From the NCBI RefSeq assembly GCF_000397205.1, contig NC_021237.1, forward strand, positions 6,083,001-6,147,000: a DNA stretch of 64,000 nucleotides. The letters are read 5' to 3'. The notes under the pieces were generated by a model, which saw only the letters and a program-made list of their open reading frames with translations, made no database searches and was not told where the DNA came from. Below are positions 1-64,000 of this stretch, one piece after another (position 1 is the first letter of the stretch; every line of letters starts with the position of its first letter). The stretch comes from Pseudomonas protegens CHA0. GTDB lineage: Bacteria > Pseudomonadota > Gammaproteobacteria > Pseudomonadales > Pseudomonadaceae. The position numbers and the translations under genes were made by a program.

Positions 1-1043
1 ACCGCTTCTTCGGCCCCCAGCTTGACCAGCAACGGCTTCTGCTGCTCCGCCGCCAGGGGCAAGGCTACGCAGGCGCTGGCGCCCATGGGCATGGCCTGCC
101 AGATCGGCTTGAAGTCGAACGCCGGCTGGTTGTCCTGCTCTTGCATGGCCAGGTAGCTGTGCCAGCCCTTGTCGTCCATGTCGAAGCGCAGGCCGGCGAA
201 GTTGGGGATAAAGCGCTGGTAACCCATGGCCAAAACGCTGGAATTGACTGCCAGCCGCTGCTGCACTTCAGGCTTGCGCGCTTCCAGGCCAAAGGCCTCG
301 GGGAACAGTTTGTCACCGTTGAGCAGGGCCTCCAGGGCGGTGGTGGACACCGCACCATGCTCGTCGTCGGCGCCGGTGGCGGGGTCGTACAGCTTGGCGG
401 GGTTGGACAGCACCACCAGCTTGTCGCCGTGGGAGGCGAATGCCAGGGACCGGCTGGCGTTGTAATTCAACTGGTACAGGGTCACCGCATCGCCACCGAC
501 CTTCAGGTCCGCCAGCTTGCTCAACTGGGTGTCATCCAGGGCCACCTTGGCCAGGGGCTCCAGCAGCTTGGCCAGGCCGCCGCGGTCCATCACCAGCAGG
601 AAGTCCTTGAGACGCCCGTCGGCGCCGCGCCACAGCGCCACGTCGGCCGGCTGGTCGAACAACTGCTCGATCAGGTTGTCCTGCAGCTTCAGGTCATGCT
701 CGTAGATGATCCGCCGCAGGCTGCCGATCAGGCCCAGGCGGTCGGCGTGGGTCTGGTAATAGAAGACGAAATCCTCGGTCAGGGTTTCCTTGAGGAAAGG
801 CACCGCCAGCAGGTCCTTGGGCAACTGCGCCAGGGAATGGGTTTCCAGCAGCCCATCGGGGCGGCTCAGGCCCAGCTTGTCGCCGGCCAGCTCCGCCACC
901 GGAGTCTTGGGCTTGCAGCCCACGCCGGTGACCGCGGCCGCCACCAGGCACAGGCCCATGACCAGGACCGGCCAGCGCCGCTTGCTGGCGGGTTGTTCAG
1001 TACCGGGCACGCCGGCTGCCGGGGATGCTGTGTTTTCGCTCAT
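1..1043 (-). CDS. yfaA: DUF2138 (YfaA-like) protein, 3' end outside window
   Basis: The frame opens with ATG at 1043 and runs off the left edge, so at least 347 residues are present and the C-terminus is missing. The N-terminus has a short cytoplasmic stretch, then one hydrophobic segment at about residues 24-43 (WPVLVMGLCLVAAAVTG), which looks like a signal anchor. The rest looks soluble and periplasmic. Composition and context match the DUF2138 family (E. coli YfaA). It starts 37 nt after the DUF2135 gene, and in enterobacteria these two families sit in one locus with an alpha-2-macroglobulin-like protein. The function is unknown; a role in periplasmic quality control or defence is inference from that locus only. 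Confidence 0.7.
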   Translation of the reverse strand, partial: MSENTASPAAGVPGTEQPASKRRWPVLVMGLCLVAAAVTGVGCKPKTPVAELAGDKLGLSRPDGLLETHSLAQLPKDLLAVPFLKETLTEDFVFYYQTHADRLGLIGSLRRIIYEHDLKLQDNLIEQLFDQPADVALWRGADGRLKDFLLVMDRGGLAKLLEPLAKVALDDTQLSKLADLKVGGDAVTLYQLNYNASRSLAFASHGDKLVVLSNPAKLYDPATGADDEHGAVSTTALEALLNGDKLFPEAFGLEARKPEVQQRLAVNSSVLAMGYQRFIPNFAGLRFDMDDKGWHSYLAMQEQDNQPAFDFKPIWQAMPMGASACVALPLAAEQQKPLLVKLGAEEA

Positions 1044-1080
1044 GATTCACAAAGCCCAATTCATCCGTGGTGCGGGATGT

Positions 1081-1872
1081 TCAATAGTTGAAAGACTTGA
1101 CCAGCAACAGGTCGCCGATGGCCCGCATGGGCACGATAAAGGTCTCGCGTTTCTCATCGACGGTGTTTTCGTTAAGGATCAGGTTGATCTGCGAGGTGAT
1201 CACCTCGTTCTGATTGCTGCCTTCGTCGAAGTTGTATCCGCCGCTGCCGAAGTTGCCCCAGTAGTTCACGTAGATCAGGTAGGTGCCCCGCAGCGGTGCG
1301 GTCATGGTGAACATTTCCGGGCCCGGGCCATCGACGCCGTCCGGGTCCAGGCCGCCGCCATTGGTCAGGCCGGGGTGGCCGAAGAAGGCGTGCTGACCGT
1401 CCGGGGTAATGATGTGCATGTCCAGCTCGGCCTTGGGATCGTCCCAGCCCAGCACTAAGCGAATGCGCGGTGGAGTCTTGTTCAGGTTGGCTTCATAGAA
1501 CTGCACGCGCTTGAGGGACTTGCCCTCGGAGCTGCGCACTTCGACGCTGTTGGAGCCGGCACCGAACGCATAGGGCCGGGCAAAACGGCCCTGCTCGTCG
1601 GTGTAGAGATTCAACGGGTTACCGTTGACCGACAGGCTGTGGGGCTGGCGCAAATGGCCAATGGCCTTGAGCTGGCCTTCGATCAGGGTACGGTTGCGCT
1701 GGATGCCGCGGTCGATGGGCGGCGTCGGATAGGCCACGCGATCCTGCTCGGTGCGGTCCAGCAGGCCGGAATAACGCCAGCCGGCCAGGGGTTCCTGCAG
1801 CTCGGCAGAAGGCTCGGCGAATGCCGGCCCGGCCAGCAGCAAGGTCAGCAGAAGGGAGGATAGAGCGCGCAT
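1081..1872 (-). CDS. yfaP: DUF2135 (YfaP-like) exported protein
   Basis: Predicted 263-residue secreted protein. The chosen ATG at 1872 has AGGA eight bases upstream and opens a clear signal peptide (MRALSSLLLTLLLAGPAFA, cleavage near residue 20). An ATG-independent extension to 1893 is possible but has no better ribosome site. The C-terminal half carries the DUF2135 pattern: GWDDPKAELDMHIITPDG, then a Gly/Asp-rich stretch and GTYLIYVNYWG, a beta-sandwich type usual in this family. It is the first gene of a minus-strand operon with yfaA. Molecular function is not established; family placement is from the motif and the neighbour. Confidence 0.75.
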   Translation of the reverse strand: MRALSSLLLTLLLAGPAFAEPSAELQEPLAGWRYSGLLDRTEQDRVAYPTPPIDRGIQRNRTLIEGQLKAIGHLRQPHSLSVNGNPLNLYTDEQGRFARPYAFGAGSNSVEVRSSEGKSLKRVQFYEANLNKTPPRIRLVLGWDDPKAELDMHIITPDGQHAFFGHPGLTNGGGLDPDGVDGPGPEMFTMTAPLRGTYLIYVNYWGNFGSGGYNFDEGSNQNEVITSQINLILNENTVDEKRETFIVPMRAIGDLLLVKSFNY

Positions 1873-2239
1873 GTAATGCGTCCTGCCATGCATGGGAAAA
1901 CCCTGGCGCCAGATCCTCGGCGCGGCTGCAAATATTCAGAAAGAGTGCCCGGCAACAAAGGGCGTTGGAAAGGCCGCAGATTAGCGACTTGGCGCCTGTT
2001 GCACAATTGCCGAAAAAGGAATTTGCGAGGGAATCGGCAATGCCCTGAAACCCCCGCAGCAAGTGCCATTACAGCGCCATCACCCCCTTCACTCCCGGGA
2101 GCAACGCGCGTCGTGAAAACCCCCGCCCCCCCTACCCCAACGCCCCCGCCCGAAGCCCGCCAGCGGGCGCTTCTCATTTGCCCGAAACCCCGCTGTCTGC
2201 TAGTGTCGCGCCGGTTTAACGTCAACCGGGATAGCCGCC
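1873..2239. other. Divergent intergenic region yfaP / xseB
   Basis: This 367-base region separates the divergent yfaP and xseB genes. It contains a C-rich tract (about 2119-2151) and a short GC-rich inverted repeat at 2155-2168 (GCCCGC-CA-GCGGGC). A sigma70-like promoter for xseB lies at 2178-2206. No convincing coding frame or RNA gene was seen. Confidence 0.6.
2178..2206 (+). promoter_or_regulatory. Putative sigma70 promoter for xseB-ispA
   Basis: TTGCCC at 2178-2183 and TAGTGT at 2201-2206 are separated by 17 bases and lie about 35 bases upstream of the xseB start. Fit to consensus is moderate. Confidence 0.4.
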
Positions 2240-2482
2240 ATGGCCCGCAAAAAAGCTGCCTTAGATTTCGAACAATCCCTCGCCGACCTGCAAACCCTGG
2301 TCGAGCGTCTGGAGAACGGCGAGCTGTCGCTGGAAGACTCGTTGACCGCCTTCGAGCAAGGCATCGGCCTGACCCGCGATTGCCAGGCGGCCCTGGCCCA
2401 GGCCGAGCAGAAGGTGCAGATCCTCCTGGAGCGCGATGGCGAGCTGGCGGAACAGCCCTTCGATGCGGAACAGCCGGAATGA
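2240..2482 (+). CDS. xseB: Exodeoxyribonuclease VII small subunit
   Basis: An 80-residue protein of the usual length for XseB. It forms the helical regulatory subunit that binds the large subunit XseA in cytoplasmic ExoVII, a single-strand nuclease. The family pattern [19 protein letters not shown] followed by [16 protein letters not shown] is plain. Its stop overlaps the ispA start (ATGA), so the two are translationally coupled. xseA is not in the window. The xseB-ispA-dxs order is standard in pseudomonads. Confidence 0.97.
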
Positions 2483-3366
2483 TTACCGCCTATCAGGCCT
2501 CCAGCCAGGCCCGCGTCGACGCTGCAATGCACACCCTGTTCACCGCCCCTAGCCCCGAACTTGCCCGCCTCTATGAAGCCATGCGCTACAGCGTGATGAA
2601 TGGCGGCAAGCGCGTGCGCCCGCTGCTGGCCTACGCCGCCTGCGAGGCCCTGGGCGGCAAGCCCGAGCAAGCCAACGGCGCCGCCTGCGCGGTGGAGCTG
2701 ATCCACGCCTATTCCCTGGTGCACGACGACCTGCCGGCCATGGACGATGACGACCTGCGCCGCGGCCAGCCCACTACCCACAAGGCTTTCGATGAAGCCT
2801 GCGCGATCCTCGCCGGCGACGGCCTGCAGAGCCTGGCCTTCAGCGCCCTGCTGGACCCGGCCCTGAGCGACGCCAGCGCCGAGATCCGCCTGCGCATGGT
2901 CACCACCCTGGCCCAGGCCGCGGGCCCGGCGGGCATGGTCGGCGGCCAGGCCATCGACCTCGGCTCCGTGGGGCTCAAGCTGGACCAGCAGGCCCTGGAA
3001 TACATGCATCGGCACAAGACCGGGGCACTGATCGAAGCCAGCGTGATCCTTGGCGCCCTGGCCAGCGGCCGGGCCGAAAAGGACGAGCTCAAGGCCCTGC
3101 AAACCTACGCTCAGGCCATTGGCCTGGCGTTCCAGGTGCAGGACGACATTCTCGATGTCGAAAGCGATACCGCCACCCTGGGCAAGCGCCAGGGCGCCGA
3201 TATCGCCCGGGACAAGCCGACCTACCCGGCCTTGCTGGGCCTGGCCGCAGCCAAGGAGTACGCCCTGGAACTGCGCGACCAGGCGCTGCATGCCCTGCGT
3301 CCGTTTGACGCAGCGGCCGAGCCGCTGCGCGAGCTGGCGCGCTATATCGTCGAACGCCGCAGCTGA
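2479..3366 (+). CDS. ispA: Farnesyl diphosphate synthase
   Basis: A 295-residue cytoplasmic trans-prenyltransferase that condenses IPP with DMAPP/GPP to make farnesyl diphosphate. Visible motifs are GGKRVRP (residues 42-48), the first Asp-rich motif DDLPAMD (83-89), KTGALI (about 180-185) and the second Asp-rich motif DDILD (222-226). The ATG at 2479 overlaps the xseB stop by 4 nt; the frame is open far upstream, but homology begins here. The following gene dxs provides the precursor pathway. Confidence 0.97.
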
Positions 3367-3478
3367 TCGGCGGTCCGTAGCAGGACCGCATATCGGCCAA
3401 GTTCGGCGCTCTGCGTGGGCAGCTTGCGATGCATAAGGTAAACTGCCGCCTCTTTCTATACCTATAACGATTCGCCTG

Positions 3479-5380
3479 ATGCCCACGACGTTTCATGAGA
3501 TTCCCCGCAAACGCCCGACCACGCCGCTGCTCGACCGCGCCCAGACGCCGGACGGCCTGCGCCGGTTAGGCGAAGCCGAGCTGGAAACCCTGGCCGATGA
3601 GTTGCGCCTGGAATTGCTCTATACGGTCGGCCAGACCGGCGGGCACTTCGGTGCCGGCCTCGGGGTCATCGAGCTGACCATCGCGTTGCATTACGTGTTC
3701 GACACCCCGGACGACCGGCTGGTGTGGGACGTGGGTCACCAGGCGTATCCGCACAAGATCCTCACCGGGCGCCGTGAGCATATGGCCAGCCTGCGCCAGA
3801 AAGACGGCCTGGCCGCCTTCCCGCGGCGCTCCGAGAGCGAGTACGACACCTTCGGCGTCGGCCACTCCAGTACCTCCATCAGCGCTGCCCTGGGCATGGC
3901 CATCGCCGCACGCCTGCAGAACAGCGAGCGCAAGGCCATCGCCGTGATCGGCGACGGCGCCCTGACCGCGGGCATGGCCTTCGAGGCCCTGAACCACGCG
4001 CCGGAGGTGGACGCCAACATGCTGGTGATCCTCAACGACAACGACATGTCGATCTCGCGCAATGTCGGCGGGCTGTCCAACTACCTGGCCAAGATTCTCT
4101 CCAGCCGCACCTACGCCAGCATGCGCGAAGGCAGCAAGAAAGTGCTGTCGCGCCTGCCCGGGGCCTGGGAAATCGCTCGCCGCACCGAAGAATACGCCAA
4201 GGGCATGCTGGTCCCCGGCACCCTGTTCGAAGAACTGGGCTGGAACTACATCGGCCCCATCGACGGCCATGACCTGCCGACCCTGATCGCCACCCTGCGC
4301 AACATGCGCGACCTCAAGGGCCCGCAGTTCCTGCATGTGGTGACCAAGAAGGGCAAGGGCTTCGCCCCGGCGGAAGTCGACCCGATCGGCTACCACGCCA
4401 TCACCAAGCTGGAACCCCTGGACGCCCCGGCGGCCGCGCCGAAAAAGGCCGGCGGGCCGAAGTACTCCGGTGTGTTCGGCGAATGGCTGTGCGACATGGC
4501 CGCCGCCGACCCGCGCCTGGTGGGCATCACCCCGGCGATGAAGGAAGGTTCGGACCTGGTGGCCTTCAGCGAGCGTTTCCCGCTGCGCTACTTCGACGTG
4601 GCAATTGCCGAGCAGCACGCCGTGACCCTGGCGGCCGGCATGGCCTGCGAGGGCGCCAAGCCGGTGGTGGCGATCTATTCGACCTTCCTCCAGCGCGGCT
4701 ATGACCAGCTGATCCACGATGTGGCGGTACAGAACCTCGACGTGCTGTTCGCCATCGACCGCGCCGGCCTGGTGGGCGAAGACGGCCCGACCCACGCCGG
4801 CAGCTTCGACCTCTCCTACCTGCGTTGCATCCCCGGCATGCTGGTGATGACCCCGAGCGACGAGAACGAGCTGCGCATGATGCTCAGCACCGGGCACCTG
4901 TACAGCGGCCCTGCGGCCGTGCGCTACCCACGCGGCACCGGCCCCAACGCACCGATCGACAAGAGCCTGGAACCGATCGAGATCGGCAAGGGCGTGATCC
5001 GCCGCCAGGGCAGGCAAGTGGCCCTGCTGGTGTTCGGCGTGCAACTGGCCGAAGCCCTGCAAGTGGCCGAGAAACTCGACGCCACGGTGGTCGACATGCG
5101 CTTCGTCAAGCCACTGGATGAAGCCCTGGTACGCGAGATCGCCAGCAGCCACGAACTGCTGGTGACCATCGAGGAAAACGCCATCATGGGTGGCGCCGGT
5201 GGCGCGGTCAGCGAATACCTGGCACGGGAAAACATCCTCAAGCCGATCCTCCACCTGGGCTTGCCGGACGCCTACGTCGAGCACGCCAAACCGGCGCAGA
5301 TGCTCGCCGAGTGCGGCCTCGACGAAGCCGGCATCGAGGCCTCGGTGCGCCAGCGCCTGGCGCTGCTGGGCCTGGCTTGA
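3479..5380 (+). CDS. dxs: 1-deoxy-D-xylulose-5-phosphate synthase
   Basis: A 633-residue thiamine-diphosphate enzyme that joins pyruvate and glyceraldehyde-3-phosphate in the first step of the MEP pathway, also feeding thiamine and pyridoxal synthesis. The TPP/Mg motif runs from GDGALTAG to NDND (about residues 158-188), and the catalytic Glu lies in [11 protein letters not shown] (about 376). The C-terminal transketolase domain is complete. It starts 112 bases after ispA and ends at a strong hairpin terminator, closing the xseB-ispA-dxs unit. Confidence 0.98.
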
Positions 5381-5410
5381 TCCACAACGGCCAGCTGTAG
5401 CCGCTGTTGC

Positions 5411-5437
5411 ACGCCCGCCATGCGGGCGTCGCTTTTT
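5411..5437 (+). terminator. Rho-independent terminator after dxs
   Basis: An 8-bp perfect stem (ACGCCCGC / GCGGGCGT) with a 3-base loop is followed by CGCTTTTT, 30 bases past the dxs stop. Confidence 0.85.
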
Positions 5438-5500
5438 GGCCTTCACTGTGCAGCCTCTCCCACTTTGCGGCAAAGGCCGAGCCGCGCTAACGGAATAGCC

Positions 5501-7393
5501 ATGAAACTCTCTCGCCTGGCCCTGCCGCTTTGCCTTTTGCCCTGCGCCGAACTCCTTGCCGCCCCCCCCGACCGCGATCAGGCCCTGAAACTGCCCGAAA
5601 TGCTGATCAGCGCCAACCGCCAGGTGGAAGCGCGCAATGACAGCAGCGCCGCCAACACCGTATTCACCCGGGAAGACATCGACCGCCTGCAACCCGGCAG
5701 CCTCACCGACCTGCTGCAGCGGGTGCCAGGGGTGCAGGTAGCCCAGGGCGGCGGGCGCGGCAACCTGCCGAATATCTTCATCCGCGGCACCAACTCGGCC
5801 CAGAGCCTGGTGCTGGTGGACGGCCAGCGCATCAGCAGCTCATCGAGCGGCGACAGTAACCTGCAGTTCATCAGTATCGAGCAGATAGAAAGGGTGGAAG
5901 TACTGCGTGGCTCGCGCTCAGTGATCTATGGCAGCGACGCCATTGGCGGGGTGATCCAGATCTTCACCCGGCGCGGAGCGGACTCGGGGCTCCATGGGCG
6001 CATGCGCGTCGCCGCTGGCAGCAACCAGACCTGGGAGCGCAGCCTGGGACTGTCCGGTGGAGATCAACAGACACGCTTCAGCCTCGGCGCCAACCTGGAT
6101 GAAACCGCCGGGATCGACTGGACCCAGGAATCGTTCCCCAGCGATGCCGACCATGATGGTTACCGCAACAAGTCGTTGAGCTTCACCCTCAGCCATGCGC
6201 TGAACGATGACCTGGAGGTAGGCCTCAACCTGCTGGATAACCGTGGTCGCACGCGCTATGACAACCCCTTCGGGCGCTACGACTCAAGCTACGACGTCTT
6301 CGCCCAGGATCCTTACACCGACTTCAGTGTCAGCAGCGTCAGCGGCTATCTCGATGCGCACATCAATGATTACTGGACGTCGCGAGTAGAGCTGGGGCAT
6401 AGCGAGAACCGCGACCTCAAGCGCGACAAACTCAGTGACGAACGAAACGTATTCAATACCTACCGGGACTCGCTGAACTGGCAGAACGATCTGCGCCTGG
6501 ACGAACACAACAGCCTGATCCTCGGCGCTGACTGGTACGAAGACCGGCTCAATACCAGCCCGGCGCGATTTGCCGAAGACAGCCGCTGGAACCGGGCAGC
6601 CTTCATTCAGCACCGCTTTCGCGGTGACAGTTTCTCCACCGAGCTGGGTCTGCGCCGCGACCAGAACCAGCAATATGGCAGCCAGAACACTTGGAGCGGC
6701 ACCTTTACCCTGCCGCTCAACCCGGACAATGACTTGCTGCTCTCCTATAGCGAAGGTTTCCGGGCGCCCAACTTCAGCGACCTGTATTACCCCGGCTTCA
6801 GCAACCCCGACCTCAAGCCGGAACACTCCAAGAGCTATGAATTGCAGTGGCGTAACCAACTGACGCAAAGCACTCGCCTGGAGACCTCGATCTTCCGCAC
6901 CGATATCAAGGACGCAATCATTTATGACCGCATAGCCCAACGCCCGGAAAACGTTGGCGCAGCGAGAATCAACGGTTTCGAAGCGGCCCTGAAACAGGAA
7001 CTGTTCGGCTGGCAGACCAGCATCGGCACCGCGATCATTGATCCGCGCAATCGCAAGGATGGCCATCAACTGCCGCGCCGTGCCCGCCGCACCTTGAATC
7101 TGGATCTAGACCGGCAGTTCGACCAATTGGCGCTAGGTGCCAGTTGGCAACTGGTGAGCAAGAGCCGTGAGGACTTGAGCACGAAAAAGCAGGTCCCGAT
7201 TGGCGGCTACGGCCTGTTCGGACTGCGAAGCAGTTGGGCGATCAATCAGGAAGTGAAGCTGGACCTGAAACTCGACAACATCTTCGACAAGTCCTATAGC
7301 CGCGCGTTCTACGAGTACAACGGCAACGACTATGGCTACCGCAGCGAAGGCCGTACCTGGATGCTCGGCGTGACCTGGACGCCTGAGCTGTAA
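5501..7393 (+). CDS. btuB: TonB-dependent receptor, BtuB (vitamin B12) type
   Basis: A 630-residue outer-membrane receptor. The signal peptide (MKLSRLALPLCLLPCAELLAA) is followed by a plug domain with LTDLLQRVPGVQV, IFIRGTNSAQSLVLVDG and VEVLRGSRSVIYGSDAIGG, which match BtuB closely, then a 22-strand-type barrel ending in a C-terminal beta-signal region (TWMLGVTWTPEL). The start at 5501 begins the signal peptide. The B12 assignment is supported by the convergent BtuF-like gene next door. Only about 63 bases separate the dxs terminator from the ATG, too short for a cobalamin riboswitch. Another corrinoid or metal chelate cannot be excluded. Confidence 0.85.
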   Translation: MKLSRLALPLCLLPCAELLAAPPDRDQALKLPEMLISANRQVEARNDSSAANTVFTREDIDRLQPGSLTDLLQRVPGVQVAQGGGRGNLPNIFIRGTNSAQSLVLVDGQRISSSSSGDSNLQFISIEQIERVEVLRGSRSVIYGSDAIGGVIQIFTRRGADSGLHGRMRVAAGSNQTWERSLGLSGGDQQTRFSLGANLDETAGIDWTQESFPSDADHDGYRNKSLSFTLSHALNDDLEVGLNLLDNRGRTRYDNPFGRYDSSYDVFAQDPYTDFSVSSVSGYLDAHINDYWTSRVELGHSENRDLKRDKLSDERNVFNTYRDSLNWQNDLRLDEHNSLILGADWYEDRLNTSPARFAEDSRWNRAAFIQHRFRGDSFSTELGLRRDQNQQYGSQNTWSGTFTLPLNPDNDLLLSYSEGFRAPNFSDLYYPGFSNPDLKPEHSKSYELQWRNQLTQSTRLETSIFRTDIKDAIIYDRIAQRPENVGAARINGFEAALKQELFGWQTSIGTAIIDPRNRKDGHQLPRRARRTLNLDLDRQFDQLALGASWQLVSKSREDLSTKKQVPIGGYGLFGLRSSWAINQEVKLDLKLDNIFDKSYSRAFYEYNGNDYGYRSEGRTWMLGVTWTPEL

Positions 7394-7402
7394 GGTCCGC
7401 CG

Positions 7403-7461
7403 CCTTCGCTGGCAAGCCAGCTCCTACACCGACCCCGTAGGAGCCGGCTCGCCGGCGAAGG
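7403..7461. repeat. Inverted pair of REP-like elements
   Basis: Two copies of a Pseudomonas REP-like sequence face each other between convergent btuB and btuF: CCTTCGCTGGCAAGCCAGCT... at 7403-7427 and GTAGGAGCCGGCTCGCCGGC... at 7437-7461. Each forms its own hairpin and together they could form a long one, possibly acting as a bidirectional terminator. Confidence 0.8.
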
Positions 7462-7464
7462 GGC

Positions 7465-8262
7465 TCAGCGCTCGGGCGCGATCAAGGCACAGAGCTTGGC
7501 AGTCGCTGCAATCATCTGCCCACTGGGCCGCTCCAGGCCCTTGTCCCTCACCAGCAACAACCGCCCCTGCTGTACCGCCGCGATCTGCGGCCAGGCCTTC
7601 CAGGCATCCAACTGTCCCTGGACGGTGGCCAGGATCGCCTGCGGATTGCGCTGCAACACCGACTCGATACTGACCTGGGGCGCCGGCAGTTGCTGGTCGG
7701 CAAACACATTGCGCGCGCCGCAGACACTCAAGGCTTCGCTGATGATCTGCCCACCACCCACGGTATACAGCGGCTGGTCCCAGACCTGATAGAACACCGG
7801 CAACGGCGGTTCGCGGTGATAGCGGACGCGCAATGCAGCCAGTTGCCCGTTCAACTCGGCGGCCAGCTCGCGGCCGGCCGCCGGGCGACCCAGGCGCTCG
7901 CCGATCTCGGCAATCTGCGCGGTCAGTTGCGGGAAGTCATGGGGTTCGGCAACCAGGGTGGGGATCCCCAGGCGCGCCAGTTGATCGCGCTGGGCCGGGC
8001 CGACACTGCCCGGCCAGAGCAACAGCAGATCAGGCTTGAGGCTCAGCAAACGCTCGATATCCAGCTGGCCGTAGCGCCACACCGAAGGCAGGTCCTTGAG
8101 CGGCGCGGGCCGTTCACCGGCATCCAGCACGCCCACCAGCAGCTCGGCAGCCCCCAGCTCTACAACGATTTCCGAGAGCGATGGCGCAAGACTCACCACC
8201 CGCTGCGCCGCCAGCGCCGGAACACTGGCCAGCAGGCACAGGACCGCCAGCCAGCGCAGCAT
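7465..8262 (-). CDS. btuF: BtuF-like periplasmic cobalamin-binding protein
   Basis: A 265-residue exported substrate-binding protein of the helical-backbone (TroA/BtuF) class. A signal peptide ([18 protein letters not shown]) is followed by RVVSLAPSLSEIVVELGA, then PDLLLLWPG and QVWDQPLYTVGGGQIISEAL, which are typical of cobalamin/haem-binding relatives. The ATG overlaps the upstream stop by one base (TGATG). No BtuC/BtuD genes are in the window. Its place opposite btuB supports B12 delivery, but the ligand is inferred. Confidence 0.8.
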   Translation of the reverse strand: MLRWLAVLCLLASVPALAAQRVVSLAPSLSEIVVELGAAELLVGVLDAGERPAPLKDLPSVWRYGQLDIERLLSLKPDLLLLWPGSVGPAQRDQLARLGIPTLVAEPHDFPQLTAQIAEIGERLGRPAAGRELAAELNGQLAALRVRYHREPPLPVFYQVWDQPLYTVGGGQIISEALSVCGARNVFADQQLPAPQVSIESVLQRNPQAILATVQGQLDAWKAWPQIAAVQQGRLLLVRDKGLERPSGQMIAATAKLCALIAPER

Positions 8263-8681
8263 CAGCCCAGTTGACGCGGAATGCGATAGAGGTAGAACAG
8301 CACCGCCGTGGACACCGCCAGAAGCATCAGCGGCACCGCTTCCAGGCCGACGAACACTGCCAGGGTGCCGATCCAGGCCGGCAGCGACGCCGCCAGGAAC
8401 GCCACCCGCCGGCTGGCCGCAAGGTTGATCCAGGCCGCCGGTTCCTCGGGAGTGTCCAGGGCTTTCTGGGTGGCGATCAGGGCGTGCTTGTAGCCGCCGA
8501 AGAAGCGCAGGCTGACGAACATCGATGCCACCCCGGCAATGAAGAACGGCATCGCCAGCACCGGCAGGATGGGCTCGCCCTGGCCGAACAGCGCGTTGAT
8601 CACGAACAACGGCAACAGGCCCAGGGCCAGGTATTGCCACCAACTGACGGTCAGGCGCCGCTTGACTTGGCCCCGGGTCAC
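8262..8681 (-). CDS. Small four-helix inner-membrane protein
   Basis: A 139-residue hydrophobic protein with four likely membrane helices (for example [67 protein letters not shown]). It begins at a GTG whose bases overlap the ribA stop (GTGA) and ends one base into btuF (TGATG), so it is coupled to both. It is conserved at this place in pseudomonads as an uncharacterised protein. No catalytic motif was recognised. Confidence 0.75.
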
Positions 8682-9295
8682 GCGCGGTCAACCTCGCCCT
8701 GGTGCTCGTTGCCCATCATGTGGTCGAGCTTGCTGGCCTTGGTCGCCAGGTAGAGTTTGTTGTGCGGGTTGTGGCCGGTATGCAGCGGTACGCGCTCGGC
8801 GACCTGGATCCCCATCTCGGTCAAGGCCTTGACCTTGCGCGGGTTGTTGGTCATCAGGCGCAGGGACTTGACCCCCAGGTGCTCCAGCATCGGCAGGCAC
8901 ATGGCGTAGTCGCGCTGGTCGGCGGCAAAGCCCAGGCGTTCGTTGGCCTCCACGGTGTCGGCGCCACCGTCCTGCAGTTCGTAGGCGCGGATCTTGTTCA
9001 AGAGGCCGATACCCCGGCCTTCCTGGCGCAAGTACAGCAACACCCCACGACCTTCGCGGGCGATGGCCTGCAGGGCGGCTTCCAGTTGCGAGCCGCAATC
9101 GCAACGCTGGCTGAACAGTGCATCGCCGGTCAGGCACTCGGAGTGCAGGCGGCCGAGAACCGGAGCGCCGTCGGCGATATCGCCCAGGCTGAGCACCACA
9201 TGCTCGCGGCCGGTAGCTTCATCGAGAAAACCATGCATGGTGAATTGCGCAAAAGGCGTAGGCAGCTTGCAAGCAGCAACAAAAACGACGGGCAC
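8678..9295 (-). CDS. ribA: GTP cyclohydrolase II
   Basis: A 205-residue enzyme that opens GTP to 2,5-diamino-6-ribosylamino-pyrimidinone phosphate, the first step of riboflavin synthesis. Zinc ligands C54, C65 and C67 lie in [15 protein letters not shown], and the GTP-binding RQEGRGIGL motif follows. The start is GTG at 9295 with AGGAG seven bases upstream. The gene heads a minus-strand unit with a membrane protein and btuF. A possible -10 (TACAAT on the minus strand, 9343-9348) lies upstream, with no good -35. This monofunctional RibA complements the RibB at 12727, whose second domain lacks the zinc cysteines. Confidence 0.97.
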
Positions 9296-9423
9296 TGTTG
9301 TGCTCCTGATCTGTATGAGGACTGGAGATTCGCAGAGGCGGCATTGTAACAGCAGCCTCCACTGGACGCTTAGGCTGAATTATCGGAGATAAAGATCGAT
9401 AAGTTTGATCAACGCACCGCCGG

Positions 9424-10167
9424 CTAAGGGCTCCCATCAAAGGGATAAGGCTGTTTCCAGCGCTCGAAGATCGGCCGCAAACGCCCGGTGCTCACCAGCT
9501 GTGCCATGCGCTGGTCGTACAGTTCGCGCATTTCCCGCCCGCGCGGGTTGCTGGCGAACCCCAGGTACAGCGGCAGCTCGGTCAGGTGGGTACGCTTGAA
9601 CTGGCTCGGATCGGAGGCCTGCCCCAGCACGTAGTCGATCTCGGTCTGGGCATCGATGTAATAGTCGGCGCGGCTGTACAGCAGCATCGGCAGGATGCCG
9701 ATGCGCCGGCGGATCTCGTTGTAGCGACGGATATTGGGCAGGTAGTCCTGGTACTTGTAGCCGCGCACCCAGACCAGTCGGTAACTGGCGATAGTCGCCA
9801 GGCTCAACTCGGGGTTGCTGGCCAGTCCCAGGGCGTAGATGTGATCGGTGTCGTAGTTCCAGTGGGGGTAAAGCACACCCGGCGACTCATCGCGGTAGGC
9901 ACCCATGTGGGCGTCCACTTCGCCGCGCTGTACCAGCCCGACCGAACGGGTATAGGGCACGCTGCAACGTTCGATGGTCACACCCAGCGGCTCGAAGACT
10001 TCGCGCAGGATGTCCCAGCCCAGCCCCTCGCCGTTGGCTTCGGTGTAATCGCTCCAGACCTCGCTGGCGATGCGAATGTGCCTGGGCTGCGCCTGCGGCT
10101 CCGCGGCCCGGACGCTGCAACAGCTCAAGGCAACCAGCAATACCAGCAGCGCGCGGCACACACCCAT
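9424..10167 (-). CDS. Periplasmic amino-acid-type substrate-binding protein
   Basis: A 247-residue exported protein of the SBP_bac_3 type. The signal peptide (MGVCRALLVLLVALSCCSVRA) is followed by IRIASEVWSDYTEANGEGLG, the usual lobe-I opening. A longer frame begins inside pgpA, but the signal peptide fixes the start at 10167, 10 bases after the pgpA stop. No ABC permease or ATPase is near, so it may act in sensing or as an orphan binding protein. The ligand is unknown. Confidence 0.75.
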   Translation of the reverse strand: MGVCRALLVLLVALSCCSVRAAEPQAQPRHIRIASEVWSDYTEANGEGLGWDILREVFEPLGVTIERCSVPYTRSVGLVQRGEVDAHMGAYRDESPGVLYPHWNYDTDHIYALGLASNPELSLATIASYRLVWVRGYKYQDYLPNIRRYNEIRRRIGILPMLLYSRADYYIDAQTEIDYVLGQASDPSQFKRTHLTELPLYLGFASNPRGREMRELYDQRMAQLVSTGRLRPIFERWKQPYPFDGSP

Positions 10168-10177
10168 GCCTATTTCC

Positions 10178-10681
10178 TCAGCTGAAGCACCACACCAGCC
10201 CTTGCATCGCCAGCCAGGCAAACACCCCGGCGAGGACGTCGTCGAGCATGATGCCGACGCCGCCATGCACATGCCGGTCGATCCAGCGAATCGGCCAGGG
10301 CTTGAGAATGTCGAAGAAGCGGAACATCAGGAAACCTGCCAGCAGCCAGTACCAGCCTTCGGGCACCAGCCACAGGGTGATCCACATGCCGACCATTTCA
10401 TCCCAGACGATGCCTTCGTGGTCATGCACCCGCAGATCGTCGGCCACCTTGCCGCAGAGCCAGAAGCCGAACAGCATGGTGATGCCGAGCATCAGCCAGT
10501 AGCCCCAGTCCGGCAACATCTGCCACAGCGGGATAAAGGGTAGCGCAACCAGCGAACCCCAGGTGCCCGGCGCCTTGGGCAAGGTGCCGGAACCAAAGCC
10601 GAAGGCCAGGAAATGCCAGGGGTTGCGCCACACCGACGGCGGTACGAACTCCGCCGGGACCTGTTTGGGATGATCTGTCAC
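10178..10681 (-). CDS. pgpA: Phosphatidylglycerophosphatase A
   Basis: A 167-residue inner-membrane phosphatase that converts phosphatidylglycerol phosphate to phosphatidylglycerol. Family marks are GFGSGTLPKAPGTWGSLVA near residue 30, the acidic IVWDEMVGMWITL and the membrane helices around them. The start is GTG, overlapping the thiL stop by 4 nt (GTGA). The nusB-thiL-pgpA order is common in gammaproteobacteria. Confidence 0.95.
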   Translation of the reverse strand: MTDHPKQVPAEFVPPSVWRNPWHFLAFGFGSGTLPKAPGTWGSLVALPFIPLWQMLPDWGYWLMLGITMLFGFWLCGKVADDLRVHDHEGIVWDEMVGMWITLWLVPEGWYWLLAGFLMFRFFDILKPWPIRWIDRHVHGGVGIMLDDVLAGVFAWLAMQGLVWCFS

Positions 10682-11643
10682 TGTGTCTCCGGAAAGTGTT
10701 GATAACCCCGGGTGCCGGGGGTGATGTCCTGCCCATCGGCATCCAGCAGGGTCACCCCCTGCCCGGCCACCACTCGCCCGACCACCCGCACTGGCCAGCC
10801 GGCCGTCAGTAGCGGCGCCAGTTCGGCCGGTGGCAGGGTGAAGGCCAGGACGTAGTCGTCACCGCCACTCAGGGCCGCGGCGCGAGCGCCCTGCTGGCCG
10901 AGAAAGCCCAGCAGCGCCGGCGACAGCGGCACCTTCTCGACCTCGACCTGCAAACCAACCGCCGAGGCCGTGGCGATATGGCCGCAGTCGGCCAGCAAGC
11001 CATCGGAGATGTCCAGCGCCGCCGTGGCCTTGCCCCGCAGCGCCTGGCCCAGGGCCAGTTGCGGTTGCGGCGACCAGTAATGGGCCAGCAGTGGCTCAGC
11101 CAGCGCCGGCTCGGCGCTGCGCTGGCCCAGAACCAGCGGCAAGGCGCCGGCGGCGTTGCCCAGGTCACCGCCGACGCACAGCAGATCGCCTGCCCGAGCA
11201 CCGCTGCGGGTCAGGGCCAGGCCGGCAGGTACCCGGCCGAATACCGTCAGGGTCAGGGTCAAGGGGCCGCGGGTGGTATCGCCACCGATCAGGCGCACCC
11301 CGCAGTTCTGCGCCATGGCATTCAAACCTTGGGCATAGGCCTGCAGCCAATCGGTGCTTACCGTCGGCAGGGTCAGGGCAAGGGTAAAGGCCAGTGGCGT
11401 GGCGCCCATGGCGGCCAGGTCGCTGACAGCCACCGCCAGGGAGCGTTGGCCAAGAAGAAAGGGCTCGCAGGGATCGGCGAAATGCACACCGGCCACCAGG
11501 GTGTCGGTGGAAATCGCCAACTGCTCGCCAGGGGCAACTGCCAGCAAGGCGCAGTCGTCGCCGATCCCCAGGGCAACACCCTCGCCGCCCTGCGCACAAG
11601 GCGCGGCAGCGAAGAAGTTGCGGATCAGCTCAAACTCGCCCAT
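10678..11643 (-). CDS. thiL: Thiamine-monophosphate kinase
   Basis: A 321-residue cytoplasmic kinase that phosphorylates thiamine monophosphate to thiamine diphosphate, the Dxs cofactor. It opens with GEFELIRNFF and has the ATP/Mg-binding GIGDDCALL, then STDTLVAGVHF and SDLAAMGATP, all characteristic of ThiL. It starts 18 bases after nusB and shares a 4-nt overlap with pgpA. Confidence 0.97.
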   Translation of the reverse strand: MGEFELIRNFFAAAPCAQGGEGVALGIGDDCALLAVAPGEQLAISTDTLVAGVHFADPCEPFLLGQRSLAVAVSDLAAMGATPLAFTLALTLPTVSTDWLQAYAQGLNAMAQNCGVRLIGGDTTRGPLTLTLTVFGRVPAGLALTRSGARAGDLLCVGGDLGNAAGALPLVLGQRSAEPALAEPLLAHYWSPQPQLALGQALRGKATAALDISDGLLADCGHIATASAVGLQVEVEKVPLSPALLGFLGQQGARAAALSGGDDYVLAFTLPPAELAPLLTAGWPVRVVGRVVAGQGVTLLDADGQDITPGTRGYQHFPETQ

Positions 11644-11661
11644 GGCAGCTGCAAGCGCGGT

Positions 11662-12162
11662 TCAGCGCTTGAACGCCTTCACTTCAGCTTCGCGCAGGCG
11701 TGGGGCCAGCTTGTCGAGTACGCCATTGACGAACTTGTGGCCATCGGTGGAACCGAAGACCTTGGCCAGTTCGATACCTTCGTTGATCACAACGCGGTAC
11801 GGCACGTCGACGCGCTTGAGCAGTTCCCAGGTGGACAGGCGCAGAACCGCCAGTTCCACAGGGTCCAGCTCATCGATGGCCAGGTCCAGGCAAGGCACGA
11901 GCGCGGTGTCGATCTCGTTCTTGTTGGCCGGAACCCCGTGCAGGATCTCACGGAAGTAGGCGCCATCGATGTCAGTGAAATCGTTGTCGACCCGAAACTG
12001 CGCTTCGATCTCGTTCAGCGAATGCTTGGCCATGTGCCATTGGTACAGCGCCTGGGTCGCGAGCTGACGGGCTTCGCGACGCTTGGCGCTCTTGGATGGC
12101 TTGCCGGCATTGGCAGGCTTGGGATCGCGCGGGTTGAAACGATCGCTATCGTCGCTAATCAC
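11662..12162 (-). CDS. nusB: Transcription antitermination factor NusB
   Basis: A 166-residue all-helical RNA-binding protein that pairs with NusE (S10) in antitermination complexes on rRNA operons. The pattern [17 protein letters not shown] and the later [20 protein letters not shown] are diagnostic. It overlaps ribH by 4 nt, as in many bacteria, linking riboflavin genes to nusB expression. Confidence 0.97.
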
Positions 12163-12635
12163 TTGGCCTCCAACTGCGCCAGCAGGCTGACCATTTCCAG
12201 GGCGGACAGGGCAGCTTCAGCACCTTTGTTGCCGGCCTTGGTGCCGGAACGCTCGATGGCTTGTTCGATCGAGTCAACGGTCAGCACGCCGAAGGCCACT
12301 GGCACGCCGAACTCCATGGACACCTGGGCCAGGCCCTTGGTGCACTCGCCAGCCACGTATTCGAAGTGCGGAGTACCGCCACGAATGACCGCGCCCAGGG
12401 CGACGATTGCCGCGAACTCACCCTTTTGTGCCACTTTCTGTGCAACCAACGGAATTTCGAAGGCGCCAGGAGCACGGATGATGGTGATGTCGCTTTCGCT
12501 CACGCCGTGGCGAACCAGGGCGTCAACCGCGCCGCTGACCAGGCTTTCGACGACGAAGCTGTTGAAACGGCCGACCACCAGGGCATAGCGGCCTTTAGGG
12601 GCGATGAAGGTACCTTCGATGGTCTTCAGGGTCAT
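12159..12635 (-). CDS. ribH: 6,7-dimethyl-8-ribityllumazine synthase
   Basis: A 158-residue enzyme that condenses the pyrimidine and butanone phosphate branches of riboflavin synthesis, normally as an icosahedral or decameric shell. The phosphate-site sequence [17 protein letters not shown] is present, as are APGAFEIPL and a full-length C-terminus. It begins 91 bases after ribB, behind a stable hairpin. Confidence 0.97.
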
Positions 12636-12657
12636 TCGACAAATCTCTTAAAGAGCC

Positions 12658-12680
12658 AGAGCGTGTCTAGTACACGCTCT
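12658..12680 (-). terminator. Hairpin between ribB and ribH
   Basis: A perfect 9-bp stem AGAGCGTGT / ACACGCTCT with loop CTAGT lies in the 91-base gap. On the minus strand it is followed by GGCTCTTTAAGAG, with only a weak T-tract, so it may be an attenuator or an mRNA structure rather than a full terminator. FMN riboswitch core sequences were not seen. Confidence 0.5.
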
Positions 12681-12726
12681 TCAGTGATATTTGAACCGCG
12701 AATAGGCTGCCGGAAACAGGCGGCTT

Positions 12727-13818
12727 TTATTCGGAGGGCACGTATTCTACAACTTCCAGGTCGAAACCGGATATCGCATTAAACTTCATCGGCGCACTCA
12801 TCAGGCGCATTTTGCGTACGCCCAGGTCGCGCAGGATCTGCGAACCGGCACCGACGATGCTGTAGGTGGTGGGCTTCTTCGCCGGCTGGTGCTCCGCGGT
12901 TTCACGGATATGCGCCAGCAGCACGTCGCCATCCAGCGGGTGCCCGAGCAACAGCACCACGCCACTGCCGGCCTCGGCCACCGTGGCCATGGCCGCCCGC
13001 AGGCTCCAGCGGCCCGGTTGCTTGACCATCAGCAGGTCGCGCAGCGGATCCATGTTGTGCACCCGTACCAGGGTCGGCTCTTCAGCGCAGATCTCGCCCA
13101 GGGTCAGGGCCATGTGCACGTCGCCTTCCACGGAATCACGATAGGTCACCAGGTTGAACTGGCCCAGTTCGCTATCCAGCGGCTGCTCGGCAATCCGCTG
13201 AACGGTACGTTCGTGGATCATCCGGTAGTGGATCAGGTCGGCAATGGTGCCGATCTTGATGTTGTGCTCGGCGGCGAAGGCTTCCAGTTCGGTGCGACGG
13301 GACATGGTGCCGTCGTCGTTCATCACTTCGCAGATCACCCCGCTGGGCTCGAAACCGGCCATGCGCGCCAGGTCGCAGGCGGCCTCGGTGTGGCCAGCGC
13401 GGGCCAGGGTGCCGCCGGGCTGGGCCATCAGCGGGAAGATGTGGCCCGGGCTGACGATGTCCTCGGCCTTGGCGTCCTTGGCAGCGGCGGCCTGCACGGT
13501 ACGGGCGCGGTCAGCGGCGGAGATGCCGGTGGTCACGCCTTCGGTGGCCTCGATGGAGACGGTGAACTTGGTGCCAAACCCCGAACCGTTGCGCGGCGCC
13601 ATCAGCGGCAGCTTGAGCAGCTCGCAGCGCTCGCGGCTCATGGGCATGCAGATCAGGCCGCGGGCGTGCTTGGCCATGAAGTTGATGTGTTCGGCCTTGC
13701 AGCACTCGGCGGCCATGATCAGGTCGCCTTCGTTCTCGCGGTCTTCGTCATCCATGAGGATGACCATCTTGCCTTGGCGGATGTCTTCAACCAGTTCTTC
13801 GATGCTGTTGAGCGCCAC
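12727..13818 (-). CDS. ribB: 3,4-dihydroxy-2-butanone 4-phosphate synthase with degenerate GTP cyclohydrolase II domain
   Basis: A 363-residue two-domain protein. The N-terminal domain (about 1-200) is RibB, which makes the four-carbon unit from ribulose 5-phosphate; MDDEDRENEGDL is the acidic active-site loop. The C-terminal domain (about 205-363) has the GTP cyclohydrolase II fold but lacks the CLTGD...CDCG zinc cysteines and the RQEGRGIGL motif seen in RibA of this window. It is therefore RibBX-like, not truly bifunctional. The start is GTG at 13818, where family homology begins; the open frame upstream is spurious. It lies 16 bases after ribC. Confidence 0.93.
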   Translation of the reverse strand: MALNSIEELVEDIRQGKMVILMDDEDRENEGDLIMAAECCKAEHINFMAKHARGLICMPMSRERCELLKLPLMAPRNGSGFGTKFTVSIEATEGVTTGISAADRARTVQAAAAKDAKAEDIVSPGHIFPLMAQPGGTLARAGHTEAACDLARMAGFEPSGVICEVMNDDGTMSRRTELEAFAAEHNIKIGTIADLIHYRMIHERTVQRIAEQPLDSELGQFNLVTYRDSVEGDVHMALTLGEICAEEPTLVRVHNMDPLRDLLMVKQPGRWSLRAAMATVAEAGSGVVLLLGHPLDGDVLLAHIRETAEHQPAKKPTTYSIVGAGSQILRDLGVRKMRLMSAPMKFNAISGFDLEVVEYVPSE

Positions 13819-13834
13819 TCGGCACCCCCTTGAG

Positions 13835-14497
13835 TCAGGATTTGAGATAGCCGTTAGCGGCCAGAAAACTTTCGGTAATGGTGCCGCCCGTGGCCTCGGC
13901 CGCCTTGTCGCCCAGCAGCAGGCGCTCCAAGTAGCGCGCCAGCAGGTCCACCTCAAGGTTGACCTGCCGACCCGGCCGGTAGTCGGCCATGATGGTTTCC
14001 GCCAGGGTGTGGGGAACGATGGTCAGCTCGAACTCGGCGCCATTGACCGCGTTGACCGTCAGGCTGGTGCCGTCGACGGTGATCGAGCCTTTATGGGCGA
14101 TGTACTTGGCCAGCTCTTTCGGTGCGCGGATGCGGAACTGGATGGCCCGGGCATTTTCTTCCCGCGCCACCACTTCACCGACGCCGTCGACATGGCCACT
14201 GACCAGGTGACCGCCCAGGCGGGTGGTCGGGGTCAGGGCTTTCTCCAGGTTCACCCGGCTGCCGGCCTTCAACTGATGAAAAGCGGTGCAGTCCAGGGTT
14301 TCACGGCTGACATCGGCCCAGAAACCATCGCCAGGCAGTTCAACAGCGGTCAGGCAGACGCCGTTCACCGCGATGCTGTCGCCCAATTTGACGTCGGCCA
14401 GATCAAGCTTGCCGGTTTCTACATAGACCCGCACATCTCCGCCTTTTGGGGTCAATGCGCGAATGCTGCCGATGGATTCGATGATGCCGGTGAACAT
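13835..14497 (-). CDS. ribC: Riboflavin synthase alpha chain
   Basis: A 220-residue enzyme (ribE in some schemes) that dismutates two lumazines to riboflavin. The two internal barrels each begin with the family pattern: MFTGIIE at the N-terminus and LGGHLVSGHVDGVG at the start of the second repeat. NGVCLTAVEL is also present. It starts 47 bases after ribD in the same transcription unit. Confidence 0.97.
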   Translation of the reverse strand: MFTGIIESIGSIRALTPKGGDVRVYVETGKLDLADVKLGDSIAVNGVCLTAVELPGDGFWADVSRETLDCTAFHQLKAGSRVNLEKALTPTTRLGGHLVSGHVDGVGEVVAREENARAIQFRIRAPKELAKYIAHKGSITVDGTSLTVNAVNGAEFELTIVPHTLAETIMADYRPGRQVNLEVDLLARYLERLLLGDKAAEATGGTITESFLAANGYLKS

Positions 14498-14544
14498 GGA
14501 GTCCTCCTCGAGAACAGGGCCGCCGGGTAGGCGAAAGTCGGGAA

Positions 14545-15678
14545 TTATACGCTCGCTGGCGGGGCCGGGATGGCAGTGACTCGCCAGTCATCGCCCACCG
14601 CACGCATTTCTATGATCTTCAGCAATGGCGCCTGGCTCATCTGCGCCAGCGGCCAGTCCAGCAACGGCCGCGCAGAGGAACCGAGGAACTTGCCGGCGAC
14701 GAATATCTGGTACTCGTCCACCAGGCCCTGCTGGGCAAAGGCCCCGGCCAGGCGTGGGCCGGCTTCCACCAGCACTTCGTTGACCCCACGGGCCGCCAGC
14801 TCCAACAGCAGGCGACGCAGATCCACCTGGCCATCGGGGCCTGGAACAATCAGGCATTCCGGGCCGTTGGCGTATTGCTCTTCCACCGCCGCACAAGTGG
14901 CAACCAACGCTGGGCCGGCCTTGAAGAATGGCGCATCCAGAGGCACCCGCAGGCGGCCGTCGATCAGCACCCGCAGCGGCGGCCGGCTCATGGCCAGGGC
15001 GGTCTGCTCGGCATCCAGGCCCAGTTCGGCGGCGCGCACGGTCAGCCGCGCGTCGTCCGCCAGCACTGTGTCGGCGCCGGTCAGTACCACGCTGGACTCG
15101 GCCCGCAGGCGCTGCACTGCAGAGCGCGCCGCAGGGCCAGTGATCCACTGGCTCTCGCCACTGGCCATGGCGGTGCGGCCATCCAGGCTCATGGCCAGCT
15201 TGACCCGCACATAAGGCAAGCCGTGCTCCATGCGTTTCAGAAAGCCTTTATTGATCGCCCGCGCCTCGCCTTCCAGCACACCGCCATGGGTGTCGATGCC
15301 GGCCTGGGCCAGGCGATGCAAGCCACGGCCGGCCACTTCCGGGTTGGGGTCCTGCATGGCCGCGACCACCCGTGCCACACCGGCATTCACCAGGGCGTCG
15401 GCGCAGGGCGGCGTACGCCCGTGATGGCTGCAGGGTTCGAGGGTCACATAGGCGGTGGCGCCACGGGCCAGTTCACCGGCCGCGCGCAGGGCATGCACCT
15501 CGGCATGGGGCTCGCCGGCCCGCACGTGCCAGCCCTCGCCCACCACCTGGCCGTCGCGCACGATGACGCAGCCGACACGCGGGTTGGGATGGGTGGAGTA
15601 GCGACCCTTGCGCGCCAGTTCCAGAGCACGGGCCATGTAGTGGGCGTCGAGGACCGCTTGCTCGGCAGGCTGGCTCAT
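14545..15678 (-). CDS. ribD: Bifunctional pyrimidine deaminase/reductase
   Basis: A 377-residue enzyme for riboflavin steps 2 and 3. The N-terminal deaminase domain has zinc motifs HAEVHAL and [11 protein letters not shown], and the C-terminal reductase (from about residue 150) has [14 protein letters not shown] and SQWITG. It overlaps the nrdR stop by 4 nt, the standard nrdR-ribD coupling. Confidence 0.97.
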
Positions 15679-16139
15679 TGCTTGGCCGGCTCACGGGCGA
15701 GACGGTCGATCTCTTCACGGAATTCGTTGAGGTCCTGGAAACGGCGATAGACCGAGGCGAAGCGGATGTAGGCGACTTCATCGAGCTTCTGCAGCTCGGT
15801 CATCACCAGCTCACCCACGACCAGCGACTTGACCTCGCGCTCGCCGGTGGCCCGCAGCTTGTGCTTGATGTGCACCAGCGCCGCCTCCAGACGCTCGACA
15901 CTCACCGGGCGTTTTTCCAGGGCGCGCTGCATACCGGCGCGCAGTTTTTCTTCGTCGAAGGGCTGACGGCTGCCGTCAGTCTTGATCAGGCGCGGCATCA
16001 CCAGTTCGGCGGTTTCGAAGGTGGTGAAACGTTCACCACAGGCCAGGCATTCACGCCGGCGGCGCACCTGTTCGCCCTCGGCGACCAGACGCGAGTCGAT
16101 GACCTTGGTGTCGTTGGCACCGCAGAAGGGACAGTGCAT
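15675..16139 (-). CDS. nrdR: Transcriptional repressor NrdR
   Basis: A 154-residue ATP/dATP-sensing repressor of ribonucleotide reductase genes. The zinc ribbon uses C3, C6, C31 and C34 ([16 protein letters not shown]), followed by the DNA-contacting RRRR segment and an ATP-cone from about residue 49. The frame is open further upstream, but the zinc ribbon fixes the start at 16139. It is the promoter-proximal gene of the nrdR-rib-nusB cluster. Confidence 0.97.
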
Positions 16140-16268
16140 GGTGGCAGGCAACAAAAAAAGGGAGGGCCATGGTAGCGCATCCCACTGGCAAGACAAGCCA
16201 TAGCCTTTACGGTATACAGACCGACTATTATGTTTCGCACACGGAAATTCGCCTTGTTGGAGCTTCAG

Positions 16269-16727
16269 ATGCCGCTCAGACCGCTCGTTCTGCTCAGTCT
16301 TGTCAGCCTGTTGGTCGCTTGCAGCAGCGATGCGCCAAAAACCGCGGCCCCCTCCACTTCACAGCAGCAGGCGGTGAAAAAAAATCAGGAACCGGCCGAT
16401 CCAGGCCCCTTGCCGGCCTACCAGCGCGAGTTGAGTGGCACCCTCGAGGGCGTACCGGCCGGCGCCGACGTCGAGCTGGCCCTGCTGGTGATCGATGAGC
16501 GCGGCCGTCCGCAACGCCTGCTGGCCAGCAGCAACCTGAGCGGCACCAGCCAGGCCCTGCCGTTCCGCCTGCGCTTTGCCACCGAAGCCTTTCCGGCCGG
16601 AACCCGGGTCGAACTGCGCGGCCGCGCCAGCCAGTCCGGCCAATTGATCCTGCACCTGCCGGCCCAACGCATCGACCAACCCACCAGCCAGGCCCTGGGC
16701 CAACTGCAATTTGTCAAAGCCCCATGA
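16269..16727 (+). CDS. YbaY-like lipoprotein
   Basis: A 152-residue lipoprotein. The signal peptide ends in the lipobox LLVAC with the modified Cys at residue 18. The mature part has a Pro/Gln-rich linker and then a beta-rich domain ([24 protein letters not shown]) of the YbaY/YscW type. The start MPLRPLVLL was chosen because it gives a proper signal peptide. Its last 4 nt overlap the methyltransferase start (ATGA). The function is unknown. Confidence 0.75.
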
Positions 16728-17380
16728 ATGTCCCGCTCGACCTGCAAGCTGCCCTCAGCGAACTGCTGGGGGACGCGCGACTGGTAGCCTGCGAGCTGCC
16801 CGATACCACGCTGAAGCTCTGGCTGATCGACGCCGACAACATGAACCGCGCCTTCACCCCGGAAGAAACCCGGCGCATCCTCCACGAGCCGCCCTACTGG
16901 AGCTTCTGCTGGGCCAGCGGCCTGGCCCTGGCGCGCTACCTGGCCGAGCAGCCGCATTGGGTCGCGGGCAAGCGGGTGCTGGATTTCGGTGCCGGTTCCG
17001 GCGTGGCGGCGATTGCCGCGGCCAAGGCCGGAGCCCGGGAAGTGGTGGCCTGTGACCTTGACCCGCTGGCCATTGCCGCCTGCCGGGCGAATGCCCGACT
17101 CAATGGCGTCGAGCTGAGCTATTCCATGGATTTCTTCGCCGAGGCCGACCGCTTCGACCTGATCCTGGTGGCGGACGTGCTCTACGACCGGGCCAACCTG
17201 CCGCTGCTGGACCAGTTCCTCAGCCGTGGCCGCCAGGCCCTGGTGGCGGATTCCCGCGTACGGGACTTCCAGCACCCGCTCTATCAGCGCCTGGAAATGC
17301 TCAATGCCCTCACCCTGCCCGACCTGGCCGAACCCTGGGAATTTCGCAACGTGAGCCTCTATCACGCACAGCGGCGATAG
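16724..17380 (+). CDS. Class I SAM-dependent methyltransferase, EtfB-lysine type
   Basis: A 218-residue cytoplasmic methyltransferase. The SAM-binding motif I VLDFGAGSG is at residues 85-93 and the acidic VVACDLDP follows. The stretch EPPYWSFCWASGLALARYL before motif I and DVLYDRANLPLLDQF after it resemble the ETFB/METTL20-type protein-lysine methyltransferases. The substrate is an inference. It is translationally coupled to the lipoprotein upstream. Confidence 0.75.
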   Translation: MNVPLDLQAALSELLGDARLVACELPDTTLKLWLIDADNMNRAFTPEETRRILHEPPYWSFCWASGLALARYLAEQPHWVAGKRVLDFGAGSGVAAIAAAKAGAREVVACDLDPLAIAACRANARLNGVELSYSMDFFAEADRFDLILVADVLYDRANLPLLDQFLSRGRQALVADSRVRDFQHPLYQRLEMLNALTLPDLAEPWEFRNVSLYHAQRR

Positions 17381-17442
17381 CGATTTTCAGCCTCCCGGCC
17401 AGCCTTTATAGTGGTTCCATTCCCGCTTATTCGAGATACCCC

Positions 17443-18315
17443 ATGAGTCAGGAAACGCCCTACATCTTCGACGCCCGCACCGCTGATTTCGACCAGTCGG
17501 TGATCGAGAACTCCTTTCACAAGCCGGTCCTGGTGGACTTCTGGGCCGAGTGGTGTGCGCCCTGCAAGGCGCTGATGCCGATGCTGCAGCAAATTGCCGA
17601 GAGCTATCAGGGCGAACTGCTGCTGGCCAAGGTCAACTGCGACATCGAGCAGGACATCGTCGCCCGCTTCGGCATCCGCAGCCTGCCCACCGTGGTGCTG
17701 TTCAAGGACGGCCAGCCCGTAGACGGCTTTGCCGGTGCGCAACCGGAATCCGCGGTGCGGGCCATGCTCGAACCCCATGTGCAGATGCCGCCACCGCCGG
17801 CCGCCGATCCGCTGGAACAGGCCGAAGCCCTGTTTGCCGAAGGTCGTATCGGCGATGCCGAGGCCCTGCTCAAGGTGCTGCTGGGCGAAGACAACAGCAA
17901 CGCCAAGGCGCTGATCCTCTACGCCCGCTGCCTGGCCGAGCGTGGCGAGCTGGGTGAAGCCCAGACCGTGCTCGACGCGGTCAAGAGCGATGAGCACAAG
18001 GCGGCCCTGGCCGGAGCCAAGGCGCAGATCACCTTCCTCAAGCAGGCCGCGGACCTGCCGGACGCCGCCGAGCTCAAGGCGCGCCTGGCCAAGGACCCGC
18101 AGGACGATGAAGCGCTGTACCAACTGGCGATCCAGCAACTGGCGCGCCAGCAATATGAAGCGGCGCTCGAAGCCCTGCTCAAGCTGTTCATGCGCAACCG
18201 CAGCTACAACGAAGGCATCGCCCACAAGACCCTGCTGCAAGTCTTCGACCTGCTGGGCAACGACCACCCGCTGGTGACCGCCTACCGCCGCAAGCTGTTC
18301 GCCGCCCTGTACTGA
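17443..18315 (+). CDS. ybbN: Thioredoxin-domain co-chaperone YbbN (CnoX)
   Basis: A 290-residue protein with an N-terminal thioredoxin fold and C-terminal TPR-like helices, as in YbbN/CnoX, which shields unfolded proteins and hands them to chaperones. The CXXC site C38-A-P-C41 is intact, unlike E. coli YbbN, so it may keep redox activity. The TPR part (about 120-290) shows repeated A/L-rich helices such as AEALFAEGRIGDAEALLKVL. Confidence 0.92.
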   Translation: MSQETPYIFDARTADFDQSVIENSFHKPVLVDFWAEWCAPCKALMPMLQQIAESYQGELLLAKVNCDIEQDIVARFGIRSLPTVVLFKDGQPVDGFAGAQPESAVRAMLEPHVQMPPPPAADPLEQAEALFAEGRIGDAEALLKVLLGEDNSNAKALILYARCLAERGELGEAQTVLDAVKSDEHKAALAGAKAQITFLKQAADLPDAAELKARLAKDPQDDEALYQLAIQQLARQQYEAALEALLKLFMRNRSYNEGIAHKTLLQVFDLLGNDHPLVTAYRRKLFAALY

Positions 18316-18323
18316 GCCGGCTG

Positions 18324-18396
18324 GTGCAGGAGCTGGCTTGCCAGCGAAAGCGTTCTGACAGGCCGAACGCGTTCGCCAGCAAGCGGGCTCCTGCAG
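18324..18396. repeat. Inverted pair of REP-like elements
   Basis: GTGCAGGAGCTGGCTTGCCAGC... at 18324-18347 and its inverted relative ending ...AGCAAGCGGGCTCCTGCA at 18370-18395 lie between convergent ybbN and the next minus-strand gene. They are diverged members of the same family seen at 7403 and 29288. Confidence 0.7.
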
Positions 18397-18398
18397 GG

Positions 18399-18740
18399 TC
18401 ATTGCACCCAGCTGTAGATCGGCGTATCGGCGCCGCTCACCACCTTGACCTCGGCGCAGTGGCGCAAGCGCACCAACAAGCGCTTGCCTGCCGCCGCGCT
18501 ACCGGCCAGCCCTTCCAATTGCTCCAGCAACTCCGGCCCGCTGAGCTGCCCGGCCTTGCGCAGCAACTCCTTGGTGGTCTGCCACAGGGCATCGTCCTGG
18601 CTGGCCGGCTTCGCCGCCACCGCGACGCTCTCGGGCTTGGCCGCCTGCAACTGCGCACCCAGTTGCGCCCAGTCGCCTTCGTCCAGTTCAAGGGTCAAAT
18701 CCACCGGCCAGTCGCCGATGCTTCCACGAATCCGCAACAT
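18399..18740 (-). CDS. Conserved hypothetical protein, 113 aa
   Basis: A soluble 113-residue protein of unknown function. The ATG at 18740 has AGGAG seven bases upstream. It opens with MLRIRGSIGDWPVDLTLELD and has a helical, Ala/Leu-rich centre. No enzyme motif was recognised. It diverges from the zinc-type cluster and shares the 134-base region with the Zur-box candidate, so it could be zinc-regulated too. Confidence 0.65.
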   Translation of the reverse strand: MLRIRGSIGDWPVDLTLELDEGDWAQLGAQLQAAKPESVAVAAKPASQDDALWQTTKELLRKAGQLSGPELLEQLEGLAGSAAAGKRLLVRLRHCAEVKVVSGADTPIYSWVQ

Positions 18741-18824
18741 TGCTGTGCTCCTGAATTTTTCTGACGAGCATGCTCCCACGCGTCTTGCACAACGCCAAGC
18801 GGCCGGTCAAACTCAGCGGCCGAT

Positions 18825-18844
18825 TGTTATAAGATCACATAACA
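18825..18844. promoter_or_regulatory. Putative Zur box
   Basis: TGTTATAAGATCACATAACA: bases 18825-18839 match the TGTTATANTATAACA Zur consensus at 12 of 14 defined positions, and the whole 20-mer is a palindrome with half-sites TGTTAT/ATAACA. It lies 31-50 bases upstream of the DUF2796 start. Confidence 0.65.
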
Positions 18845-18874
18845 TTTATTTCATCTTCGCTCCGGAGACTTGCT

Positions 18875-19483
18875 ATGCGCCGTCTGCTACTCGCCCTGCC
18901 GTTCGCCCTGTTGCCGCTGGCCGCCGCCCAGGCCGCGCAAGCCCATGATCACGAGCATGAACATGGCAGCCTCGGCGCCCACGAACATGGAGTCGGCCGT
19001 TTGAACGCAGTGCTCGACGGCCAGACCCTGGAACTGGAGCTGGAGAGCCCGGCAATGAACCTGGTGGGCTTCGAACACGCTCCGAGCACCGACGCCGACA
19101 AGGCCAAGGTGGCTGCCGCCCGCACCCAGCTGGAACAGCCGCTGGTGCTGTTCAGCCTGCCCAAGGCAGCGGCGTGCGTGGTGGCCAAGCAGGAGCTGGA
19201 GAGCCCGCTGTTCGGCGACCAGCCCGATGCCGATGATCACGATGACGACGACCACGACGAAGATGCCAAGGACACCGCTGGCCACGAGCATCACCATGAG
19301 CACAGCGAGATCCACGCCCACTACCAGTTCACCTGCGCCAAGCCGGATGCCCTGAAGACCCTCGATCTGGGGCAGGTCTTCAAGACCTTCCCCGCCACCC
19401 AGAAAATTCAGGTACAACTCATTTCGCCGAATGGCCAGCAGGGCGTCGAAGCCAGCGCCACGGCGGCAACCCTGAAGTTCTGA
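18875..19483 (+). CDS. zrgA: DUF2796 / ZrgA-type periplasmic zinc-binding protein
   Basis: A 202-residue exported protein. The signal peptide (to about residue 23) leads to a His-rich start HDHEHEHGSLGAHEHGVG and a second metal-rich stretch (about 112-150) of Asp/His repeats such as DDHDDDDHDED and HEHHHEHSEIHAH. These match DUF2796, the ZrgA family of zinc-uptake proteins. It is first in a plus-strand operon with an ABC ATPase, an FtsX-like permease and a DUF3299 protein, the order known from the Zur regulon of P. aeruginosa. Zinc as ligand is well supported by family and Zur box. Confidence 0.85.
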   Translation: MRRLLLALPFALLPLAAAQAAQAHDHEHEHGSLGAHEHGVGRLNAVLDGQTLELELESPAMNLVGFEHAPSTDADKAKVAAARTQLEQPLVLFSLPKAAACVVAKQELESPLFGDQPDADDHDDDDHDEDAKDTAGHEHHHEHSEIHAHYQFTCAKPDALKTLDLGQVFKTFPATQKIQVQLISPNGQQGVEASATAATLKF

Positions 19484-19494
19484 GCGCCAACCCT

Positions 19495-19518
19495 GTAGCC
19501 GCTGCCTTCGGCGGCTAC
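19495..19518. repeat. REP-like hairpin after zrgA
   Basis: GTAGCCGC...GCGGCTAC forms an 8-bp stem with an 8-base loop, 12 bases after the zrgA stop. It belongs to a second REP-like type whose fragment TGTAGCCGCTG also occurs at 5396-5406. Confidence 0.55.
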
Positions 19519-19544
19519 AACACTCATCCGATGATCGACCCGAC

Positions 19545-20255
19545 ATGACCCAAGCACTTATCGAACTGTCCAACCTGGGCTTCAACTGGCCCGGTCATCC
19601 ACCGTTACTGGACATCCCGGACTTTCGCCTGGAAGTCGGCGAAACCCTGTTCCTCAAGGGCCCCAGCGGCAGCGGCAAGACCACCCTGCTGGGCCTGCTG
19701 GGCGGCGTGCAGAAACCCAACCAGGGCAGCATTCGCCTGCTGGGCCAGGAGCTGACCGAGCTTTCGGCCGGCGCCCGCGACCGCTTTCGCGTCGATCACA
19801 CCGGCTACATCTTCCAGCAGTTCAACCTGCTGCCGTTTCTCTCGGTACGCGAGAACGTCGAGCTGCCCTGCCACTTCTCCAAGCTACGGGCCGGCCGCGC
19901 CGCACAGCGCCATGGCAGCGTCGAGCAGGCCGCAGCCACCCTGCTGGCCCACCTGGGGCTGAAGGACGCGGAGCTGCTCGGCCGCCGCGCCGATTCGCTA
20001 TCCATCGGCCAGCAGCAGCGGGTCGCTGCGGCCCGGGCGCTGATCGGCCAGCCGGAACTGGTGATTGCCGACGAACCGACTTCGGCGCTGGACCACGACG
20101 CCCGGGAAGCCTTCCTCCAATTGCTGTTCGCCGAATGCCGTGAAGCCGGGGCCAGCCTGCTGTTCGTCAGCCACGACCAGAGCCTGGCAGCGCTGTTCGA
20201 TCGCAACCTGTCGCTGGCCGAACTCAATCGCGCCGCCAAGCCCGCAGAGGTCTGA
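19545..20255 (+). CDS. ABC transporter ATPase of zinc-type cluster
   Basis: A 236-residue ABC ATPase of the LolD/MacB class. Walker A GPSGSGKTT is at residues 39-47, the signature LSIGQQQRVAAARAL at about 150, and Walker B VIADEPTSALD after it. It pairs with the permease that starts one base after its stop codon. In P. aeruginosa the same cluster is Zur-controlled; its direct cargo is not established, since this class often powers periplasmic or lipoprotein work rather than import. Confidence 0.88.
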   Translation: MTQALIELSNLGFNWPGHPPLLDIPDFRLEVGETLFLKGPSGSGKTTLLGLLGGVQKPNQGSIRLLGQELTELSAGARDRFRVDHTGYIFQQFNLLPFLSVRENVELPCHFSKLRAGRAAQRHGSVEQAAATLLAHLGLKDAELLGRRADSLSIGQQQRVAAARALIGQPELVIADEPTSALDHDAREAFLQLLFAECREAGASLLFVSHDQSLAALFDRNLSLAELNRAAKPAEV

Positions 20256-20256
20256 G

Positions 20257-21522
20257 ATGTATCTGTTCCGTCTAGCCATGGCCAGCCTGGCTAACCGTCG
20301 CTTCACCGCGATCCTCACGGCCTTCGCCATTGCCCTCTCGGTCTGCCTGCTGCTGGCGGTGGAGCGGGTGCGCACCGAAGCCCGGGCCAGTTTCGCCAGC
20401 ACCATCAGCGGCACCGACCTGATCGTCGGCGCCCGTTCCGGTTCGGTGAACCTGCTGCTGTACTCGGTATTCCGCATCGGCAACGCCACCAACAACATCC
20501 GCTGGGACAGCTTCGAGCACTTCGCCAGCAACCCCAAGGTGAAGTGGGCGATCCCGATTTCCCTGGGCGACTCCCACCGCGGCTACCGGGTGATGGGCAC
20601 CACCGACGCCTACTTCCAGCACTACCAGTACGGCCACCAGCAGAACCTGCAACTGGCGGTGGGCCGGGCCTTCGCCAGCGACCCCTTCGAAGTGGTGCTG
20701 GGGGCCGAAGTCGCCGATGCCTTGCACTACAAGCTGGGGGACAAGCTGGTACTGGCCCATGGCGTGGCGGCCATCAGCCTGGTCAAGCACGACGACAAGC
20801 CCTTCACCGTGGTCGGCATCCTCAAGCGCACCGGCACTCCGGTGGACCGCACCCTGCACATCAGCCTGGGCGGCATGGAGGCGATCCACATCGACTGGCA
20901 CAACGGCGTGCCGGCCCGTGGCGAGGGGCGCATCAGCGCCGACCAGGCGCGCAACATGGACCTGACGCCCCAGGCCATCACCGCCTTCATGCTGGGCCTC
21001 AACAGCAAGATCTCGACCTTCGCCCTGCAACGGGAGATCAACGAATTCCGCGGCGAGCCGATGCTGGCGATCCTGCCCGGCGTGGCCCTGCAGGAACTCT
21101 GGAGCCTGATGGGCACCGCCGAGAAAGCCTTGTTCGTGGTGTCGCTGTTCGTGGTCCTGACCGGCCTGATCGGCATGCTCACGGCGATCCTCACCAGCCT
21201 CAATGAACGCCGGCGGGAGATGGCCATCCTGCGCTCGGTGGGCGCGCGCCCCTGGCACATTGCGACCCTGCTGATCTTCGAAGCCTTCGCCCTGGCGCTG
21301 TTCGGGGTGCTGGCCGGGCTTGGCCTGCTGTACCTGGGCATCGCCCTGGCCCAGGGCTACGTGCAGTCGAATTACGGCCTGTACCTGCCACTGTCCTGGC
21401 CCAGCCAGTATGAGTGGACGCTGCTGGGCGGTATTCTGATCGCCGCGCTGCTGATGGGCAGCGTGCCGGCCTGGCGCGCCTACCGGCAATCCCTGGCCGA
21501 TGGCCTGTCGATTCGTTTATGA
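20257..21522 (+). CDS. FtsX/MacB-like ABC permease of zinc-type cluster
   Basis: A 421-residue inner-membrane protein. An N-terminal helix (about 18-36) is followed by a large periplasmic MacB_PCD-type domain (about 40-270), then three helices typical of FtsX permeases, including ALFVVSLFVVLTGLIGMLTAIL and the motif NERRREMAILRSVGA. The start at 20257 follows the ATPase stop directly; an upstream open frame lies inside the ATPase gene. Confidence 0.88.
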   Translation: MYLFRLAMASLANRRFTAILTAFAIALSVCLLLAVERVRTEARASFASTISGTDLIVGARSGSVNLLLYSVFRIGNATNNIRWDSFEHFASNPKVKWAIPISLGDSHRGYRVMGTTDAYFQHYQYGHQQNLQLAVGRAFASDPFEVVLGAEVADALHYKLGDKLVLAHGVAAISLVKHDDKPFTVVGILKRTGTPVDRTLHISLGGMEAIHIDWHNGVPARGEGRISADQARNMDLTPQAITAFMLGLNSKISTFALQREINEFRGEPMLAILPGVALQELWSLMGTAEKALFVVSLFVVLTGLIGMLTAILTSLNERRREMAILRSVGARPWHIATLLIFEAFALALFGVLAGLGLLYLGIALAQGYVQSNYGLYLPLSWPSQYEWTLLGGILIAALLMGSVPAWRAYRQSLADGLSIRL

Positions 21523-21532
21523 GCCCTGGTTT

Positions 21533-22069
21533 ATGAAGACCCAACGCTTGCTGCGCTCTCTGCTTGCCCTGTCGCTGCTGTTCAGCTCGCCGCTGTGGGC
21601 GGCGGGGGCTCCGAAGGACCTGACCTGGTCGGAAATGATCCCGCCGGACGCGCCGCCGGAAGTGCCGAACATGAAGCCGCTGCACGACCTGTCGCAGATG
21701 AGCGATGCGCTGTCCGCCGAATCGGCTCCCGCTGCCAAGCAGGACCTGCCCAATGCCCCGGTGGTGAAGAGCCTCGACGGCCAATCGGTGCGCCTGCCCG
21801 GCTACATCGTGCCCCTGGAAGTGAGCGAGGAAGGACGCACCACAGACTTCCTGCTGGTGCCCTACTTCGGCGCCTGCATCCACGTACCGCCACCGCCGTC
21901 GAACCAGATCGTCCACGTCACCAGCGAAGTCGGGGTGAAACTCGATGAGCTGTACCAGCCGTACTGGATCGAAGGCGACATGCAGGTCAAGCCCTCCACC
22001 AGCGAGCTGGCGGATGCCGGCTACCAGATGGCGGCGCAGAAGATCTACGTCTACGAGTTGCCGGAGTAA
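21533..22069 (+). CDS. DUF3299 exported protein of zinc-type cluster
   Basis: A 178-residue protein with a signal peptide (MKTQRLLRSLLALSLLFSSPLWA) and the DUF3299 core: LPGYIVPLE, DFLLVPYFGACIHVPPPPSNQIV. It lies 10 bases after the permease and completes the DUF2796-ATPase-permease-DUF3299 set. The biochemical role is unknown; the conserved Cys and His in FGACIHV suggest metal or redox contact, which is inference. Confidence 0.82.
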   Translation: MKTQRLLRSLLALSLLFSSPLWAAGAPKDLTWSEMIPPDAPPEVPNMKPLHDLSQMSDALSAESAPAAKQDLPNAPVVKSLDGQSVRLPGYIVPLEVSEEGRTTDFLLVPYFGACIHVPPPPSNQIVHVTSEVGVKLDELYQPYWIEGDMQVKPSTSELADAGYQMAAQKIYVYELPE

Positions 22070-22130
22070 AAGAGTGCGGGCGGGCGACGCCCGGGGAACG
22101 TCAAAAGAGTGCGGGGCAAAAGAATAGTTC

Positions 22131-22147
22131 ACCCCGCCAACCGGGGT
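22131..22147 (+). terminator. Weak hairpin after the zinc-type operon
   Basis: ACCCCG / CGGGGT stem with a 5-base loop followed by TTTGCC. A second GC-rich hairpin lies at about 22080-22094. Either could end the operon upstream of oprG. Confidence 0.35.
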
Positions 22148-22158
22148 TTGCCATTTCA

Positions 22159-22199
22159 TTGAGCTGAGTCAAGGCGGTCAACTTGACGATCCTTACCAT
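22159..22199 (+). promoter_or_regulatory. Anr/FNR-type box and -10 of oprG
   Basis: TTGAGCTGAGTCAA (22159-22172) has the TTGA-N6-TCAA layout of an Anr/FNR site. A -10-like TACCAT follows at 22194-22199. If transcription starts near 22206, the box is centred at about -41, the class II activation position. Confidence 0.6.
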
Positions 22200-22236
22200 T
22201 GGACATAGCCAATCTGAATCGTCCTTTGGAGCTCCC

Positions 22237-22935
22237 ATGCACAAGTCTCTGCTTAGCGCCTCCCTGATCGCGCTCGCACTCGCCGCCCCGATTGCCAACG
22301 CCCACGAAGCTGGTGACATCATCGTTCGTGCCGGTGCGATTACCGTCAAACCCAAAGCCAACAGCTCCGACGTCAAGGTCGACAGCGGCCCACTGGCTGG
22401 CGCCAACCTGGGCGGCAAGGCGACCATGGACAGCGACACTCAGCTGGGCTTGAACTTCGCCTACATGCTGACCAACAACATCGGTATCGAGTTGCTGGCC
22501 GCCACCCCGTTCGAACACGACGTGAAGATCCGCAACACGTCCCTGGCTCCGGCCAACGGCAAGCTGGGTACTCTCAAGCACCTGCCACCGACCCTGAGCG
22601 TGGTGTACTACCCGCTGGACCACAAGTCGGTGTTCCAACCCTACGTCGGTGCCGGTATCAACTACACCTGGATCTACGACGAGCACGTCGGCAGCCGCGC
22701 CCAGTCCGAAGGTTTCGACAACTTCCGCGCCAAGAACTCCTGGGGCCTGGCCTGGCAGATCGGTGCCGACTACATGCTGACCGACAACATCATGATCAAC
22801 GCCCAGGCACGCTACATCGACATCGATACCCGCGCCTACGTGGACAACAACGCCCTGGCCGCCGGCACTCGTGCCAAGGTCAATGTGGACGTCGACCCAT
22901 GGGTCTACATGGTGGGCCTGGGTTACAAGTTCTAA
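22237..22935 (+). CDS. oprG: Outer-membrane protein OprG (OmpW family)
   Basis: A 232-residue eight-stranded barrel protein. The signal peptide (MHKSLLSASLIALALAAPIANA) is followed by GDIIVRAGAITVKP and the family-typical TNNIGIELLAATPFEHDV and LPPTLSVVYYPL, ending in a C-terminal Phe (VGLGYKF). OmpW/OprG proteins pass small hydrophobic molecules across the outer membrane, and in P. aeruginosa oprG is induced under low oxygen or iron-replete growth via Anr. The Anr-type box upstream fits that control. Confidence 0.92.
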   Translation: MHKSLLSASLIALALAAPIANAHEAGDIIVRAGAITVKPKANSSDVKVDSGPLAGANLGGKATMDSDTQLGLNFAYMLTNNIGIELLAATPFEHDVKIRNTSLAPANGKLGTLKHLPPTLSVVYYPLDHKSVFQPYVGAGINYTWIYDEHVGSRAQSEGFDNFRAKNSWGLAWQIGADYMLTDNIMINAQARYIDIDTRAYVDNNALAAGTRAKVNVDVDPWVYMVGLGYKF

Positions 22936-22948
22936 ACCCGCCAGCAAT

Positions 22949-22977
22949 AAAAAAGGCGCCTTGCAAGGCGCCTTTTT
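22949..22977. terminator. Bidirectional terminator oprG / epimerase
   Basis: A-tract, stem GGCGCC-TTGCAA-GGCGCC and T-tract form a symmetric hairpin between the convergent oprG and epimerase genes, usable in both directions. Confidence 0.88.
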
Positions 22978-22994
22978 CATGTGCGTGTTTTCCC

Positions 22995-23924
22995 TCAGCG
23001 CCCCATCAGGCGGGCGAGGCCGACGCTCATCGGGGTCGGTTCGGGGAACTTGAAGCGCTGCAGCAGCCGCTGGTTGCCAGCCCGCGAATGGCGGATATCG
23101 CCCGCCCGAGCCGGGCCGTAGCTGATGGGTGGCAAGGCACCCACCACCTCGGCCAGGGCCGCGAGCATCTGCTTGAGGGTCGTGGCCTGGTTCAAGCCAA
23201 CGTTGACCGCTCCCACTTCCAACTGCGGAGCCTCGATGGCCTGCACCAGCACCTGAACCAGATCGCCGACGTAGACGAAATCCCGGGTCTGCTCGCCATC
23301 GCCGAACACGGTGATCGGCAAGCCTTGCTGGGCCCGTTCGCTGAAGATGCTGATCACCCCGGAATAGGGCGAAGAGGGATCCTGGCGCGGGCCGAAGATG
23401 TTGAAGAAGCGAAAGATCGCCGGTTCCAGCCCGTGCTGGCGCCGGTAGAAATCCAGGTAGTACTCGCTGGCCAGCTTGTCCGAGGCATAAGGGGTCAGCG
23501 GCGCCTTGGCCGTGTCCTCGTCGATGGACTGGCCTTCCCCGTTGTTGCCATACACCGCAGCGCTGGAAGCGAACAGCACTCGCTTGACGCCGTGCTCACG
23601 CATGGCCTCGCAGACATTCAGGGTGCCGATGAAATTGCTCTGGTGGGTCTGTACCGGGTCGTCCACCGAGGCCTGCACCGAAGCCACCGCTGCCAGGTGC
23701 GCCACAGCGCAGCAGCCTTGCATGGCCTGGCTGACCAGCGACGCATCGGCCACATTGCCCTCGATCAGCTCGACCCGCGGATCAGCCAGCGGCAGGTTGC
23801 TCGGTTTGCCGGTGGACAAGTCGTCCAGCACCCGCACCGCGTAGCCCTTGGCGAGCAGGGCGTCGGCCAGGTGCGAGCCAATGAAACCGGCACCGCCGGT
23901 GATCAATACGAGGCCTTCAGCCAT
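22995..23924 (-). CDS. NAD-dependent sugar-nucleotide epimerase
   Basis: A 309-residue extended SDR of the UDP-glucose/GlcNAc 4-epimerase type. It has the Rossmann motif ITGGAGFIGSHL at the N-terminus, SSAAVYG and the catalytic YxxxK in YASDKLASEYY, and FNIFGPRQDP. The start at 23924 sits just before the Rossmann motif; the upstream extension is unsupported. It overlaps the preceding SDR gene by 8 nt. The exact nucleotide sugar cannot be read from the sequence. Confidence 0.85.
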   Translation of the reverse strand: MAEGLVLITGGAGFIGSHLADALLAKGYAVRVLDDLSTGKPSNLPLADPRVELIEGNVADASLVSQAMQGCCAVAHLAAVASVQASVDDPVQTHQSNFIGTLNVCEAMREHGVKRVLFASSAAVYGNNGEGQSIDEDTAKAPLTPYASDKLASEYYLDFYRRQHGLEPAIFRFFNIFGPRQDPSSPYSGVISIFSERAQQGLPITVFGDGEQTRDFVYVGDLVQVLVQAIEAPQLEVGAVNVGLNQATTLKQMLAALAEVVGALPPISYGPARAGDIRHSRAGNQRLLQRFKFPEPTPMSVGLARLMGR

Positions 23925-24801
23925 GACGATAAAACCTATCCAGTAAAGCCGGGAGCGCGGCACGCCAGGCGCGCGGCTTGATCCCGAAGGTATGAAGGAT
24001 TTTCTTGCAGGCCAGTACTGCGTGCTGCGGTTCCTCGGCGGCATCGGCGCTGGCGGCATGGGCCTGGGCGGTCGGCGCCTCGATGGCCAGCGGGTGCAAT
24101 TGCCGGGCTTCGGTCAGCACCGCCTGCCCCAGGGCCAGGGGCGTGGTGGCTTCCTGGCCGGCGTAGTGGTAGGTGCCCCAAAGCGGCGCGGCGCAATCGA
24201 GCTGCTTGAGCACCGAGATGATCACCCGCGCGGCATCGTCCACCGGGGTCGGATTACCCCGCCGGTCGTCGGCCATCAACAGTTCGTCCGGGGATTCGGC
24301 CCGGGCCAGGAAACGCCCGAGAATGCCGTCCGGGCTGTCATCCAGCAGCCAGCCGAAACGCAGCAGCACGTGCTGTGGGCAGGTGGCGCGAACGCTTTGC
24401 TCGATACGCCACAGAGCCTGGCCGCGCAGGCCCAGGGGCACCGGCTCGTCCTTTTCGCTGTAGGCAGTCGCCCGGGAGCCGTCGAACACCCGGTAGCTCG
24501 AAGGTTGCAGGAGGATGATGTTGTGATGCTGGCAAAGCTCTGCCAGGCGCTCGACCGCCCGTTCCTGGCCGCTCAAGCGCGCCTCGCTCACGCTCTCCGC
24601 CTGAAACCAGTCGAAGTAGTAAGCCAGGTTGATCAAGGCATCCGGGCGGGTGTCGTCGAGCAGTTGCGTAAGGCTCGCGGCATCCCAGCCGTCTTGCGGC
24701 GGACGGGGGGCGAGGAAACCGATGTCTTCCTCCGCACCCAGGCGAATCAGCGCCTGCCCAAGGGCATTTCCGCCGCCCAGTAACATAAGGCGCATTCGCA
24801 T
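23917..24801 (-). CDS. RmlD/SDR-like NAD-dependent protein
   Basis: A 294-residue protein with an N-terminal nucleotide-binding motif LMLLGGGNALGQALIRLG and RmlD-like stretches (RPDALINLAYYFDWFQ, LLQPSSYRVFDG, VLLRFGWLLDD). The canonical YxxxK is not obvious at the expected site (YSEKDEPVPLG is nearest), so catalysis is uncertain. The chosen ATG (24801) lies six bases before a second candidate. It is coupled to the epimerase, which suggests a shared role in surface-sugar metabolism. Confidence 0.7.
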   Translation of the reverse strand: MRMRLMLLGGGNALGQALIRLGAEEDIGFLAPRPPQDGWDAASLTQLLDDTRPDALINLAYYFDWFQAESVSEARLSGQERAVERLAELCQHHNIILLQPSSYRVFDGSRATAYSEKDEPVPLGLRGQALWRIEQSVRATCPQHVLLRFGWLLDDSPDGILGRFLARAESPDELLMADDRRGNPTPVDDAARVIISVLKQLDCAAPLWGTYHYAGQEATTPLALGQAVLTEARQLHPLAIEAPTAQAHAASADAAEEPQHAVLACKKILHTFGIKPRAWRAALPALLDRFYRHG

Positions 24802-24991
24802 AGAGTCAGCAGGCCCAGTCTGTTCAGAACGATGGTTGGAGTCGGCCAGTCTCGTGGGGCTGGCCGTCGATAATTGCCGGAATCGTTGCATTTTGCGGGT
24901 TTGTGGCGCAAGCGTCACTCAGAAAGTGTCGAGGCCCCCATGGAATCAACGGTGCTTGCAAGTTGCCGGGTGCGGCCGCATAAATCCATCC

Positions 24992-27900
24992 ATGAACCTT
25001 GCCCAATCCGTGAATCCGGTGCTGGACGGCTTCCACCCCGCTGTCAGCGCCTGGTTCAAGCATACCTTTGCCGCTGTGACCCCGGCCCAGGCCCGCGCCT
25101 GGCCGCTGATCGCCCAGCGCCGCTCTACCCTGATCGCCGCGCCCACCGGCTCCGGCAAGACCCTGACCGCCTTTCTCGCGGTGATCGATGACCTGGTGCG
25201 CCAGGGGCTGGCCGGCGGTGGCCAGCTGCCGGACGCCACCCTGGTGGTGTATGTGTCGCCACTCAAGGCCTTGAGCAATGACATTCAGATCAACCTGCAG
25301 CAGCCACTGGCGGGCATCACCGAGCAATTGCGCCGCATGGGCCTGCCGGAACTGTCCATCAGCACCGCGGTGCGCACCGGCGATACCCCGCAGAAAGACC
25401 GCAACGCCATGCGCAAGAGCGCGCCGCAGATCCTCGTCACCACCCCGGAATCCCTCTACGTGCTGCTGGGCTCGGATTCCGGCCGCAGGATGCTGGCCAG
25501 CACCCGCAGCGTGATCGTCGACGAAATCCACGCCCTGGCCGGCAGCAAGCGCGGCAGCCACCTGGCCCTGAGCCTGGAACGCTTGCAGGCCTTGCGCGCC
25601 GAACCCTTGCTGCGCATCGGCCTGTCCGCCACGCAGAAGCCCATCGAAGCCGTGTCGCGCTTTCTGGTGGGCCACGGCCGCCCTTGCGAAATTGTCGATA
25701 TCGGCCACGCCCGGCCCCGGGACCTGGACATCGAAGTGCCGCCGGTGCCGCTGTCGGCGGTCATGGCCAATGACGTCTGGGAGCTGGTGTACGAGCGCCT
25801 CGCCAACCTGGCCAGGGAACACCGCACCACGCTGATATTCGTCAACACCCGGCGCCTGGCCGAGCGCCTGGCCCGCCACCTCAGCGAGCGCCTGGGCAAG
25901 CAGGCGGTGGCCGCGCACCACGGCAGCCTGGCCAAGGAGCAGCGCCTGGAAGCCGAGCAGCGACTCAAGGCCGGCGACCTGCAAGTGCTGATCGCTACCG
26001 CTTCCCTGGAGCTGGGGATCGATATCGGTGATGTCGACCTGGTGTGCCAGATCGGCTCGCCGCGCTCGATCTCGGCCTTTCTGCAGCGGGTCGGCCGCTC
26101 CGGTCACCAGGTGGGCGGCACGCCCAAGGGCCGGTTGTTCGCCCTGACCCGCGACGACCTGATCGAATGCGCCGCCCTGCTCGACTGCGTGCGCCGGGGC
26201 GAACTGGACACTCTACTGATTCCCCATGCCCCCCTGGATGTGCTGGCCCAGCAGATCGTCGCTGAAGTCAGCTGCCAGGAGTGGTCGGAAGCCGCGCTGC
26301 TGGACATGCTGCGCCAGGCCGCGCCCTACGCCGACCTGGATCAGGCCCACTACCAGGCGCTGTTGCAGATGCTCGCCGAGGGCTTCAACGGGCGCCAGGG
26401 CCTGCGCAGCGCCTACCTGCACCGCGACGCCCTGGCCCGCACCCTGCGCGGGCGCCGAGGCGCCCAACTGACCGCGCTGACCAGCGGCGGGACCATCCCC
26501 GACAACGCCGACTACAGCGTGCTGCTGGAGCCCCAGGGGCTGAACATTGGCAGCGTCAACGAAGACTTCGCCGTGGAAAGCATTGCCGGCGACGTGTTCC
26601 AGCTGGGCAACACCTCCTATCGCATCCTGCGGGTGGAAACCGGCAAGGTGCGGGTCGAGGATGCCCAGGGCCAGCCGCCAAACATTCCCTTCTGGCTCGG
26701 CGAAGCCCCCGGGCGCAGCGCCGAACTCTCCAGTGCCGTGGCGCGCCTGCTGGCCCAACTCGACGAGTTGCTCGGCGCCACGCCCGGCCAGTTGCAAGCG
26801 GCCATCCACTGGTTGCACCACGAACTGGGCCTGAACCTGGCCAGCGCCGAGCAACTGGTGGATTACCTGGCACCGGCGCGCCTGGCCCTGGGCGCGCTGC
26901 CGTCCCAGGACACGCTGATCATGGAGCGCTTCTTCGACGAGTCCGGCGGCACCCAACTGGTGATCCACAGCCCCTTCGGCAGCCGCATCAACCGCGCCTG
27001 GGGCCTGGCCCTGCGCAAGCGCTTCTGCCGCACCTTCAATTTCGAATTGCAGGCGGCCGCCAGCGAGGACGCGATCGTCCTTTCCCTGTCCACCAGCCAC
27101 AGCTTCGCCCTGGACGAGGTCTGGCGTTACCTGCACAGCAACAGCGCCGAACACATCCTGGTCCAGGCGCTGCTGGACGCACCGCTGTTCGGCGTGCGCT
27201 GGCGCTGGAACGCCGGAGTGGCGCTGGCCCTGCCGCGCTACAGCGGCGGGCGCAAAGTGCCGCCGCAGATCCAGCGCATGAAAAGCGAAGACCTGATCGC
27301 CAGCGTGTTTCCCGACCAGATCGCCTGCCTGGAAAACCTGGCCGGCGAGCGCGAGATTCCCGACCATCCGCTGGTGGAGCAGACCCTCGACGACTGCCTG
27401 CACGAAGCCATGGACAGCGAAGGCTGGTTGAACCTGCTGCGGCGCATGGAACAGGGCCAGGTGCGCCTGCTCAGCCGCGAACTGCCGGCGCCCTCGCCCC
27501 TGGCGGCGGAAATCCTCAGCGCCAAGCCCTACACCTTTCTCGATGACGCGCCCCTGGAGGAACGCCGTACCCAGGCGGTGCTGGCCCGGCGTTGGAGCGA
27601 CCCGCAAGCCACCGACGACCTGGGCGCCCTGGATGCCGAAGCGATTGCCGCGGTGGCCGCCGAAGCCTGGCCAGCCCCGGCCAGTGCCGATGAAATGCAC
27701 GAAGCGCTGATGAGCCTGGCCTGTATCAGCGAAGCCGAGGCCCAGGCCAACCTCCACTGGCCCGAGTGGCTGCAAGCCCTTTCCAGCCAGGGCCGCGCCT
27801 GCCGCTTGCAGGCCGGCCCGGGCGGCGGCTTGTGGCTGGCCCTGGAGCGCATCTGCTGTCTGCGGGCGCTGTACCCTCAGGCCGCCTTGCAACCCGCGCT

Positions 27901-29278
27901 GCAACCGGTGCCCGGTTTCGACCAGGCCTGGGAGGCACAGCCGGCCCTGGTGGAGCTGATTCGCGCCCGCCTCAGCGGCTTCGCTCCCCTGACCCTGGCG
28001 CAGATCGCCGCGCCCCTGGGCCTGCCCGCTTCCAGCATCCACCAGGCGCTGATCCAGCTGGAGAGCGAAGGTTATGTGCTGCGGGGGCGCTTCAGCCCTG
28101 GCGGCGATGAAGAACAATGGTGCGAACGTCACCTGCTGGCGCGGATCCACCGCTACACGGTGAAGCGCCTGCGCCGGGAAATCGAACCGGTGGCCTTGCA
28201 GGATTTCATGCGCTTTCTGTTCGACTGGCAGCACCTGTCGCCGGGTACCCAGGGCCAGGGCAGCGCCATGCTGGCCGAGCTGGTCGCGCAGTTCGAAGGC
28301 TACCCCGCAGCGGCCTCGGCCTGGGACAGCGACCTGCTGCCGGCGCGCCTGAAGGATTACTCCGCCAGTTGGCTGGATGACCTGTGCCGCAGCGGCAAGG
28401 TGGTCTGGAGCCGGATCAACAGCAGCGGCAAGATCGCCGCCAGCGCCCTGCGCAGCACCCCCATCGTGTTGCTGCCCCGGGCCCGCGTGGCGCTCTGGAA
28501 CGCCCTGACCTGCCCCATCGACAGCAGTGACCTGTCACCCAAGGCGCAGAAGGTTCACACCGTACTGAGCCAGCTGGGCGCACTGTTTTTCGATGAACTG
28601 CTGCAGGAAACCCACCTGCTGCGCAGCGAACTGGAAACCGTGCTGCAGGAACTGGTGGGCGCCGGATGGGTGAATGCCGACAGCTTCGCCGGGCTGCGGG
28701 CCCTGATCACCCCGGCCAGCAAGCGCCAGAACCGCAGCAGCCGACGGGGTCGCGGCGCCTTCGTCGGAGGAATGGACGACGCGGGGCGCTGGGCCTTGTT
28801 GCGCCGCGCCGCCAGCGAGGATAGCGCCGCCACCCTGGAGCACGTGGCCATGACCCTGCTACGCCGCTATGGCGTGGTGTTCTGGCGCCTGCTGGAGCGC
28901 GAGGCCGACTGGCTGCCCAACTGGCGCGATTTGCTGCGTACCTTCCATCGCCTGGAAGCCCGCGGAGAAATTCGCGGCGGGCGCTTCGTCAGCGGCCTGG
29001 CCGGCGAGCAGTTCGCCCTGCCGGAAGCCATCCCGCTACTGCGCGAAGTGCGCCGCCGGCCCCATGACGGCAGCCTGATCGCGGTGTGCGGCGTCGACCC
29101 GCTGAACCTTGCCGGGACCCTGCTGCCCGGGCCCAAGGTCCCGGCCCTGAGCGGCAACCGCCTGGTGTTCCGCGACGGCCTGCCGGCGGCCGCCGACATC
29201 GGCGGCACCCAGCACCTGTGGCTGGAGCTGGAACCCCAGGCCGCCCAGGCCCTGCGCAACAAGCTCATCCGGCACTGA
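24992..29278 (+). CDS. lhr: Large ATP-dependent helicase Lhr
   Basis: A 1428-residue superfamily 2 helicase. Motif I APTGSGKT is at about residues 48-55, motif II VDEIHAL, motif III GLSATQKP, and motif VI QRVGRSGHQ. The long C-terminal region beyond about residue 700 is the Lhr-specific extension, absent from the shorter Lhr-core forms. Lhr unwinds DNA and DNA:RNA hybrids and is tied to repair. No strong ribosome site precedes the ATG; homology begins here. It diverges from the SDR gene across 190 bases. Confidence 0.93.
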   Translation: MNLAQSVNPVLDGFHPAVSAWFKHTFAAVTPAQARAWPLIAQRRSTLIAAPTGSGKTLTAFLAVIDDLVRQGLAGGGQLPDATLVVYVSPLKALSNDIQINLQQPLAGITEQLRRMGLPELSISTAVRTGDTPQKDRNAMRKSAPQILVTTPESLYVLLGSDSGRRMLASTRSVIVDEIHALAGSKRGSHLALSLERLQALRAEPLLRIGLSATQKPIEAVSRFLVGHGRPCEIVDIGHARPRDLDIEVPPVPLSAVMANDVWELVYERLANLAREHRTTLIFVNTRRLAERLARHLSERLGKQAVAAHHGSLAKEQRLEAEQRLKAGDLQVLIATASLELGIDIGDVDLVCQIGSPRSISAFLQRVGRSGHQVGGTPKGRLFALTRDDLIECAALLDCVRRGELDTLLIPHAPLDVLAQQIVAEVSCQEWSEAALLDMLRQAAPYADLDQAHYQALLQMLAEGFNGRQGLRSAYLHRDALARTLRGRRGAQLTALTSGGTIPDNADYSVLLEPQGLNIGSVNEDFAVESIAGDVFQLGNTSYRILRVETGKVRVEDAQGQPPNIPFWLGEAPGRSAELSSAVARLLAQLDELLGATPGQLQAAIHWLHHELGLNLASAEQLVDYLAPARLALGALPSQDTLIMERFFDESGGTQLVIHSPFGSRINRAWGLALRKRFCRTFNFELQAAASEDAIVLSLSTSHSFALDEVWRYLHSNSAEHILVQALLDAPLFGVRWRWNAGVALALPRYSGGRKVPPQIQRMKSEDLIASVFPDQIACLENLAGEREIPDHPLVEQTLDDCLHEAMDSEGWLNLLRRMEQGQVRLLSRELPAPSPLAAEILSAKPYTFLDDAPLEERRTQAVLARRWSDPQATDDLGALDAEAIAAVAAEAWPAPASADEMHEALMSLACISEAEAQANLHWPEWLQALSSQGRACRLQAGPGGGLWLALERICCLRALYPQAALQPALQPVPGFDQAWEAQPALVELIRARLSGFAPLTLAQIAAPLGLPASSIHQALIQLESEGYVLRGRFSPGGDEEQWCERHLLARIHRYTVKRLRREIEPVALQDFMRFLFDWQHLSPGTQGQGSAMLAELVAQFEGYPAAASAWDSDLLPARLKDYSASWLDDLCRSGKVVWSRINSSGKIAASALRSTPIVLLPRARVALWNALTCPIDSSDLSPKAQKVHTVLSQLGALFFDELLQETHLLRSELETVLQELVGAGWVNADSFAGLRALITPASKRQNRSSRRGRGAFVGGMDDAGRWALLRRAASEDSAATLEHVAMTLLRRYGVVFWRLLEREADWLPNWRDLLRTFHRLEARGEIRGGRFVSGLAGEQFALPEAIPLLREVRRRPHDGSLIAVCGVDPLNLAGTLLPGPKVPALSGNRLVFRDGLPAAADIGGTQHLWLELEPQAAQALRNKLIRH

Positions 29279-29615
29279 CCTCCCCCCGTAGGAGCCGGCT
29301 GCCGGCGAAAGGGCCCGTGAGCCCTGCGCCACATCTAGCGGCCTCTTCGCTGGCAAGCCAGCTCCTACCCAGGCAGCAGGCGCCCTTCCAGACAATCCAC
29401 GCCCACCCTCGTAGGAGCCGGCTTGCCGGCGAAAGGGCCCGTGAGCCCTGCGCCACATCCAGCGGCCTCTTCGCTGGCAAGCCAGCTCCTACCCAGGCAG
29501 CAGGCGCCCTTCCAGACAATCCACGCCCACCCTCGTAGGAGCCGGCTTGCCGGCGAAAGGGTCCGTGAGCCCTGCGCCAGATCCAGCTGCCCTTACGCTG
29601 GCCGTCGTTGCGCAA
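29279..29615. repeat. 124-bp tandem repeat of paired REP-like elements
   Basis: Two full units (29288-29410, 123 bases through loss of one T; 29411-29534, 124 bases) and a partial third (29535 to about 29589) are nearly identical. Each unit begins with GTAGGAGCCGGCTTGCCGG and carries the inverted partner CTTCGCTGGCAAGCCAGCTC about 75 bases on, so each is a BIME-like pair. The array fills the space between convergent lhr and the MscS gene; no gene is seen in it. Confidence 0.9.
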
Positions 29616-31721
29616 TCATTGCGGGCGGGGGGATTCGGGGAGCAGCAGCGCCGAGTCGTCCTGTTCCGGTTCGTCTTCATGCACCCGCCGCGCCGGTAAC
29701 ACCACCGGCTGTGGATAAGTCTGGGCGAAATGCACCCAGGGGCAGTTATCCACAAGCTTTTTCAGACGCTGGTTGAAGGCCCGGCTCACCGCGTACTGGC
29801 CGCCGGACACCGTGCGGAACTGGGCCGTCAGCACCACGCCGTTGAGGTCCATCTTGTCCACCCCGAACACGTCCAGGCCGCCTTGCAGGTTGTAGCGCAG
29901 GAAGCTGTCCTCGCTGATGGAGCGCCCGGCTTCGCGGATCAGTTCGATGGCCTTGTCGACGTCGGTGTCGTAGGTGAACTGCACCGAGAAGAAGGCATAG
30001 GCGAACTGCCGCGACTGGTTGGTGACCGCCTTGATCTGGCCGAACGGCACCGAATGCACGAAACCCTTGCCGTCGCGCAGGCGCAGGGTGCGGATGGTCA
30101 GGCCCTCGACGGTGCCGGCATGGCCGGAGTCGAGCACCACCCAGTCACCAATGGACAGGGTGTCTTCGATGATGATGAACAGGCCGGTGATCACGTCCTG
30201 CACCAGTTGCTGGGAGCCGAAACCGATGGCCAGGCCCACCACCCCGGCACCGGCCAGCAGCGGCGCGACGTTGATCCCCAGGTTGGCCATGGTGGTGATC
30301 GCGCAGATCACCACCAGGATGATTTTGATCGCATTGCGCAGCAGCGGCAGGATGGTCTTGACCCGGGTACTGGGCTGACGCGCCGCACGCTTGTTGGCCG
30401 GTGGCTTGAGGGCCTCCTGGATCGCTGTGTCGAGCACCACCCACAGCAGCCAGGTCACCAGGAAGATCAGGCCGATGCTGCTCAGGGAGTCGCTGATGGC
30501 CCGGCCCACGGTATTGCGCTGGGCGAACTCGAACAGCGAGATCCCCCAGATGCGCCCGAGGATCTCGATGAAGGCGATGGCCATGACGATCCGCAGCAGG
30601 GCGTGCAACAGGCTCAGGAAACGCTCCTTGTAGGCGCTGCTGCGCTGAATCGTCTGGGCGCTACGGGACTTGAACAGGTGCTGCAGCACGGTGCTGAGGA
30701 ACACCGTGGCGATCAGCAGCACGGTGGTCAGCAAGGCGCAGCGCAGGGCCTGCTGGCTGTCCTCGCCGGCACCGATCAGGCTCACCGCCGAGACCAGCAC
30801 CATCAGCAGGATCGGCCAGTACCAGAGCCCGGAAAAGATCCGCAGCGACTCCTGCAACGCCGGCTGTTTCAGACGCTGGGCCAGGGAGCGGTTGCGGATC
30901 AGGTGCGCCACCGGCCGGCGCAGGCGGATCACCAGCACCGCGAAGATCAGCGAGGCCAGCAGGCCGGTGAATACCGCCACGCTGCTGGTGATATTGCCCC
31001 CCAGCTGGCGAGCGATCTGCGGGCTGGTGAGGGCATCGCTGAGAGCCGCAAGGAAACCGATCAGAAACAGCGGTTTCGGGCAGTAGCCACGGATGATCCG
31101 CACCGCGGGCCGCTTGTGCCCGACGTTGAACATCACGATCAGGCACAACAGCACCGAGGTCGAGACGATGCCGCTGCTGGTGGCATAGGCCAGGCACAGG
31201 GCCAGCGCCCGCCCCACCGAACCGTTCAGGGAATGGCTGACGTAAAGCGTCAGCGGCAGGCAGACCAAGGCCGGCAAGGTGTAAGGCAGCAGGTATTCCA
31301 ACAGGCCCTGGCCTCGGGGCCGGGCTTGCAGCCAGGGCCGCTGGCTCAGCCGCCGTACCAGCAGCCCGGCCAGCACCGTGAGCAGGGCGAAGCTGCCCAG
31401 CCAGGTGCCGGACAAGGTGAGGAAATCCCCGGCCACGCTCCAGCCCGAACGGTCCGAGGGTTGGTTCACCAGGCGCCCCACTTCGTCCGCAGCGCGGTCG
31501 GCCCGCAGGCGCCAGGCGTCGATCAGGTTTTCATTGAGGTCGAGCTTGTCCTGGACATCGTCGATGCTCGAACTGATGGCGCCCAGCAGGCCCCCTTCCA
31601 CCAGCAGTTCCGGCTTGGCCGGGGCCGCCGCCGGGGCTGTTGCGGCAGTGGCGGCGCAGAGCTCGCTGCTGCCCAGAACGAGCAGCATCCCGAGCAAGAT
31701 CGCGGTCTTGAAATTCAACAC
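29616..31721 (-). CDS. MscS-family mechanosensitive channel (YbiO-like)
   Basis: A 701-residue inner-membrane channel with a signal-like N-terminus, a long N-terminal region with many helices, and the C-terminal MscS core: pore helix VVGLAIGFGSQQLVQDV followed by DTLSIGDWVVLDSG and a cytoplasmic vestibule domain. The start chosen is GTG at 31721 because AAGGAG lies nine bases upstream; a longer frame from 31766 lacks such a site. Large MscS proteins of this layout release solutes in osmotic downshock. Confidence 0.85.
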   Translation of the reverse strand: MLNFKTAILLGMLLVLGSSELCAATAATAPAAAPAKPELLVEGGLLGAISSSIDDVQDKLDLNENLIDAWRLRADRAADEVGRLVNQPSDRSGWSVAGDFLTLSGTWLGSFALLTVLAGLLVRRLSQRPWLQARPRGQGLLEYLLPYTLPALVCLPLTLYVSHSLNGSVGRALALCLAYATSSGIVSTSVLLCLIVMFNVGHKRPAVRIIRGYCPKPLFLIGFLAALSDALTSPQIARQLGGNITSSVAVFTGLLASLIFAVLVIRLRRPVAHLIRNRSLAQRLKQPALQESLRIFSGLWYWPILLMVLVSAVSLIGAGEDSQQALRCALLTTVLLIATVFLSTVLQHLFKSRSAQTIQRSSAYKERFLSLLHALLRIVMAIAFIEILGRIWGISLFEFAQRNTVGRAISDSLSSIGLIFLVTWLLWVVLDTAIQEALKPPANKRAARQPSTRVKTILPLLRNAIKIILVVICAITTMANLGINVAPLLAGAGVVGLAIGFGSQQLVQDVITGLFIIIEDTLSIGDWVVLDSGHAGTVEGLTIRTLRLRDGKGFVHSVPFGQIKAVTNQSRQFAYAFFSVQFTYDTDVDKAIELIREAGRSISEDSFLRYNLQGGLDVFGVDKMDLNGVVLTAQFRTVSGGQYAVSRAFNQRLKKLVDNCPWVHFAQTYPQPVVLPARRVHEDEPEQDDSALLLPESPRPQ

Positions 31722-31934
31722 AACGCAGGGCTCCTTCAGCAGGGTCTGTAAGGAACTGATCAGCAAACGCCCGGCAAGTTCGCTTCAGTTGCCCCCGAGG
31801 CCGGCGCGCCGGTGAACGACGGGCTCCGGGATCCTTGACCCACAGGCAAATATCTTGTGCCGATAGGGCTATTTTTCCGCACGAGTCAAACCCGGACACT
31901 GCGCGCCAATCCCACTTTCACCGGAGTTGCAGTG

Positions 31935-33146
31935 ATGCCCATTGCCCTGCTCGCGCTGACCCTCAGCGCATTCGCCATCGGCACGACCGAGTTCGTTATC
32001 GTTGGCCTGCTACCCACCATAGGTACCGACCTCGGGGTCAGCCTGCCGTCCGCCGGCCTGCTGGTCAGCCTCTACGCTCTGGGCGTGGCGATTGGCGCCC
32101 CGGTGCTCACCGCCCTCAGCGGCAAGGTGCCGCGCAAGCTGTTGCTGCTGTCGCTGATGGTGCTGTTCACCCTTGGCAACCTGCTGGCCTGGAAGGCACC
32201 CGGGTATGAATCCCTGGTGCTGGCACGGATTGTCACGGGCCTGGCCCACGGGGTGTTCTTCTCCATCGGCTCGACCATCGCCACCAGCCTGGTGCCCAAG
32301 GAAAAAGCCGCCAGCGCGATCGCCATCATGTTCACCGGGCTCACCGTGGCTCTGGTCACCGGCGTACCCCTGGGCACCTTTATCGGCCAGCATCTGGGCT
32401 GGCGCGAAACCTTCCTCGCAGTGTCCGCCCTGGGGGTGATCGCCTTTATCGGCAGCCTGCTGTTCGTGCCGAAGAACATTACCCACCGCCCGCCGGCGTC
32501 GCTGCTGCAACAACTGCAGGTGCTCAAGCAACCGCGCCTGCTGCTGGTGTACGCCATGACCGCGGTGGGCTACGGCGGCTCGTTCATCGCCTTCACCTTC
32601 CTGGCGCCGATCCTCCAGGACATTTCCGGCTTAAGCGCCGGCACCGTGAGCCTGGTGCTGCTGGTGTACGGCGTGTCGGTGGCGGTGGGCAATATCTGGG
32701 GCGGCAAGCTGGCGGACCGGCGCGGACCGATCGGCGCCCTGAAGATCATCTTCGCCCTGCTCGCCGCGGTGCTGCTGATGCTCAGCCTCACCGCCGGCAA
32801 CCCATGGCTGGCGCTGCTGACCGTGCTGCTGTGGGGCGCGGTGGCGTTTGGCAACGTACCGGGGCTGCAGGTCTATGTGGTACGTCAGGCCGAGCACTAC
32901 ACACCCCAGGCGGTGGACGTGGCGTCCGGCCTGAACATTGCCGCCTTCAACCTGGGGATTGCCGGTGGAGCCTGGCTGGGGGGCTTGATCGTCGCTCACC
33001 TGGGGCTGATCCACACCGCCTGGATCGGCGCGCTGGTGGTGCTGGTGGCCCTGGCCCTGACCGTCTTGAGCGGCCACCTGGATCGCCGCAACCCGCTAGC
33101 GTTCGCGCCGGCCGGCGGCAGCGCCCGGGCAGTGGCCGGCCACTGA
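31935..33146 (+). CDS. MFS efflux transporter, DHA1/YdhP type
   Basis: A 403-residue protein with about 12 membrane helices. The opening LALTLSAFAIGTTEFVIVGLLP and the later RIVTGLAHGVFFSIG are typical of the sugar-efflux/YdhP branch of drug:H+ antiporters. The ATG at 31935 has GGAG eight bases upstream. It is convergent with the GlxA-type regulator. The substrate is unknown. Confidence 0.85.
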   Translation: MPIALLALTLSAFAIGTTEFVIVGLLPTIGTDLGVSLPSAGLLVSLYALGVAIGAPVLTALSGKVPRKLLLLSLMVLFTLGNLLAWKAPGYESLVLARIVTGLAHGVFFSIGSTIATSLVPKEKAASAIAIMFTGLTVALVTGVPLGTFIGQHLGWRETFLAVSALGVIAFIGSLLFVPKNITHRPPASLLQQLQVLKQPRLLLVYAMTAVGYGGSFIAFTFLAPILQDISGLSAGTVSLVLLVYGVSVAVGNIWGGKLADRRGPIGALKIIFALLAAVLLMLSLTAGNPWLALLTVLLWGAVAFGNVPGLQVYVVRQAEHYTPQAVDVASGLNIAAFNLGIAGGAWLGGLIVAHLGLIHTAWIGALVVLVALALTVLSGHLDRRNPLAFAPAGGSARAVAGH

Positions 33147-33162
33147 ACAGGCCGCAGCCGGG

Positions 33163-34161
33163 TTACGGTACCCGGCTTGCAGCCGTTGAGGTGGCACCGA
33201 AGCGATTGCGATATTCACTGGGCGCCAGCCCGGTGATTTTCCGGAACAGGCTGCGAAAGGTGGCAGGGTCCTGATAACCCACGGTCCAGGCGATGTGATC
33301 GATGCTACCGTTGGTGAACTCCAGCAGTTCCCGGGCCTTGCCCACCCGCAGGTGCTGACAGTACTGGGTCGGCTTGAGGCCGGTGGCCGCCCGGAAGCGC
33401 CGCAGCAAGGTGCGCGGCTCAAGCCCCGCCTGCTGCGCCATCACCGGCAGCGAAACATCCACCGCGCCATTGGCCTGCAGCCAGTGCTGGAGCTTGAGAA
33501 TCGCCCCGTCGCCGTGGCTGAGGATCGGTGCGAAATTGCTGCCGCACTGGCTCGCGCTGGCACTGTGTTCCATCACCAGAAAGCGCGCCGTGGCACTGGC
33601 GATGCTCGGCCCCAGCAAGCGGTTCACCAGGCGCAGACCAAGCTCGGCCCAGGCCATCAGCCCGGCGCTGGTGATCAGGTCGCCGTCATCGACAATGGGT
33701 TTGTCCGCTTCCAGGCGCACCTGTGGGTAACGCTCGGCGAAGGCCTGGGCCGAGGTCCAGTGGGTGGTGGCGCTGCGGCCATCGAGCAGGCCGCTTTCGG
33801 CCAGCAGGATCGAGCCCACACAGACCCCGCCCAGGGTGGCTCCGGCGGCGTGTTGCTGGCGCAGCCAATCCATCAGGGCGGCAGATGACTGATGGCTTGA
33901 GAAGCCCGCCAGCGAAGGCGGGATCAATACCGCCAACAAGGCCCCGGGGGCTTCGGCCAGGCTGTCGTGGACCCGCACCGGAGGCAGTTCGCCGCTGGCC
34001 TGCCAGTGGCTGACGCGCAACCGCGGCAACTGCGCCTGCGGCTGTTCGCCGGCAATCCGGTTGGCCACCTCGAACAAGTCGCTCAGGCCATGTACCGCCG
34101 CCATCTGCACACCGGGATAGAGCAGTACCCCCAATTCGGCGTGCGTGCCTTGAATACCCAC
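33163..34161 (-). CDS. GlxA-type AraC-family transcriptional regulator
   Basis: A 332-residue regulator. An N-terminal DJ-1/PfpI-like domain (VLLYPGVQMAAVHGLSDLFEVAN; GGVCVGSILLAESGLLDGR near residue 110) precedes two AraC-type helix-turn-helix motifs (about 235-325), including IAWTVGYQDPATFRSLFRK. The start is uncertain; GTG at 34161 has GGGGGA nine bases upstream, while the TTG at 34197 has no usable spacing. It diverges from the cysteine hydrolase gene across about 100 bases and probably controls it. Confidence 0.83.
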   Translation of the reverse strand: MGIQGTHAELGVLLYPGVQMAAVHGLSDLFEVANRIAGEQPQAQLPRLRVSHWQASGELPPVRVHDSLAEAPGALLAVLIPPSLAGFSSHQSSAALMDWLRQQHAAGATLGGVCVGSILLAESGLLDGRSATTHWTSAQAFAERYPQVRLEADKPIVDDGDLITSAGLMAWAELGLRLVNRLLGPSIASATARFLVMEHSASASQCGSNFAPILSHGDGAILKLQHWLQANGAVDVSLPVMAQQAGLEPRTLLRRFRAATGLKPTQYCQHLRVGKARELLEFTNGSIDHIAWTVGYQDPATFRSLFRKITGLAPSEYRNRFGATSTAASRVP

Positions 34162-34263
34162 TGTCAGTTTTCCCCCGGTTAATGTCGGTGCGGCCAATCC
34201 TCGAAGGAACGACCGATGGCGATACTGGCTCCTACGTCAATCACTCACCCGCAGGTATTACCC

Positions 34264-34830
34264 ATGGCCAGACAGGCACTCATCGTAATCGATATCCAGA
34301 ACGACTACTTCGCCGACGGCAAGTGGCCCCTGATCGGCGTCGACGCTGCAGCGGACAACGCCGCCCGGCTGATCCAGGCATTTCGCCAGAACGCTGAACC
34401 TGTGGTGCACATCCGCCACGAATTCACCTCCGACGACGCTCCCTTCTTCACTCCCGGCTCCCCAGGTGCGCAGTTGCACCCCAAGGTCCAGAACCACGCC
34501 GATGAGCCGGTGGTGCTCAAGCATTTCGTCAACGCATTCCGCGACACCGAGCTGCAATCGCTGCTCACGCGGCAGGGCATCGAGGAACTGGTGATCGTCG
34601 GCAACATGAGCCACATGTGTGTGGAAGGCACTGCCCGGGCCGCTGCCGACCTGGGCTACCCGGTCAAGGTGATCCATGACGCCTGTGCCACTCTCGACCT
34701 GGAGTTCGCTGGCCAGCGCGTGCCCGCCGCCCAGGTACAAAGTGCGGTGATGGCGGCCCTGGCGTTCGCCTATGCCAGCGTGCTGTCCACCGAGCAGTTT
34801 CTGGCGGCCGGGCAGGCCCCTGCGGCTTGA
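34264..34830 (+). CDS. Isochorismatase-like cysteine hydrolase
   Basis: A 188-residue hydrolase of the isochorismatase superfamily. The catalytic triad is readable: Asp in VIDIQNDYF, Lys in VVLKHFVNAF and Cys in GNMSHMCVEGT. Family alignment begins at the ATG at 34264. An in-frame ATG at 34216 has a better ribosome site (AAGGA, seven bases away), so the true product may be 16 residues longer. The substrate is unknown. The divergent GlxA-like regulator suggests local control. Confidence 0.83.
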   Translation: MARQALIVIDIQNDYFADGKWPLIGVDAAADNAARLIQAFRQNAEPVVHIRHEFTSDDAPFFTPGSPGAQLHPKVQNHADEPVVLKHFVNAFRDTELQSLLTRQGIEELVIVGNMSHMCVEGTARAAADLGYPVKVIHDACATLDLEFAGQRVPAAQVQSAVMAALAFAYASVLSTEQFLAAGQAPAA

Positions 34831-35560
34831 TCACCCGCAAGCGGTGAGCCGTGGCTCACCGCAACTTCATGGCACCAGGCATTTCCCGGATTAAGTTCGC
34901 CGCTGTTTACCGAGAGGTTAATAGCGGCAAATGCCAATAGTTGCAGGACCTACAAGTTAACCATAATGCGAACGAATGATTCCTATTAACAAAAAACACT
35001 CCCCGGCAACCCGCTCGGACAGCTCTATGGAACAACTAAATAACTCCTCATTAATAAGCAAGCCATTAAATAGCTGACTAATAGTAATCAAGGGTTAATC
35101 CGTTATTTCAAAACCTGATTTGAAACATTTGTAAAAATCCATCAAGAGCTGCCCTCGCACATGACTTAGTGCGCTTTCATGGAACGATTTTTTCTATATA
35201 TCCAATTTTCATAATATTTATAGCAAAGTAAAAAACAGCCCCTCCGCCTATACCACCCCCAGCATTCATTGAGCAAGAACAGGCTCCATCAGACTTCTTG
35301 CAAGACGTTCAGCGGAGCCGTCCCGGACTAAACACGCACTTTCCCCTGAAGCCATAAAAATGCCTTGCAGGCCACTTCATTCAACTTACTTGCAAAACCC
35401 TCGGCCTTGACTAAGTTGATAGCTACTCGCCACTGAAGTGTTCTTCAGCCGCCAGAAGATCAATAAAAACCGTCGAGGAATTCAATAACCAGACGCCCTC
35501 CTGCCCTACCCAGCTGACACTGACACGGAATCCAGTCATATCAATCAAGAGGGACGCTTG
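34831..35560 (+). promoter_or_regulatory. AT-rich leader of the ebo/EDB operon
   Basis: This 730-base gene-free region holds: a 10-bp palindromic stem at 34841-34862, probably ending the hydrolase gene; AT-rich stretches (hand count: 32% GC at 35041-35100, 27% at 35161-35220) against about 60-65% in flanking genes; an inverted repeat CTGAAG-TGTT-CTTCAG at 35433-35448; and A(N)GGA motifs near the start of translation, ACGGA at 35525-35529 and AGGGA at 35550-35554, the latter overlapping the ribosome site. ATGGA occurs at 35027-35031 and 35179-35183. No clear -35/-10 pair stands out. The leader motifs fit RsmA/Gac control, which is inference. Confidence 0.6.
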
Positions 35561-37444
35561 ATGAAGCGCAGCTCGTTGTCTCGTGCCTTTTCACTCAAGG
35601 GTGCGGCCGAAAATTACTGGCTCTCGTTATTACTATTCTCGATCCTGGTTATCGCCAGTTTCCTGTTGTTTGAACAGCAGATCCAACAACTGCTGAGTCA
35701 CCTGGGCACCTTCCTTCCCACCGATCCCGTACAGCGCCTGAGCCTGGCCCTGTTGCTGGTAACCCTGTTGGCCCTGGACGTGCTGCTGCCCGTGCCCTCC
35801 AGCCTGGTGGCACTGCTGGCCGTGGCGGCCCTGGGCGCCATTGGCGGCTACCTGGTGATCTTCATCGGCCTGTGCCTGGGGGCCAGCCTTGGCTACTGGC
35901 TGGGGGCCGGCTACTTCCGCCTGCTGTCCAATTGGCTGGGGCTCAGGACCTGGCAACCCGGGCAACTGGCCTATCGCCTCAGCACCCTGTCGCTCGTGTG
36001 CCTGCGTGGCGTGCCGGTGCTGGCAGAAACCTCGGTGCTGGCCGCCGGCATGCAACGTTATCCGCTGCGCCAGTTTCTCCTGGTCACCACCCTGGCCAAC
36101 GCCGGGCTGGCCCTGGCCTATGCCGCCATCGGCAGCCTGCTGGTGGAACAGAACGCCCTGCTGGCAACCATTCTCGCCAGCATGGTGCTGCCCGGGCTGT
36201 TCCTCGGCACCCGCAGCCTGTTCAAGAGCCGCCTGGCTCAGCCCCGGTACGATCAGGTGCATTCTCTGGAGGGCCGCTTCCAGGTGAGCTACCACTACCC
36301 GGTGCTGTTCACCGATCACATCTTCCAGGCCGACAACCCCTGCCTGCACCAGCAACTGACCCGGCAGAACCCGGGGCGCACCACGGTGCTGGTGTTTGTC
36401 GATGAACAACTGCTGCTGTGCTCGCCCCAGTTGCCGCTGCAGATCGACCACTACTTCAGCGCCCACGCCGCCGACCTGCATCTGCAGGCCGCACCGATCG
36501 CGGTGCCGGCCGGCGAATTGAGCAAGACCCCGGACGTGCTTCAGCAGCTGTACGCGCAGATGCTGGAACACGGCCTGGATCGCCACTGCTATGTGCTGGC
36601 CCTGGGCGGCGGCGCAGTGCTGGACGCAGTGGGCTATGCCTGCGCCACCTTCCATCGGGGCATGCGCCTGATCCGCATCCCGTCCACCGTGCTGGCGCAG
36701 AACGATGCCGGCATCGGGGTGAAGAATGGCATCAACGCCTTCGCCCAGAAAAACCTGCTGGGGGCCTTCTACCCGGCCACAGCGGTGATCAACGACTTCC
36801 AGCTGCTGCTCAGCCTTTCCCACCGGGACCAGATTGCCGGCCTGGCCGAAGCGGTCAAGGTCGCGGTGATCAAGGATGCCGCGTTCTTCCAGTGGATGGA
36901 GCAGCAGGCCGAAGCCCTGGCCGGTTTCGAGCACAACGCCAGCCGCTACGCCATTCACCGCTGCGCCGAACTGCACCTGGGCCATATCACCGGTGCCGGC
37001 GATCCGTTCGAACGGGGCAATGGCCGCCCCCTGGACTACGGGCACTGGGCCGCCCACAAGCTGGAGAATCTCAGCCAGCATCGCTTGCGCCACGGTGAAG
37101 CGGTGGCCGTGGGCATGGCCCTGGATGCGCTGTATGCCAACGCCAGCGGCCTGCTGTCCGACGCCGACTGCCAGCGCCTGCTGCGACTGCTGGACAGGCT
37201 CGGCTTCAACCTCTGCCCGCCGGAACTGAGCCTGCGGGACAGCCAGGGGCGTTCGCCGATCCTGGTGGGCCTGGAAGAGTTCCGCCAGCACCTGGGGGGC
37301 CAGCTGTCGATCCCGATGCTCAACCGCCTGGGCCAGTCGGTGGATGTGCACCAGATCGACATGCCGCTGATGGAACAGGCCCTGCTGCGCCTGGCGGGTT
37401 TCGGCGGGCCGGATTTCGCCTGGGGCCCGGGGTGCGCGCAATGA
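35561..37444 (+). CDS. eboD: DedA/VTT-like membrane domain fused to EboD (3-dehydroquinate synthase-like)
   Basis: A 627-residue fusion. Residues about 20-215 are hydrophobic, with LLPVPSSLVALLAVAALGA and LRGVPVLAETSVLAAGM, resembling the DedA/VTT (SNARE-associated) fold. Residues about 230-620 are a sugar-phosphate-cyclase domain of the DHQ-synthase superfamily: NAD-site GGGAVLDAVG near 348, STVLAQNDAGIGVKNG, and metal ligands E430, H495 and H511 by alignment, all retained. Family EboD is normally the soluble domain alone. The ATG at 35561 has AGAGGGA six bases upstream (a TTG lies just before). It is the first gene of the ebo operon; its product is unknown, and the fusion would anchor it at the inner membrane. 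Confidence 0.85.
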   Translation: MKRSSLSRAFSLKGAAENYWLSLLLFSILVIASFLLFEQQIQQLLSHLGTFLPTDPVQRLSLALLLVTLLALDVLLPVPSSLVALLAVAALGAIGGYLVIFIGLCLGASLGYWLGAGYFRLLSNWLGLRTWQPGQLAYRLSTLSLVCLRGVPVLAETSVLAAGMQRYPLRQFLLVTTLANAGLALAYAAIGSLLVEQNALLATILASMVLPGLFLGTRSLFKSRLAQPRYDQVHSLEGRFQVSYHYPVLFTDHIFQADNPCLHQQLTRQNPGRTTVLVFVDEQLLLCSPQLPLQIDHYFSAHAADLHLQAAPIAVPAGELSKTPDVLQQLYAQMLEHGLDRHCYVLALGGGAVLDAVGYACATFHRGMRLIRIPSTVLAQNDAGIGVKNGINAFAQKNLLGAFYPATAVINDFQLLLSLSHRDQIAGLAEAVKVAVIKDAAFFQWMEQQAEALAGFEHNASRYAIHRCAELHLGHITGAGDPFERGNGRPLDYGHWAAHKLENLSQHRLRHGEAVAVGMALDALYANASGLLSDADCQRLLRLLDRLGFNLCPPELSLRDSQGRSPILVGLEEFRQHLGGQLSIPMLNRLGQSVDVHQIDMPLMEQALLRLAGFGGPDFAWGPGCAQ

Positions 37445-38325
37445 CCCAATCGTCGCTAACCACCTGGCTGACCCTGGGCCGGGTCTCCAACCTGCCAACG
37501 GTATGGACCAATGCCCTGGCCGCCGCGCTGCTGGCCAGCAGCGCTACCACCCTGGCGCCGCCCTCGCCGCTGGTCTGGACCCTGCTGCTGGTGGCGCTCT
37601 CGGCGCTGTACCTGGCGGGCATGCTGCTCAACGACCTGATGGACGCCGACTGGGACCAGCAGCACCACAACCCGCGGCCGATCGTTCTCGGCCTAGTCAG
37701 CCGCGCCCAGGTCCGCCTGGCCACTGCCGCGCTGCTGCTGCTGGCGGCGCTGGCGGTCCTCGGCCTGAGCCGGATGATTGCCCAGCCCCACTGGCTGCTG
37801 GCCAGCGCCGGATTGCTGCTGCTGTTTATCCTTGGCTACAACCTTCTGCACAAGAAATATCCCCACAGCGTCTGGCTGATGGGCGGCTGCCGCTCGGCGT
37901 TGTACCTGACCGCCGCCGCCAGCCTGGCCATGCCGCCCCAGCCATTGTGGCTGTGCGCCGCGCTGCTGGGCACCTACATCGCCGGCTTGACCTACCTGGC
38001 CCGCCTGGAGCATCGCAACCAGTTGCTCAGCCGCCTGCCGCTGCTGCTCATGCTCAGCCCTCTGCTCCTGGCCGCCTATGCCGGCAACAGCGTGTTCTGG
38101 CTGGTCCTGCTGCTGTGGCTGGGCTGGTTGGGCTGGCACTACCAGCGCCACCTGGCCAACCCGCAACAACGGCAGGTCCGTGCCTTCATCGGTGCCGGGC
38201 TGGCCGCCCTGCCGCTGTTCGACGCCCTGGTGCTGGCGGTGGCCAACCAGCCCTTGGGCAGCCTGCTGTGTGTGCTGGTGTTCTTTCTGCTTCCCCACCT
38301 TCAACGCTGGATCAAGCCGACATGA
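37441..38325 (+). CDS. eboC: UbiA-like prenyltransferase-family protein EboC
   Basis: A 294-residue protein with about eight membrane helices. It keeps the first Asp-rich motif N64-D65-LM-D68-AD-W-D72 and HHNPRPIVLG after it, as in UbiA prenyltransferases. The second Asp-rich motif is not evident (YLARLEHRNQL at the expected place), as befits the EboC subfamily. Its ATG overlaps the eboD stop (ATGA). In cyanobacteria EboC is needed with EboA, EboB, EboE and EboF to move the scytonemin precursor into the periplasm. Confidence 0.85.
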   Translation: MTQSSLTTWLTLGRVSNLPTVWTNALAAALLASSATTLAPPSPLVWTLLLVALSALYLAGMLLNDLMDADWDQQHHNPRPIVLGLVSRAQVRLATAALLLLAALAVLGLSRMIAQPHWLLASAGLLLLFILGYNLLHKKYPHSVWLMGGCRSALYLTAAASLAMPPQPLWLCAALLGTYIAGLTYLARLEHRNQLLSRLPLLLMLSPLLLAAYAGNSVFWLVLLLWLGWLGWHYQRHLANPQQRQVRAFIGAGLAALPLFDALVLAVANQPLGSLLCVLVFFLLPHLQRWIKPT

Positions 38326-39089
38326 ACATGGATCCCATCGCCCCTGCGCCGCCGGCGCTTGCCATTCGCCATGGTGCCTTCGCCGAGCGCCAGCAATTGC
38401 TGGAACGGCATCTGGACGACGACAGCCGAAGCTGGTGGCAGCAAGCCCGGGAACAACTGGCCCGACAGCCCTCGGCCAACACCCTGATGCTGCTCAGCAG
38501 TCAGTGTCGGCGCCGCTTGGCCAGCGCACCGCAGGCCCCCAGCCCGGACTGCAACTGCACTCAACTGGCCCGGGCGCTACTGCTGGCCCAGTTGCTGGAG
38601 CAGCAGGCCGGCGCCGGGCAACTGGCCCTGTTGCGCCAGCTGTTTCTCTGGGGCGACGACCAGGAAAAGGCTGCCCTGCTCAAGGCCCTGGATGACCTCG
38701 ACAGCCAGGGGGCCAGCCTCGACCTGGCGCTCCAGGCCGGGCGCACCAACAACCGCGAGGTGTTCGCCGCCATCGCCCTGGACAACCCCTTTGCCGCGCG
38801 CCACTACCCGGAACGGGCCTTCCACCAGTTGGTGCTCAAGACCCTGGGCATGGGCCTGGACAGCCGCCACATCCACGGCCTGGTAGAACGGCGCAGCGTC
38901 GACCTCAACCAGTTGGCCCTGGACCTGATGGAAGAACAGCTGGCCGCCGAACGCGAGATCGCCGACGGCCTGCCCCAGGCCATTGCCTTCGAGCTGTTGA
39001 GCCAGGCCCAGTTGCAGCGCCTGCGAGGCCTGTACCAGCAGGGACGATTGCCTGCGCACTGGCGCGACCACTTCCCGGCAGGCGGTTGA
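38322..39089 (+). CDS. eboA: EboA-domain protein
   Basis: A 255-residue soluble helical protein with no signal peptide, coupled to eboC by ATGA overlap. The middle part (LFLWGDDQEKAALLKALDDL, REVFAAIALDNPFAARHYPE, FHQLVLKTLGMGL) carries the EboA pattern. Its molecular function is unknown in any organism; it is a marker of ebo clusters. The upstream open frame lies inside eboC and is a shadow. Confidence 0.82.
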   Translation: MNMDPIAPAPPALAIRHGAFAERQQLLERHLDDDSRSWWQQAREQLARQPSANTLMLLSSQCRRRLASAPQAPSPDCNCTQLARALLLAQLLEQQAGAGQLALLRQLFLWGDDQEKAALLKALDDLDSQGASLDLALQAGRTNNREVFAAIALDNPFAARHYPERAFHQLVLKTLGMGLDSRHIHGLVERRSVDLNQLALDLMEEQLAAEREIADGLPQAIAFELLSQAQLQRLRGLYQQGRLPAHWRDHFPAGG

Positions 39090-39140
39090 CCCCCGGCAGC
39101 TGAGCCCACGATTTTTCCCGCACTCAAGCAAGGAGCCACC

Positions 39141-40025
39141 ATGGCGAAGTACTTCGACCCGCACATTCATATGGTCAGCCGCACCACCGACGACTACCAG
39201 AACATGGCCGCCGCCGGCATCACCGGGGTCATCGAGCCTGCGTTCTGGCAAGGCCAGGCGCGCACCAGCGTCGGCAGCTTCATCGACTACTTCGACACCC
39301 TGCTGGGCTGGGAGCGCTTTCGCGCCAGCATGTTCGGCATCCACCATTTCTGCACCATCGGCCTCAACCCCAAGGAAGCCAACGACCTGTCGGTGGCCAA
39401 CGAAGTGCTGGAGATCCTGCCGCGCTACCTGGTCAAGGACGGCGTGGTAGCGGTAGGGGAAATCGGCTACGACGACATCACCCCGGAAGAAGATCGCTTT
39501 CTCGCCGCGCAACTGGAACTGGCCAGACAGTTCAACCTGCCGGTGCTGGTGCACACCCCGCACCGCGACAAGATCGGCGGCACCAAGCGCACCCTGGCGG
39601 TGATCCGCGAGGTGGGCATCGCCGAAAACCTGGTGATCATCGACCACCTCAACGAACTGACCCTGCCCCTGGTGCTGGACAGCGACTGCTGGCGCGGGCA
39701 CTCGATCTACCCCAACACCAAGATGTCGGAACAGCGCATGGTGGCCCTGCTGCAGGAATACGGCAGCGAAAAAATGGTGGTCAACAGCGCTGCCGACTGG
39801 GGCATCAGCGACCCGCTCAAAGTGCCCAAGACCGGCCAGGCCATGCTCGCCGCCGGCTTCAGCGAAGCCCAGGTGGAGCAGGTGCTGTTCCACAACCCGG
39901 TGGATTTCTTCGCCCAGAGCGGGCAGTTGGACAAGCAACTGGTGAGCACCCCGCTGCCGATCGACCAGCGCCGCCAGTGGCAGGACAACTCGGCCCTGAG
40001 GGGCCAGGAACCGGTGGTCAAATGA
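39141..40025 (+). CDS. eboB: TatD-like metal-dependent hydrolase EboB
   Basis: A 294-residue TIM-barrel hydrolase. Metal ligands are visible: H8 and H10 (DPHIH), E107 (VGEIGYDD), H138 (VLVHTPH), H169 (IIDHLNE) and D219 (NSAADWG). Fifty-one bases separate it from eboA, the largest gap inside the operon's first half. The substrate is unknown. Its membership in the TatD/EboB family is clear from these residues and the neighbours. Confidence 0.88.
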   Translation: MAKYFDPHIHMVSRTTDDYQNMAAAGITGVIEPAFWQGQARTSVGSFIDYFDTLLGWERFRASMFGIHHFCTIGLNPKEANDLSVANEVLEILPRYLVKDGVVAVGEIGYDDITPEEDRFLAAQLELARQFNLPVLVHTPHRDKIGGTKRTLAVIREVGIAENLVIIDHLNELTLPLVLDSDCWRGHSIYPNTKMSEQRMVALLQEYGSEKMVVNSAADWGISDPLKVPKTGQAMLAAGFSEAQVEQVLFHNPVDFFAQSGQLDKQLVSTPLPIDQRRQWQDNSALRGQEPVVK

Positions 40026-41260
40026 GTGCCCGGGCCGGCTGGAACGCCGCGCAGATCGGCTACTGCAGCAACGTGCACCCGGCCCGTGACGTGGCCGGCC
40101 TGCGGGCGTCGATCCAGGAACATTTCCAGGGCGTGCGGCGTCAGCGTGGGCTGGCGGTGCAGGACAGCGGCCTGTGGATCAGCGCCCAGGCCGCCGCCGA
40201 ACTACAGGTGCCCGAGGTGCGCGAGGCCTTCATCGAACTGCTGCACGATTGTGGCCTGCGCCTGACCTCGCTCAACGGTTTCCCCTATGGCCAGTTCCAT
40301 GAAGGCGCAGTTAAGGCCGAGGTCTACCGGCCCACCTGGGCCGAACCCCAGCGCCTGGAATACAGCCTGCAACTGGCGCATCTGCTGGCCGCCGCTCTGC
40401 CCCTGGATTGCCAGCAGGGGGTGATTTCCAGCGTGCCCTTCGGTTATGCCGCCACCTGGGACGAGGCCCAGCAGCAACAGGCCGAAACCCACCTGCGGCA
40501 ACTGACCGCCGAGCTGGCCAGCCTGCATCGCAGCAGCGGCAGGAAGATCCTGGTGTGCCTGGAGATGGAGCCGGATTGCGTGCTGGAAAACACCGATCAG
40601 GCCCTGGCCTTTTTCAAGCACTGGCAGGCCACCGATCCCCATCATGGCTACCTGGCGCTGTGCTTCGACGTCTGCCATCAGGCGGTGGTCTTCGAAGACT
40701 GCTACCAATCCCTGCAACGGCTGCTGGATGCGCGGGTTCCGGTGGGCAAGATCCAGCTGTCCACCGCCCTTATCTGCCAGTTGCCGTTTGCCGATCGCCC
40801 ACGCCGCCAGCAGGTACTGCAGGCCCTGGGCAACTTCGCCGAAGCCACCTACCTGCATCAGGTCAAGGCCCGGGATATGGCCGGGCAGCTACTGGCCTGG
40901 GCCGACCTGCCCGGGGCCCTGGACGCCGCCGAACCGGCCCAGGGGCAATGCCCCGAGTTGCGCATTCACTTTCATGTGCCGCTGTTCAGCGAACAGTTTC
41001 TACTGGCCGAGCTCAGCGGCAGCCAGCAGGCCTTGCTGCGCACCTTCGACTTTCTCGCCGCGCACCCGAACTTCCAGCCGGTGCTGGAGGTGGAAACCTA
41101 CAGCTGGAACGTGCTGCCCGGTGCGCTGCGCCCGGACAGCGAGCAGGCCTTGCTGCAAGGCATCGCCGCCGAGCTGCAATGGGTCGAGGGCCAACTGCGC
41201 CAGCGGCATCTGCTGCGTACCCACTCGTCTGCCCTGGAGGCTCCGGCCCATGCCTTCTGA
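40022..41260 (+). CDS. eboE: EboE metabolite traffic protein
   Basis: A 412-residue protein with the layout of a xylose-isomerase-like TIM barrel. It opens with GWNAAQIGYCSNVHPARDV, a family-specific stretch, then LTSLNGFPYGQFHEGAVK, LVCLEMEPDCVL, ALCFDVCHQAV and LRIHFHVPLF, which hold the likely metal-binding Glu/Asp/His residues. It overlaps eboB by 4 nt and eboF by 11 nt. The role in moving an Ebo-dependent metabolite is known only genetically in cyanobacteria. Confidence 0.87.
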   Translation: MSARAGWNAAQIGYCSNVHPARDVAGLRASIQEHFQGVRRQRGLAVQDSGLWISAQAAAELQVPEVREAFIELLHDCGLRLTSLNGFPYGQFHEGAVKAEVYRPTWAEPQRLEYSLQLAHLLAAALPLDCQQGVISSVPFGYAATWDEAQQQQAETHLRQLTAELASLHRSSGRKILVCLEMEPDCVLENTDQALAFFKHWQATDPHHGYLALCFDVCHQAVVFEDCYQSLQRLLDARVPVGKIQLSTALICQLPFADRPRRQQVLQALGNFAEATYLHQVKARDMAGQLLAWADLPGALDAAEPAQGQCPELRIHFHVPLFSEQFLLAELSGSQQALLRTFDFLAAHPNFQPVLEVETYSWNVLPGALRPDSEQALLQGIAAELQWVEGQLRQRHLLRTHSSALEAPAHAF

Positions 41261-42695
41261 ACGCCCGCGCCAGCCCTTGCTGCTGATCAATGTGGTGGGC
41301 CTGACACCCAGCCTGCTGGGGCCGGCCACGCCGCGGATCAACAACCTGCTGCAACGGGCGCGAATGGCCCGGCTGCGCCCGGTGTTCCCCGCCGTGACCT
41401 CCACCGTGCAGGCCTCGATCCTCACCGGGCTGCCGCCTTCGGAACACGGCATCGTCGGCAACGGCTGGTATTTCCGCGATCAGGCCGAGGTGCGTTTCTG
41501 GCTGCAGCCCAACGCGCTGATCCAGGGTGAAAAGGTCTGGCAGGCGCTGCAACGGGAGATCCCCGGCCTGCGCTGCAGCCAGCTGTTCTGGTGGTTCAAC
41601 ATGTATGCCCAGGTGGAGGCAGCCATCACCCCGCGCCCCCACTACCCGGCCGACGGGCGCAAGATGTTCGGCCTCTATTCGTCGCCTCCGGGGCTGCACG
41701 AACGCATCGAACAGCAGATCGGCGAGTTCCCCTTTCCGAGCTTCTGGGGCCCGGCCGCGGGGATTGCCTCCAGCCGCTGGATCGTCGACTGCGCCATCGC
41801 CGAGTTCCAGATCAGCCGCCCCGACCTGCAACTGATCTACCTGCCGCACCTGGACTACAGCCTGCAACGCCTGGGGCCGGAGCATCCGTCCATCAGCGAC
41901 GAAGTGCGGGCCATCGACCATGAAGTCGGGCGCCTGCTGGATTTTGCCCAGCAGCAAGGCGCGGCCGTGATGCTGGTCTCCGAATACGGCATCGAGGCGG
42001 TGCAGCAGTCCATCTCGATCAACCGCGTGCTGCGCGAGCAAGGTCTGCTGCAGGTACGTCGTTCACTGAGCTGGGAGCTGCTGGACCCCGGCGCCAGCGC
42101 GGCCTTCGCCGTGGTCGACCACCAGATCGCCCACGTCTATGTGCGCCAGCCCGAGGACATTGCCCGGGTCAAGGCCCTGCTGCTGCGCCAGCCCGGTATC
42201 GAGCAGGTGCTGGACAGGAGCGAGCAGCGGGCCTGCCAGCTCGATCACCCACGCAGCGGCGAGCTGGTGGCGGTGGCCGCCCCGGGCTTCTGGTTCGATT
42301 ACTACTACTGGTTCGACGACCGCCTGGCCCCGGATTTCGCCCGCACTGTGGATATCCACCGCAAGCCGGGCTACGACCCACTGGAGCTGTTCATCGACCC
42401 GGCGATCCGCTTTCCCAAGCTGCGGGTCGCTCGCCGGCTGCTGCAGAAGAAGCTCGGCTTTCGCTACTACATGGACCTGATTCCCCTGGACACCTCACTG
42501 ATTCGCGGCAGCCACGGACGCTTGCCCAGCAGTGCCGAGGCAGGGCCCCTGCTCATCACCGATTGCGATTTACCCCTGCCGGCGCACCTGCCGGCCACCG
42601 CGGTAAAGCACCTGCTCCTAGAGCATTTCCTAGGGCGCCCCTATGACGATACGGCTCAGGCCAAGGAGATTCCATGCGGCGAACCATCCCTATAG
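41250..42695 (+). CDS. eboF: Alkaline-phosphatase-superfamily pyrophosphatase/phosphodiesterase EboF
   Basis: A 481-residue enzyme. FPAVTSTVQASILTGLPP (46-63) followed by HGIVGNGW is the nucleophile region of nucleotide pyrophosphatases/phosphodiesterases, with T50 as the likely nucleophile. LIYLPHLDYSLQRLGPEH and VSEYGIE correspond to metal-site segments, the latter differing from the usual SDHGM. It overlaps eboE by 11 nt and the next gene by 22 nt, tying the ebo half of the operon to the unknown half. Confidence 0.85.
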   Translation: MPSERPRQPLLLINVVGLTPSLLGPATPRINNLLQRARMARLRPVFPAVTSTVQASILTGLPPSEHGIVGNGWYFRDQAEVRFWLQPNALIQGEKVWQALQREIPGLRCSQLFWWFNMYAQVEAAITPRPHYPADGRKMFGLYSSPPGLHERIEQQIGEFPFPSFWGPAAGIASSRWIVDCAIAEFQISRPDLQLIYLPHLDYSLQRLGPEHPSISDEVRAIDHEVGRLLDFAQQQGAAVMLVSEYGIEAVQQSISINRVLREQGLLQVRRSLSWELLDPGASAAFAVVDHQIAHVYVRQPEDIARVKALLLRQPGIEQVLDRSEQRACQLDHPRSGELVAVAAPGFWFDYYYWFDDRLAPDFARTVDIHRKPGYDPLELFIDPAIRFPKLRVARRLLQKKLGFRYYMDLIPLDTSLIRGSHGRLPSSAEAGPLLITDCDLPLPAHLPATAVKHLLLEHFLGRPYDDTAQAKEIPCGEPSL

Positions 42696-43855
42696 TCGTG
42701 CTCGGTGTGTTGAGCGGCCTCGCTCACGCACAGACCACGCCCGCCTTCAATTGCAGCAACTTCCTGACGTTCAATGGTGACCAGGCCGGCACCCTGAGCA
42801 CCTTCAAGCAGAGCCCGGAAACCATGGCATGGAACTGGTTTGTGTGCCTCAACCAGCCGGCCGGCTCCGGTAGCCCGGAGCGGCTCTGGGAGACGTTCAA
42901 ACCATCCGATGAGGTCTACCTGAGCAAGGGGCAGGCTCCCCAGCCCTACAGCACCCAGGCCAACCTGCCGAGCCAGGTGCAGACCCAGGCGCAGAAGATC
43001 CCGGGCATGAACACCAGCGGGCTGTTCCTCAACCTGGGCAACGACACCGACGGCAGCACCGACAACGGCACCCAGCAGGTCGATGGCCTGGCCCTGGAAA
43101 TGGGCAACCAGGTGCCGGAAGCGCAACGGGGCCAGTCGGTGCGTTTTCACATGTTGATGGGCCAGGACACCTTCAACTACATCGTCCAGCAGAAGATCTA
43201 CAACCGGAACGGCATTGCCGCCCTGACCAGCAGCCTGAACTTTCCCGCCACGGCCTGGGAGCTGAAGACCTCCTGGTTGTGGATCGGCAGCGATAGCACC
43301 TTCCAGGCGCAACTGGCAAAGGATGGCTACTTCATCGCCCAGGCCTACTACGTCGACAAGCAGGGCCAATACCACACCGGCTACGCCGGCCTCAGCGGCA
43401 TGCACGTCATCAACAAGCTGACCCACGACTGGGTCTGGACCACCTTCGAGAACCGCAACAACAGCAAGTACACCGTGACCAACGGCACGCCGGCCAAGCC
43501 CATGACCAACATCACCGGGCCCACTGACGCGGCCCAGCCGGTGAATGCCACCTTCCAGCAGCAGAACCCCACGCTGGCCCAGTACGAGTTGATCGGCGTG
43601 CAGTACGACCAGGCCCAGGCCGAGCCCAAGCTGCTGGCCAACTCCCAGCTGGAATCAGCCTTCCAGAGCCACTCCTCGTGCCTGGCCTGCCACAACACCG
43701 CGGCCTATTCGAGCAACAACACCTACTTCAACTTCGCCTTGAAAGAGGATGGCGGGATCGTCTACCCCACCACCGTACTACCGGACTCCGACTTCGTCGG
43801 CTACCAGAAACTGGACTACGTCTGGTCGCTCAAACGCGCCCAGTGGCAGCGCTAA
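42674..43855 (+). CDS. Exported protein with one C-terminal CXXCH, paralogue of the 47299 gene
   Basis: A 393-residue protein with a signal peptide (MRRTIPIVVLGVLSGLAHA). The single CXXCH (C336-LAC-H340) could bind a c-type haem, but no cytochrome c fold or axial Met motif is plain. Segments AWNWFVCLNQPAG, LWETFKPSDEVYL, FNYIVQQKIYN and GLSGMHVINKL...WVWTTFEN align by eye with the protein encoded at 47299. The ATG has AAGGAG five bases upstream and lies inside eboF (22-nt overlap). Function unknown; the link to the EDB phenotype is inference. Confidence 0.8.
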   Translation: MRRTIPIVVLGVLSGLAHAQTTPAFNCSNFLTFNGDQAGTLSTFKQSPETMAWNWFVCLNQPAGSGSPERLWETFKPSDEVYLSKGQAPQPYSTQANLPSQVQTQAQKIPGMNTSGLFLNLGNDTDGSTDNGTQQVDGLALEMGNQVPEAQRGQSVRFHMLMGQDTFNYIVQQKIYNRNGIAALTSSLNFPATAWELKTSWLWIGSDSTFQAQLAKDGYFIAQAYYVDKQGQYHTGYAGLSGMHVINKLTHDWVWTTFENRNNSKYTVTNGTPAKPMTNITGPTDAAQPVNATFQQQNPTLAQYELIGVQYDQAQAEPKLLANSQLESAFQSHSSCLACHNTAAYSSNNTYFNFALKEDGGIVYPTTVLPDSDFVGYQKLDYVWSLKRAQWQR

Positions 43856-43865
43856 GGAGCAGCTC

Positions 43866-46277
43866 ATGAGCGTCTTGAACTTTCCCCGGATCTACTTCAA
43901 TGGCCACATGTTCTGGAACCCACCGACGGCCAACAACAACGACGTTTTCCCGCTATATGACGCGGTGAAGATGCGCATGAACTGGCCGTTCCTGTCCTAC
44001 TACGGGATCAACGACCAGAACGCCCCGCAACAGCTGATGCCCTGGACCATCGCCCCGCTGGCCTACGAGAACGTGCCGGACTACGTGCTGCAGGTGCCCA
44101 CCAATGGCTCGCCCAGTGGCTACCCGATGATTCCCGCCGAATGGGACCTGTTCGGCGACAACGCCTGCGGCTTGGTCGACTACGAGCAGACCCGCTCGGT
44201 GATCGTCGGTGGCGAGTTCCAGGCCAACACCTACATCGACAACGACCCGCTGGTGAACAAGTGTTACCAGTTGCAGGGCAACCCGTTCGGCAGCGCCGCG
44301 CCCACAGCCGCGCGCTTCGTCGATATCAGCCCCTGGCAGAACACCTTCACCGCCCTGTACTTCGACAAACTGGTACTGGGGGACGCCACCTGCGGCCTGA
44401 CCTTGAAGCGCCGGTACCGCATGCTCGACCGCTTCCTCAACTTCAACTGGGGGGCCTTCGGCGGCTTGAGCTACGTAACTACCACCTGGCAGACCTGCTT
44501 CCCGAAAGACCAGCTGCAGTGGATCGTCGGCGACTCGCAACTGCTGAAGACCCTGCAACAGGAGATGATCAACCAGAACGCCAAGGGCCTGATGTTCCGG
44601 TTCACCACCTACCTGACCTTCTACGACAAGAACGGCATCTTCAACGACTTCCCGGTGGTGGACAGCCACTCCAAGACGCCCGAAGCCATGGCCGCGCTGC
44701 AGGCGATGTACCAGAAGGGCCTGGATAACGTCGCCGACATCTTCTTCAACCCGGCCTACAGCCGCACCGCCGGTACTCTGGGCCTGTGGTTCGACAATGA
44801 ATACCCCACCGCTCCGGCTGGCCGGCGCCTGGAACCCAAGGCCCCGGTACCGGTGTGCAAGGCGGTTCCCAGAGACACCAAGCCTGCGGCCATGACCCTG
44901 GGGGTGATCAGCGCCCAAGTGCACGACAACACCCTGTCCCTGGACCTGGGCAATACCTTTCCGTTCTATCCCGCCGGAGACAGCGCCGCACTGCCGCCCA
45001 CCAACACTGACCTGAGCCAGGGAATTCCGGTGCCCGGGAAATACCTGGCCGGTGATTACGACATCGGGGTACGGCCCACTGGCGGCGCTTTCCACAAAGT
45101 CGCCAGTTTTGGCCTCGAACAGTATCGCCAGACCGCCTTCGACAAGCGCGCCGGCCTGCTGGACCTGCCCATCAGCCCCGCCGACCAGGCCGCGTTGCAA
45201 CAGGGCGCCCTGGAGCTGCAGTTGCAGGGCAGCCAGGAACTGGTCGCCGCCGCCCAGAATATGTGGACCGCCGAGGTCCTCGACAGCGGCTGCTTCATCG
45301 ATGTGGGCGACACTCGGGTCCTGAGCATCATGGTGCAGTACGACGGCCTGCCCGCGCCCGCGGGCACCGCGCTGTGGGTGGCGGAGTACAACAACGCCTA
45401 CATGCTGACCACCAGCGACTATTACCTGGCCTTCAGTAACGCGGCCAACTTCACCCTGTTCAACAACTACCCGAAGGACCCCGGGAGCAACACGTCGAAC
45501 CGACCGCAGTTCGTCGGCACCCAGACCGCTGAAAGCCTGTTGCACGTGGGCAGCGGCCGCCGGCTCAGCGCGGTGCTGAACGTCGAGGACAGCGAGCCAT
45601 CCGAGCCCATGCTCTACCAGAGCTTCCTGACCAAGCCCTCGGCTGTGGCCCTGAGCCCCCGCCTGCAGTTCACCAATGGGCAGGCACGCAGCGGCACCCT
45701 GGCAGACCCGCTGAACGCCACCGTGCAGTACAGCCTGGCGCAGATCCTGACCGACGCCAATGGCATCGCCCAGGTATCGGTCAAGGCCGTGGCGGCCGGC
45801 TTCCCGACCTTGCGCTTCTTCATCCAGGACGGCCAGCAGCAACCGACGGTGCCCTTCAGCTTCAACTACACCGACGCCTACACCGACTTCCTTGCGCCCC
45901 TGCGGGTCCTGCCCCAGGAGCCGGAGATGCTCAAGGACTTCATCGACTGCTGGAACCGGGTGTGCACCCAGGACGACGCCAGCGTGCGGATCTGGAAGGA
46001 GTTCATCTTCCCCAGAATCCTCCAGCCTTTCTATTACCTCTACCCGATCATGAACAAGTTCATGCCGCTCAACTCCCTGCAACGCATCGAGGGCGCGATC
46101 AACCAGTTCATCGTGCTGATCAGCAAGGACTACCAGGAGGAAAGCACCCTGGCCATGCCGATCACCCGGGACCTGCCGCAAAGCCGGCGCAGGGTGCTGG
46201 AAATCTGGGCCCAGGACCTGGTGAGCAAGGGCTACCCACCGATCCCGCTGAAACTCAACGACTACCCCCACGGCTGA
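43866..46277 (+). CDS. Large protein of unknown function, paralogue of the 48589 gene
   Basis: An 803-residue protein without signal peptide or membrane helix. It begins SVLNFPRIYFNGHMFWNPPT and shares matches along its length with the 608-residue protein at 48589: GLMFRFTTYLTF / GIVLRFVMFEMC, RTAGTLGLWF / RVIGTLATAF, and a C-terminal part with MPITRDLPQSRRRVLEIW / SMSPSQRSLLTAYL. The last pattern recalls C-terminal segments of cytochrome-like and oxidase-linked proteins, without proof. AAGGAG precedes the ATG, 10 bases after the CXXCH gene. No known domain was recognised. Confidence 0.78.
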   Translation: MSVLNFPRIYFNGHMFWNPPTANNNDVFPLYDAVKMRMNWPFLSYYGINDQNAPQQLMPWTIAPLAYENVPDYVLQVPTNGSPSGYPMIPAEWDLFGDNACGLVDYEQTRSVIVGGEFQANTYIDNDPLVNKCYQLQGNPFGSAAPTAARFVDISPWQNTFTALYFDKLVLGDATCGLTLKRRYRMLDRFLNFNWGAFGGLSYVTTTWQTCFPKDQLQWIVGDSQLLKTLQQEMINQNAKGLMFRFTTYLTFYDKNGIFNDFPVVDSHSKTPEAMAALQAMYQKGLDNVADIFFNPAYSRTAGTLGLWFDNEYPTAPAGRRLEPKAPVPVCKAVPRDTKPAAMTLGVISAQVHDNTLSLDLGNTFPFYPAGDSAALPPTNTDLSQGIPVPGKYLAGDYDIGVRPTGGAFHKVASFGLEQYRQTAFDKRAGLLDLPISPADQAALQQGALELQLQGSQELVAAAQNMWTAEVLDSGCFIDVGDTRVLSIMVQYDGLPAPAGTALWVAEYNNAYMLTTSDYYLAFSNAANFTLFNNYPKDPGSNTSNRPQFVGTQTAESLLHVGSGRRLSAVLNVEDSEPSEPMLYQSFLTKPSAVALSPRLQFTNGQARSGTLADPLNATVQYSLAQILTDANGIAQVSVKAVAAGFPTLRFFIQDGQQQPTVPFSFNYTDAYTDFLAPLRVLPQEPEMLKDFIDCWNRVCTQDDASVRIWKEFIFPRILQPFYYLYPIMNKFMPLNSLQRIEGAINQFIVLISKDYQEESTLAMPITRDLPQSRRRVLEIWAQDLVSKGYPPIPLKLNDYPHG

Positions 46278-46343
46278 GCCGCAAAGGCCAGCCCATGGAA
46301 TGCCGGGCGACCCCGTCGCCCGGCGCTTTCAAAGGAGTGTCAG

Positions 46344-47285
46344 ATGAACGCCAGTCTCTTCAAGCAACTGCTGTTGGCCGCCAGCCTGCTGAGCGCCAGC
46401 CAAACGCTATGGGCCGAGACCTACCCCGACAACGTCTACTTCAACATGGGCGTGCACAACGACCGGGGGTGCGACGCCAAGACCAACAACTGCATCGCCA
46501 AGCGCAAACCCGGCGAGCCGGCCGATCCGCTCTACCCGGCAACCTGGGTCAGTGACTGGATCATGTACCGGGTCACCGCCAACTACGTGAAGAACCCACC
46601 GCCCTACAGCAGCCCGCCCAGCACCCTGAAACCGGCCGACTACACCGTGTCCCGGGGCACCAGCTACTACGACAACGACTATGTGCCGGCCGACAAGGAC
46701 GGCACCGGGGCGATGATGGAGCACTACGAGAAGTACTGCCTGCCGATCTTCCCGATCAAGGACAACAACTACACCTGCTCCTTCGTTTCCCTGGGCAACA
46801 AGGCCTACTTCCTCACCTACCCCGAGGACCGGCCAAAGGACATGCCGGCCTGCTGCATGTTCTCGCCCATGAACCACCCGCCGCGCCGGGACTTCATCAA
46901 GCACCTGCCCTACAGCGCCGCCCGCAGCCAGCATATGGATGGCAGCGTGCAAGCCTACGCGCTGGAGATCCCGGTCCAGCCGAGCCCGATTCTGTTCGGC
47001 TATGCGTTCTACAAGAAAGCCAGCAGCGACGGCCCGGGCCAGCCGGCCTATCAGCATCCGCAATCGTTCTATTTCTCCGGTGACGAGAGCGTCGCCAACG
47101 CGCCAATCGTCAGCCAGAACTACCTCAACTGGCGCACCGAGAAACCAAATCCGGCCAAGACCTGGGACCAGGTGGCGAAGATGTGCCCGGCCAACCCGCC
47201 GGACTGCCAGCTCTTCACGCCACCGCCATCGCTGAAGAACGGTGCGCGGCCGCAGTGGAACCAACTTTCGCCCCCCTCGCCATGA
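46344..47285 (+). CDS. Exported Cys-containing protein of unknown function
   Basis: A 313-residue protein with signal peptide MNASLFKQLLLAASLLSASQTLWA. The mature part has nine cysteines in small groups (GCDAKTNNC, EKYC, YTC, PACC, MC...DC), suggesting disulfides in the periplasm or outside the cell, and is Tyr/Pro rich (YFNMGVHNDRGCD, CCMFSPMNHPPRRDF). No family was recognised. AAGGAG sits eight bases before the ATG. It lies between the two paralogous gene pairs. Confidence 0.75.
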   Translation: MNASLFKQLLLAASLLSASQTLWAETYPDNVYFNMGVHNDRGCDAKTNNCIAKRKPGEPADPLYPATWVSDWIMYRVTANYVKNPPPYSSPPSTLKPADYTVSRGTSYYDNDYVPADKDGTGAMMEHYEKYCLPIFPIKDNNYTCSFVSLGNKAYFLTYPEDRPKDMPACCMFSPMNHPPRRDFIKHLPYSAARSQHMDGSVQAYALEIPVQPSPILFGYAFYKKASSDGPGQPAYQHPQSFYFSGDESVANAPIVSQNYLNWRTEKPNPAKTWDQVAKMCPANPPDCQLFTPPPSLKNGARPQWNQLSPPSP

Positions 47286-47298
47286 CAGGAGCCGCCTC

Positions 47299-48585
47299 AT
47301 GAACCCTTGGAGCCGTTTCACCGCCCTGTTGTTGCTTGGCCTGGGCAGCCAGCAGGCCAGCGCCCTGCAGCCCAGCGCAGCGGCGCCGCAGACCAGCTGC
47401 CCGCCCACGGCTGCGGTGCCTGCTGCGGGCGCGTCGCAGCAGGCTTTCGATCAATACAGCTGGAAGATGTTCATCAACCTGAACTGGCCGGCCCAGGCGG
47501 GACAGCGCGGAGTGGCCGATTGCAGCAAGCCCCTGGGCAGCCCTGGCGATACCGTGTGGCAGACCTACAAGAGCGTCAGCGAGACCTTCCTCCCCGGGGC
47601 CAAGAATCCGGGCCTCTGGAACTCGCAACTGCCCCGCAGAAATCTCAGCCTGATCAACATCGCCGCGGTCAAGAACACCCAGGTGGTGCAAGCGGACAAC
47701 CAGGCGGTGGGCGGCTGGCTGATTGACCAGCGCGGCAACCCGACCTACTACGACATCGCCGCCAACGAGGTCTCCTACAACTACATCGTCGATAACGACT
47801 TCTACAACGCGGTGGTCGTCAACGCAGCGAAGAACATCAGCTTTCCCAACAACGCCGGCGAGATCAAGAGCAGTTGGCGCATCCTCAGCAGCGCCGACGA
47901 CAGCAGCCGCTATCTGACAATGAAGGCCCTGGTCACCCAGTTCGACAGTCAGGGACAGCCCAACGGCACCACCGAGGCCACTTTGGGATTGGTGGGGTTG
48001 CACATCATCAGCAAGGTGGAGGGGTTCCCGCAGTGGGTCTGGTCGACCTTCGAGCAGGTCGACAACGTGCCTCCCAAGACCCAGCTGGGGGGCCGTTGGG
48101 TGGACCAACCGGTCTCGGGGATTTTCTACTCCTACTTCAACGCCAAGGCGCCCGCCGAAAGCCTCAACCAATCCCCCTGCCTGTGGCAGCAACAAGCTGG
48201 ACAAATGGTCTGTACCCCAAAACCCGGTAACAGCTTCAGTACCCCGGACCCACTGAACCGGGTCACCCCGATCACGGACGTCACCCAGCAGATCAATACC
48301 CAATATCAGGGCGATCCGCAGGTACAGCAAAGCGTGTTCAAGTACTACCAGTTGATCACCACCCAACGCCCGCAGTCGCCGGATAACCCCGGCAACCCCT
48401 TGGGGCAACCAACGCCATCACTGTCGGCCAACGTCACCATGGAAAGTTATATCCAGACCAACAGCAGCTGCATGAACTGCCATTCCATGGCCGCACCGCT
48501 CAACAGCCAGTACAAGAGCGACTTCTCCTTCCTGTTCAGATTCGCCCAAGCCCCAGTCACCAGCGTCGCCAAGGATAAGGAATAG
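47299..48585 (+). CDS. Exported protein with one C-terminal CXXCH, paralogue of the 42674 gene
   Basis: A 428-residue protein with a signal peptide (MNPWSRFTALLLLGLGSQQASA). It carries C391-MNC-H395 close to the C-terminus and segments YSWKMFINLNWPA, VWQTYKSVSETFL, VSYNYIVDNDFYN, LGLVGLHIISKV and WVWSTFEQVDN, which match the first CXXCH protein. AGGAG precedes the ATG by seven bases. The family looks like haem- or metal-binding exported proteins, but haem attachment is only inferred. Confidence 0.8.
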   Translation: MNPWSRFTALLLLGLGSQQASALQPSAAAPQTSCPPTAAVPAAGASQQAFDQYSWKMFINLNWPAQAGQRGVADCSKPLGSPGDTVWQTYKSVSETFLPGAKNPGLWNSQLPRRNLSLINIAAVKNTQVVQADNQAVGGWLIDQRGNPTYYDIAANEVSYNYIVDNDFYNAVVVNAAKNISFPNNAGEIKSSWRILSSADDSSRYLTMKALVTQFDSQGQPNGTTEATLGLVGLHIISKVEGFPQWVWSTFEQVDNVPPKTQLGGRWVDQPVSGIFYSYFNAKAPAESLNQSPCLWQQQAGQMVCTPKPGNSFSTPDPLNRVTPITDVTQQINTQYQGDPQVQQSVFKYYQLITTQRPQSPDNPGNPLGQPTPSLSANVTMESYIQTNSSCMNCHSMAAPLNSQYKSDFSFLFRFAQAPVTSVAKDKE

Positions 48586-48588
48586 ATC

Positions 48589-50415
48589 ATGAGCATATTG
48601 AATGGACCCCGACTGAACTTCTGGGGCGGCATCTCTACCGACGTCAGCGTGCCAAACAACTCACCGACCTTGCCCAATGGCATCGCCACCTCCCTTGAGC
48701 TGTTCGACCTGACCACCTCGACCGTGGCGGACCAGGCCAAGACCTATAGCGATGAGCACCTGTACCAACTGATCAACGCCCCGGACCCGAGAATCGGCCC
48801 CAACAGTCGGTACACGGCCGGCGGCTGGAACCACTATGGCGAACACGTGGTGACGCTGCACAACGCGCTGATCAGTTCCCAAGGCACCCCGGGCAACATT
48901 GCGCTGGAAGGGGATATGGTCGGACAGCCGGTTTACCTGCTCGGCTCCGTGACCCCCGGCACCGGACAAGGTCCCTACTCCGGCCCAATGATGGTCGACC
49001 TGGACCCCACAGCCAGCACCACGACCCAGATCTTTGTCGGAGGCCTGCAGATCGGCAACGGCAACACGCCTCAGCTCTTGATTCGCTGGGATACCGTGTG
49101 CAGCAGTTTCGACCTCAATACCCGGGTGCTGGAGCCTGCAACCATGGACTCGCCGGGCTCCTTCCACGCCAGCGGCACCTTTCAACTGACCTTTCCGCTG
49201 AGCAGCATCGTCAGCTACAACAAGGAAAGTGCCGGACTCCGGGCCCTGATTGAGGCGCCCAACGCTACCGGGATCGTGCTGCGTTTCGTGATGTTCGAAA
49301 TGTGTCCGACCCTGACCACCGAGCAACTGAATGCCGACTACGCAGCCAACCAGTTCAGCCCGAACCCGAGCATCGGCCGGGTCATCGGTACCCTGGCCAC
49401 GGCGTTTACCGATGAGCCGCAGATCTGTCCGCCGGGCCGCCAAATCATCAATGCCGACAAAGACCTGAACATCAACAGCGTGGCCTATGCCGAGGTCGCC
49501 AACGGGCAACTGAGCATCGACATGGTCAACCTGATCCCCAAGCAGACGTTCAGGGCTGTACGCGACGACATCACCAGCCCCATCGGCCCCAACGCCGACT
49601 TCGGGACCGTCACCATCGCGGCCGGAACCACGCCCCTGGCGAGCTTCGAGCCCAGCAATCCGCTGCTGCAAGACTACTACCGGTACGGCGGCATCATCGA
49701 CGTGCCGCTCAACTCGACCCAGACACAGGTGGTGCAGAGCACGCCCTTGTGCATTAGTGCCCCCGGGACCACCCGCAACCCGGCGCTGTCGGCCCCCGAA
49801 TGCCCGTATCGGGTCTACAGCGATCAGCGCAACACCTACCTCGATCCCGACAGCACAGGCGTGCAGATCACCTTGCAAGTACGTTACCTGGGAGCGCCGG
49901 TGCAGAAGGCTACGCCGATCAGCATCGATGCCTCGGCGACCGCCGTCTATCAAGCCAACCGCTACTGGAACTTCCTGGAGCTTCCGAACTCGGTAACGGT
50001 GCCGGCCGGTCAACCTTCGGTGAGTTTCAACGTCGTTCCCGTCGCCGGTTCCAATACCCAGGCTGGCTTCACCACACTGACCTACACCATCGACAACAAC
50101 CCTCTGACCCAGAGCTTCAGCAACTTCCGCAAGTACGCCTGGAGCGACTTCGGCGTTCCAACAGGCAGCATCGTCACCTGGGAACAGGCGTTTCAAAACG
50201 TGCTGCGCTTTCATTACCTGGCCTTCCCCGCCATGTCGCGCTACATCCAGCTCAATCAGCCCGACGCGGTGATGGGTTACAAACAGGCGATCCTGGCCCG
50301 GATCTCCCCCGAGTACCAGAACACCACCTTGTACATGTCCGTGGTGCGTTCGATGTCGCCGAGCCAACGCTCCCTGCTGACCGCCTATCTCAATGGCACG
50401 CCCTGGCAGCCTTGA
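48589..50415 (+). CDS. Large protein of unknown function, paralogue of the 43866 gene
   Basis: A 608-residue protein without signal peptide. It opens SILNGPRLNFWGGISTDVS, similar to the opening of the 803-residue paralogue, and is shorter mainly in its middle. It starts three bases after the CXXCH gene's stop, so each large protein follows a CXXCH protein. Beta-rich stretches such as VQITLQVRYLGAPV suggest extended-sheet domains. Its base use is slightly less GC-rich than the ebo genes. Function unknown. Confidence 0.78.
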   Translation: MSILNGPRLNFWGGISTDVSVPNNSPTLPNGIATSLELFDLTTSTVADQAKTYSDEHLYQLINAPDPRIGPNSRYTAGGWNHYGEHVVTLHNALISSQGTPGNIALEGDMVGQPVYLLGSVTPGTGQGPYSGPMMVDLDPTASTTTQIFVGGLQIGNGNTPQLLIRWDTVCSSFDLNTRVLEPATMDSPGSFHASGTFQLTFPLSSIVSYNKESAGLRALIEAPNATGIVLRFVMFEMCPTLTTEQLNADYAANQFSPNPSIGRVIGTLATAFTDEPQICPPGRQIINADKDLNINSVAYAEVANGQLSIDMVNLIPKQTFRAVRDDITSPIGPNADFGTVTIAAGTTPLASFEPSNPLLQDYYRYGGIIDVPLNSTQTQVVQSTPLCISAPGTTRNPALSAPECPYRVYSDQRNTYLDPDSTGVQITLQVRYLGAPVQKATPISIDASATAVYQANRYWNFLELPNSVTVPAGQPSVSFNVVPVAGSNTQAGFTTLTYTIDNNPLTQSFSNFRKYAWSDFGVPTGSIVTWEQAFQNVLRFHYLAFPAMSRYIQLNQPDAVMGYKQAILARISPEYQNTTLYMSVVRSMSPSQRSLLTAYLNGTPWQP

Positions 50416-50429
50416 ACAAGGAGAAGACC

Positions 50430-51482
50430 ATGCCCGTTGCTCTGCATATTCCCACCCAGCTCGAGCAGGTGCTGCGACCGGATCACGTCATCGCCGAGGG
50501 CCTGCTCAACCCTCGCGGGGTTTGCCTGCAAGGCGATGGCAGCCTGCTGCTGGCGGAAGCCGGCTCGGGCCTGCCGGACCAGCCGTTCAGCGGCCGCATC
50601 AGCCGCCTGCGTCCGGATCCGGGCCAGCCGGGCGCCTACCTGCCGCCTCAGGTCGTGGCTCAGGGTTTTCGTTCGATGAACATGCAATCGCGCATGCTGC
50701 GCGACGAAATCATGGGCCTGTCGGACATCGCCCTGGGCGACGGGCGCTGCCTGGCCAGCCAAACCGACTACGTCGCCGGCTCCAAGCTGCTGGACCTGCA
50801 ATACAACCCGCCCGAGCCGCTGTTCCATAGTCGCGGCAACCTCAACTCGCTGTGCTATCACCCGTCGCGCCGCAGCTGGCTGGCGGTCAAGCCCGATAGC
50901 AACCAACTGGTGGAGTTCACCGAAGGCGGTGAACAAGTCCTGGCGCAACTGCCCGATCTGGATCAGGGCCAGGAAGCCGTGCCGGTGACCTTGGTGCACG
51001 AGCCGCAGACGGATGCCGTGCTGATCAGCCTGTTCTCCGGCGAGCTGCGCCGGGACCCGGCGCGGATGGGTATCGACTTCGCCGACAAGGCGGGCCAGGT
51101 GATCCGGGTCTGGCCCGAGAGCGGCAGGATCGAGGTGCTGATTCGCGGACTGCAACTGCCCACCGGGCTGGCGCTGGACCCGCAGGAGCGGATCCTGGTG
51201 CTGGAACTGTGCGACCGGCTGCTGCAACCGTTGCCGCCGGACTGGGCCGGCGAAGTCCTGCACGGCGGCTTCGCCCGCTTCAGCGGCCGCCTGCTGCGCT
51301 GCGATTTGCAGCAACGCAGCGTGCAAGTACTCGCCAAGGGCCTGGATACGCCTTCCAACCTGTGCTGCGTCGGAGACGCGGTGCTGGTGAGTGAAGGCAT
51401 GGGCCTGAGTGGGCGGCCGATTCCGACGCCGGAGCAGCAGGTGGTCGCACTGAGCGGCCGACTGCGGCGAGTGGCGCTTTGA
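50430..51482 (+). CDS. Beta-propeller protein, ScyD/ScyE-like
   Basis: A 350-residue protein built of repeated SMP-30/NHL-like blades. VIAEGLLNPRGVCLQGDGSLLLAEAG, LSDIALGDG, LQLPTGLALDPQERILVLE and LDTPSNLCCVGD recur at blade-like spacing. Its opening resembles ScyD/ScyE proteins, which in cyanobacteria sit with ebo genes in scytonemin clusters. No signal peptide is seen (MPVALHIPTQLEQVL). AAGGAG precedes the ATG. It is the last gene of the operon, 14 bases after its neighbour. Ligand or catalytic role unknown. Confidence 0.75.
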   Translation: MPVALHIPTQLEQVLRPDHVIAEGLLNPRGVCLQGDGSLLLAEAGSGLPDQPFSGRISRLRPDPGQPGAYLPPQVVAQGFRSMNMQSRMLRDEIMGLSDIALGDGRCLASQTDYVAGSKLLDLQYNPPEPLFHSRGNLNSLCYHPSRRSWLAVKPDSNQLVEFTEGGEQVLAQLPDLDQGQEAVPVTLVHEPQTDAVLISLFSGELRRDPARMGIDFADKAGQVIRVWPESGRIEVLIRGLQLPTGLALDPQERILVLELCDRLLQPLPPDWAGEVLHGGFARFSGRLLRCDLQQRSVQVLAKGLDTPSNLCCVGDAVLVSEGMGLSGRPIPTPEQQVVALSGRLRRVAL

Positions 51483-51516
51483 GCTGAGTGATGCGGCACA
51501 CCGGTTAAACCCGGGC

Positions 51517-51549
51517 ATAAAAAAACGGGGCCATCTGCATGGCCCCGTT
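51517..51549. terminator. Terminator between EDB operon and ssb
   Basis: An 11-bp stem AACGGGGCCAT / ATGGCCCCGTT with loop CTGC. A run of seven A on the left gives a strong T-tract on the minus strand, so it chiefly serves ssb, but it also lies at the end of the plus-strand operon. Confidence 0.88.
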
Positions 51550-51579
51550 CTTATCGATGCTGAACGCTCAAAACAGCGA

Positions 51580-52089
51580 TCAGAACGGAATATCGTCATC
51601 GAAGCTGTCGAAGTCCGGAGCCGGCTGCGGAGCGGCCTGCTGTGGCGCTGGACGCGACTCACGCTGTGGCTGCGGAGCAGGACGGGACTGCTGTGGACGC
51701 GGTGCCGAGTTGGACATGCCGCCCTGGCCTTGCTGGTCGCCCTGTGGACGGCCACCCAGCAGCTGCATGGTGCCCTGCATGTCGACGATGATTTCGGTGG
51801 TGTAGCGCTTGATACCGTCTTTTTCCCACTCGCGGGTCTGCAGCTTGCCCTCGATGTAGACCTGCGAACCCTTGCGCAGGTATTCACCGGCGATCTCCGC
51901 GACCTTGCCGAACATCGACACGCGGTGCCACTCGGTGCGCTCGACCTTCTGACCGGTCTGCTTGTCGGTCCACTGCTCGCTGGTGGCCAGACTCAGGTTG
52001 GTCACGGCGTTACCGTTAGGCAGGTAGCGAACTTCGGGATCCTGGCCGCAAGTGCCGACCAATATGACTTTGTTAACCCCACGGGCCAT
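51580..52089 (-). CDS. ssb: Single-stranded DNA-binding protein
   Basis: A 169-residue SSB. The OB fold (about 1-112) includes [19 protein letters not shown] and [22 protein letters not shown] features (seen here as [20 protein letters not shown]). A Gln/Pro/Arg-rich linker leads to the acidic tail [11 protein letters not shown] that recruits repair and replication partners. It starts nine bases after the MFS gene and may be co-transcribed with it, next to divergent uvrA. Confidence 0.98.
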
Positions 52090-52098
52090 AACGTTCTC

Positions 52099-53493
52099 CT
52101 AGGCTTCGCTCGCCGACGGCGCTGGATTGACCAGCTGCTCGAGGGTCGTGCGATCCAATAATTCGGTGTCCAATTTGATGTAAATGGCGGCCTCTTCGGC
52201 CACCACTACGGCATCTGTTACCCCAACAACGGCCTTCAGGCGCTCGGCCAGGCCGGCTTCGCGGATCGCTTCGGGCGATAACGGCAAGCGCAGGCTCGTC
52301 ACATACGGGGGCTCGCGCATGGTAACAGCAAAGGCCAGCCAGAGTGCAGCCAGGACTGCGCATCCAAGGAACACAGCCGACAAACCGCCATGCTGGAACA
52401 ACCAGCCGCCGAGGATGCCGCCCAGTGCCGAACCGAGGAACTGGCTGGTGGAATACACCCCCATCGCCGTTCCTTTACCACCCGCCGGCGAAACCTTGCT
52501 GATCAGCGACGGCAAGGACGCTTCCAGCAGGTTGAACGCGGTGAAGAACACCACGGTACCAATCACCAGCGCCCGCAGGCTGTCGCCGAACTCCCAGAAG
52601 AATAGCTCGGTGAGCAGCAGCGTACTGACCGCGCCCAACAGAACTCGTTTCATTTTGCGTTTCTTCTCGCCGTAGATGATGAACGGGATCATGGCGAAGA
52701 ACGAAATCAGCAGTGCGGTGAGGTAGACCCACCAGTGCTGCTCCTTGGGCAGGCCGGCTTTTTCCACCAGCGCCAGGGGCAAGGCCACGAAGCTCGACAT
52801 GAGCATCGCGTGCAACACGAAGATACCAAGATCCAGGCGCAGCAGATCGGGGTGCTTGAGGGTCGGGATCAGCGCCTGGCGCGCCACTCCGGATTCCCGG
52901 TGCTGCAGCGGCCCGGTTGAGCGCGGCACCATGAAGGCGATGATCAGAATGCCCACCAGGGCCATGGCCCCGGTGGCCAGGAACAGCCCCGAAAGCCCGA
53001 AACTGCGGGTCAGCAGCGGGCCCACCACCATGGCCACGGCAAAGGAGAGGCCGATGGTCATGCCAATCATGGCCATGGCCTTGGTCCGGTGCTGTTCGCG
53101 GGTCAGGTCGGAAAGCAGCGCCATCACCGCCGCGGAAATTGCGCCGGCGCCCTGCAGGATACGCCCGGCGATCACCCCCCAGATCGAATCGGCGTTGGCC
53201 GCCAGCACACTGCCCAGGGCGAACACGATCAACCCCAGGTAGATAACCGGACGACGACCGATACGGTCGGAAATGATCCCGAAGGGAATCTGGAACACTG
53301 CCTGGGTCAGGCCATAGGCACCAATCGCCAGCCCGATCAGGGTCGGGGTCGCTCCTGCGAGATCCATTCCATAGGTCGCCAGGACCGGCAGTACCATGAA
53401 CATGCCAAGCATACGGAAGGCGAACACCAGGGCCAGCCCGCTTGCCGCGCGGGTCTCGCTGCCACTCATGCGTTCGTTGTGGGGATCGTGCAT
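52099..53493 (-). CDS. MFS transporter with C-terminal soluble extension
   Basis: A 464-residue transporter with about 12 helices. FGIISDRIGRRPVIYLGL is the MFS loop 2-3 signature. After the last helix a roughly 70-residue soluble tail (EPPYVTSLRLPLS ... YIKLDTELLDRTTLEQLV) resembles a small alpha/beta, ferredoxin-like regulatory fold. The ATG at 53493 has GAGG eight bases upstream. Placement between ssb and uvrA is conserved in pseudomonads. Substrate unknown. Confidence 0.85.
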   Translation of the reverse strand: MHDPHNERMSGSETRAASGLALVFAFRMLGMFMVLPVLATYGMDLAGATPTLIGLAIGAYGLTQAVFQIPFGIISDRIGRRPVIYLGLIVFALGSVLAANADSIWGVIAGRILQGAGAISAAVMALLSDLTREQHRTKAMAMIGMTIGLSFAVAMVVGPLLTRSFGLSGLFLATGAMALVGILIIAFMVPRSTGPLQHRESGVARQALIPTLKHPDLLRLDLGIFVLHAMLMSSFVALPLALVEKAGLPKEQHWWVYLTALLISFFAMIPFIIYGEKKRKMKRVLLGAVSTLLLTELFFWEFGDSLRALVIGTVVFFTAFNLLEASLPSLISKVSPAGGKGTAMGVYSTSQFLGSALGGILGGWLFQHGGLSAVFLGCAVLAALWLAFAVTMREPPYVTSLRLPLSPEAIREAGLAERLKAVVGVTDAVVVAEEAAIYIKLDTELLDRTTLEQLVNPAPSASEA

Positions 53494-53671
53494 GGATAAA
53501 CCTCATGTGAACCGGCGGCGATTCTACCAGTCGGATCGATTGAGGGGGTATATGGCGACGCTTTGCCGCGCAGCCCATGCCAGCGATCAAAAAAGCGCCG
53601 AACGATAGTGTGCATCCATCCAGTGTTTGGTTTTATACTCCTGCCTTTACGCCCGCCGATCGAGGCCACTT

Positions 53672-56506
<2,835 letters not shown>

Positions 56507-56514
56507 GGCCCATG

Positions 56515-56553
56515 AAAAAGCCCCTGGCACTTGACGGTGCCAGGGGCTTTTTT
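56515..56553 (+). terminator. Terminator after uvrA
   Basis: A 12-bp stem AGCCCCTGGCAC / GTGCCAGGGGCT with loop TTGACG, flanked by A5 and T6. Confidence 0.93.
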
Positions 56554-56584
56554 GTCTCTAGGGGTTGCTGCGCTTCCCGCAGAA

Positions 56585-56599
56585 GCGAGCTTTGCTCGC
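56585..56599. repeat. REP-like hairpin
   Basis: GCGAGC-TTT-GCTCGC, a short relative of the Pseudomonas REP family, lies between the convergent uvrA and ferritin genes. Confidence 0.45.
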
Positions 56600-56624
56600 G
56601 AACAGGCAGCAAAACCTAAGGCAA

Positions 56625-57089
56625 TCAGAACTGCGATTGCAGGTAGTTCTCCAGGCCGATGGACTTGATCAGGCCCAACTGCTTCTCCAGCCAGTAGGTG
56701 TGATCTTCCTCGGTATCCGCCAGCTGGATGCGCAAGATGTCGCGGCTGACATAGTCCTTGTGCAACTCGCACAGCTCGATGCCTTTGCACAACGCGGCGC
56801 GCACCTTGTATTCCAGGCGCAGGTCGCTGGCCAGCATCTCCGGCACCGTGGTTCCGGTGTCGAGATCGTCAGGGCGCATGCGCGGACTACCTTCGAGCAT
56901 CAGGATGCGGCGCATCAGGGCGTCGGCGTGTTGCGCCTCCTCTTCCATTTCATGGTTGATACGCTCATAGAGCTTGGTAAAGCCCCAGTCTTCGTACATC
57001 CGCGAGTGGATGAAATATTGGTCTCGTGCTGCCAGCTCGCCCGTCAGCAACGTGTTGAGGTAATCGATTACGTCCGGGTGACCTTGCAT
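56625..57089 (-). CDS. ftnA: Ferritin of the bacterioferritin family lacking the haem Met (FtnA-type)
   Basis: A 154-residue ferritin. The diiron ligands E18, E51, H54, E94 region and the later Glu/His pair are readable ([27 protein letters not shown]). The haem-binding Met52 of bacterioferritins is Ala here (E51-A52-Q53-H54), as in P. aeruginosa FtnA, formerly called BfrA. The start at 57089 follows GGGAG. It lies downstream of katA, behind a terminator. It stores iron, probably as a 24-mer. Confidence 0.88.
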
Positions 57090-57200
57090 CGCCCTACATC
57101 TCCCTGCTTGAAAGTGGATAGTTTGAACCAAGCTGACTTGCAGGTCACTTAGAAATAGCTGAAAAAGTGAAGAATATCTGAGAAAACCAGTAGAAATAAC

Positions 57201-57227
57201 GCAAAAACCGCCCAAATGAGGGCGGTT
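57201..57227 (-). terminator. Terminator after katA
   Basis: An 8-bp stem AACCGCCC / GGGCGGTT with a 6-base loop, followed on the minus strand by TTTTTGC. Confidence 0.85.
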
Positions 57228-57244
57228 CTGCTTCTTATTTAGAC

Positions 57245-58693
57245 TTACTTGAGCGATACGCCCAAAGCTTTGGCGATGCCTTCGCCGTAAGCCGGGTCGG
57301 CCTTGTAGAAATGCTGCAACTGCCGATCAACCACATCAGCCGTCACTCCAGCCATGGCGCCCGCGATGTTATTGATCAGCAATGCCTTCTGCTCATCGTT
57401 CATCAGGCGGAACAACGCACCAGCGTGGCTGTAGTAGTCGGTGTCTTCACGATGATCGTAGCGGTCCGCAGCACCGCTGAGTGCCAGGGCCGGCTCGGCA
57501 TAACGTGGAGCCTGCTTCGGCGCATCGCCATAGCTGTTGGGCTCGTAGTTAGGCGCCGCACCACCATTGGTACCGAAAGCCATGGAGCCGTCGCGCTGGT
57601 AGCTGTTCACCGGGCTCAATGGAGCGTTCACCGGCAACTGTTGGTGGTTGGTACCCACACGGTAGCGATGCGCGTCGGCGTATGCGAATACCCGGCCTTG
57701 CAGCATGCGGTCCGGCGAAAGACCTACCCCAGGTACCATGTTGCTAGGGCCGAATGCAGCCTGCTCGACCTCTGCAAAGTAATTCAACGGGTTGCGGTTC
57801 AGTTCCAGCTCACCCACTTCGATCAACGGGAACTCTTTCTGCGACCAGGTCTTGGTCACATCGAAGGGGTTCTCGTAATGCGCGGTGGCTTGAGCTTCGG
57901 TCATGACCTGGATACACACGCTCCATTTCGGAAACTCACCGCGCTCGATCGCATTGAACAGGTCGCGCTGGGCGTAATCAGGATCGGTACCGGCCAGGCG
58001 CGCTGCGTCAGCCGGCGCCAGGTTCTTGATGCCCTGCTTGGTCTTGTAGTGCCACTTGACCCAGTGCCGCTCACCCTTGGCGTTGATCAGGCTGTAGGTG
58101 TGGCTGCCAAAGCCATGCATGTGGCGGTAGCCGTCCGGAATACCCCGATCGGAAAACAGAATGGTTACCTGGTGCAGCGCCTCGGGCGAATGGGACCAGA
58201 AATCCCACATCATCTGGGCACTTTTCAGATTGCTCTGGGGCAAGCGCTTCTGGGTGTGAATAAAGTCGGGAAACTTCAGCGGGTCGCGAATGAAGAACAC
58301 CGGGGTGTTGTTGCCTACGATGTCCCAGTTGCCTTCTTCGGTGTAGAACTTGAGGGCAAAGCCGCGTGGGTCCCGCTCGGTGTCTGCCGAACCACGCTCG
58401 CCGCCCACCGTGGAAAAACGCAGGAAGGTCGGAGTCTTCTTGCCTACCGCCTCAAACAACTTGGCGCTGGTGTACTCGGTGATATCACGAGAAACGGTGA
58501 AAGTGCCATAGGCGCCTGAACCCTTGGCGTGCACGCGACGCTCGGGAATATTCTCGCGGTTGAAATGGGCGAGCTTTTCGATCAGGTGAAAATCGTCGAG
58601 AAGCAGAGGGCCCCGGGGGCCGGCGGAACGAGAGTTCTGGTTATCAGCGACAGGAGCGCCACTTGCGGTAGTAAGAGTTTTGGTCTGGCTCAT
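57245..58693 (-). CDS. katA: Monofunctional haem catalase KatA
   Basis: A 482-residue small-subunit catalase that splits hydrogen peroxide. The catalytic His is in [10 protein letters not shown], the Asn in [10 protein letters not shown], and the haem-ligand Tyr in [12 protein letters not shown]. The ATG at 58693 has AGGAAG seven bases upstream; a TTG two codons earlier is less likely. The length equals that of P. aeruginosa KatA. Together with FtnA it protects against peroxide-driven iron chemistry. Confidence 0.97.
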
Positions 58694-58747
58694 GCTCAAT
58701 CTTCCTCTGTCAGTCTGTGAAACTGCCGGCTAATCGGCTGACAAAGA

Positions 58748-58776
58748 GTATTGACCACCAGTGTTACAACATCCAA
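58748..58776 (-). promoter_or_regulatory. Putative katA promoter
   Basis: On the minus strand TTGGAT (58776-58771) and CAATAC (58753-58748) are 17 bases apart, about 55 bases before the katA ATG. The match to sigma70 is fair. No certain OxyR site was identified. Confidence 0.4.
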
Positions 58777-58823
58777 TGCATTACACATTAGCTAACGATA
58801 GAAATATCCAATATAGGCAGACA

Positions 58824-58849
58824 CAAAAAACCGGGCGCTAGGCCCGGTT
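58824..58849 (-). terminator. Terminator of the alpha ribosomal operon
   Basis: A 7-bp stem ACCGGGC / GCCCGGT with a 5-base loop, followed by T6 on the minus strand, 21 bases past the rplQ stop. Confidence 0.9.
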
Positions 58850-58869
58850 CCTTGTTTCAGACTGACGTC

Positions 58870-59256
58870 TTACTCAGCGGATACAGCTTCACCGCCGACA
58901 GCACGATCAACCAGTTCAACGTACGCCATAGGAGCGTTGTCGCCAGCGCGGAAACCGCACTTGAGGATGCGCAGGTAGCCACCCTCACGGGTAGCGTAGC
59001 GCTTGCCCAGGTCGTTGAAGAGCTTACCAACGATAGCTTTCGAACGAGTACGGTCGAAAGCCAGACGGCGGTTAGCCAGGCTGTCTGTCTTGGCCAAAGT
59101 GATCAGCGGCTCGGCAACGCGGCGCAGTTCTTTAGCTTTCGGCAGTGTAGTTTTGATCAGCTCGTGCTCGAACAGCGACACCGCCATGTTCTGGAACATG
59201 GCCTTGCGGTGCGAGCTGGTGCGGCTCAGGTGACGCCCACTTTTACGATGACGCAT
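58870..59256 (-). CDS. rplQ: 50S ribosomal protein L17
   Basis: A 128-residue ribosomal protein near the exit tunnel. [20 protein letters not shown] is the conserved N-terminus. It is the last gene of the alpha operon rpsM-rpsK-rpsD-rpoA-rplQ. The length is normal for the genus. Confidence 0.98.
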
Positions 59257-59298
59257 GGTTCATTCCTTACCAAACACAACGTTCGGTGATTACGACGA

Positions 59299-60300
59299 TC
59301 AGGCAGTCGCCTTGTCGTCCTTCTTAAGACTTGCAGGCGGCCAGTTGTCGAGGCGCATGCCGAGGGACAGACCGCGGGAGGCCAGAACGTCCTTGATTTC
59401 AGTCAAGGATTTCTTGCCCAGGTTCGGAGTCTTCAACAGTTCTACTTCGGTACGCTGAATCAGGTCGCCGATGTAGTAAATGTTTTCCGCCTTAAGGCAG
59501 TTAGCCGAACGTACAGTCAGTTCCAGATCGTCAACCGGGCGAAGCAGGATCGGATCGATCTCGTCTTCCTGCTCGACTACCACTGGCTCACTGTCACCCT
59601 TGAGGTCGACGAACGCAGCCAACTGCTGTTGCAGGATGGTTGCAGCACGACGGATAGCCTCTTCAGGATCCAGAGTACCGTTGGTTTCCAGATCAATAAC
59701 CAGCTTGTCCAGGTTAGTACGCTGCTCGACACGGGCGTTTTCCACCACGTATGCGATACGGCGAACCGGGCTGAACGAAGAGTCGAGCTGCAAGCGACCA
59801 ATGCTGCGGCTTTCGTCTTCATCGCTCTGACGCGAGTCGGCCGGTTCATAACCACGACCACGAGCTACTACGAGCTTCATGTTCAGGGCGCCGTTAGACG
59901 CCAGGTTAGCGATTACGTGATCGGGATTAACGATCTCGACATCATGATCCAGCTGAATATCGGCAGCGGTAACCACCCCCGAACCCTTCTTCGACAAGGT
60001 CAGCGTAACTTCGTCACGGCCGTGCAGCTTGATAGCCAGACCTTTAAGGTTCAACAGGATTTCAATTACGTCTTCCTGTACACCTTCGATGGCGCTGTAC
60101 TCGTGGAGCACACCGTCAATCTCGGCCTCGACTACTGCACAGCCGGGCATTGAGGACAACAGGATGCGGCGCAGCGCGTTGCCCAGGGTGTGGCCAAAAC
60201 CACGCTCGAGAGGCTCGAGGGTGATCTTGGCGCGGGTTGGACTGACAACCTGCACATCAATGTGGCGGGGTGTCAGGAACTCATTTACCGAAATCTGCAT
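59299..60300 (-). CDS. rpoA: RNA polymerase alpha subunit
   Basis: A 333-residue subunit. The N-terminal dimerisation domain has [20 protein letters not shown], and the C-terminal domain keeps the UP-element/activator surface ([24 protein letters not shown]). The domain linker is around residues 230-245. It starts between rpsD and rplQ, as usual. Confidence 0.99.
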
Positions 60301-60322
60301 GGATGCACCTATTTTCTAGCCC

Positions 60323-60943
60323 TTACTTGGAGTAGAGCTCGACAATCAGGCTTTCGTTGATGTCGGCGGACAGATCACTGCGAGCTGGAACGTTCTTGAA
60401 AACGCCCGACTTCTTCTCAGTGTCTACTTCTACCCATTCTACGCGGCCACGTTGAGCACACAGATCGAGAGCTTGGACAATGCGAAGTTGATTTTTTGCT
60501 TTCTCGCGAACAGCGACCACGTCACCAGCACGAACCTGGTAGGACGGAACGTTAACGGTCTGACCGTTTACGCTGATCGACTTGTGCGATACCAGCTGAC
60601 GGGATTCGGCACGAGTAGAACCGAAGCCCATGCGGTACACAACGTTGTCCAGACGGCATTCGAGCAGTTGCAACAGGTTTTCGCCGGTTGCGCCCTTCTT
60701 GCCAGCTGCTTGTTTGTAGTAGCCGCTGAATTGACGCTCGAGTACGCCGTAGATACGACGAACTTTTTGCTTTTCACGCAGCTGGGTGCCGTAGTCGGAT
60801 TGACGACCGCGACGCTGGCCGTGGATGCCAGGAGCTGCTTCGATGTTGCACTTGGATTCGATAGCGCGCACGCCGCTCTTCAGGAAGAGATCGGTGCCTT
60901 CGCGACGAGCCAGTTTGCATTTTGGACCAATGTAACGAGCCAT
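60323..60943 (-). CDS. rpsD: 30S ribosomal protein S4
   Basis: A 206-residue primary 16S-binding protein. [20 protein letters not shown] opens it, and the S4 RNA-binding domain ([21 protein letters not shown]) is intact. In enterobacteria S4 represses the alpha operon by binding its mRNA. Confidence 0.99.
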
Positions 60944-60961
60944 TCTTTACAATCTCCTGGA

Positions 60962-61351
60962 TTACACGCGGCGCTTCTTCGGCGGACGGCACCCGTTGTG
61001 CGGGATTGGCGTCACGTCGGTGATGCTGGCGATCTTGTAGCCACAGCCGTTCAAAGCGCGGACTGCGGATTCACGACCTGGACCTGGACCCTTGACGTTG
61101 ACGTCGAGGTTTTTCAGGCCATATTCCAGCGCAGCTTGACCAGCACGCTCAGCAGCTACTTGAGCAGCGAACGGGGTGGACTTGCGAGAACCGCGGAAAC
61201 CCGAACCACCGGAGGTTGCCCAGGAAAGAGCGTTACCTTGACGGTCGGTGATGGTCACGATGGTGTTGTTGAAAGACGCGTGGATGTGGGCGATGCCATC
61301 AACCACTGTCTTTTTAATCTTTTTACGAGGACGAGCAGCAGGTTTTGCCAT
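60962..61351 (-). CDS. rpsK: 30S ribosomal protein S11
   Basis: A 129-residue platform protein. [20 protein letters not shown] and the C-terminal [16 protein letters not shown] are diagnostic. It lies between rpsM and rpsD. Confidence 0.99.
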
Positions 61352-61381
61352 GACTAAATTCCTGTCGATTCGCTGGTGCGA

Positions 61382-61738
61382 TTACTTGCGGATCGGCTTA
61401 CGCGGACCTTTGCGAGTACGCGCGTTGGTCTTGGTACGCTGACCGCGCACTGGAAGACCACGACGATGGCGCAGACCGCGGTAGCAGCCCAGATCCATCA
61501 AGCGTTTGATTTTCATGTTGATTTCGCGACGCAGGTCACCTTCAGTGGTGAACTTCGCCACTTCGCCACGCAGCTGTTCAATTTGCTCGTCGCTCAGATC
61601 CTTGATCTTCGCAGCTGGGTTGACCCCAGTCACCGCGCAGATTTTCTGCGCAGTAGTGCGACCAACACCATAGATGTAGGTCAGCGAGATAACAGTATGC
61701 TTGTTATCTGGAATGTTAACGCCTGCAATACGGGCCAT
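61382..61738 (-). CDS. rpsM: 30S ribosomal protein S13
   Basis: A 118-residue head protein that contacts P-site tRNA and the large subunit. [19 protein letters not shown] and the basic tail [15 protein letters not shown] are typical. It is the first gene of the alpha operon, behind the promoter at 61798-61826. Confidence 0.99.
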
Positions 61739-61797
61739 TCAGTGGGACTCCAATTGACAGCTACCTACGCCCCGGAAGCCAAGAAATAGGGCGCGAG

Positions 61798-61826
61798 ATA
61801 ATATCGCTGTAATAACAAATAATCAA
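61798..61826 (-). promoter_or_regulatory. Strong sigma70-like promoter of the alpha operon
   Basis: On the minus strand TTGATT (61826-61821) and TATTAT (61803-61798) are spaced exactly 17 bases. The mRNA leader would be about 50 bases to the rpsM ATG. Confidence 0.7.
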
Positions 61827-61850
61827 CCCGGCAGCGCACTAGCTGCCGGG
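61827..61850 (-). terminator. Hairpin after rpmJ, abutting the rpsM promoter
   Basis: A 9-bp stem CCCGGCAGC / GCTGCCGGG with loop GCACTA. On the minus strand the following TTGATTATTTGTTATT is T-rich and is also the -35 region of the next promoter. Confidence 0.75.
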
Positions 61851-61868
61851 CTTGAAGCACAATCACAC

Positions 61869-61985
61869 TCAGCCTTGGCGCTGTTTGTGACGCGGTTCCG
61901 CGCTGCAAATTACTCGAACAACACCTTCGCGGCGAATAATCTTGCAGTTACGGCACAGCTTTTTCACCGATGCACGAACTTTCAT
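61869..61985 (-). CDS. rpmJ: 50S ribosomal protein L36
   Basis: A 38-residue protein ([15 protein letters not shown]... ending HKQRQG). The zinc ligands C11, C14, C27 and H33 are kept, so this is the zinc-binding form. It is the last gene of the spc operon after secY. Confidence 0.97.
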
Positions 61986-62009
61986 CACCAACTCCTCGAA
62001 CCTTATGGA

Positions 62010-63338
62010 TTAGCGCAGCATGCCGCTGCCGTAACCCTTCAGGTTGGCTTTCTTCATCAGGGATTCGTACTGGTGGGAAACGAGGTGCGATTGTACTTGC
62101 GACATAAAGTCCATAACAACCACGACCACGATCAGCAACGAGGTCCCGCCAAGGTAGAACGGAACGTTTGCAGCAACCACCAGGAACTGGGGCAACAGGC
62201 AGACGGCCGTCATATATAGAGCACCGAACATGGTCAAACGAGTCAGAACGCCATCAATGTAGCGCGCCGACTGCTCACCTGGACGGATGCCCGGAATAAA
62301 GGCACCGGACTTCTTCAGGTTTTCCGCTACGTCTTTCGGATTGAACATCAACGCCGTATAGAAGAAGCAGAAGAAAATAATCCCTGCACTAAACAGCAGA
62401 ATATTCAACGGCTGACCAGGAGCGATCGACTGCGAGATGTCCTGCAACCAGCCCATACCTTCAGACTGACCGAACCAGGCACCCAACGAAGCCGGAAACA
62501 GCAAAATGCTGCTCGCGAAGATAGCAGGAATAACACCGGCCATATTCACTTTCAGCGGCAAGTGGCTGGTCTGCGCAGCAAATACCTTGCGGCCCTGCTG
62601 ACGCTTGGCGTAATGAACAGCAATACGACGCTGACCACGCTCAATGAACACCACAAAACCGATAATCGCTACTGCCAGCAAACCGATCGCAACCAGGGCA
62701 AAAATGTTGATATCACCCTGACGTGCAGACTCGAAAGACTGCCCGATGGCTCTCGGAAGACCGGCGACGATACCTGCGAAAATCAACATCGAGATACCGT
62801 TGCCAACACCACGCTCAGTAATCTGCTCACCCAGCCACATCATGAACATCGCACCAGCCACAAAAGTGGATACCGCGACGAAATGGAAGCCAAAGTCACC
62901 AGTGAACGCAACACCCTGACCCGCCAAGCCAACGGACATGCCGATAGCTTGAACCAGGGCCAGGATGACAGTGCCGTAGCGGGTGTACTGGCTGATCTTG
63001 CGACGGCCAGCTTCACCTTCCTTCTTCAACTGCTCCAACTGCGGGCTGACGGCTGTCATCAACTGCATGATGATCGATGCCGAGATATACGGCATGATCC
63101 CCAGTGCAAAGATGCTCATCCGTTCCAGCGCGCCGCCGGAAAACATGTTGAACAAGCTAAGAATGGTCCCCTCATTCTGTCGAAACAGGTCCGCGAGTCG
63201 GTCAGGGTTGATACCTGGAACCGGGATGTGTGCGCCTATTCGGTAGACGATAATCGCCAAGAACAGAAAACGCAGACGAGCCCAAAGTTCAGACATACCG
63301 CCTTTGCCGAGCGCAGAGAGAGCACCTTGCTTAGCCAT
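62010..63338 (-). CDS. secY: Preprotein translocase subunit SecY
   Basis: A 442-residue inner-membrane channel protein with ten helices. The plug and lateral-gate regions are typical: [42 protein letters not shown] and the cytoplasmic-loop [18 protein letters not shown]. It follows rplO directly in the spc operon. Confidence 0.98.
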
Positions 63339-63773
63339 TTATTCCTCGAACTTGCCGCCAGCTGCTTCGATAGCCGCACGCGCACCTTTGGTGGCTGCGA
63401 TACCCTTGATGGTCACAGCGCGAGTAACTTCGCCGGACAGCATGATTTTCACACGCTGAACGTTTTGGTTAATCACGTTGGCATCTTTCAGGGACTGCAC
63501 GGTGACGATGTCGCCTTCCACTTTAGCCAGCTCGGACAGACGCACTTCTGCGCGATCCATGGCCTTCAGGGAAACGAAACCGAACTTCGGCAGGCGACGA
63601 TGCAGCGGCTGTTGACCGCCTTCAAAGCCTGGAGCAATGGTGCCACCGGAGCGGGAAGTCTGACCTTTGTGACCACGGCCACCAGTCTTACCCAAACCAC
63701 TACCGATACCACGGCCCGGACGATGCTTTTCGCGACGGGAACCCGGCGCTGGACTCAGATCATTGAGTTTCAT
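63339..63773 (-). CDS. rplO: 50S ribosomal protein L15
   Basis: A 144-residue protein. The Gly/Arg-rich N-terminus ([20 protein letters not shown]) and the globular C-terminus are as usual. Its stop is adjacent to the secY ATG. Confidence 0.98.
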
Positions 63774-63776
63774 CGA

Positions 63777-63953
63777 TTAACCCTCGACACGCAGCATGTA
63801 GTAAGCCTTGTTGATCATCCCGCGATTCTCGGGAGTATCCTGGACTTCTACAGTGTGACCGATGCGACGCAGACCCAGACCCTTAACGCACAGTTTGTGG
63901 TTAGGGATACGGCCGGTCATGCTTTTGATCAGCGTTACTTTTACGGTAGCCAT
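63777..63953 (-). CDS. rpmD: 50S ribosomal protein L30
   Basis: A 58-residue protein ([20 protein letters not shown]... ending YYMLRVEG). It lies three bases before rplO and just behind rpsE in the spc operon order. Confidence 0.97.
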
Positions 63954-63955
63954 GA

Positions 63956-64000
63956 TCAGATGATCTCCTGGACGCTTTTGCCACGCTTGGCGGCAATGGA
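63956..64000 (-). CDS. rpsE: 30S ribosomal protein S5, C-terminal end only
   Basis: Only the last 14 codons and the stop are in the window ([14 protein letters not shown]), matching the conserved C-terminus of S5. The rest lies beyond the right edge. Confidence 0.9.

Follow-up and report, generated by a model that had tools for sequence, protein, structure and literature searches.

Stand-alone proteins related to the N-terminal half of VioB adjoin c-type cytochrome-like proteins in an ebo-linked gene run of Pseudomonas protegens CHA0

Two leaderless proteins of Pseudomonas protegens CHA0, here B1 and B2, are by sequence comparison stand-alone homologues of the first ~585 residues of VioB, devoid of its C-terminal ferritin-like domain (F). 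Each follows a putatively exported CXXCH protein (A1 and A2, respectively). The two homologous pairs, A1-B1 (42674-46277) and A2-B2 (47299-50415), are part of a putative 12-gene operon that also contains six ebo genes, the exported protein X and the ScyD/ScyE-like protein S (Table 1). Positions refer to the window, i.e. the whole analysed stretch of 64,000 nucleotides of contig NC_021237.1.

Table 1. Genes of the putative operon in the window, with the evidence for their assignment
Gene	Position	Strand	Description
eboD	35561..37444	+	Fusion of VTT membrane domain and 3-dehydroquinate-synthase-like enzyme; Pfam PF09335, PF01761, PF24621; NCBIfam PRK06203 623 bits
eboC	37432..38325	+	UbiA-like prenyltransferase; Pfam UbiA 2e-13; NCBIfam EboC 74.6 bits (below the cut-off of 250)
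eboA (named by position)	38322..39089	+	No Pfam match; retained in sampled clusters whose examined region extends that far
eboB	39141..40025	+	TatD-like hydrolase; Pfam TatD; 56% identical to the TatD gene of Gloeothece
eboE (named by position)	40022..41260	+	No Pfam match; retained in sampled clusters
eboF	41250..42695	+	Type I phosphodiesterase/pyrophosphatase-like; Pfam PF01663 1e-62
A1	42674..43855	+	Putatively exported CXXCH (c-type cytochrome-like) protein, 393 aa
B1	43866..46277	+	Leaderless stand-alone VioB N-terminal module, 803 aa; TIGR04492 4e-6; BLASTP to VioB 2e-9; profile match
X	46344..47285	+	Exported conserved protein accompanying B-F or A-B genes; 46% / 52% identity to Azospirillum / Gloeothece homologues adjoining B-F
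A2	47299..48585	+	Second putatively exported CXXCH protein, 428 aa
B2	48589..50415	+	Second stand-alone VioB N-terminal module, 608 aa; BLASTP to VioB 1e-13 (residues 1-601)
S	50430..51482	+	ScyD/ScyE-like protein without clear leader; NF033206 56.9 bits (below the cut-off of 80)

The ebo set eboA-F is present in the order eboD-C-A-B-E-F, with Pfam or NCBIfam support for D, C, B and F, and A and E assigned by position. The reading frames of A1, B1, A2 and B2, each with a purine-rich stretch of the AGGA or AAGGAA type ahead of its start, have the sizes given in an earlier note on this DNA. Missing from its description were S, which ends the run, and X, which belongs with the second pair; the second unit comprises three genes, X-A2-B2. 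Naming S as ScyE was rejected on its NF033206 score (E 2e-15, bit score under the family cut-off).

B1 and B2 align at 20% over 531 columns (E 3e-7), with a further 27% over 77 C-terminal columns (E 9e-7), in agreement with the homology that the earlier note had proposed. A single BLASTP at database scale is not significant (E 0.04-0.05), and the kinship is settled by profiles: in a small ORF set, a B1-family profile recovers a B2-type ORF at E 3e-14 and a B2-family profile a B1-type ORF at E 4e-22. The same note knew of no described function for either family, which was too pessimistic for B, as BLASTP and profiles connect it with the N-terminal half of VioB. Residues 1-601 of B2 align end to end with residues 1-582 of a bona fide VioB (1851 bits to TIGR04492), and residues 1-374 of B1 also align with VioB. 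Two VioB proteins score 75 and 55 bits against a combined B1 and B2 profile; among 303 controls with shuffled or reversed sequence, 101 of which derive from one misread row, the highest score was 0.7 bits. Profile comparison with the VioB pair, from which locus L154 was excluded as from all B-VioB statements, gave 98% for the B2 family and 97% over the first 426 positions for the B1 family. Both proteins remain far under the TIGR04492 cut-off of 1250 bits (B1 24.9 bits, B2 25.1 bits), and the single-sequence likeness of B1 to VioB is weak. Sequence searches of solved structures returned nothing useful; the B2 profile gave one weak match, Lmo2119 (E 0.0095).

A Pfam scan of the two VioB proteins gave no model for the N-terminal half, and PF12902, the ferritin-like domain, begins only at residue 604-612. 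No PF12902 match is found in B1, in B2 or anywhere in the window's own genome, and an ExxH motif is absent from all four B proteins checked.

A two-sequence comparison shows A1 and A2 to be likewise homologous (398 columns, 25% identical, E 2e-19), and each possesses the single CXXCH reported earlier, at residue 336 in A1 and residue 391 in A2. This motif, as well as one histidine (A1 residue 244), is kept in 95 of 96 aligned A-family rows. A cytochrome c Pfam domain is found in neither: A1 has none, and A2 matches PSCyt3 alone, under the cut-off (E 0.1). The conserved CXXCH suggests that both are c-type cytochrome-like proteins, which would be loaded with heme. According to a crude hydropathy index, the N-terminal maximum over 12 residues amounts to 2.48 in A1, 1.75 in X, 1.48 in A2, 1.26 in S, 0.91 in B2 and 0.48 in B1, i.e. 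the N-terminus is hydrophobic in A1 and X, not in B1 and B2, and A2 is close to S; the export leader of A2 was accepted by sight. Thirty aligned A1-type sequences have a median of 2.12 and a minimum of 0.45.

Members of the A family also adjoin GMC oxidoreductases (by Pfam or record annotation), tyrosinases and a SagB-type gene, and A therefore looks like a re-used redox partner. Outside ebo clusters, Pseudomonas possesses A-family genes at about 18 places. Eight were examined: five have a GMC-like neighbour (two tested with Pfam, three called by N-terminal motif only), one has a tyrosinase nearby, one a GH31 enzyme, and one nothing recognised. Among three loci of other genera, a GMC-like ORF was seen by eye in L011 and L012, and none in L013. 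The plasmid loci L069 and L070 have no recognisable partner, the record of L071 is without annotation, and L068 lies within a TOMM-type cluster that lists no SagB. Tyrosinases beside A are without a hydrophobic N-terminus in all three loci checked (hydropathy 0.38-0.83). The values for GMC proteins, the GMC small subunit and SagB are ambiguous (1.40-2.43), and leaderless partners are consequently not established as a rule for A.

The linkage of A1 and B1 put forward in the earlier note holds in a sample of the genus: full-length matches to both occur in the same 12 of 119 sampled genomes and adjoin every time. Ebo genes lie beside A-B in all 12 (11 examined regions and the window), and B is found twice beside ebo in nine of these clusters. 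Further A-B pairs occur outside Pseudomonas, in Gloeothece and others. Within the regions examined, the type-1 pair is present without type 2 in three of the 12 Pseudomonas and in a Gloeothece plasmid region, and the type-2 unit without type 1 in Kangiellaceae (L118). Each pair type thus occurs alone in other loci, which argues against a simple local duplication and does not bear out the earlier note's view of one two-gene machine duplicated in this operon. The homology of both halves speaks for that view. In the B tree, calculated without row L126_B7664 and with Pseudomonas-type loci thinned, B1 however groups with B of Gloeothece (support 88) and of Xanthobacteraceae (99), and B2 with B of Kangiellaceae (99). 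The best A trees part A1 from A2, which falls among GMC- and tyrosinase-associated A proteins. An AU test on the A tree, with long-branched rows left out, does not reject a single clade of B-partnered A proteins (p 0.116), leaving some room for the duplication, which we nevertheless regard as very improbable. Nor is the clean statement that A was recruited to B twice adopted: the best trees favour it, but the AU test is not significant.

B occurs with either of two neighbours, A or a ferritin-like protein. In L045 one protein combines the B module with PF12902, which is encoded separately but adjoining in Gloeothece, Azospirillum and G154. A separate F gene beside B, usually with X, is found in cyanobacteria, Azospirillum, Lysobacter, Chromobacterium, Massilia, Myxococcales and Acidobacteriota. 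In 80 X-anchored loci (80 of 94 relatives; B matches shorter than 1,300 bases dropped beforehand), 116 B genes were counted, 80 of them adjoining A (69 in Pseudomonas), 33 F, three neither and none both, a count that anchoring on X skews toward X-bearing clusters. A precedes B in 79 of the 80 A-adjoining cases and follows it in one; two of the three cases with neither neighbour run off short contigs. Outside Pseudomonas, ten B genes adjoin A (11 with a Shewanella case) versus 33 that adjoin F, related Pseudomonas inflating the total for A. On the B tree, the change between A and F involves long branches. S follows the same division, being present in 41 of 44 A-type loci versus none of 27 F-type loci. 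X is not an absolute marker of B, as it stands without B inside the examined flanks of Chromobacterium sphagni, C. subtsugae and Sphingomonas. Viral contigs with a fused B-F protein were looked for, and none was confirmed.

The ferritin-like partner could also be supplied from elsewhere in the genome, with A unrelated to that role. One of the 12 A-B Pseudomonas genomes (G376) does possess a PF12902 gene elsewhere; it adjoins a GMC-like gene, however, an enzyme class that also neighbours A. Whole-genome searches of the 12, some of them drafts, found no PF12902 match in the other 11, the window's own genome included, and such a supply is scarcely credible.

Our preferred reading, in which we place about even confidence, is that these genes form a natural-product cluster of the EDB type (ebo-linked) containing a split VioB-type enzyme, with the cytochrome-like A as redox partner in place of F and electrons relayed outside. 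B1 and B2 would bind and process tryptophan-derived (aryl-pyruvate type) units in the cytoplasm, and the Ebo proteins would carry the intermediate through the inner membrane. On the far side, A1 and A2, assisted by X, would draw electrons from it via covalently bound heme and hand them on to respiration; a cytochrome would here carry out the oxidation for which other bacteria use the ferritin-like part. The homology of B to VioB, the missing ferritin-like domain, the alternative neighbours A and F, the ebo linkage and the CXXCH motif are established at the sequence level; substrate, compartments, heme loading, electron path and any contact between A and B are inferred. The replacement of F by A within one enzyme could instead be a coincidence of gene order. 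More tentatively, the run may represent a new class of oxidative module that pairs the N-terminal half of VioB with a c-type cytochrome where VioB has its ferritin-like half. Its parts would lie on either side of the inner membrane with Ebo as the bridge, and A and F would be interchangeable redox parts that have replaced one another on a common scaffold at least twice.

With B leaderless and A exported, the two should reside in separate compartments, barring an unrecognised exit of B from the cytoplasm, and this split makes contact between A and B doubtful. A physical complex of A and B acting as a two-subunit oxidase beyond the inner membrane, with B exported without a classical leader and the heme of A as catalytic centre, is accordingly rather unlikely in our view, despite the tight adjacency of A and B across phyla. 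Leaderless subunits exported by a partner are familiar from GMC-type FAD dehydrogenases and tyrosinase caddies, and the neighbours of A without hydrophobic N-terminus are B1, B2 and the three checked tyrosinases. A single ORF of Symploca encodes an X-F fusion with a leader, which suggests that F is able to function beyond the cytoplasm and makes the argument from compartments less sharp. We know of no export route for B, however; piggy-back export via A by the twin-arginine route was rejected, as the strict pattern occurs in one of 72 A sequences, though a plain RR is present within the first 12 residues of 58, and the ambiguous hydropathy of the GMC, small-subunit and SagB neighbours also speaks against the two-subunit oxidase. 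Alternatively, A could serve many enzymes as an accessory for electron transfer or maturation, with B in a structural or regulatory role and connected with VioB chemistry by ancestry only. The very different enzymes that adjoin A, and the lack of both the ferritin-like part and ExxH in B, would suit such an accessory role, which is nonetheless improbable given the constancy with which B stands beside ebo in the sampled Pseudomonas clusters, in most of them twice.

The link to VioB yields a concrete chemical hypothesis, the oxidation or coupling of tryptophan-derived units, and offers a reason for the adjoining ebo genes. It identifies the N-terminal half of VioB as a mobile module in its own right, and a natural experiment is provided by bacteria that differ in whether this scaffold has a ferritin-like or a cytochrome-like neighbour. 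The A family appears as a broadly re-used exported CXXCH partner. The available portions of the literature on nematode-repelling clusters assign no role to the non-ebo genes of EDB-type clusters.

Among known systems, VioB couples two tryptophan-derived units en route to the purple pigment violacein by dimerising indole-3-pyruvate imine, and together with RebD and StaD it belongs to the iminophenyl-pyruvate dimer or chromopyrrolic acid synthases. Of these three, B1 and B2 were compared with VioB alone, and they differ from it in the missing ferritin-like domain, in their scores far under the family cut-off and in their cytochrome-like neighbour. VioB has heme b and catalase activity according to a review (PMC9705886). 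Pfam on all 12 genes and NCBIfam on nine of them revealed no vioA/C/D/E-like gene, and hence no VioA-type tryptophan oxidase; ScyA, ScyB and ScyC were likewise not recognised among the 12.

Three-part FAD dehydrogenases consist of a GMC large subunit, a PF12318 small subunit and a cytochrome c subunit. In Azospirillum ramasamyi, an A protein annotated as cytochrome C precedes a gene annotated as sorbitol dehydrogenase, whose small product is just over the PF12318 threshold (24.4 vs 24.2 bits), and a GMC oxidoreductase; the small protein of L031 matches no Pfam family. The textbook cytochrome subunit possesses three CXXCH, whereas A has one, and the partner of A in the window is B.

The scytonemin pathway (ScyA-F with ebo) shares with the window the ebo genes, a ScyD/E-like gene and, on the preferred reading, a tryptophan-derived product and late steps outside the cytoplasm, with Ebo proteins bringing the scytonemin monomer to the periplasm (PMC6282210); it differs in that S of the window has no clear leader and scores below the family cut-off. 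That paper mentions neither VioB nor ferritin nor cytochrome. The EDB cluster of the nematode-repelling Pseudomonas fluorescens NZI7 contains the full ebo set together with non-ebo ORFs with signal peptides (PMC6282210); the window cluster resembles it by description and is probably orthologous. According to a review (PMC9655573), E. coli expressing EDB makes indoles from tryptophan, and these are mildly repellent to C. elegans.

The window carries a run of 12 closely packed genes on the forward strand, taken to be an operon, in which ebo genes precede two genes for exported, cytochrome c-like CXXCH proteins (A1, A2), each followed by its neighbour (B1, B2), with a conserved exported protein (X) between the two pairs and a ScyD/ScyE-like protein (S) at the end. 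The positions of A1, B1, A2 and B2 agree with the earlier note, which had claimed a duplicated module of an exported CXXCH protein and a large leaderless partner, and the homology of A1 with A2 and of B1 with B2 is borne out by pairwise comparison and by profiles; the finding is real. The control region of the run probably lies within the stretch listed first in the table.

Coordinates of features in the window and in fetched loci (L numbers)
Feature	Sequence	Coordinates	Remark
Upstream of eboD	window	34860-35560	G+C 44.7%, against 64-66% on both flanks
Gene run, + strand	window	35561-51482	eboD, eboC, eboA, eboB, eboE, eboF, A1, B1, X, A2, B2, S
EboD	window	35561-37444	N-terminal VTT membrane domain
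eboF 3' end/A1	window		overlap of 22 bases (coordinates)
Intergenic gaps	window		bases, from coordinates: A1-B1 10; B1-X 66; X-A2 13; A2-B2 3; B2-S 14
S	window	50430-51482	ScyD/ScyE-like
X with ferritin-like protein	L073, Symploca draft	5546-7474	one 642-aa ORF with N-terminal leader
VTT-like gene	L063, Lysobacter-type	7269-8000	separate gene upstream of X-B-F
Unrecognised protein	L066, Paracoccus	3035-4768	577 aa, between tyrosinase and A-type protein
Unrecognised protein	L035, Pseudomonas	7690-9513	607 aa, between tyrosinase and A-type protein

Full-length matches to A1 are found in 12 of 119 genomes of the genus, and full-length matches to B1 in the same 12, adjacent; the A tally rises to 24 of 119 when remoter relatives without B1 are included. 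All 12 clusters (11 fetched regions and the window) have S downstream and ebo genes upstream, three to six of which fall inside the region covered. Nine carry X, A2 and B2 as a set, and three (L019, L020, L021) lack the whole set. At family level, X was detected in seven genomes out of 198. Pseudomonas sp. TH31 (L151) has eboD, eboA, eboF, X, A and both B genes each broken into two ORFs, possibly a cluster in decay or a poor draft.

The B proteins resemble the N-terminal part of VioB. The VioB model matches B1 at 4e-6 and B2 over VioB positions 1-382. Reference VioB proteins above the curated cut-off came from three of the eight genomes searched (Pseudoduganella violacea, Massilia and Chromobacterium sphagni); with the Massilia protein, B2 residues 1-601 align over positions 1-582 (E 1e-13) and B1 residues 1-374 with an E of 2e-9. 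A combined B profile scores 75 bits on Massilia VioB and 55 bits on that of C. sphagni, the best listed control reaching 0.7 bits. Since the ferritin-like PF12902 begins at VioB residue 604-612, B corresponds to the portion ahead of it. Both parts are fused in one 1016-aa protein at locus L045, and L043 possesses a separate 681-aa B near a divergent ORF judged by sight to be like F, the PF12902 protein.

Judged from sequence, the A-B pairs are better read as a re-partnered VioB-type module than as first described. When plasmids were searched in translation with B2 as the query, two records matched: Gloeothece verrucosa, with an A-B pair divergent from eboB-eboD-B'-F-X (F being PF12902 and X 52% identical to that of the window), and Azospirillum sp. 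B510, with B-F-X. Genome G154 has the order VTT-X-B-F (VTT by sight). An X-anchored scan of named genomes, 80 kept of 94 relatives, gave loci from six classes in four phyla, namely Gammaproteobacteria (54), Betaproteobacteria (12), Alphaproteobacteria (9), Cyanophyceae (2), Myxococcia (2) and Terriglobia (1). A only is found at 44 of these 80 loci, F only at 27, neither at eight and both at one, Alteromonas a30, each next to a different B gene. Among 116 B genes, 79 lie downstream of A, 33 with F, none with both, and four count as having neither under the rule applied; of these, the Shewanella gene lies upstream of A instead, and two (L084, L116) are on short contigs that end there. Pseudomonas contributes 69 A neighbours, in rows that are non-independent, and other genera 10 A, 33 F and the four with neither. 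PF12902 has no match in 11 of the 12 A-B Pseudomonas genomes. A thinned B tree, which carries warnings of long branches, requires three changes of the A/F label, and strongly supported branches make at least two of them necessary.

S is present at 41 of 44 A-type loci (A only) and at none of 27 F-type loci (F only), and thus goes with A, not F. At least two ebo genes occur at 36 of 37 A-type versus 9 of 18 F-type loci of at least 18 kb. Of the 16 F-type loci that have one ebo gene at most, nine show a VTT-like match. The separate VTT-like gene of Lysobacter-type loci, together with the VTT domain of EboD, hints that VTT is part of the module. Two B genes or two B-F pairs share one F-type cluster at L086, L087, L090, L094 and L098, so that two B per cluster is broader than the Pseudomonas pairs. 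At L149, L150, L079 and L082 (Sphingomonas-type, two Chromobacterium species), the flanks retrieved around X contain none of B, A and F.

CXXCH and the histidine at A1 residue 244 are each kept in 95 of 96 A-family rows, and the columns conserved in at least 90 rows include no methionine; the second heme ligand of A may therefore be His rather than Met. Where A occurs away from ebo clusters, its neighbours include GMC oxidoreductases, tyrosinases and a gene of SagB type, and A so looks like a repeatedly used exported redox partner. A hydrophobic N-terminus is absent in all three tyrosinases checked, and by hydropathy the N-termini of GMC, SagB and the small protein whose gene separates A from GMC are ambiguous. 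This small protein narrowly exceeds the PF12318 cut-off in Azospirillum ramasamyi, the first 26 profile positions being absent; its L031 counterpart has no family match. Pfam gives nothing for the 577-aa and 607-aa proteins of the table. In G376, F adjoins a GMC-like gene, a second setting with a partner class common to A and F. The best trees join A1 to the A proteins that are paired with B in Gloeothece and Xanthobacteraceae, and place A2 among GMC- and tyrosinase-associated A proteins. A tree that unites the B-partnered A proteins is worse by 6.5 log units (p 0.116), which leaves a single origin possible.

By hydropathy index A1 and X carry a hydrophobic leader, B1 and B2 carry none, and A2 and S have similar values. 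Alternatively to a division across the membrane, A and B could form a true complex outside the cytoplasm; the only hint that the F slot may lie outside is the leader-bearing X-F ORF of Symploca, on one draft contig and possibly a gene fusion or an assembly fault. We favour a relay, in which cytoplasmic B would act on tryptophan-derived units, Ebo proteins would carry the product onward, and A and X would complete its oxidation outside.

The literature searched holds no statement tying ebo genes, or those of EDB, the ebo-linked nematode-repellent cluster of P. fluorescens NZI7, to VioB, though the original EDB papers may say more; by term look-up, VioB, ferritin and cytochrome do not occur in PMC6282210 and PMC9235831, nor VioB, ferritin and cytochrome c in PMC5133447. 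According to the parts of the sources consulted, EDB has a complete set of ebo genes together with ORFs whose products bear signal peptides (PMC6282210), and in E. coli it converts tryptophan to indoles, two of which moderately repel C. elegans (PMC9655573). The relay would have B act like VioB, and movement of a product by Ebo has been shown, in the part consulted, for the scytonemin monomer (PMC6282210).
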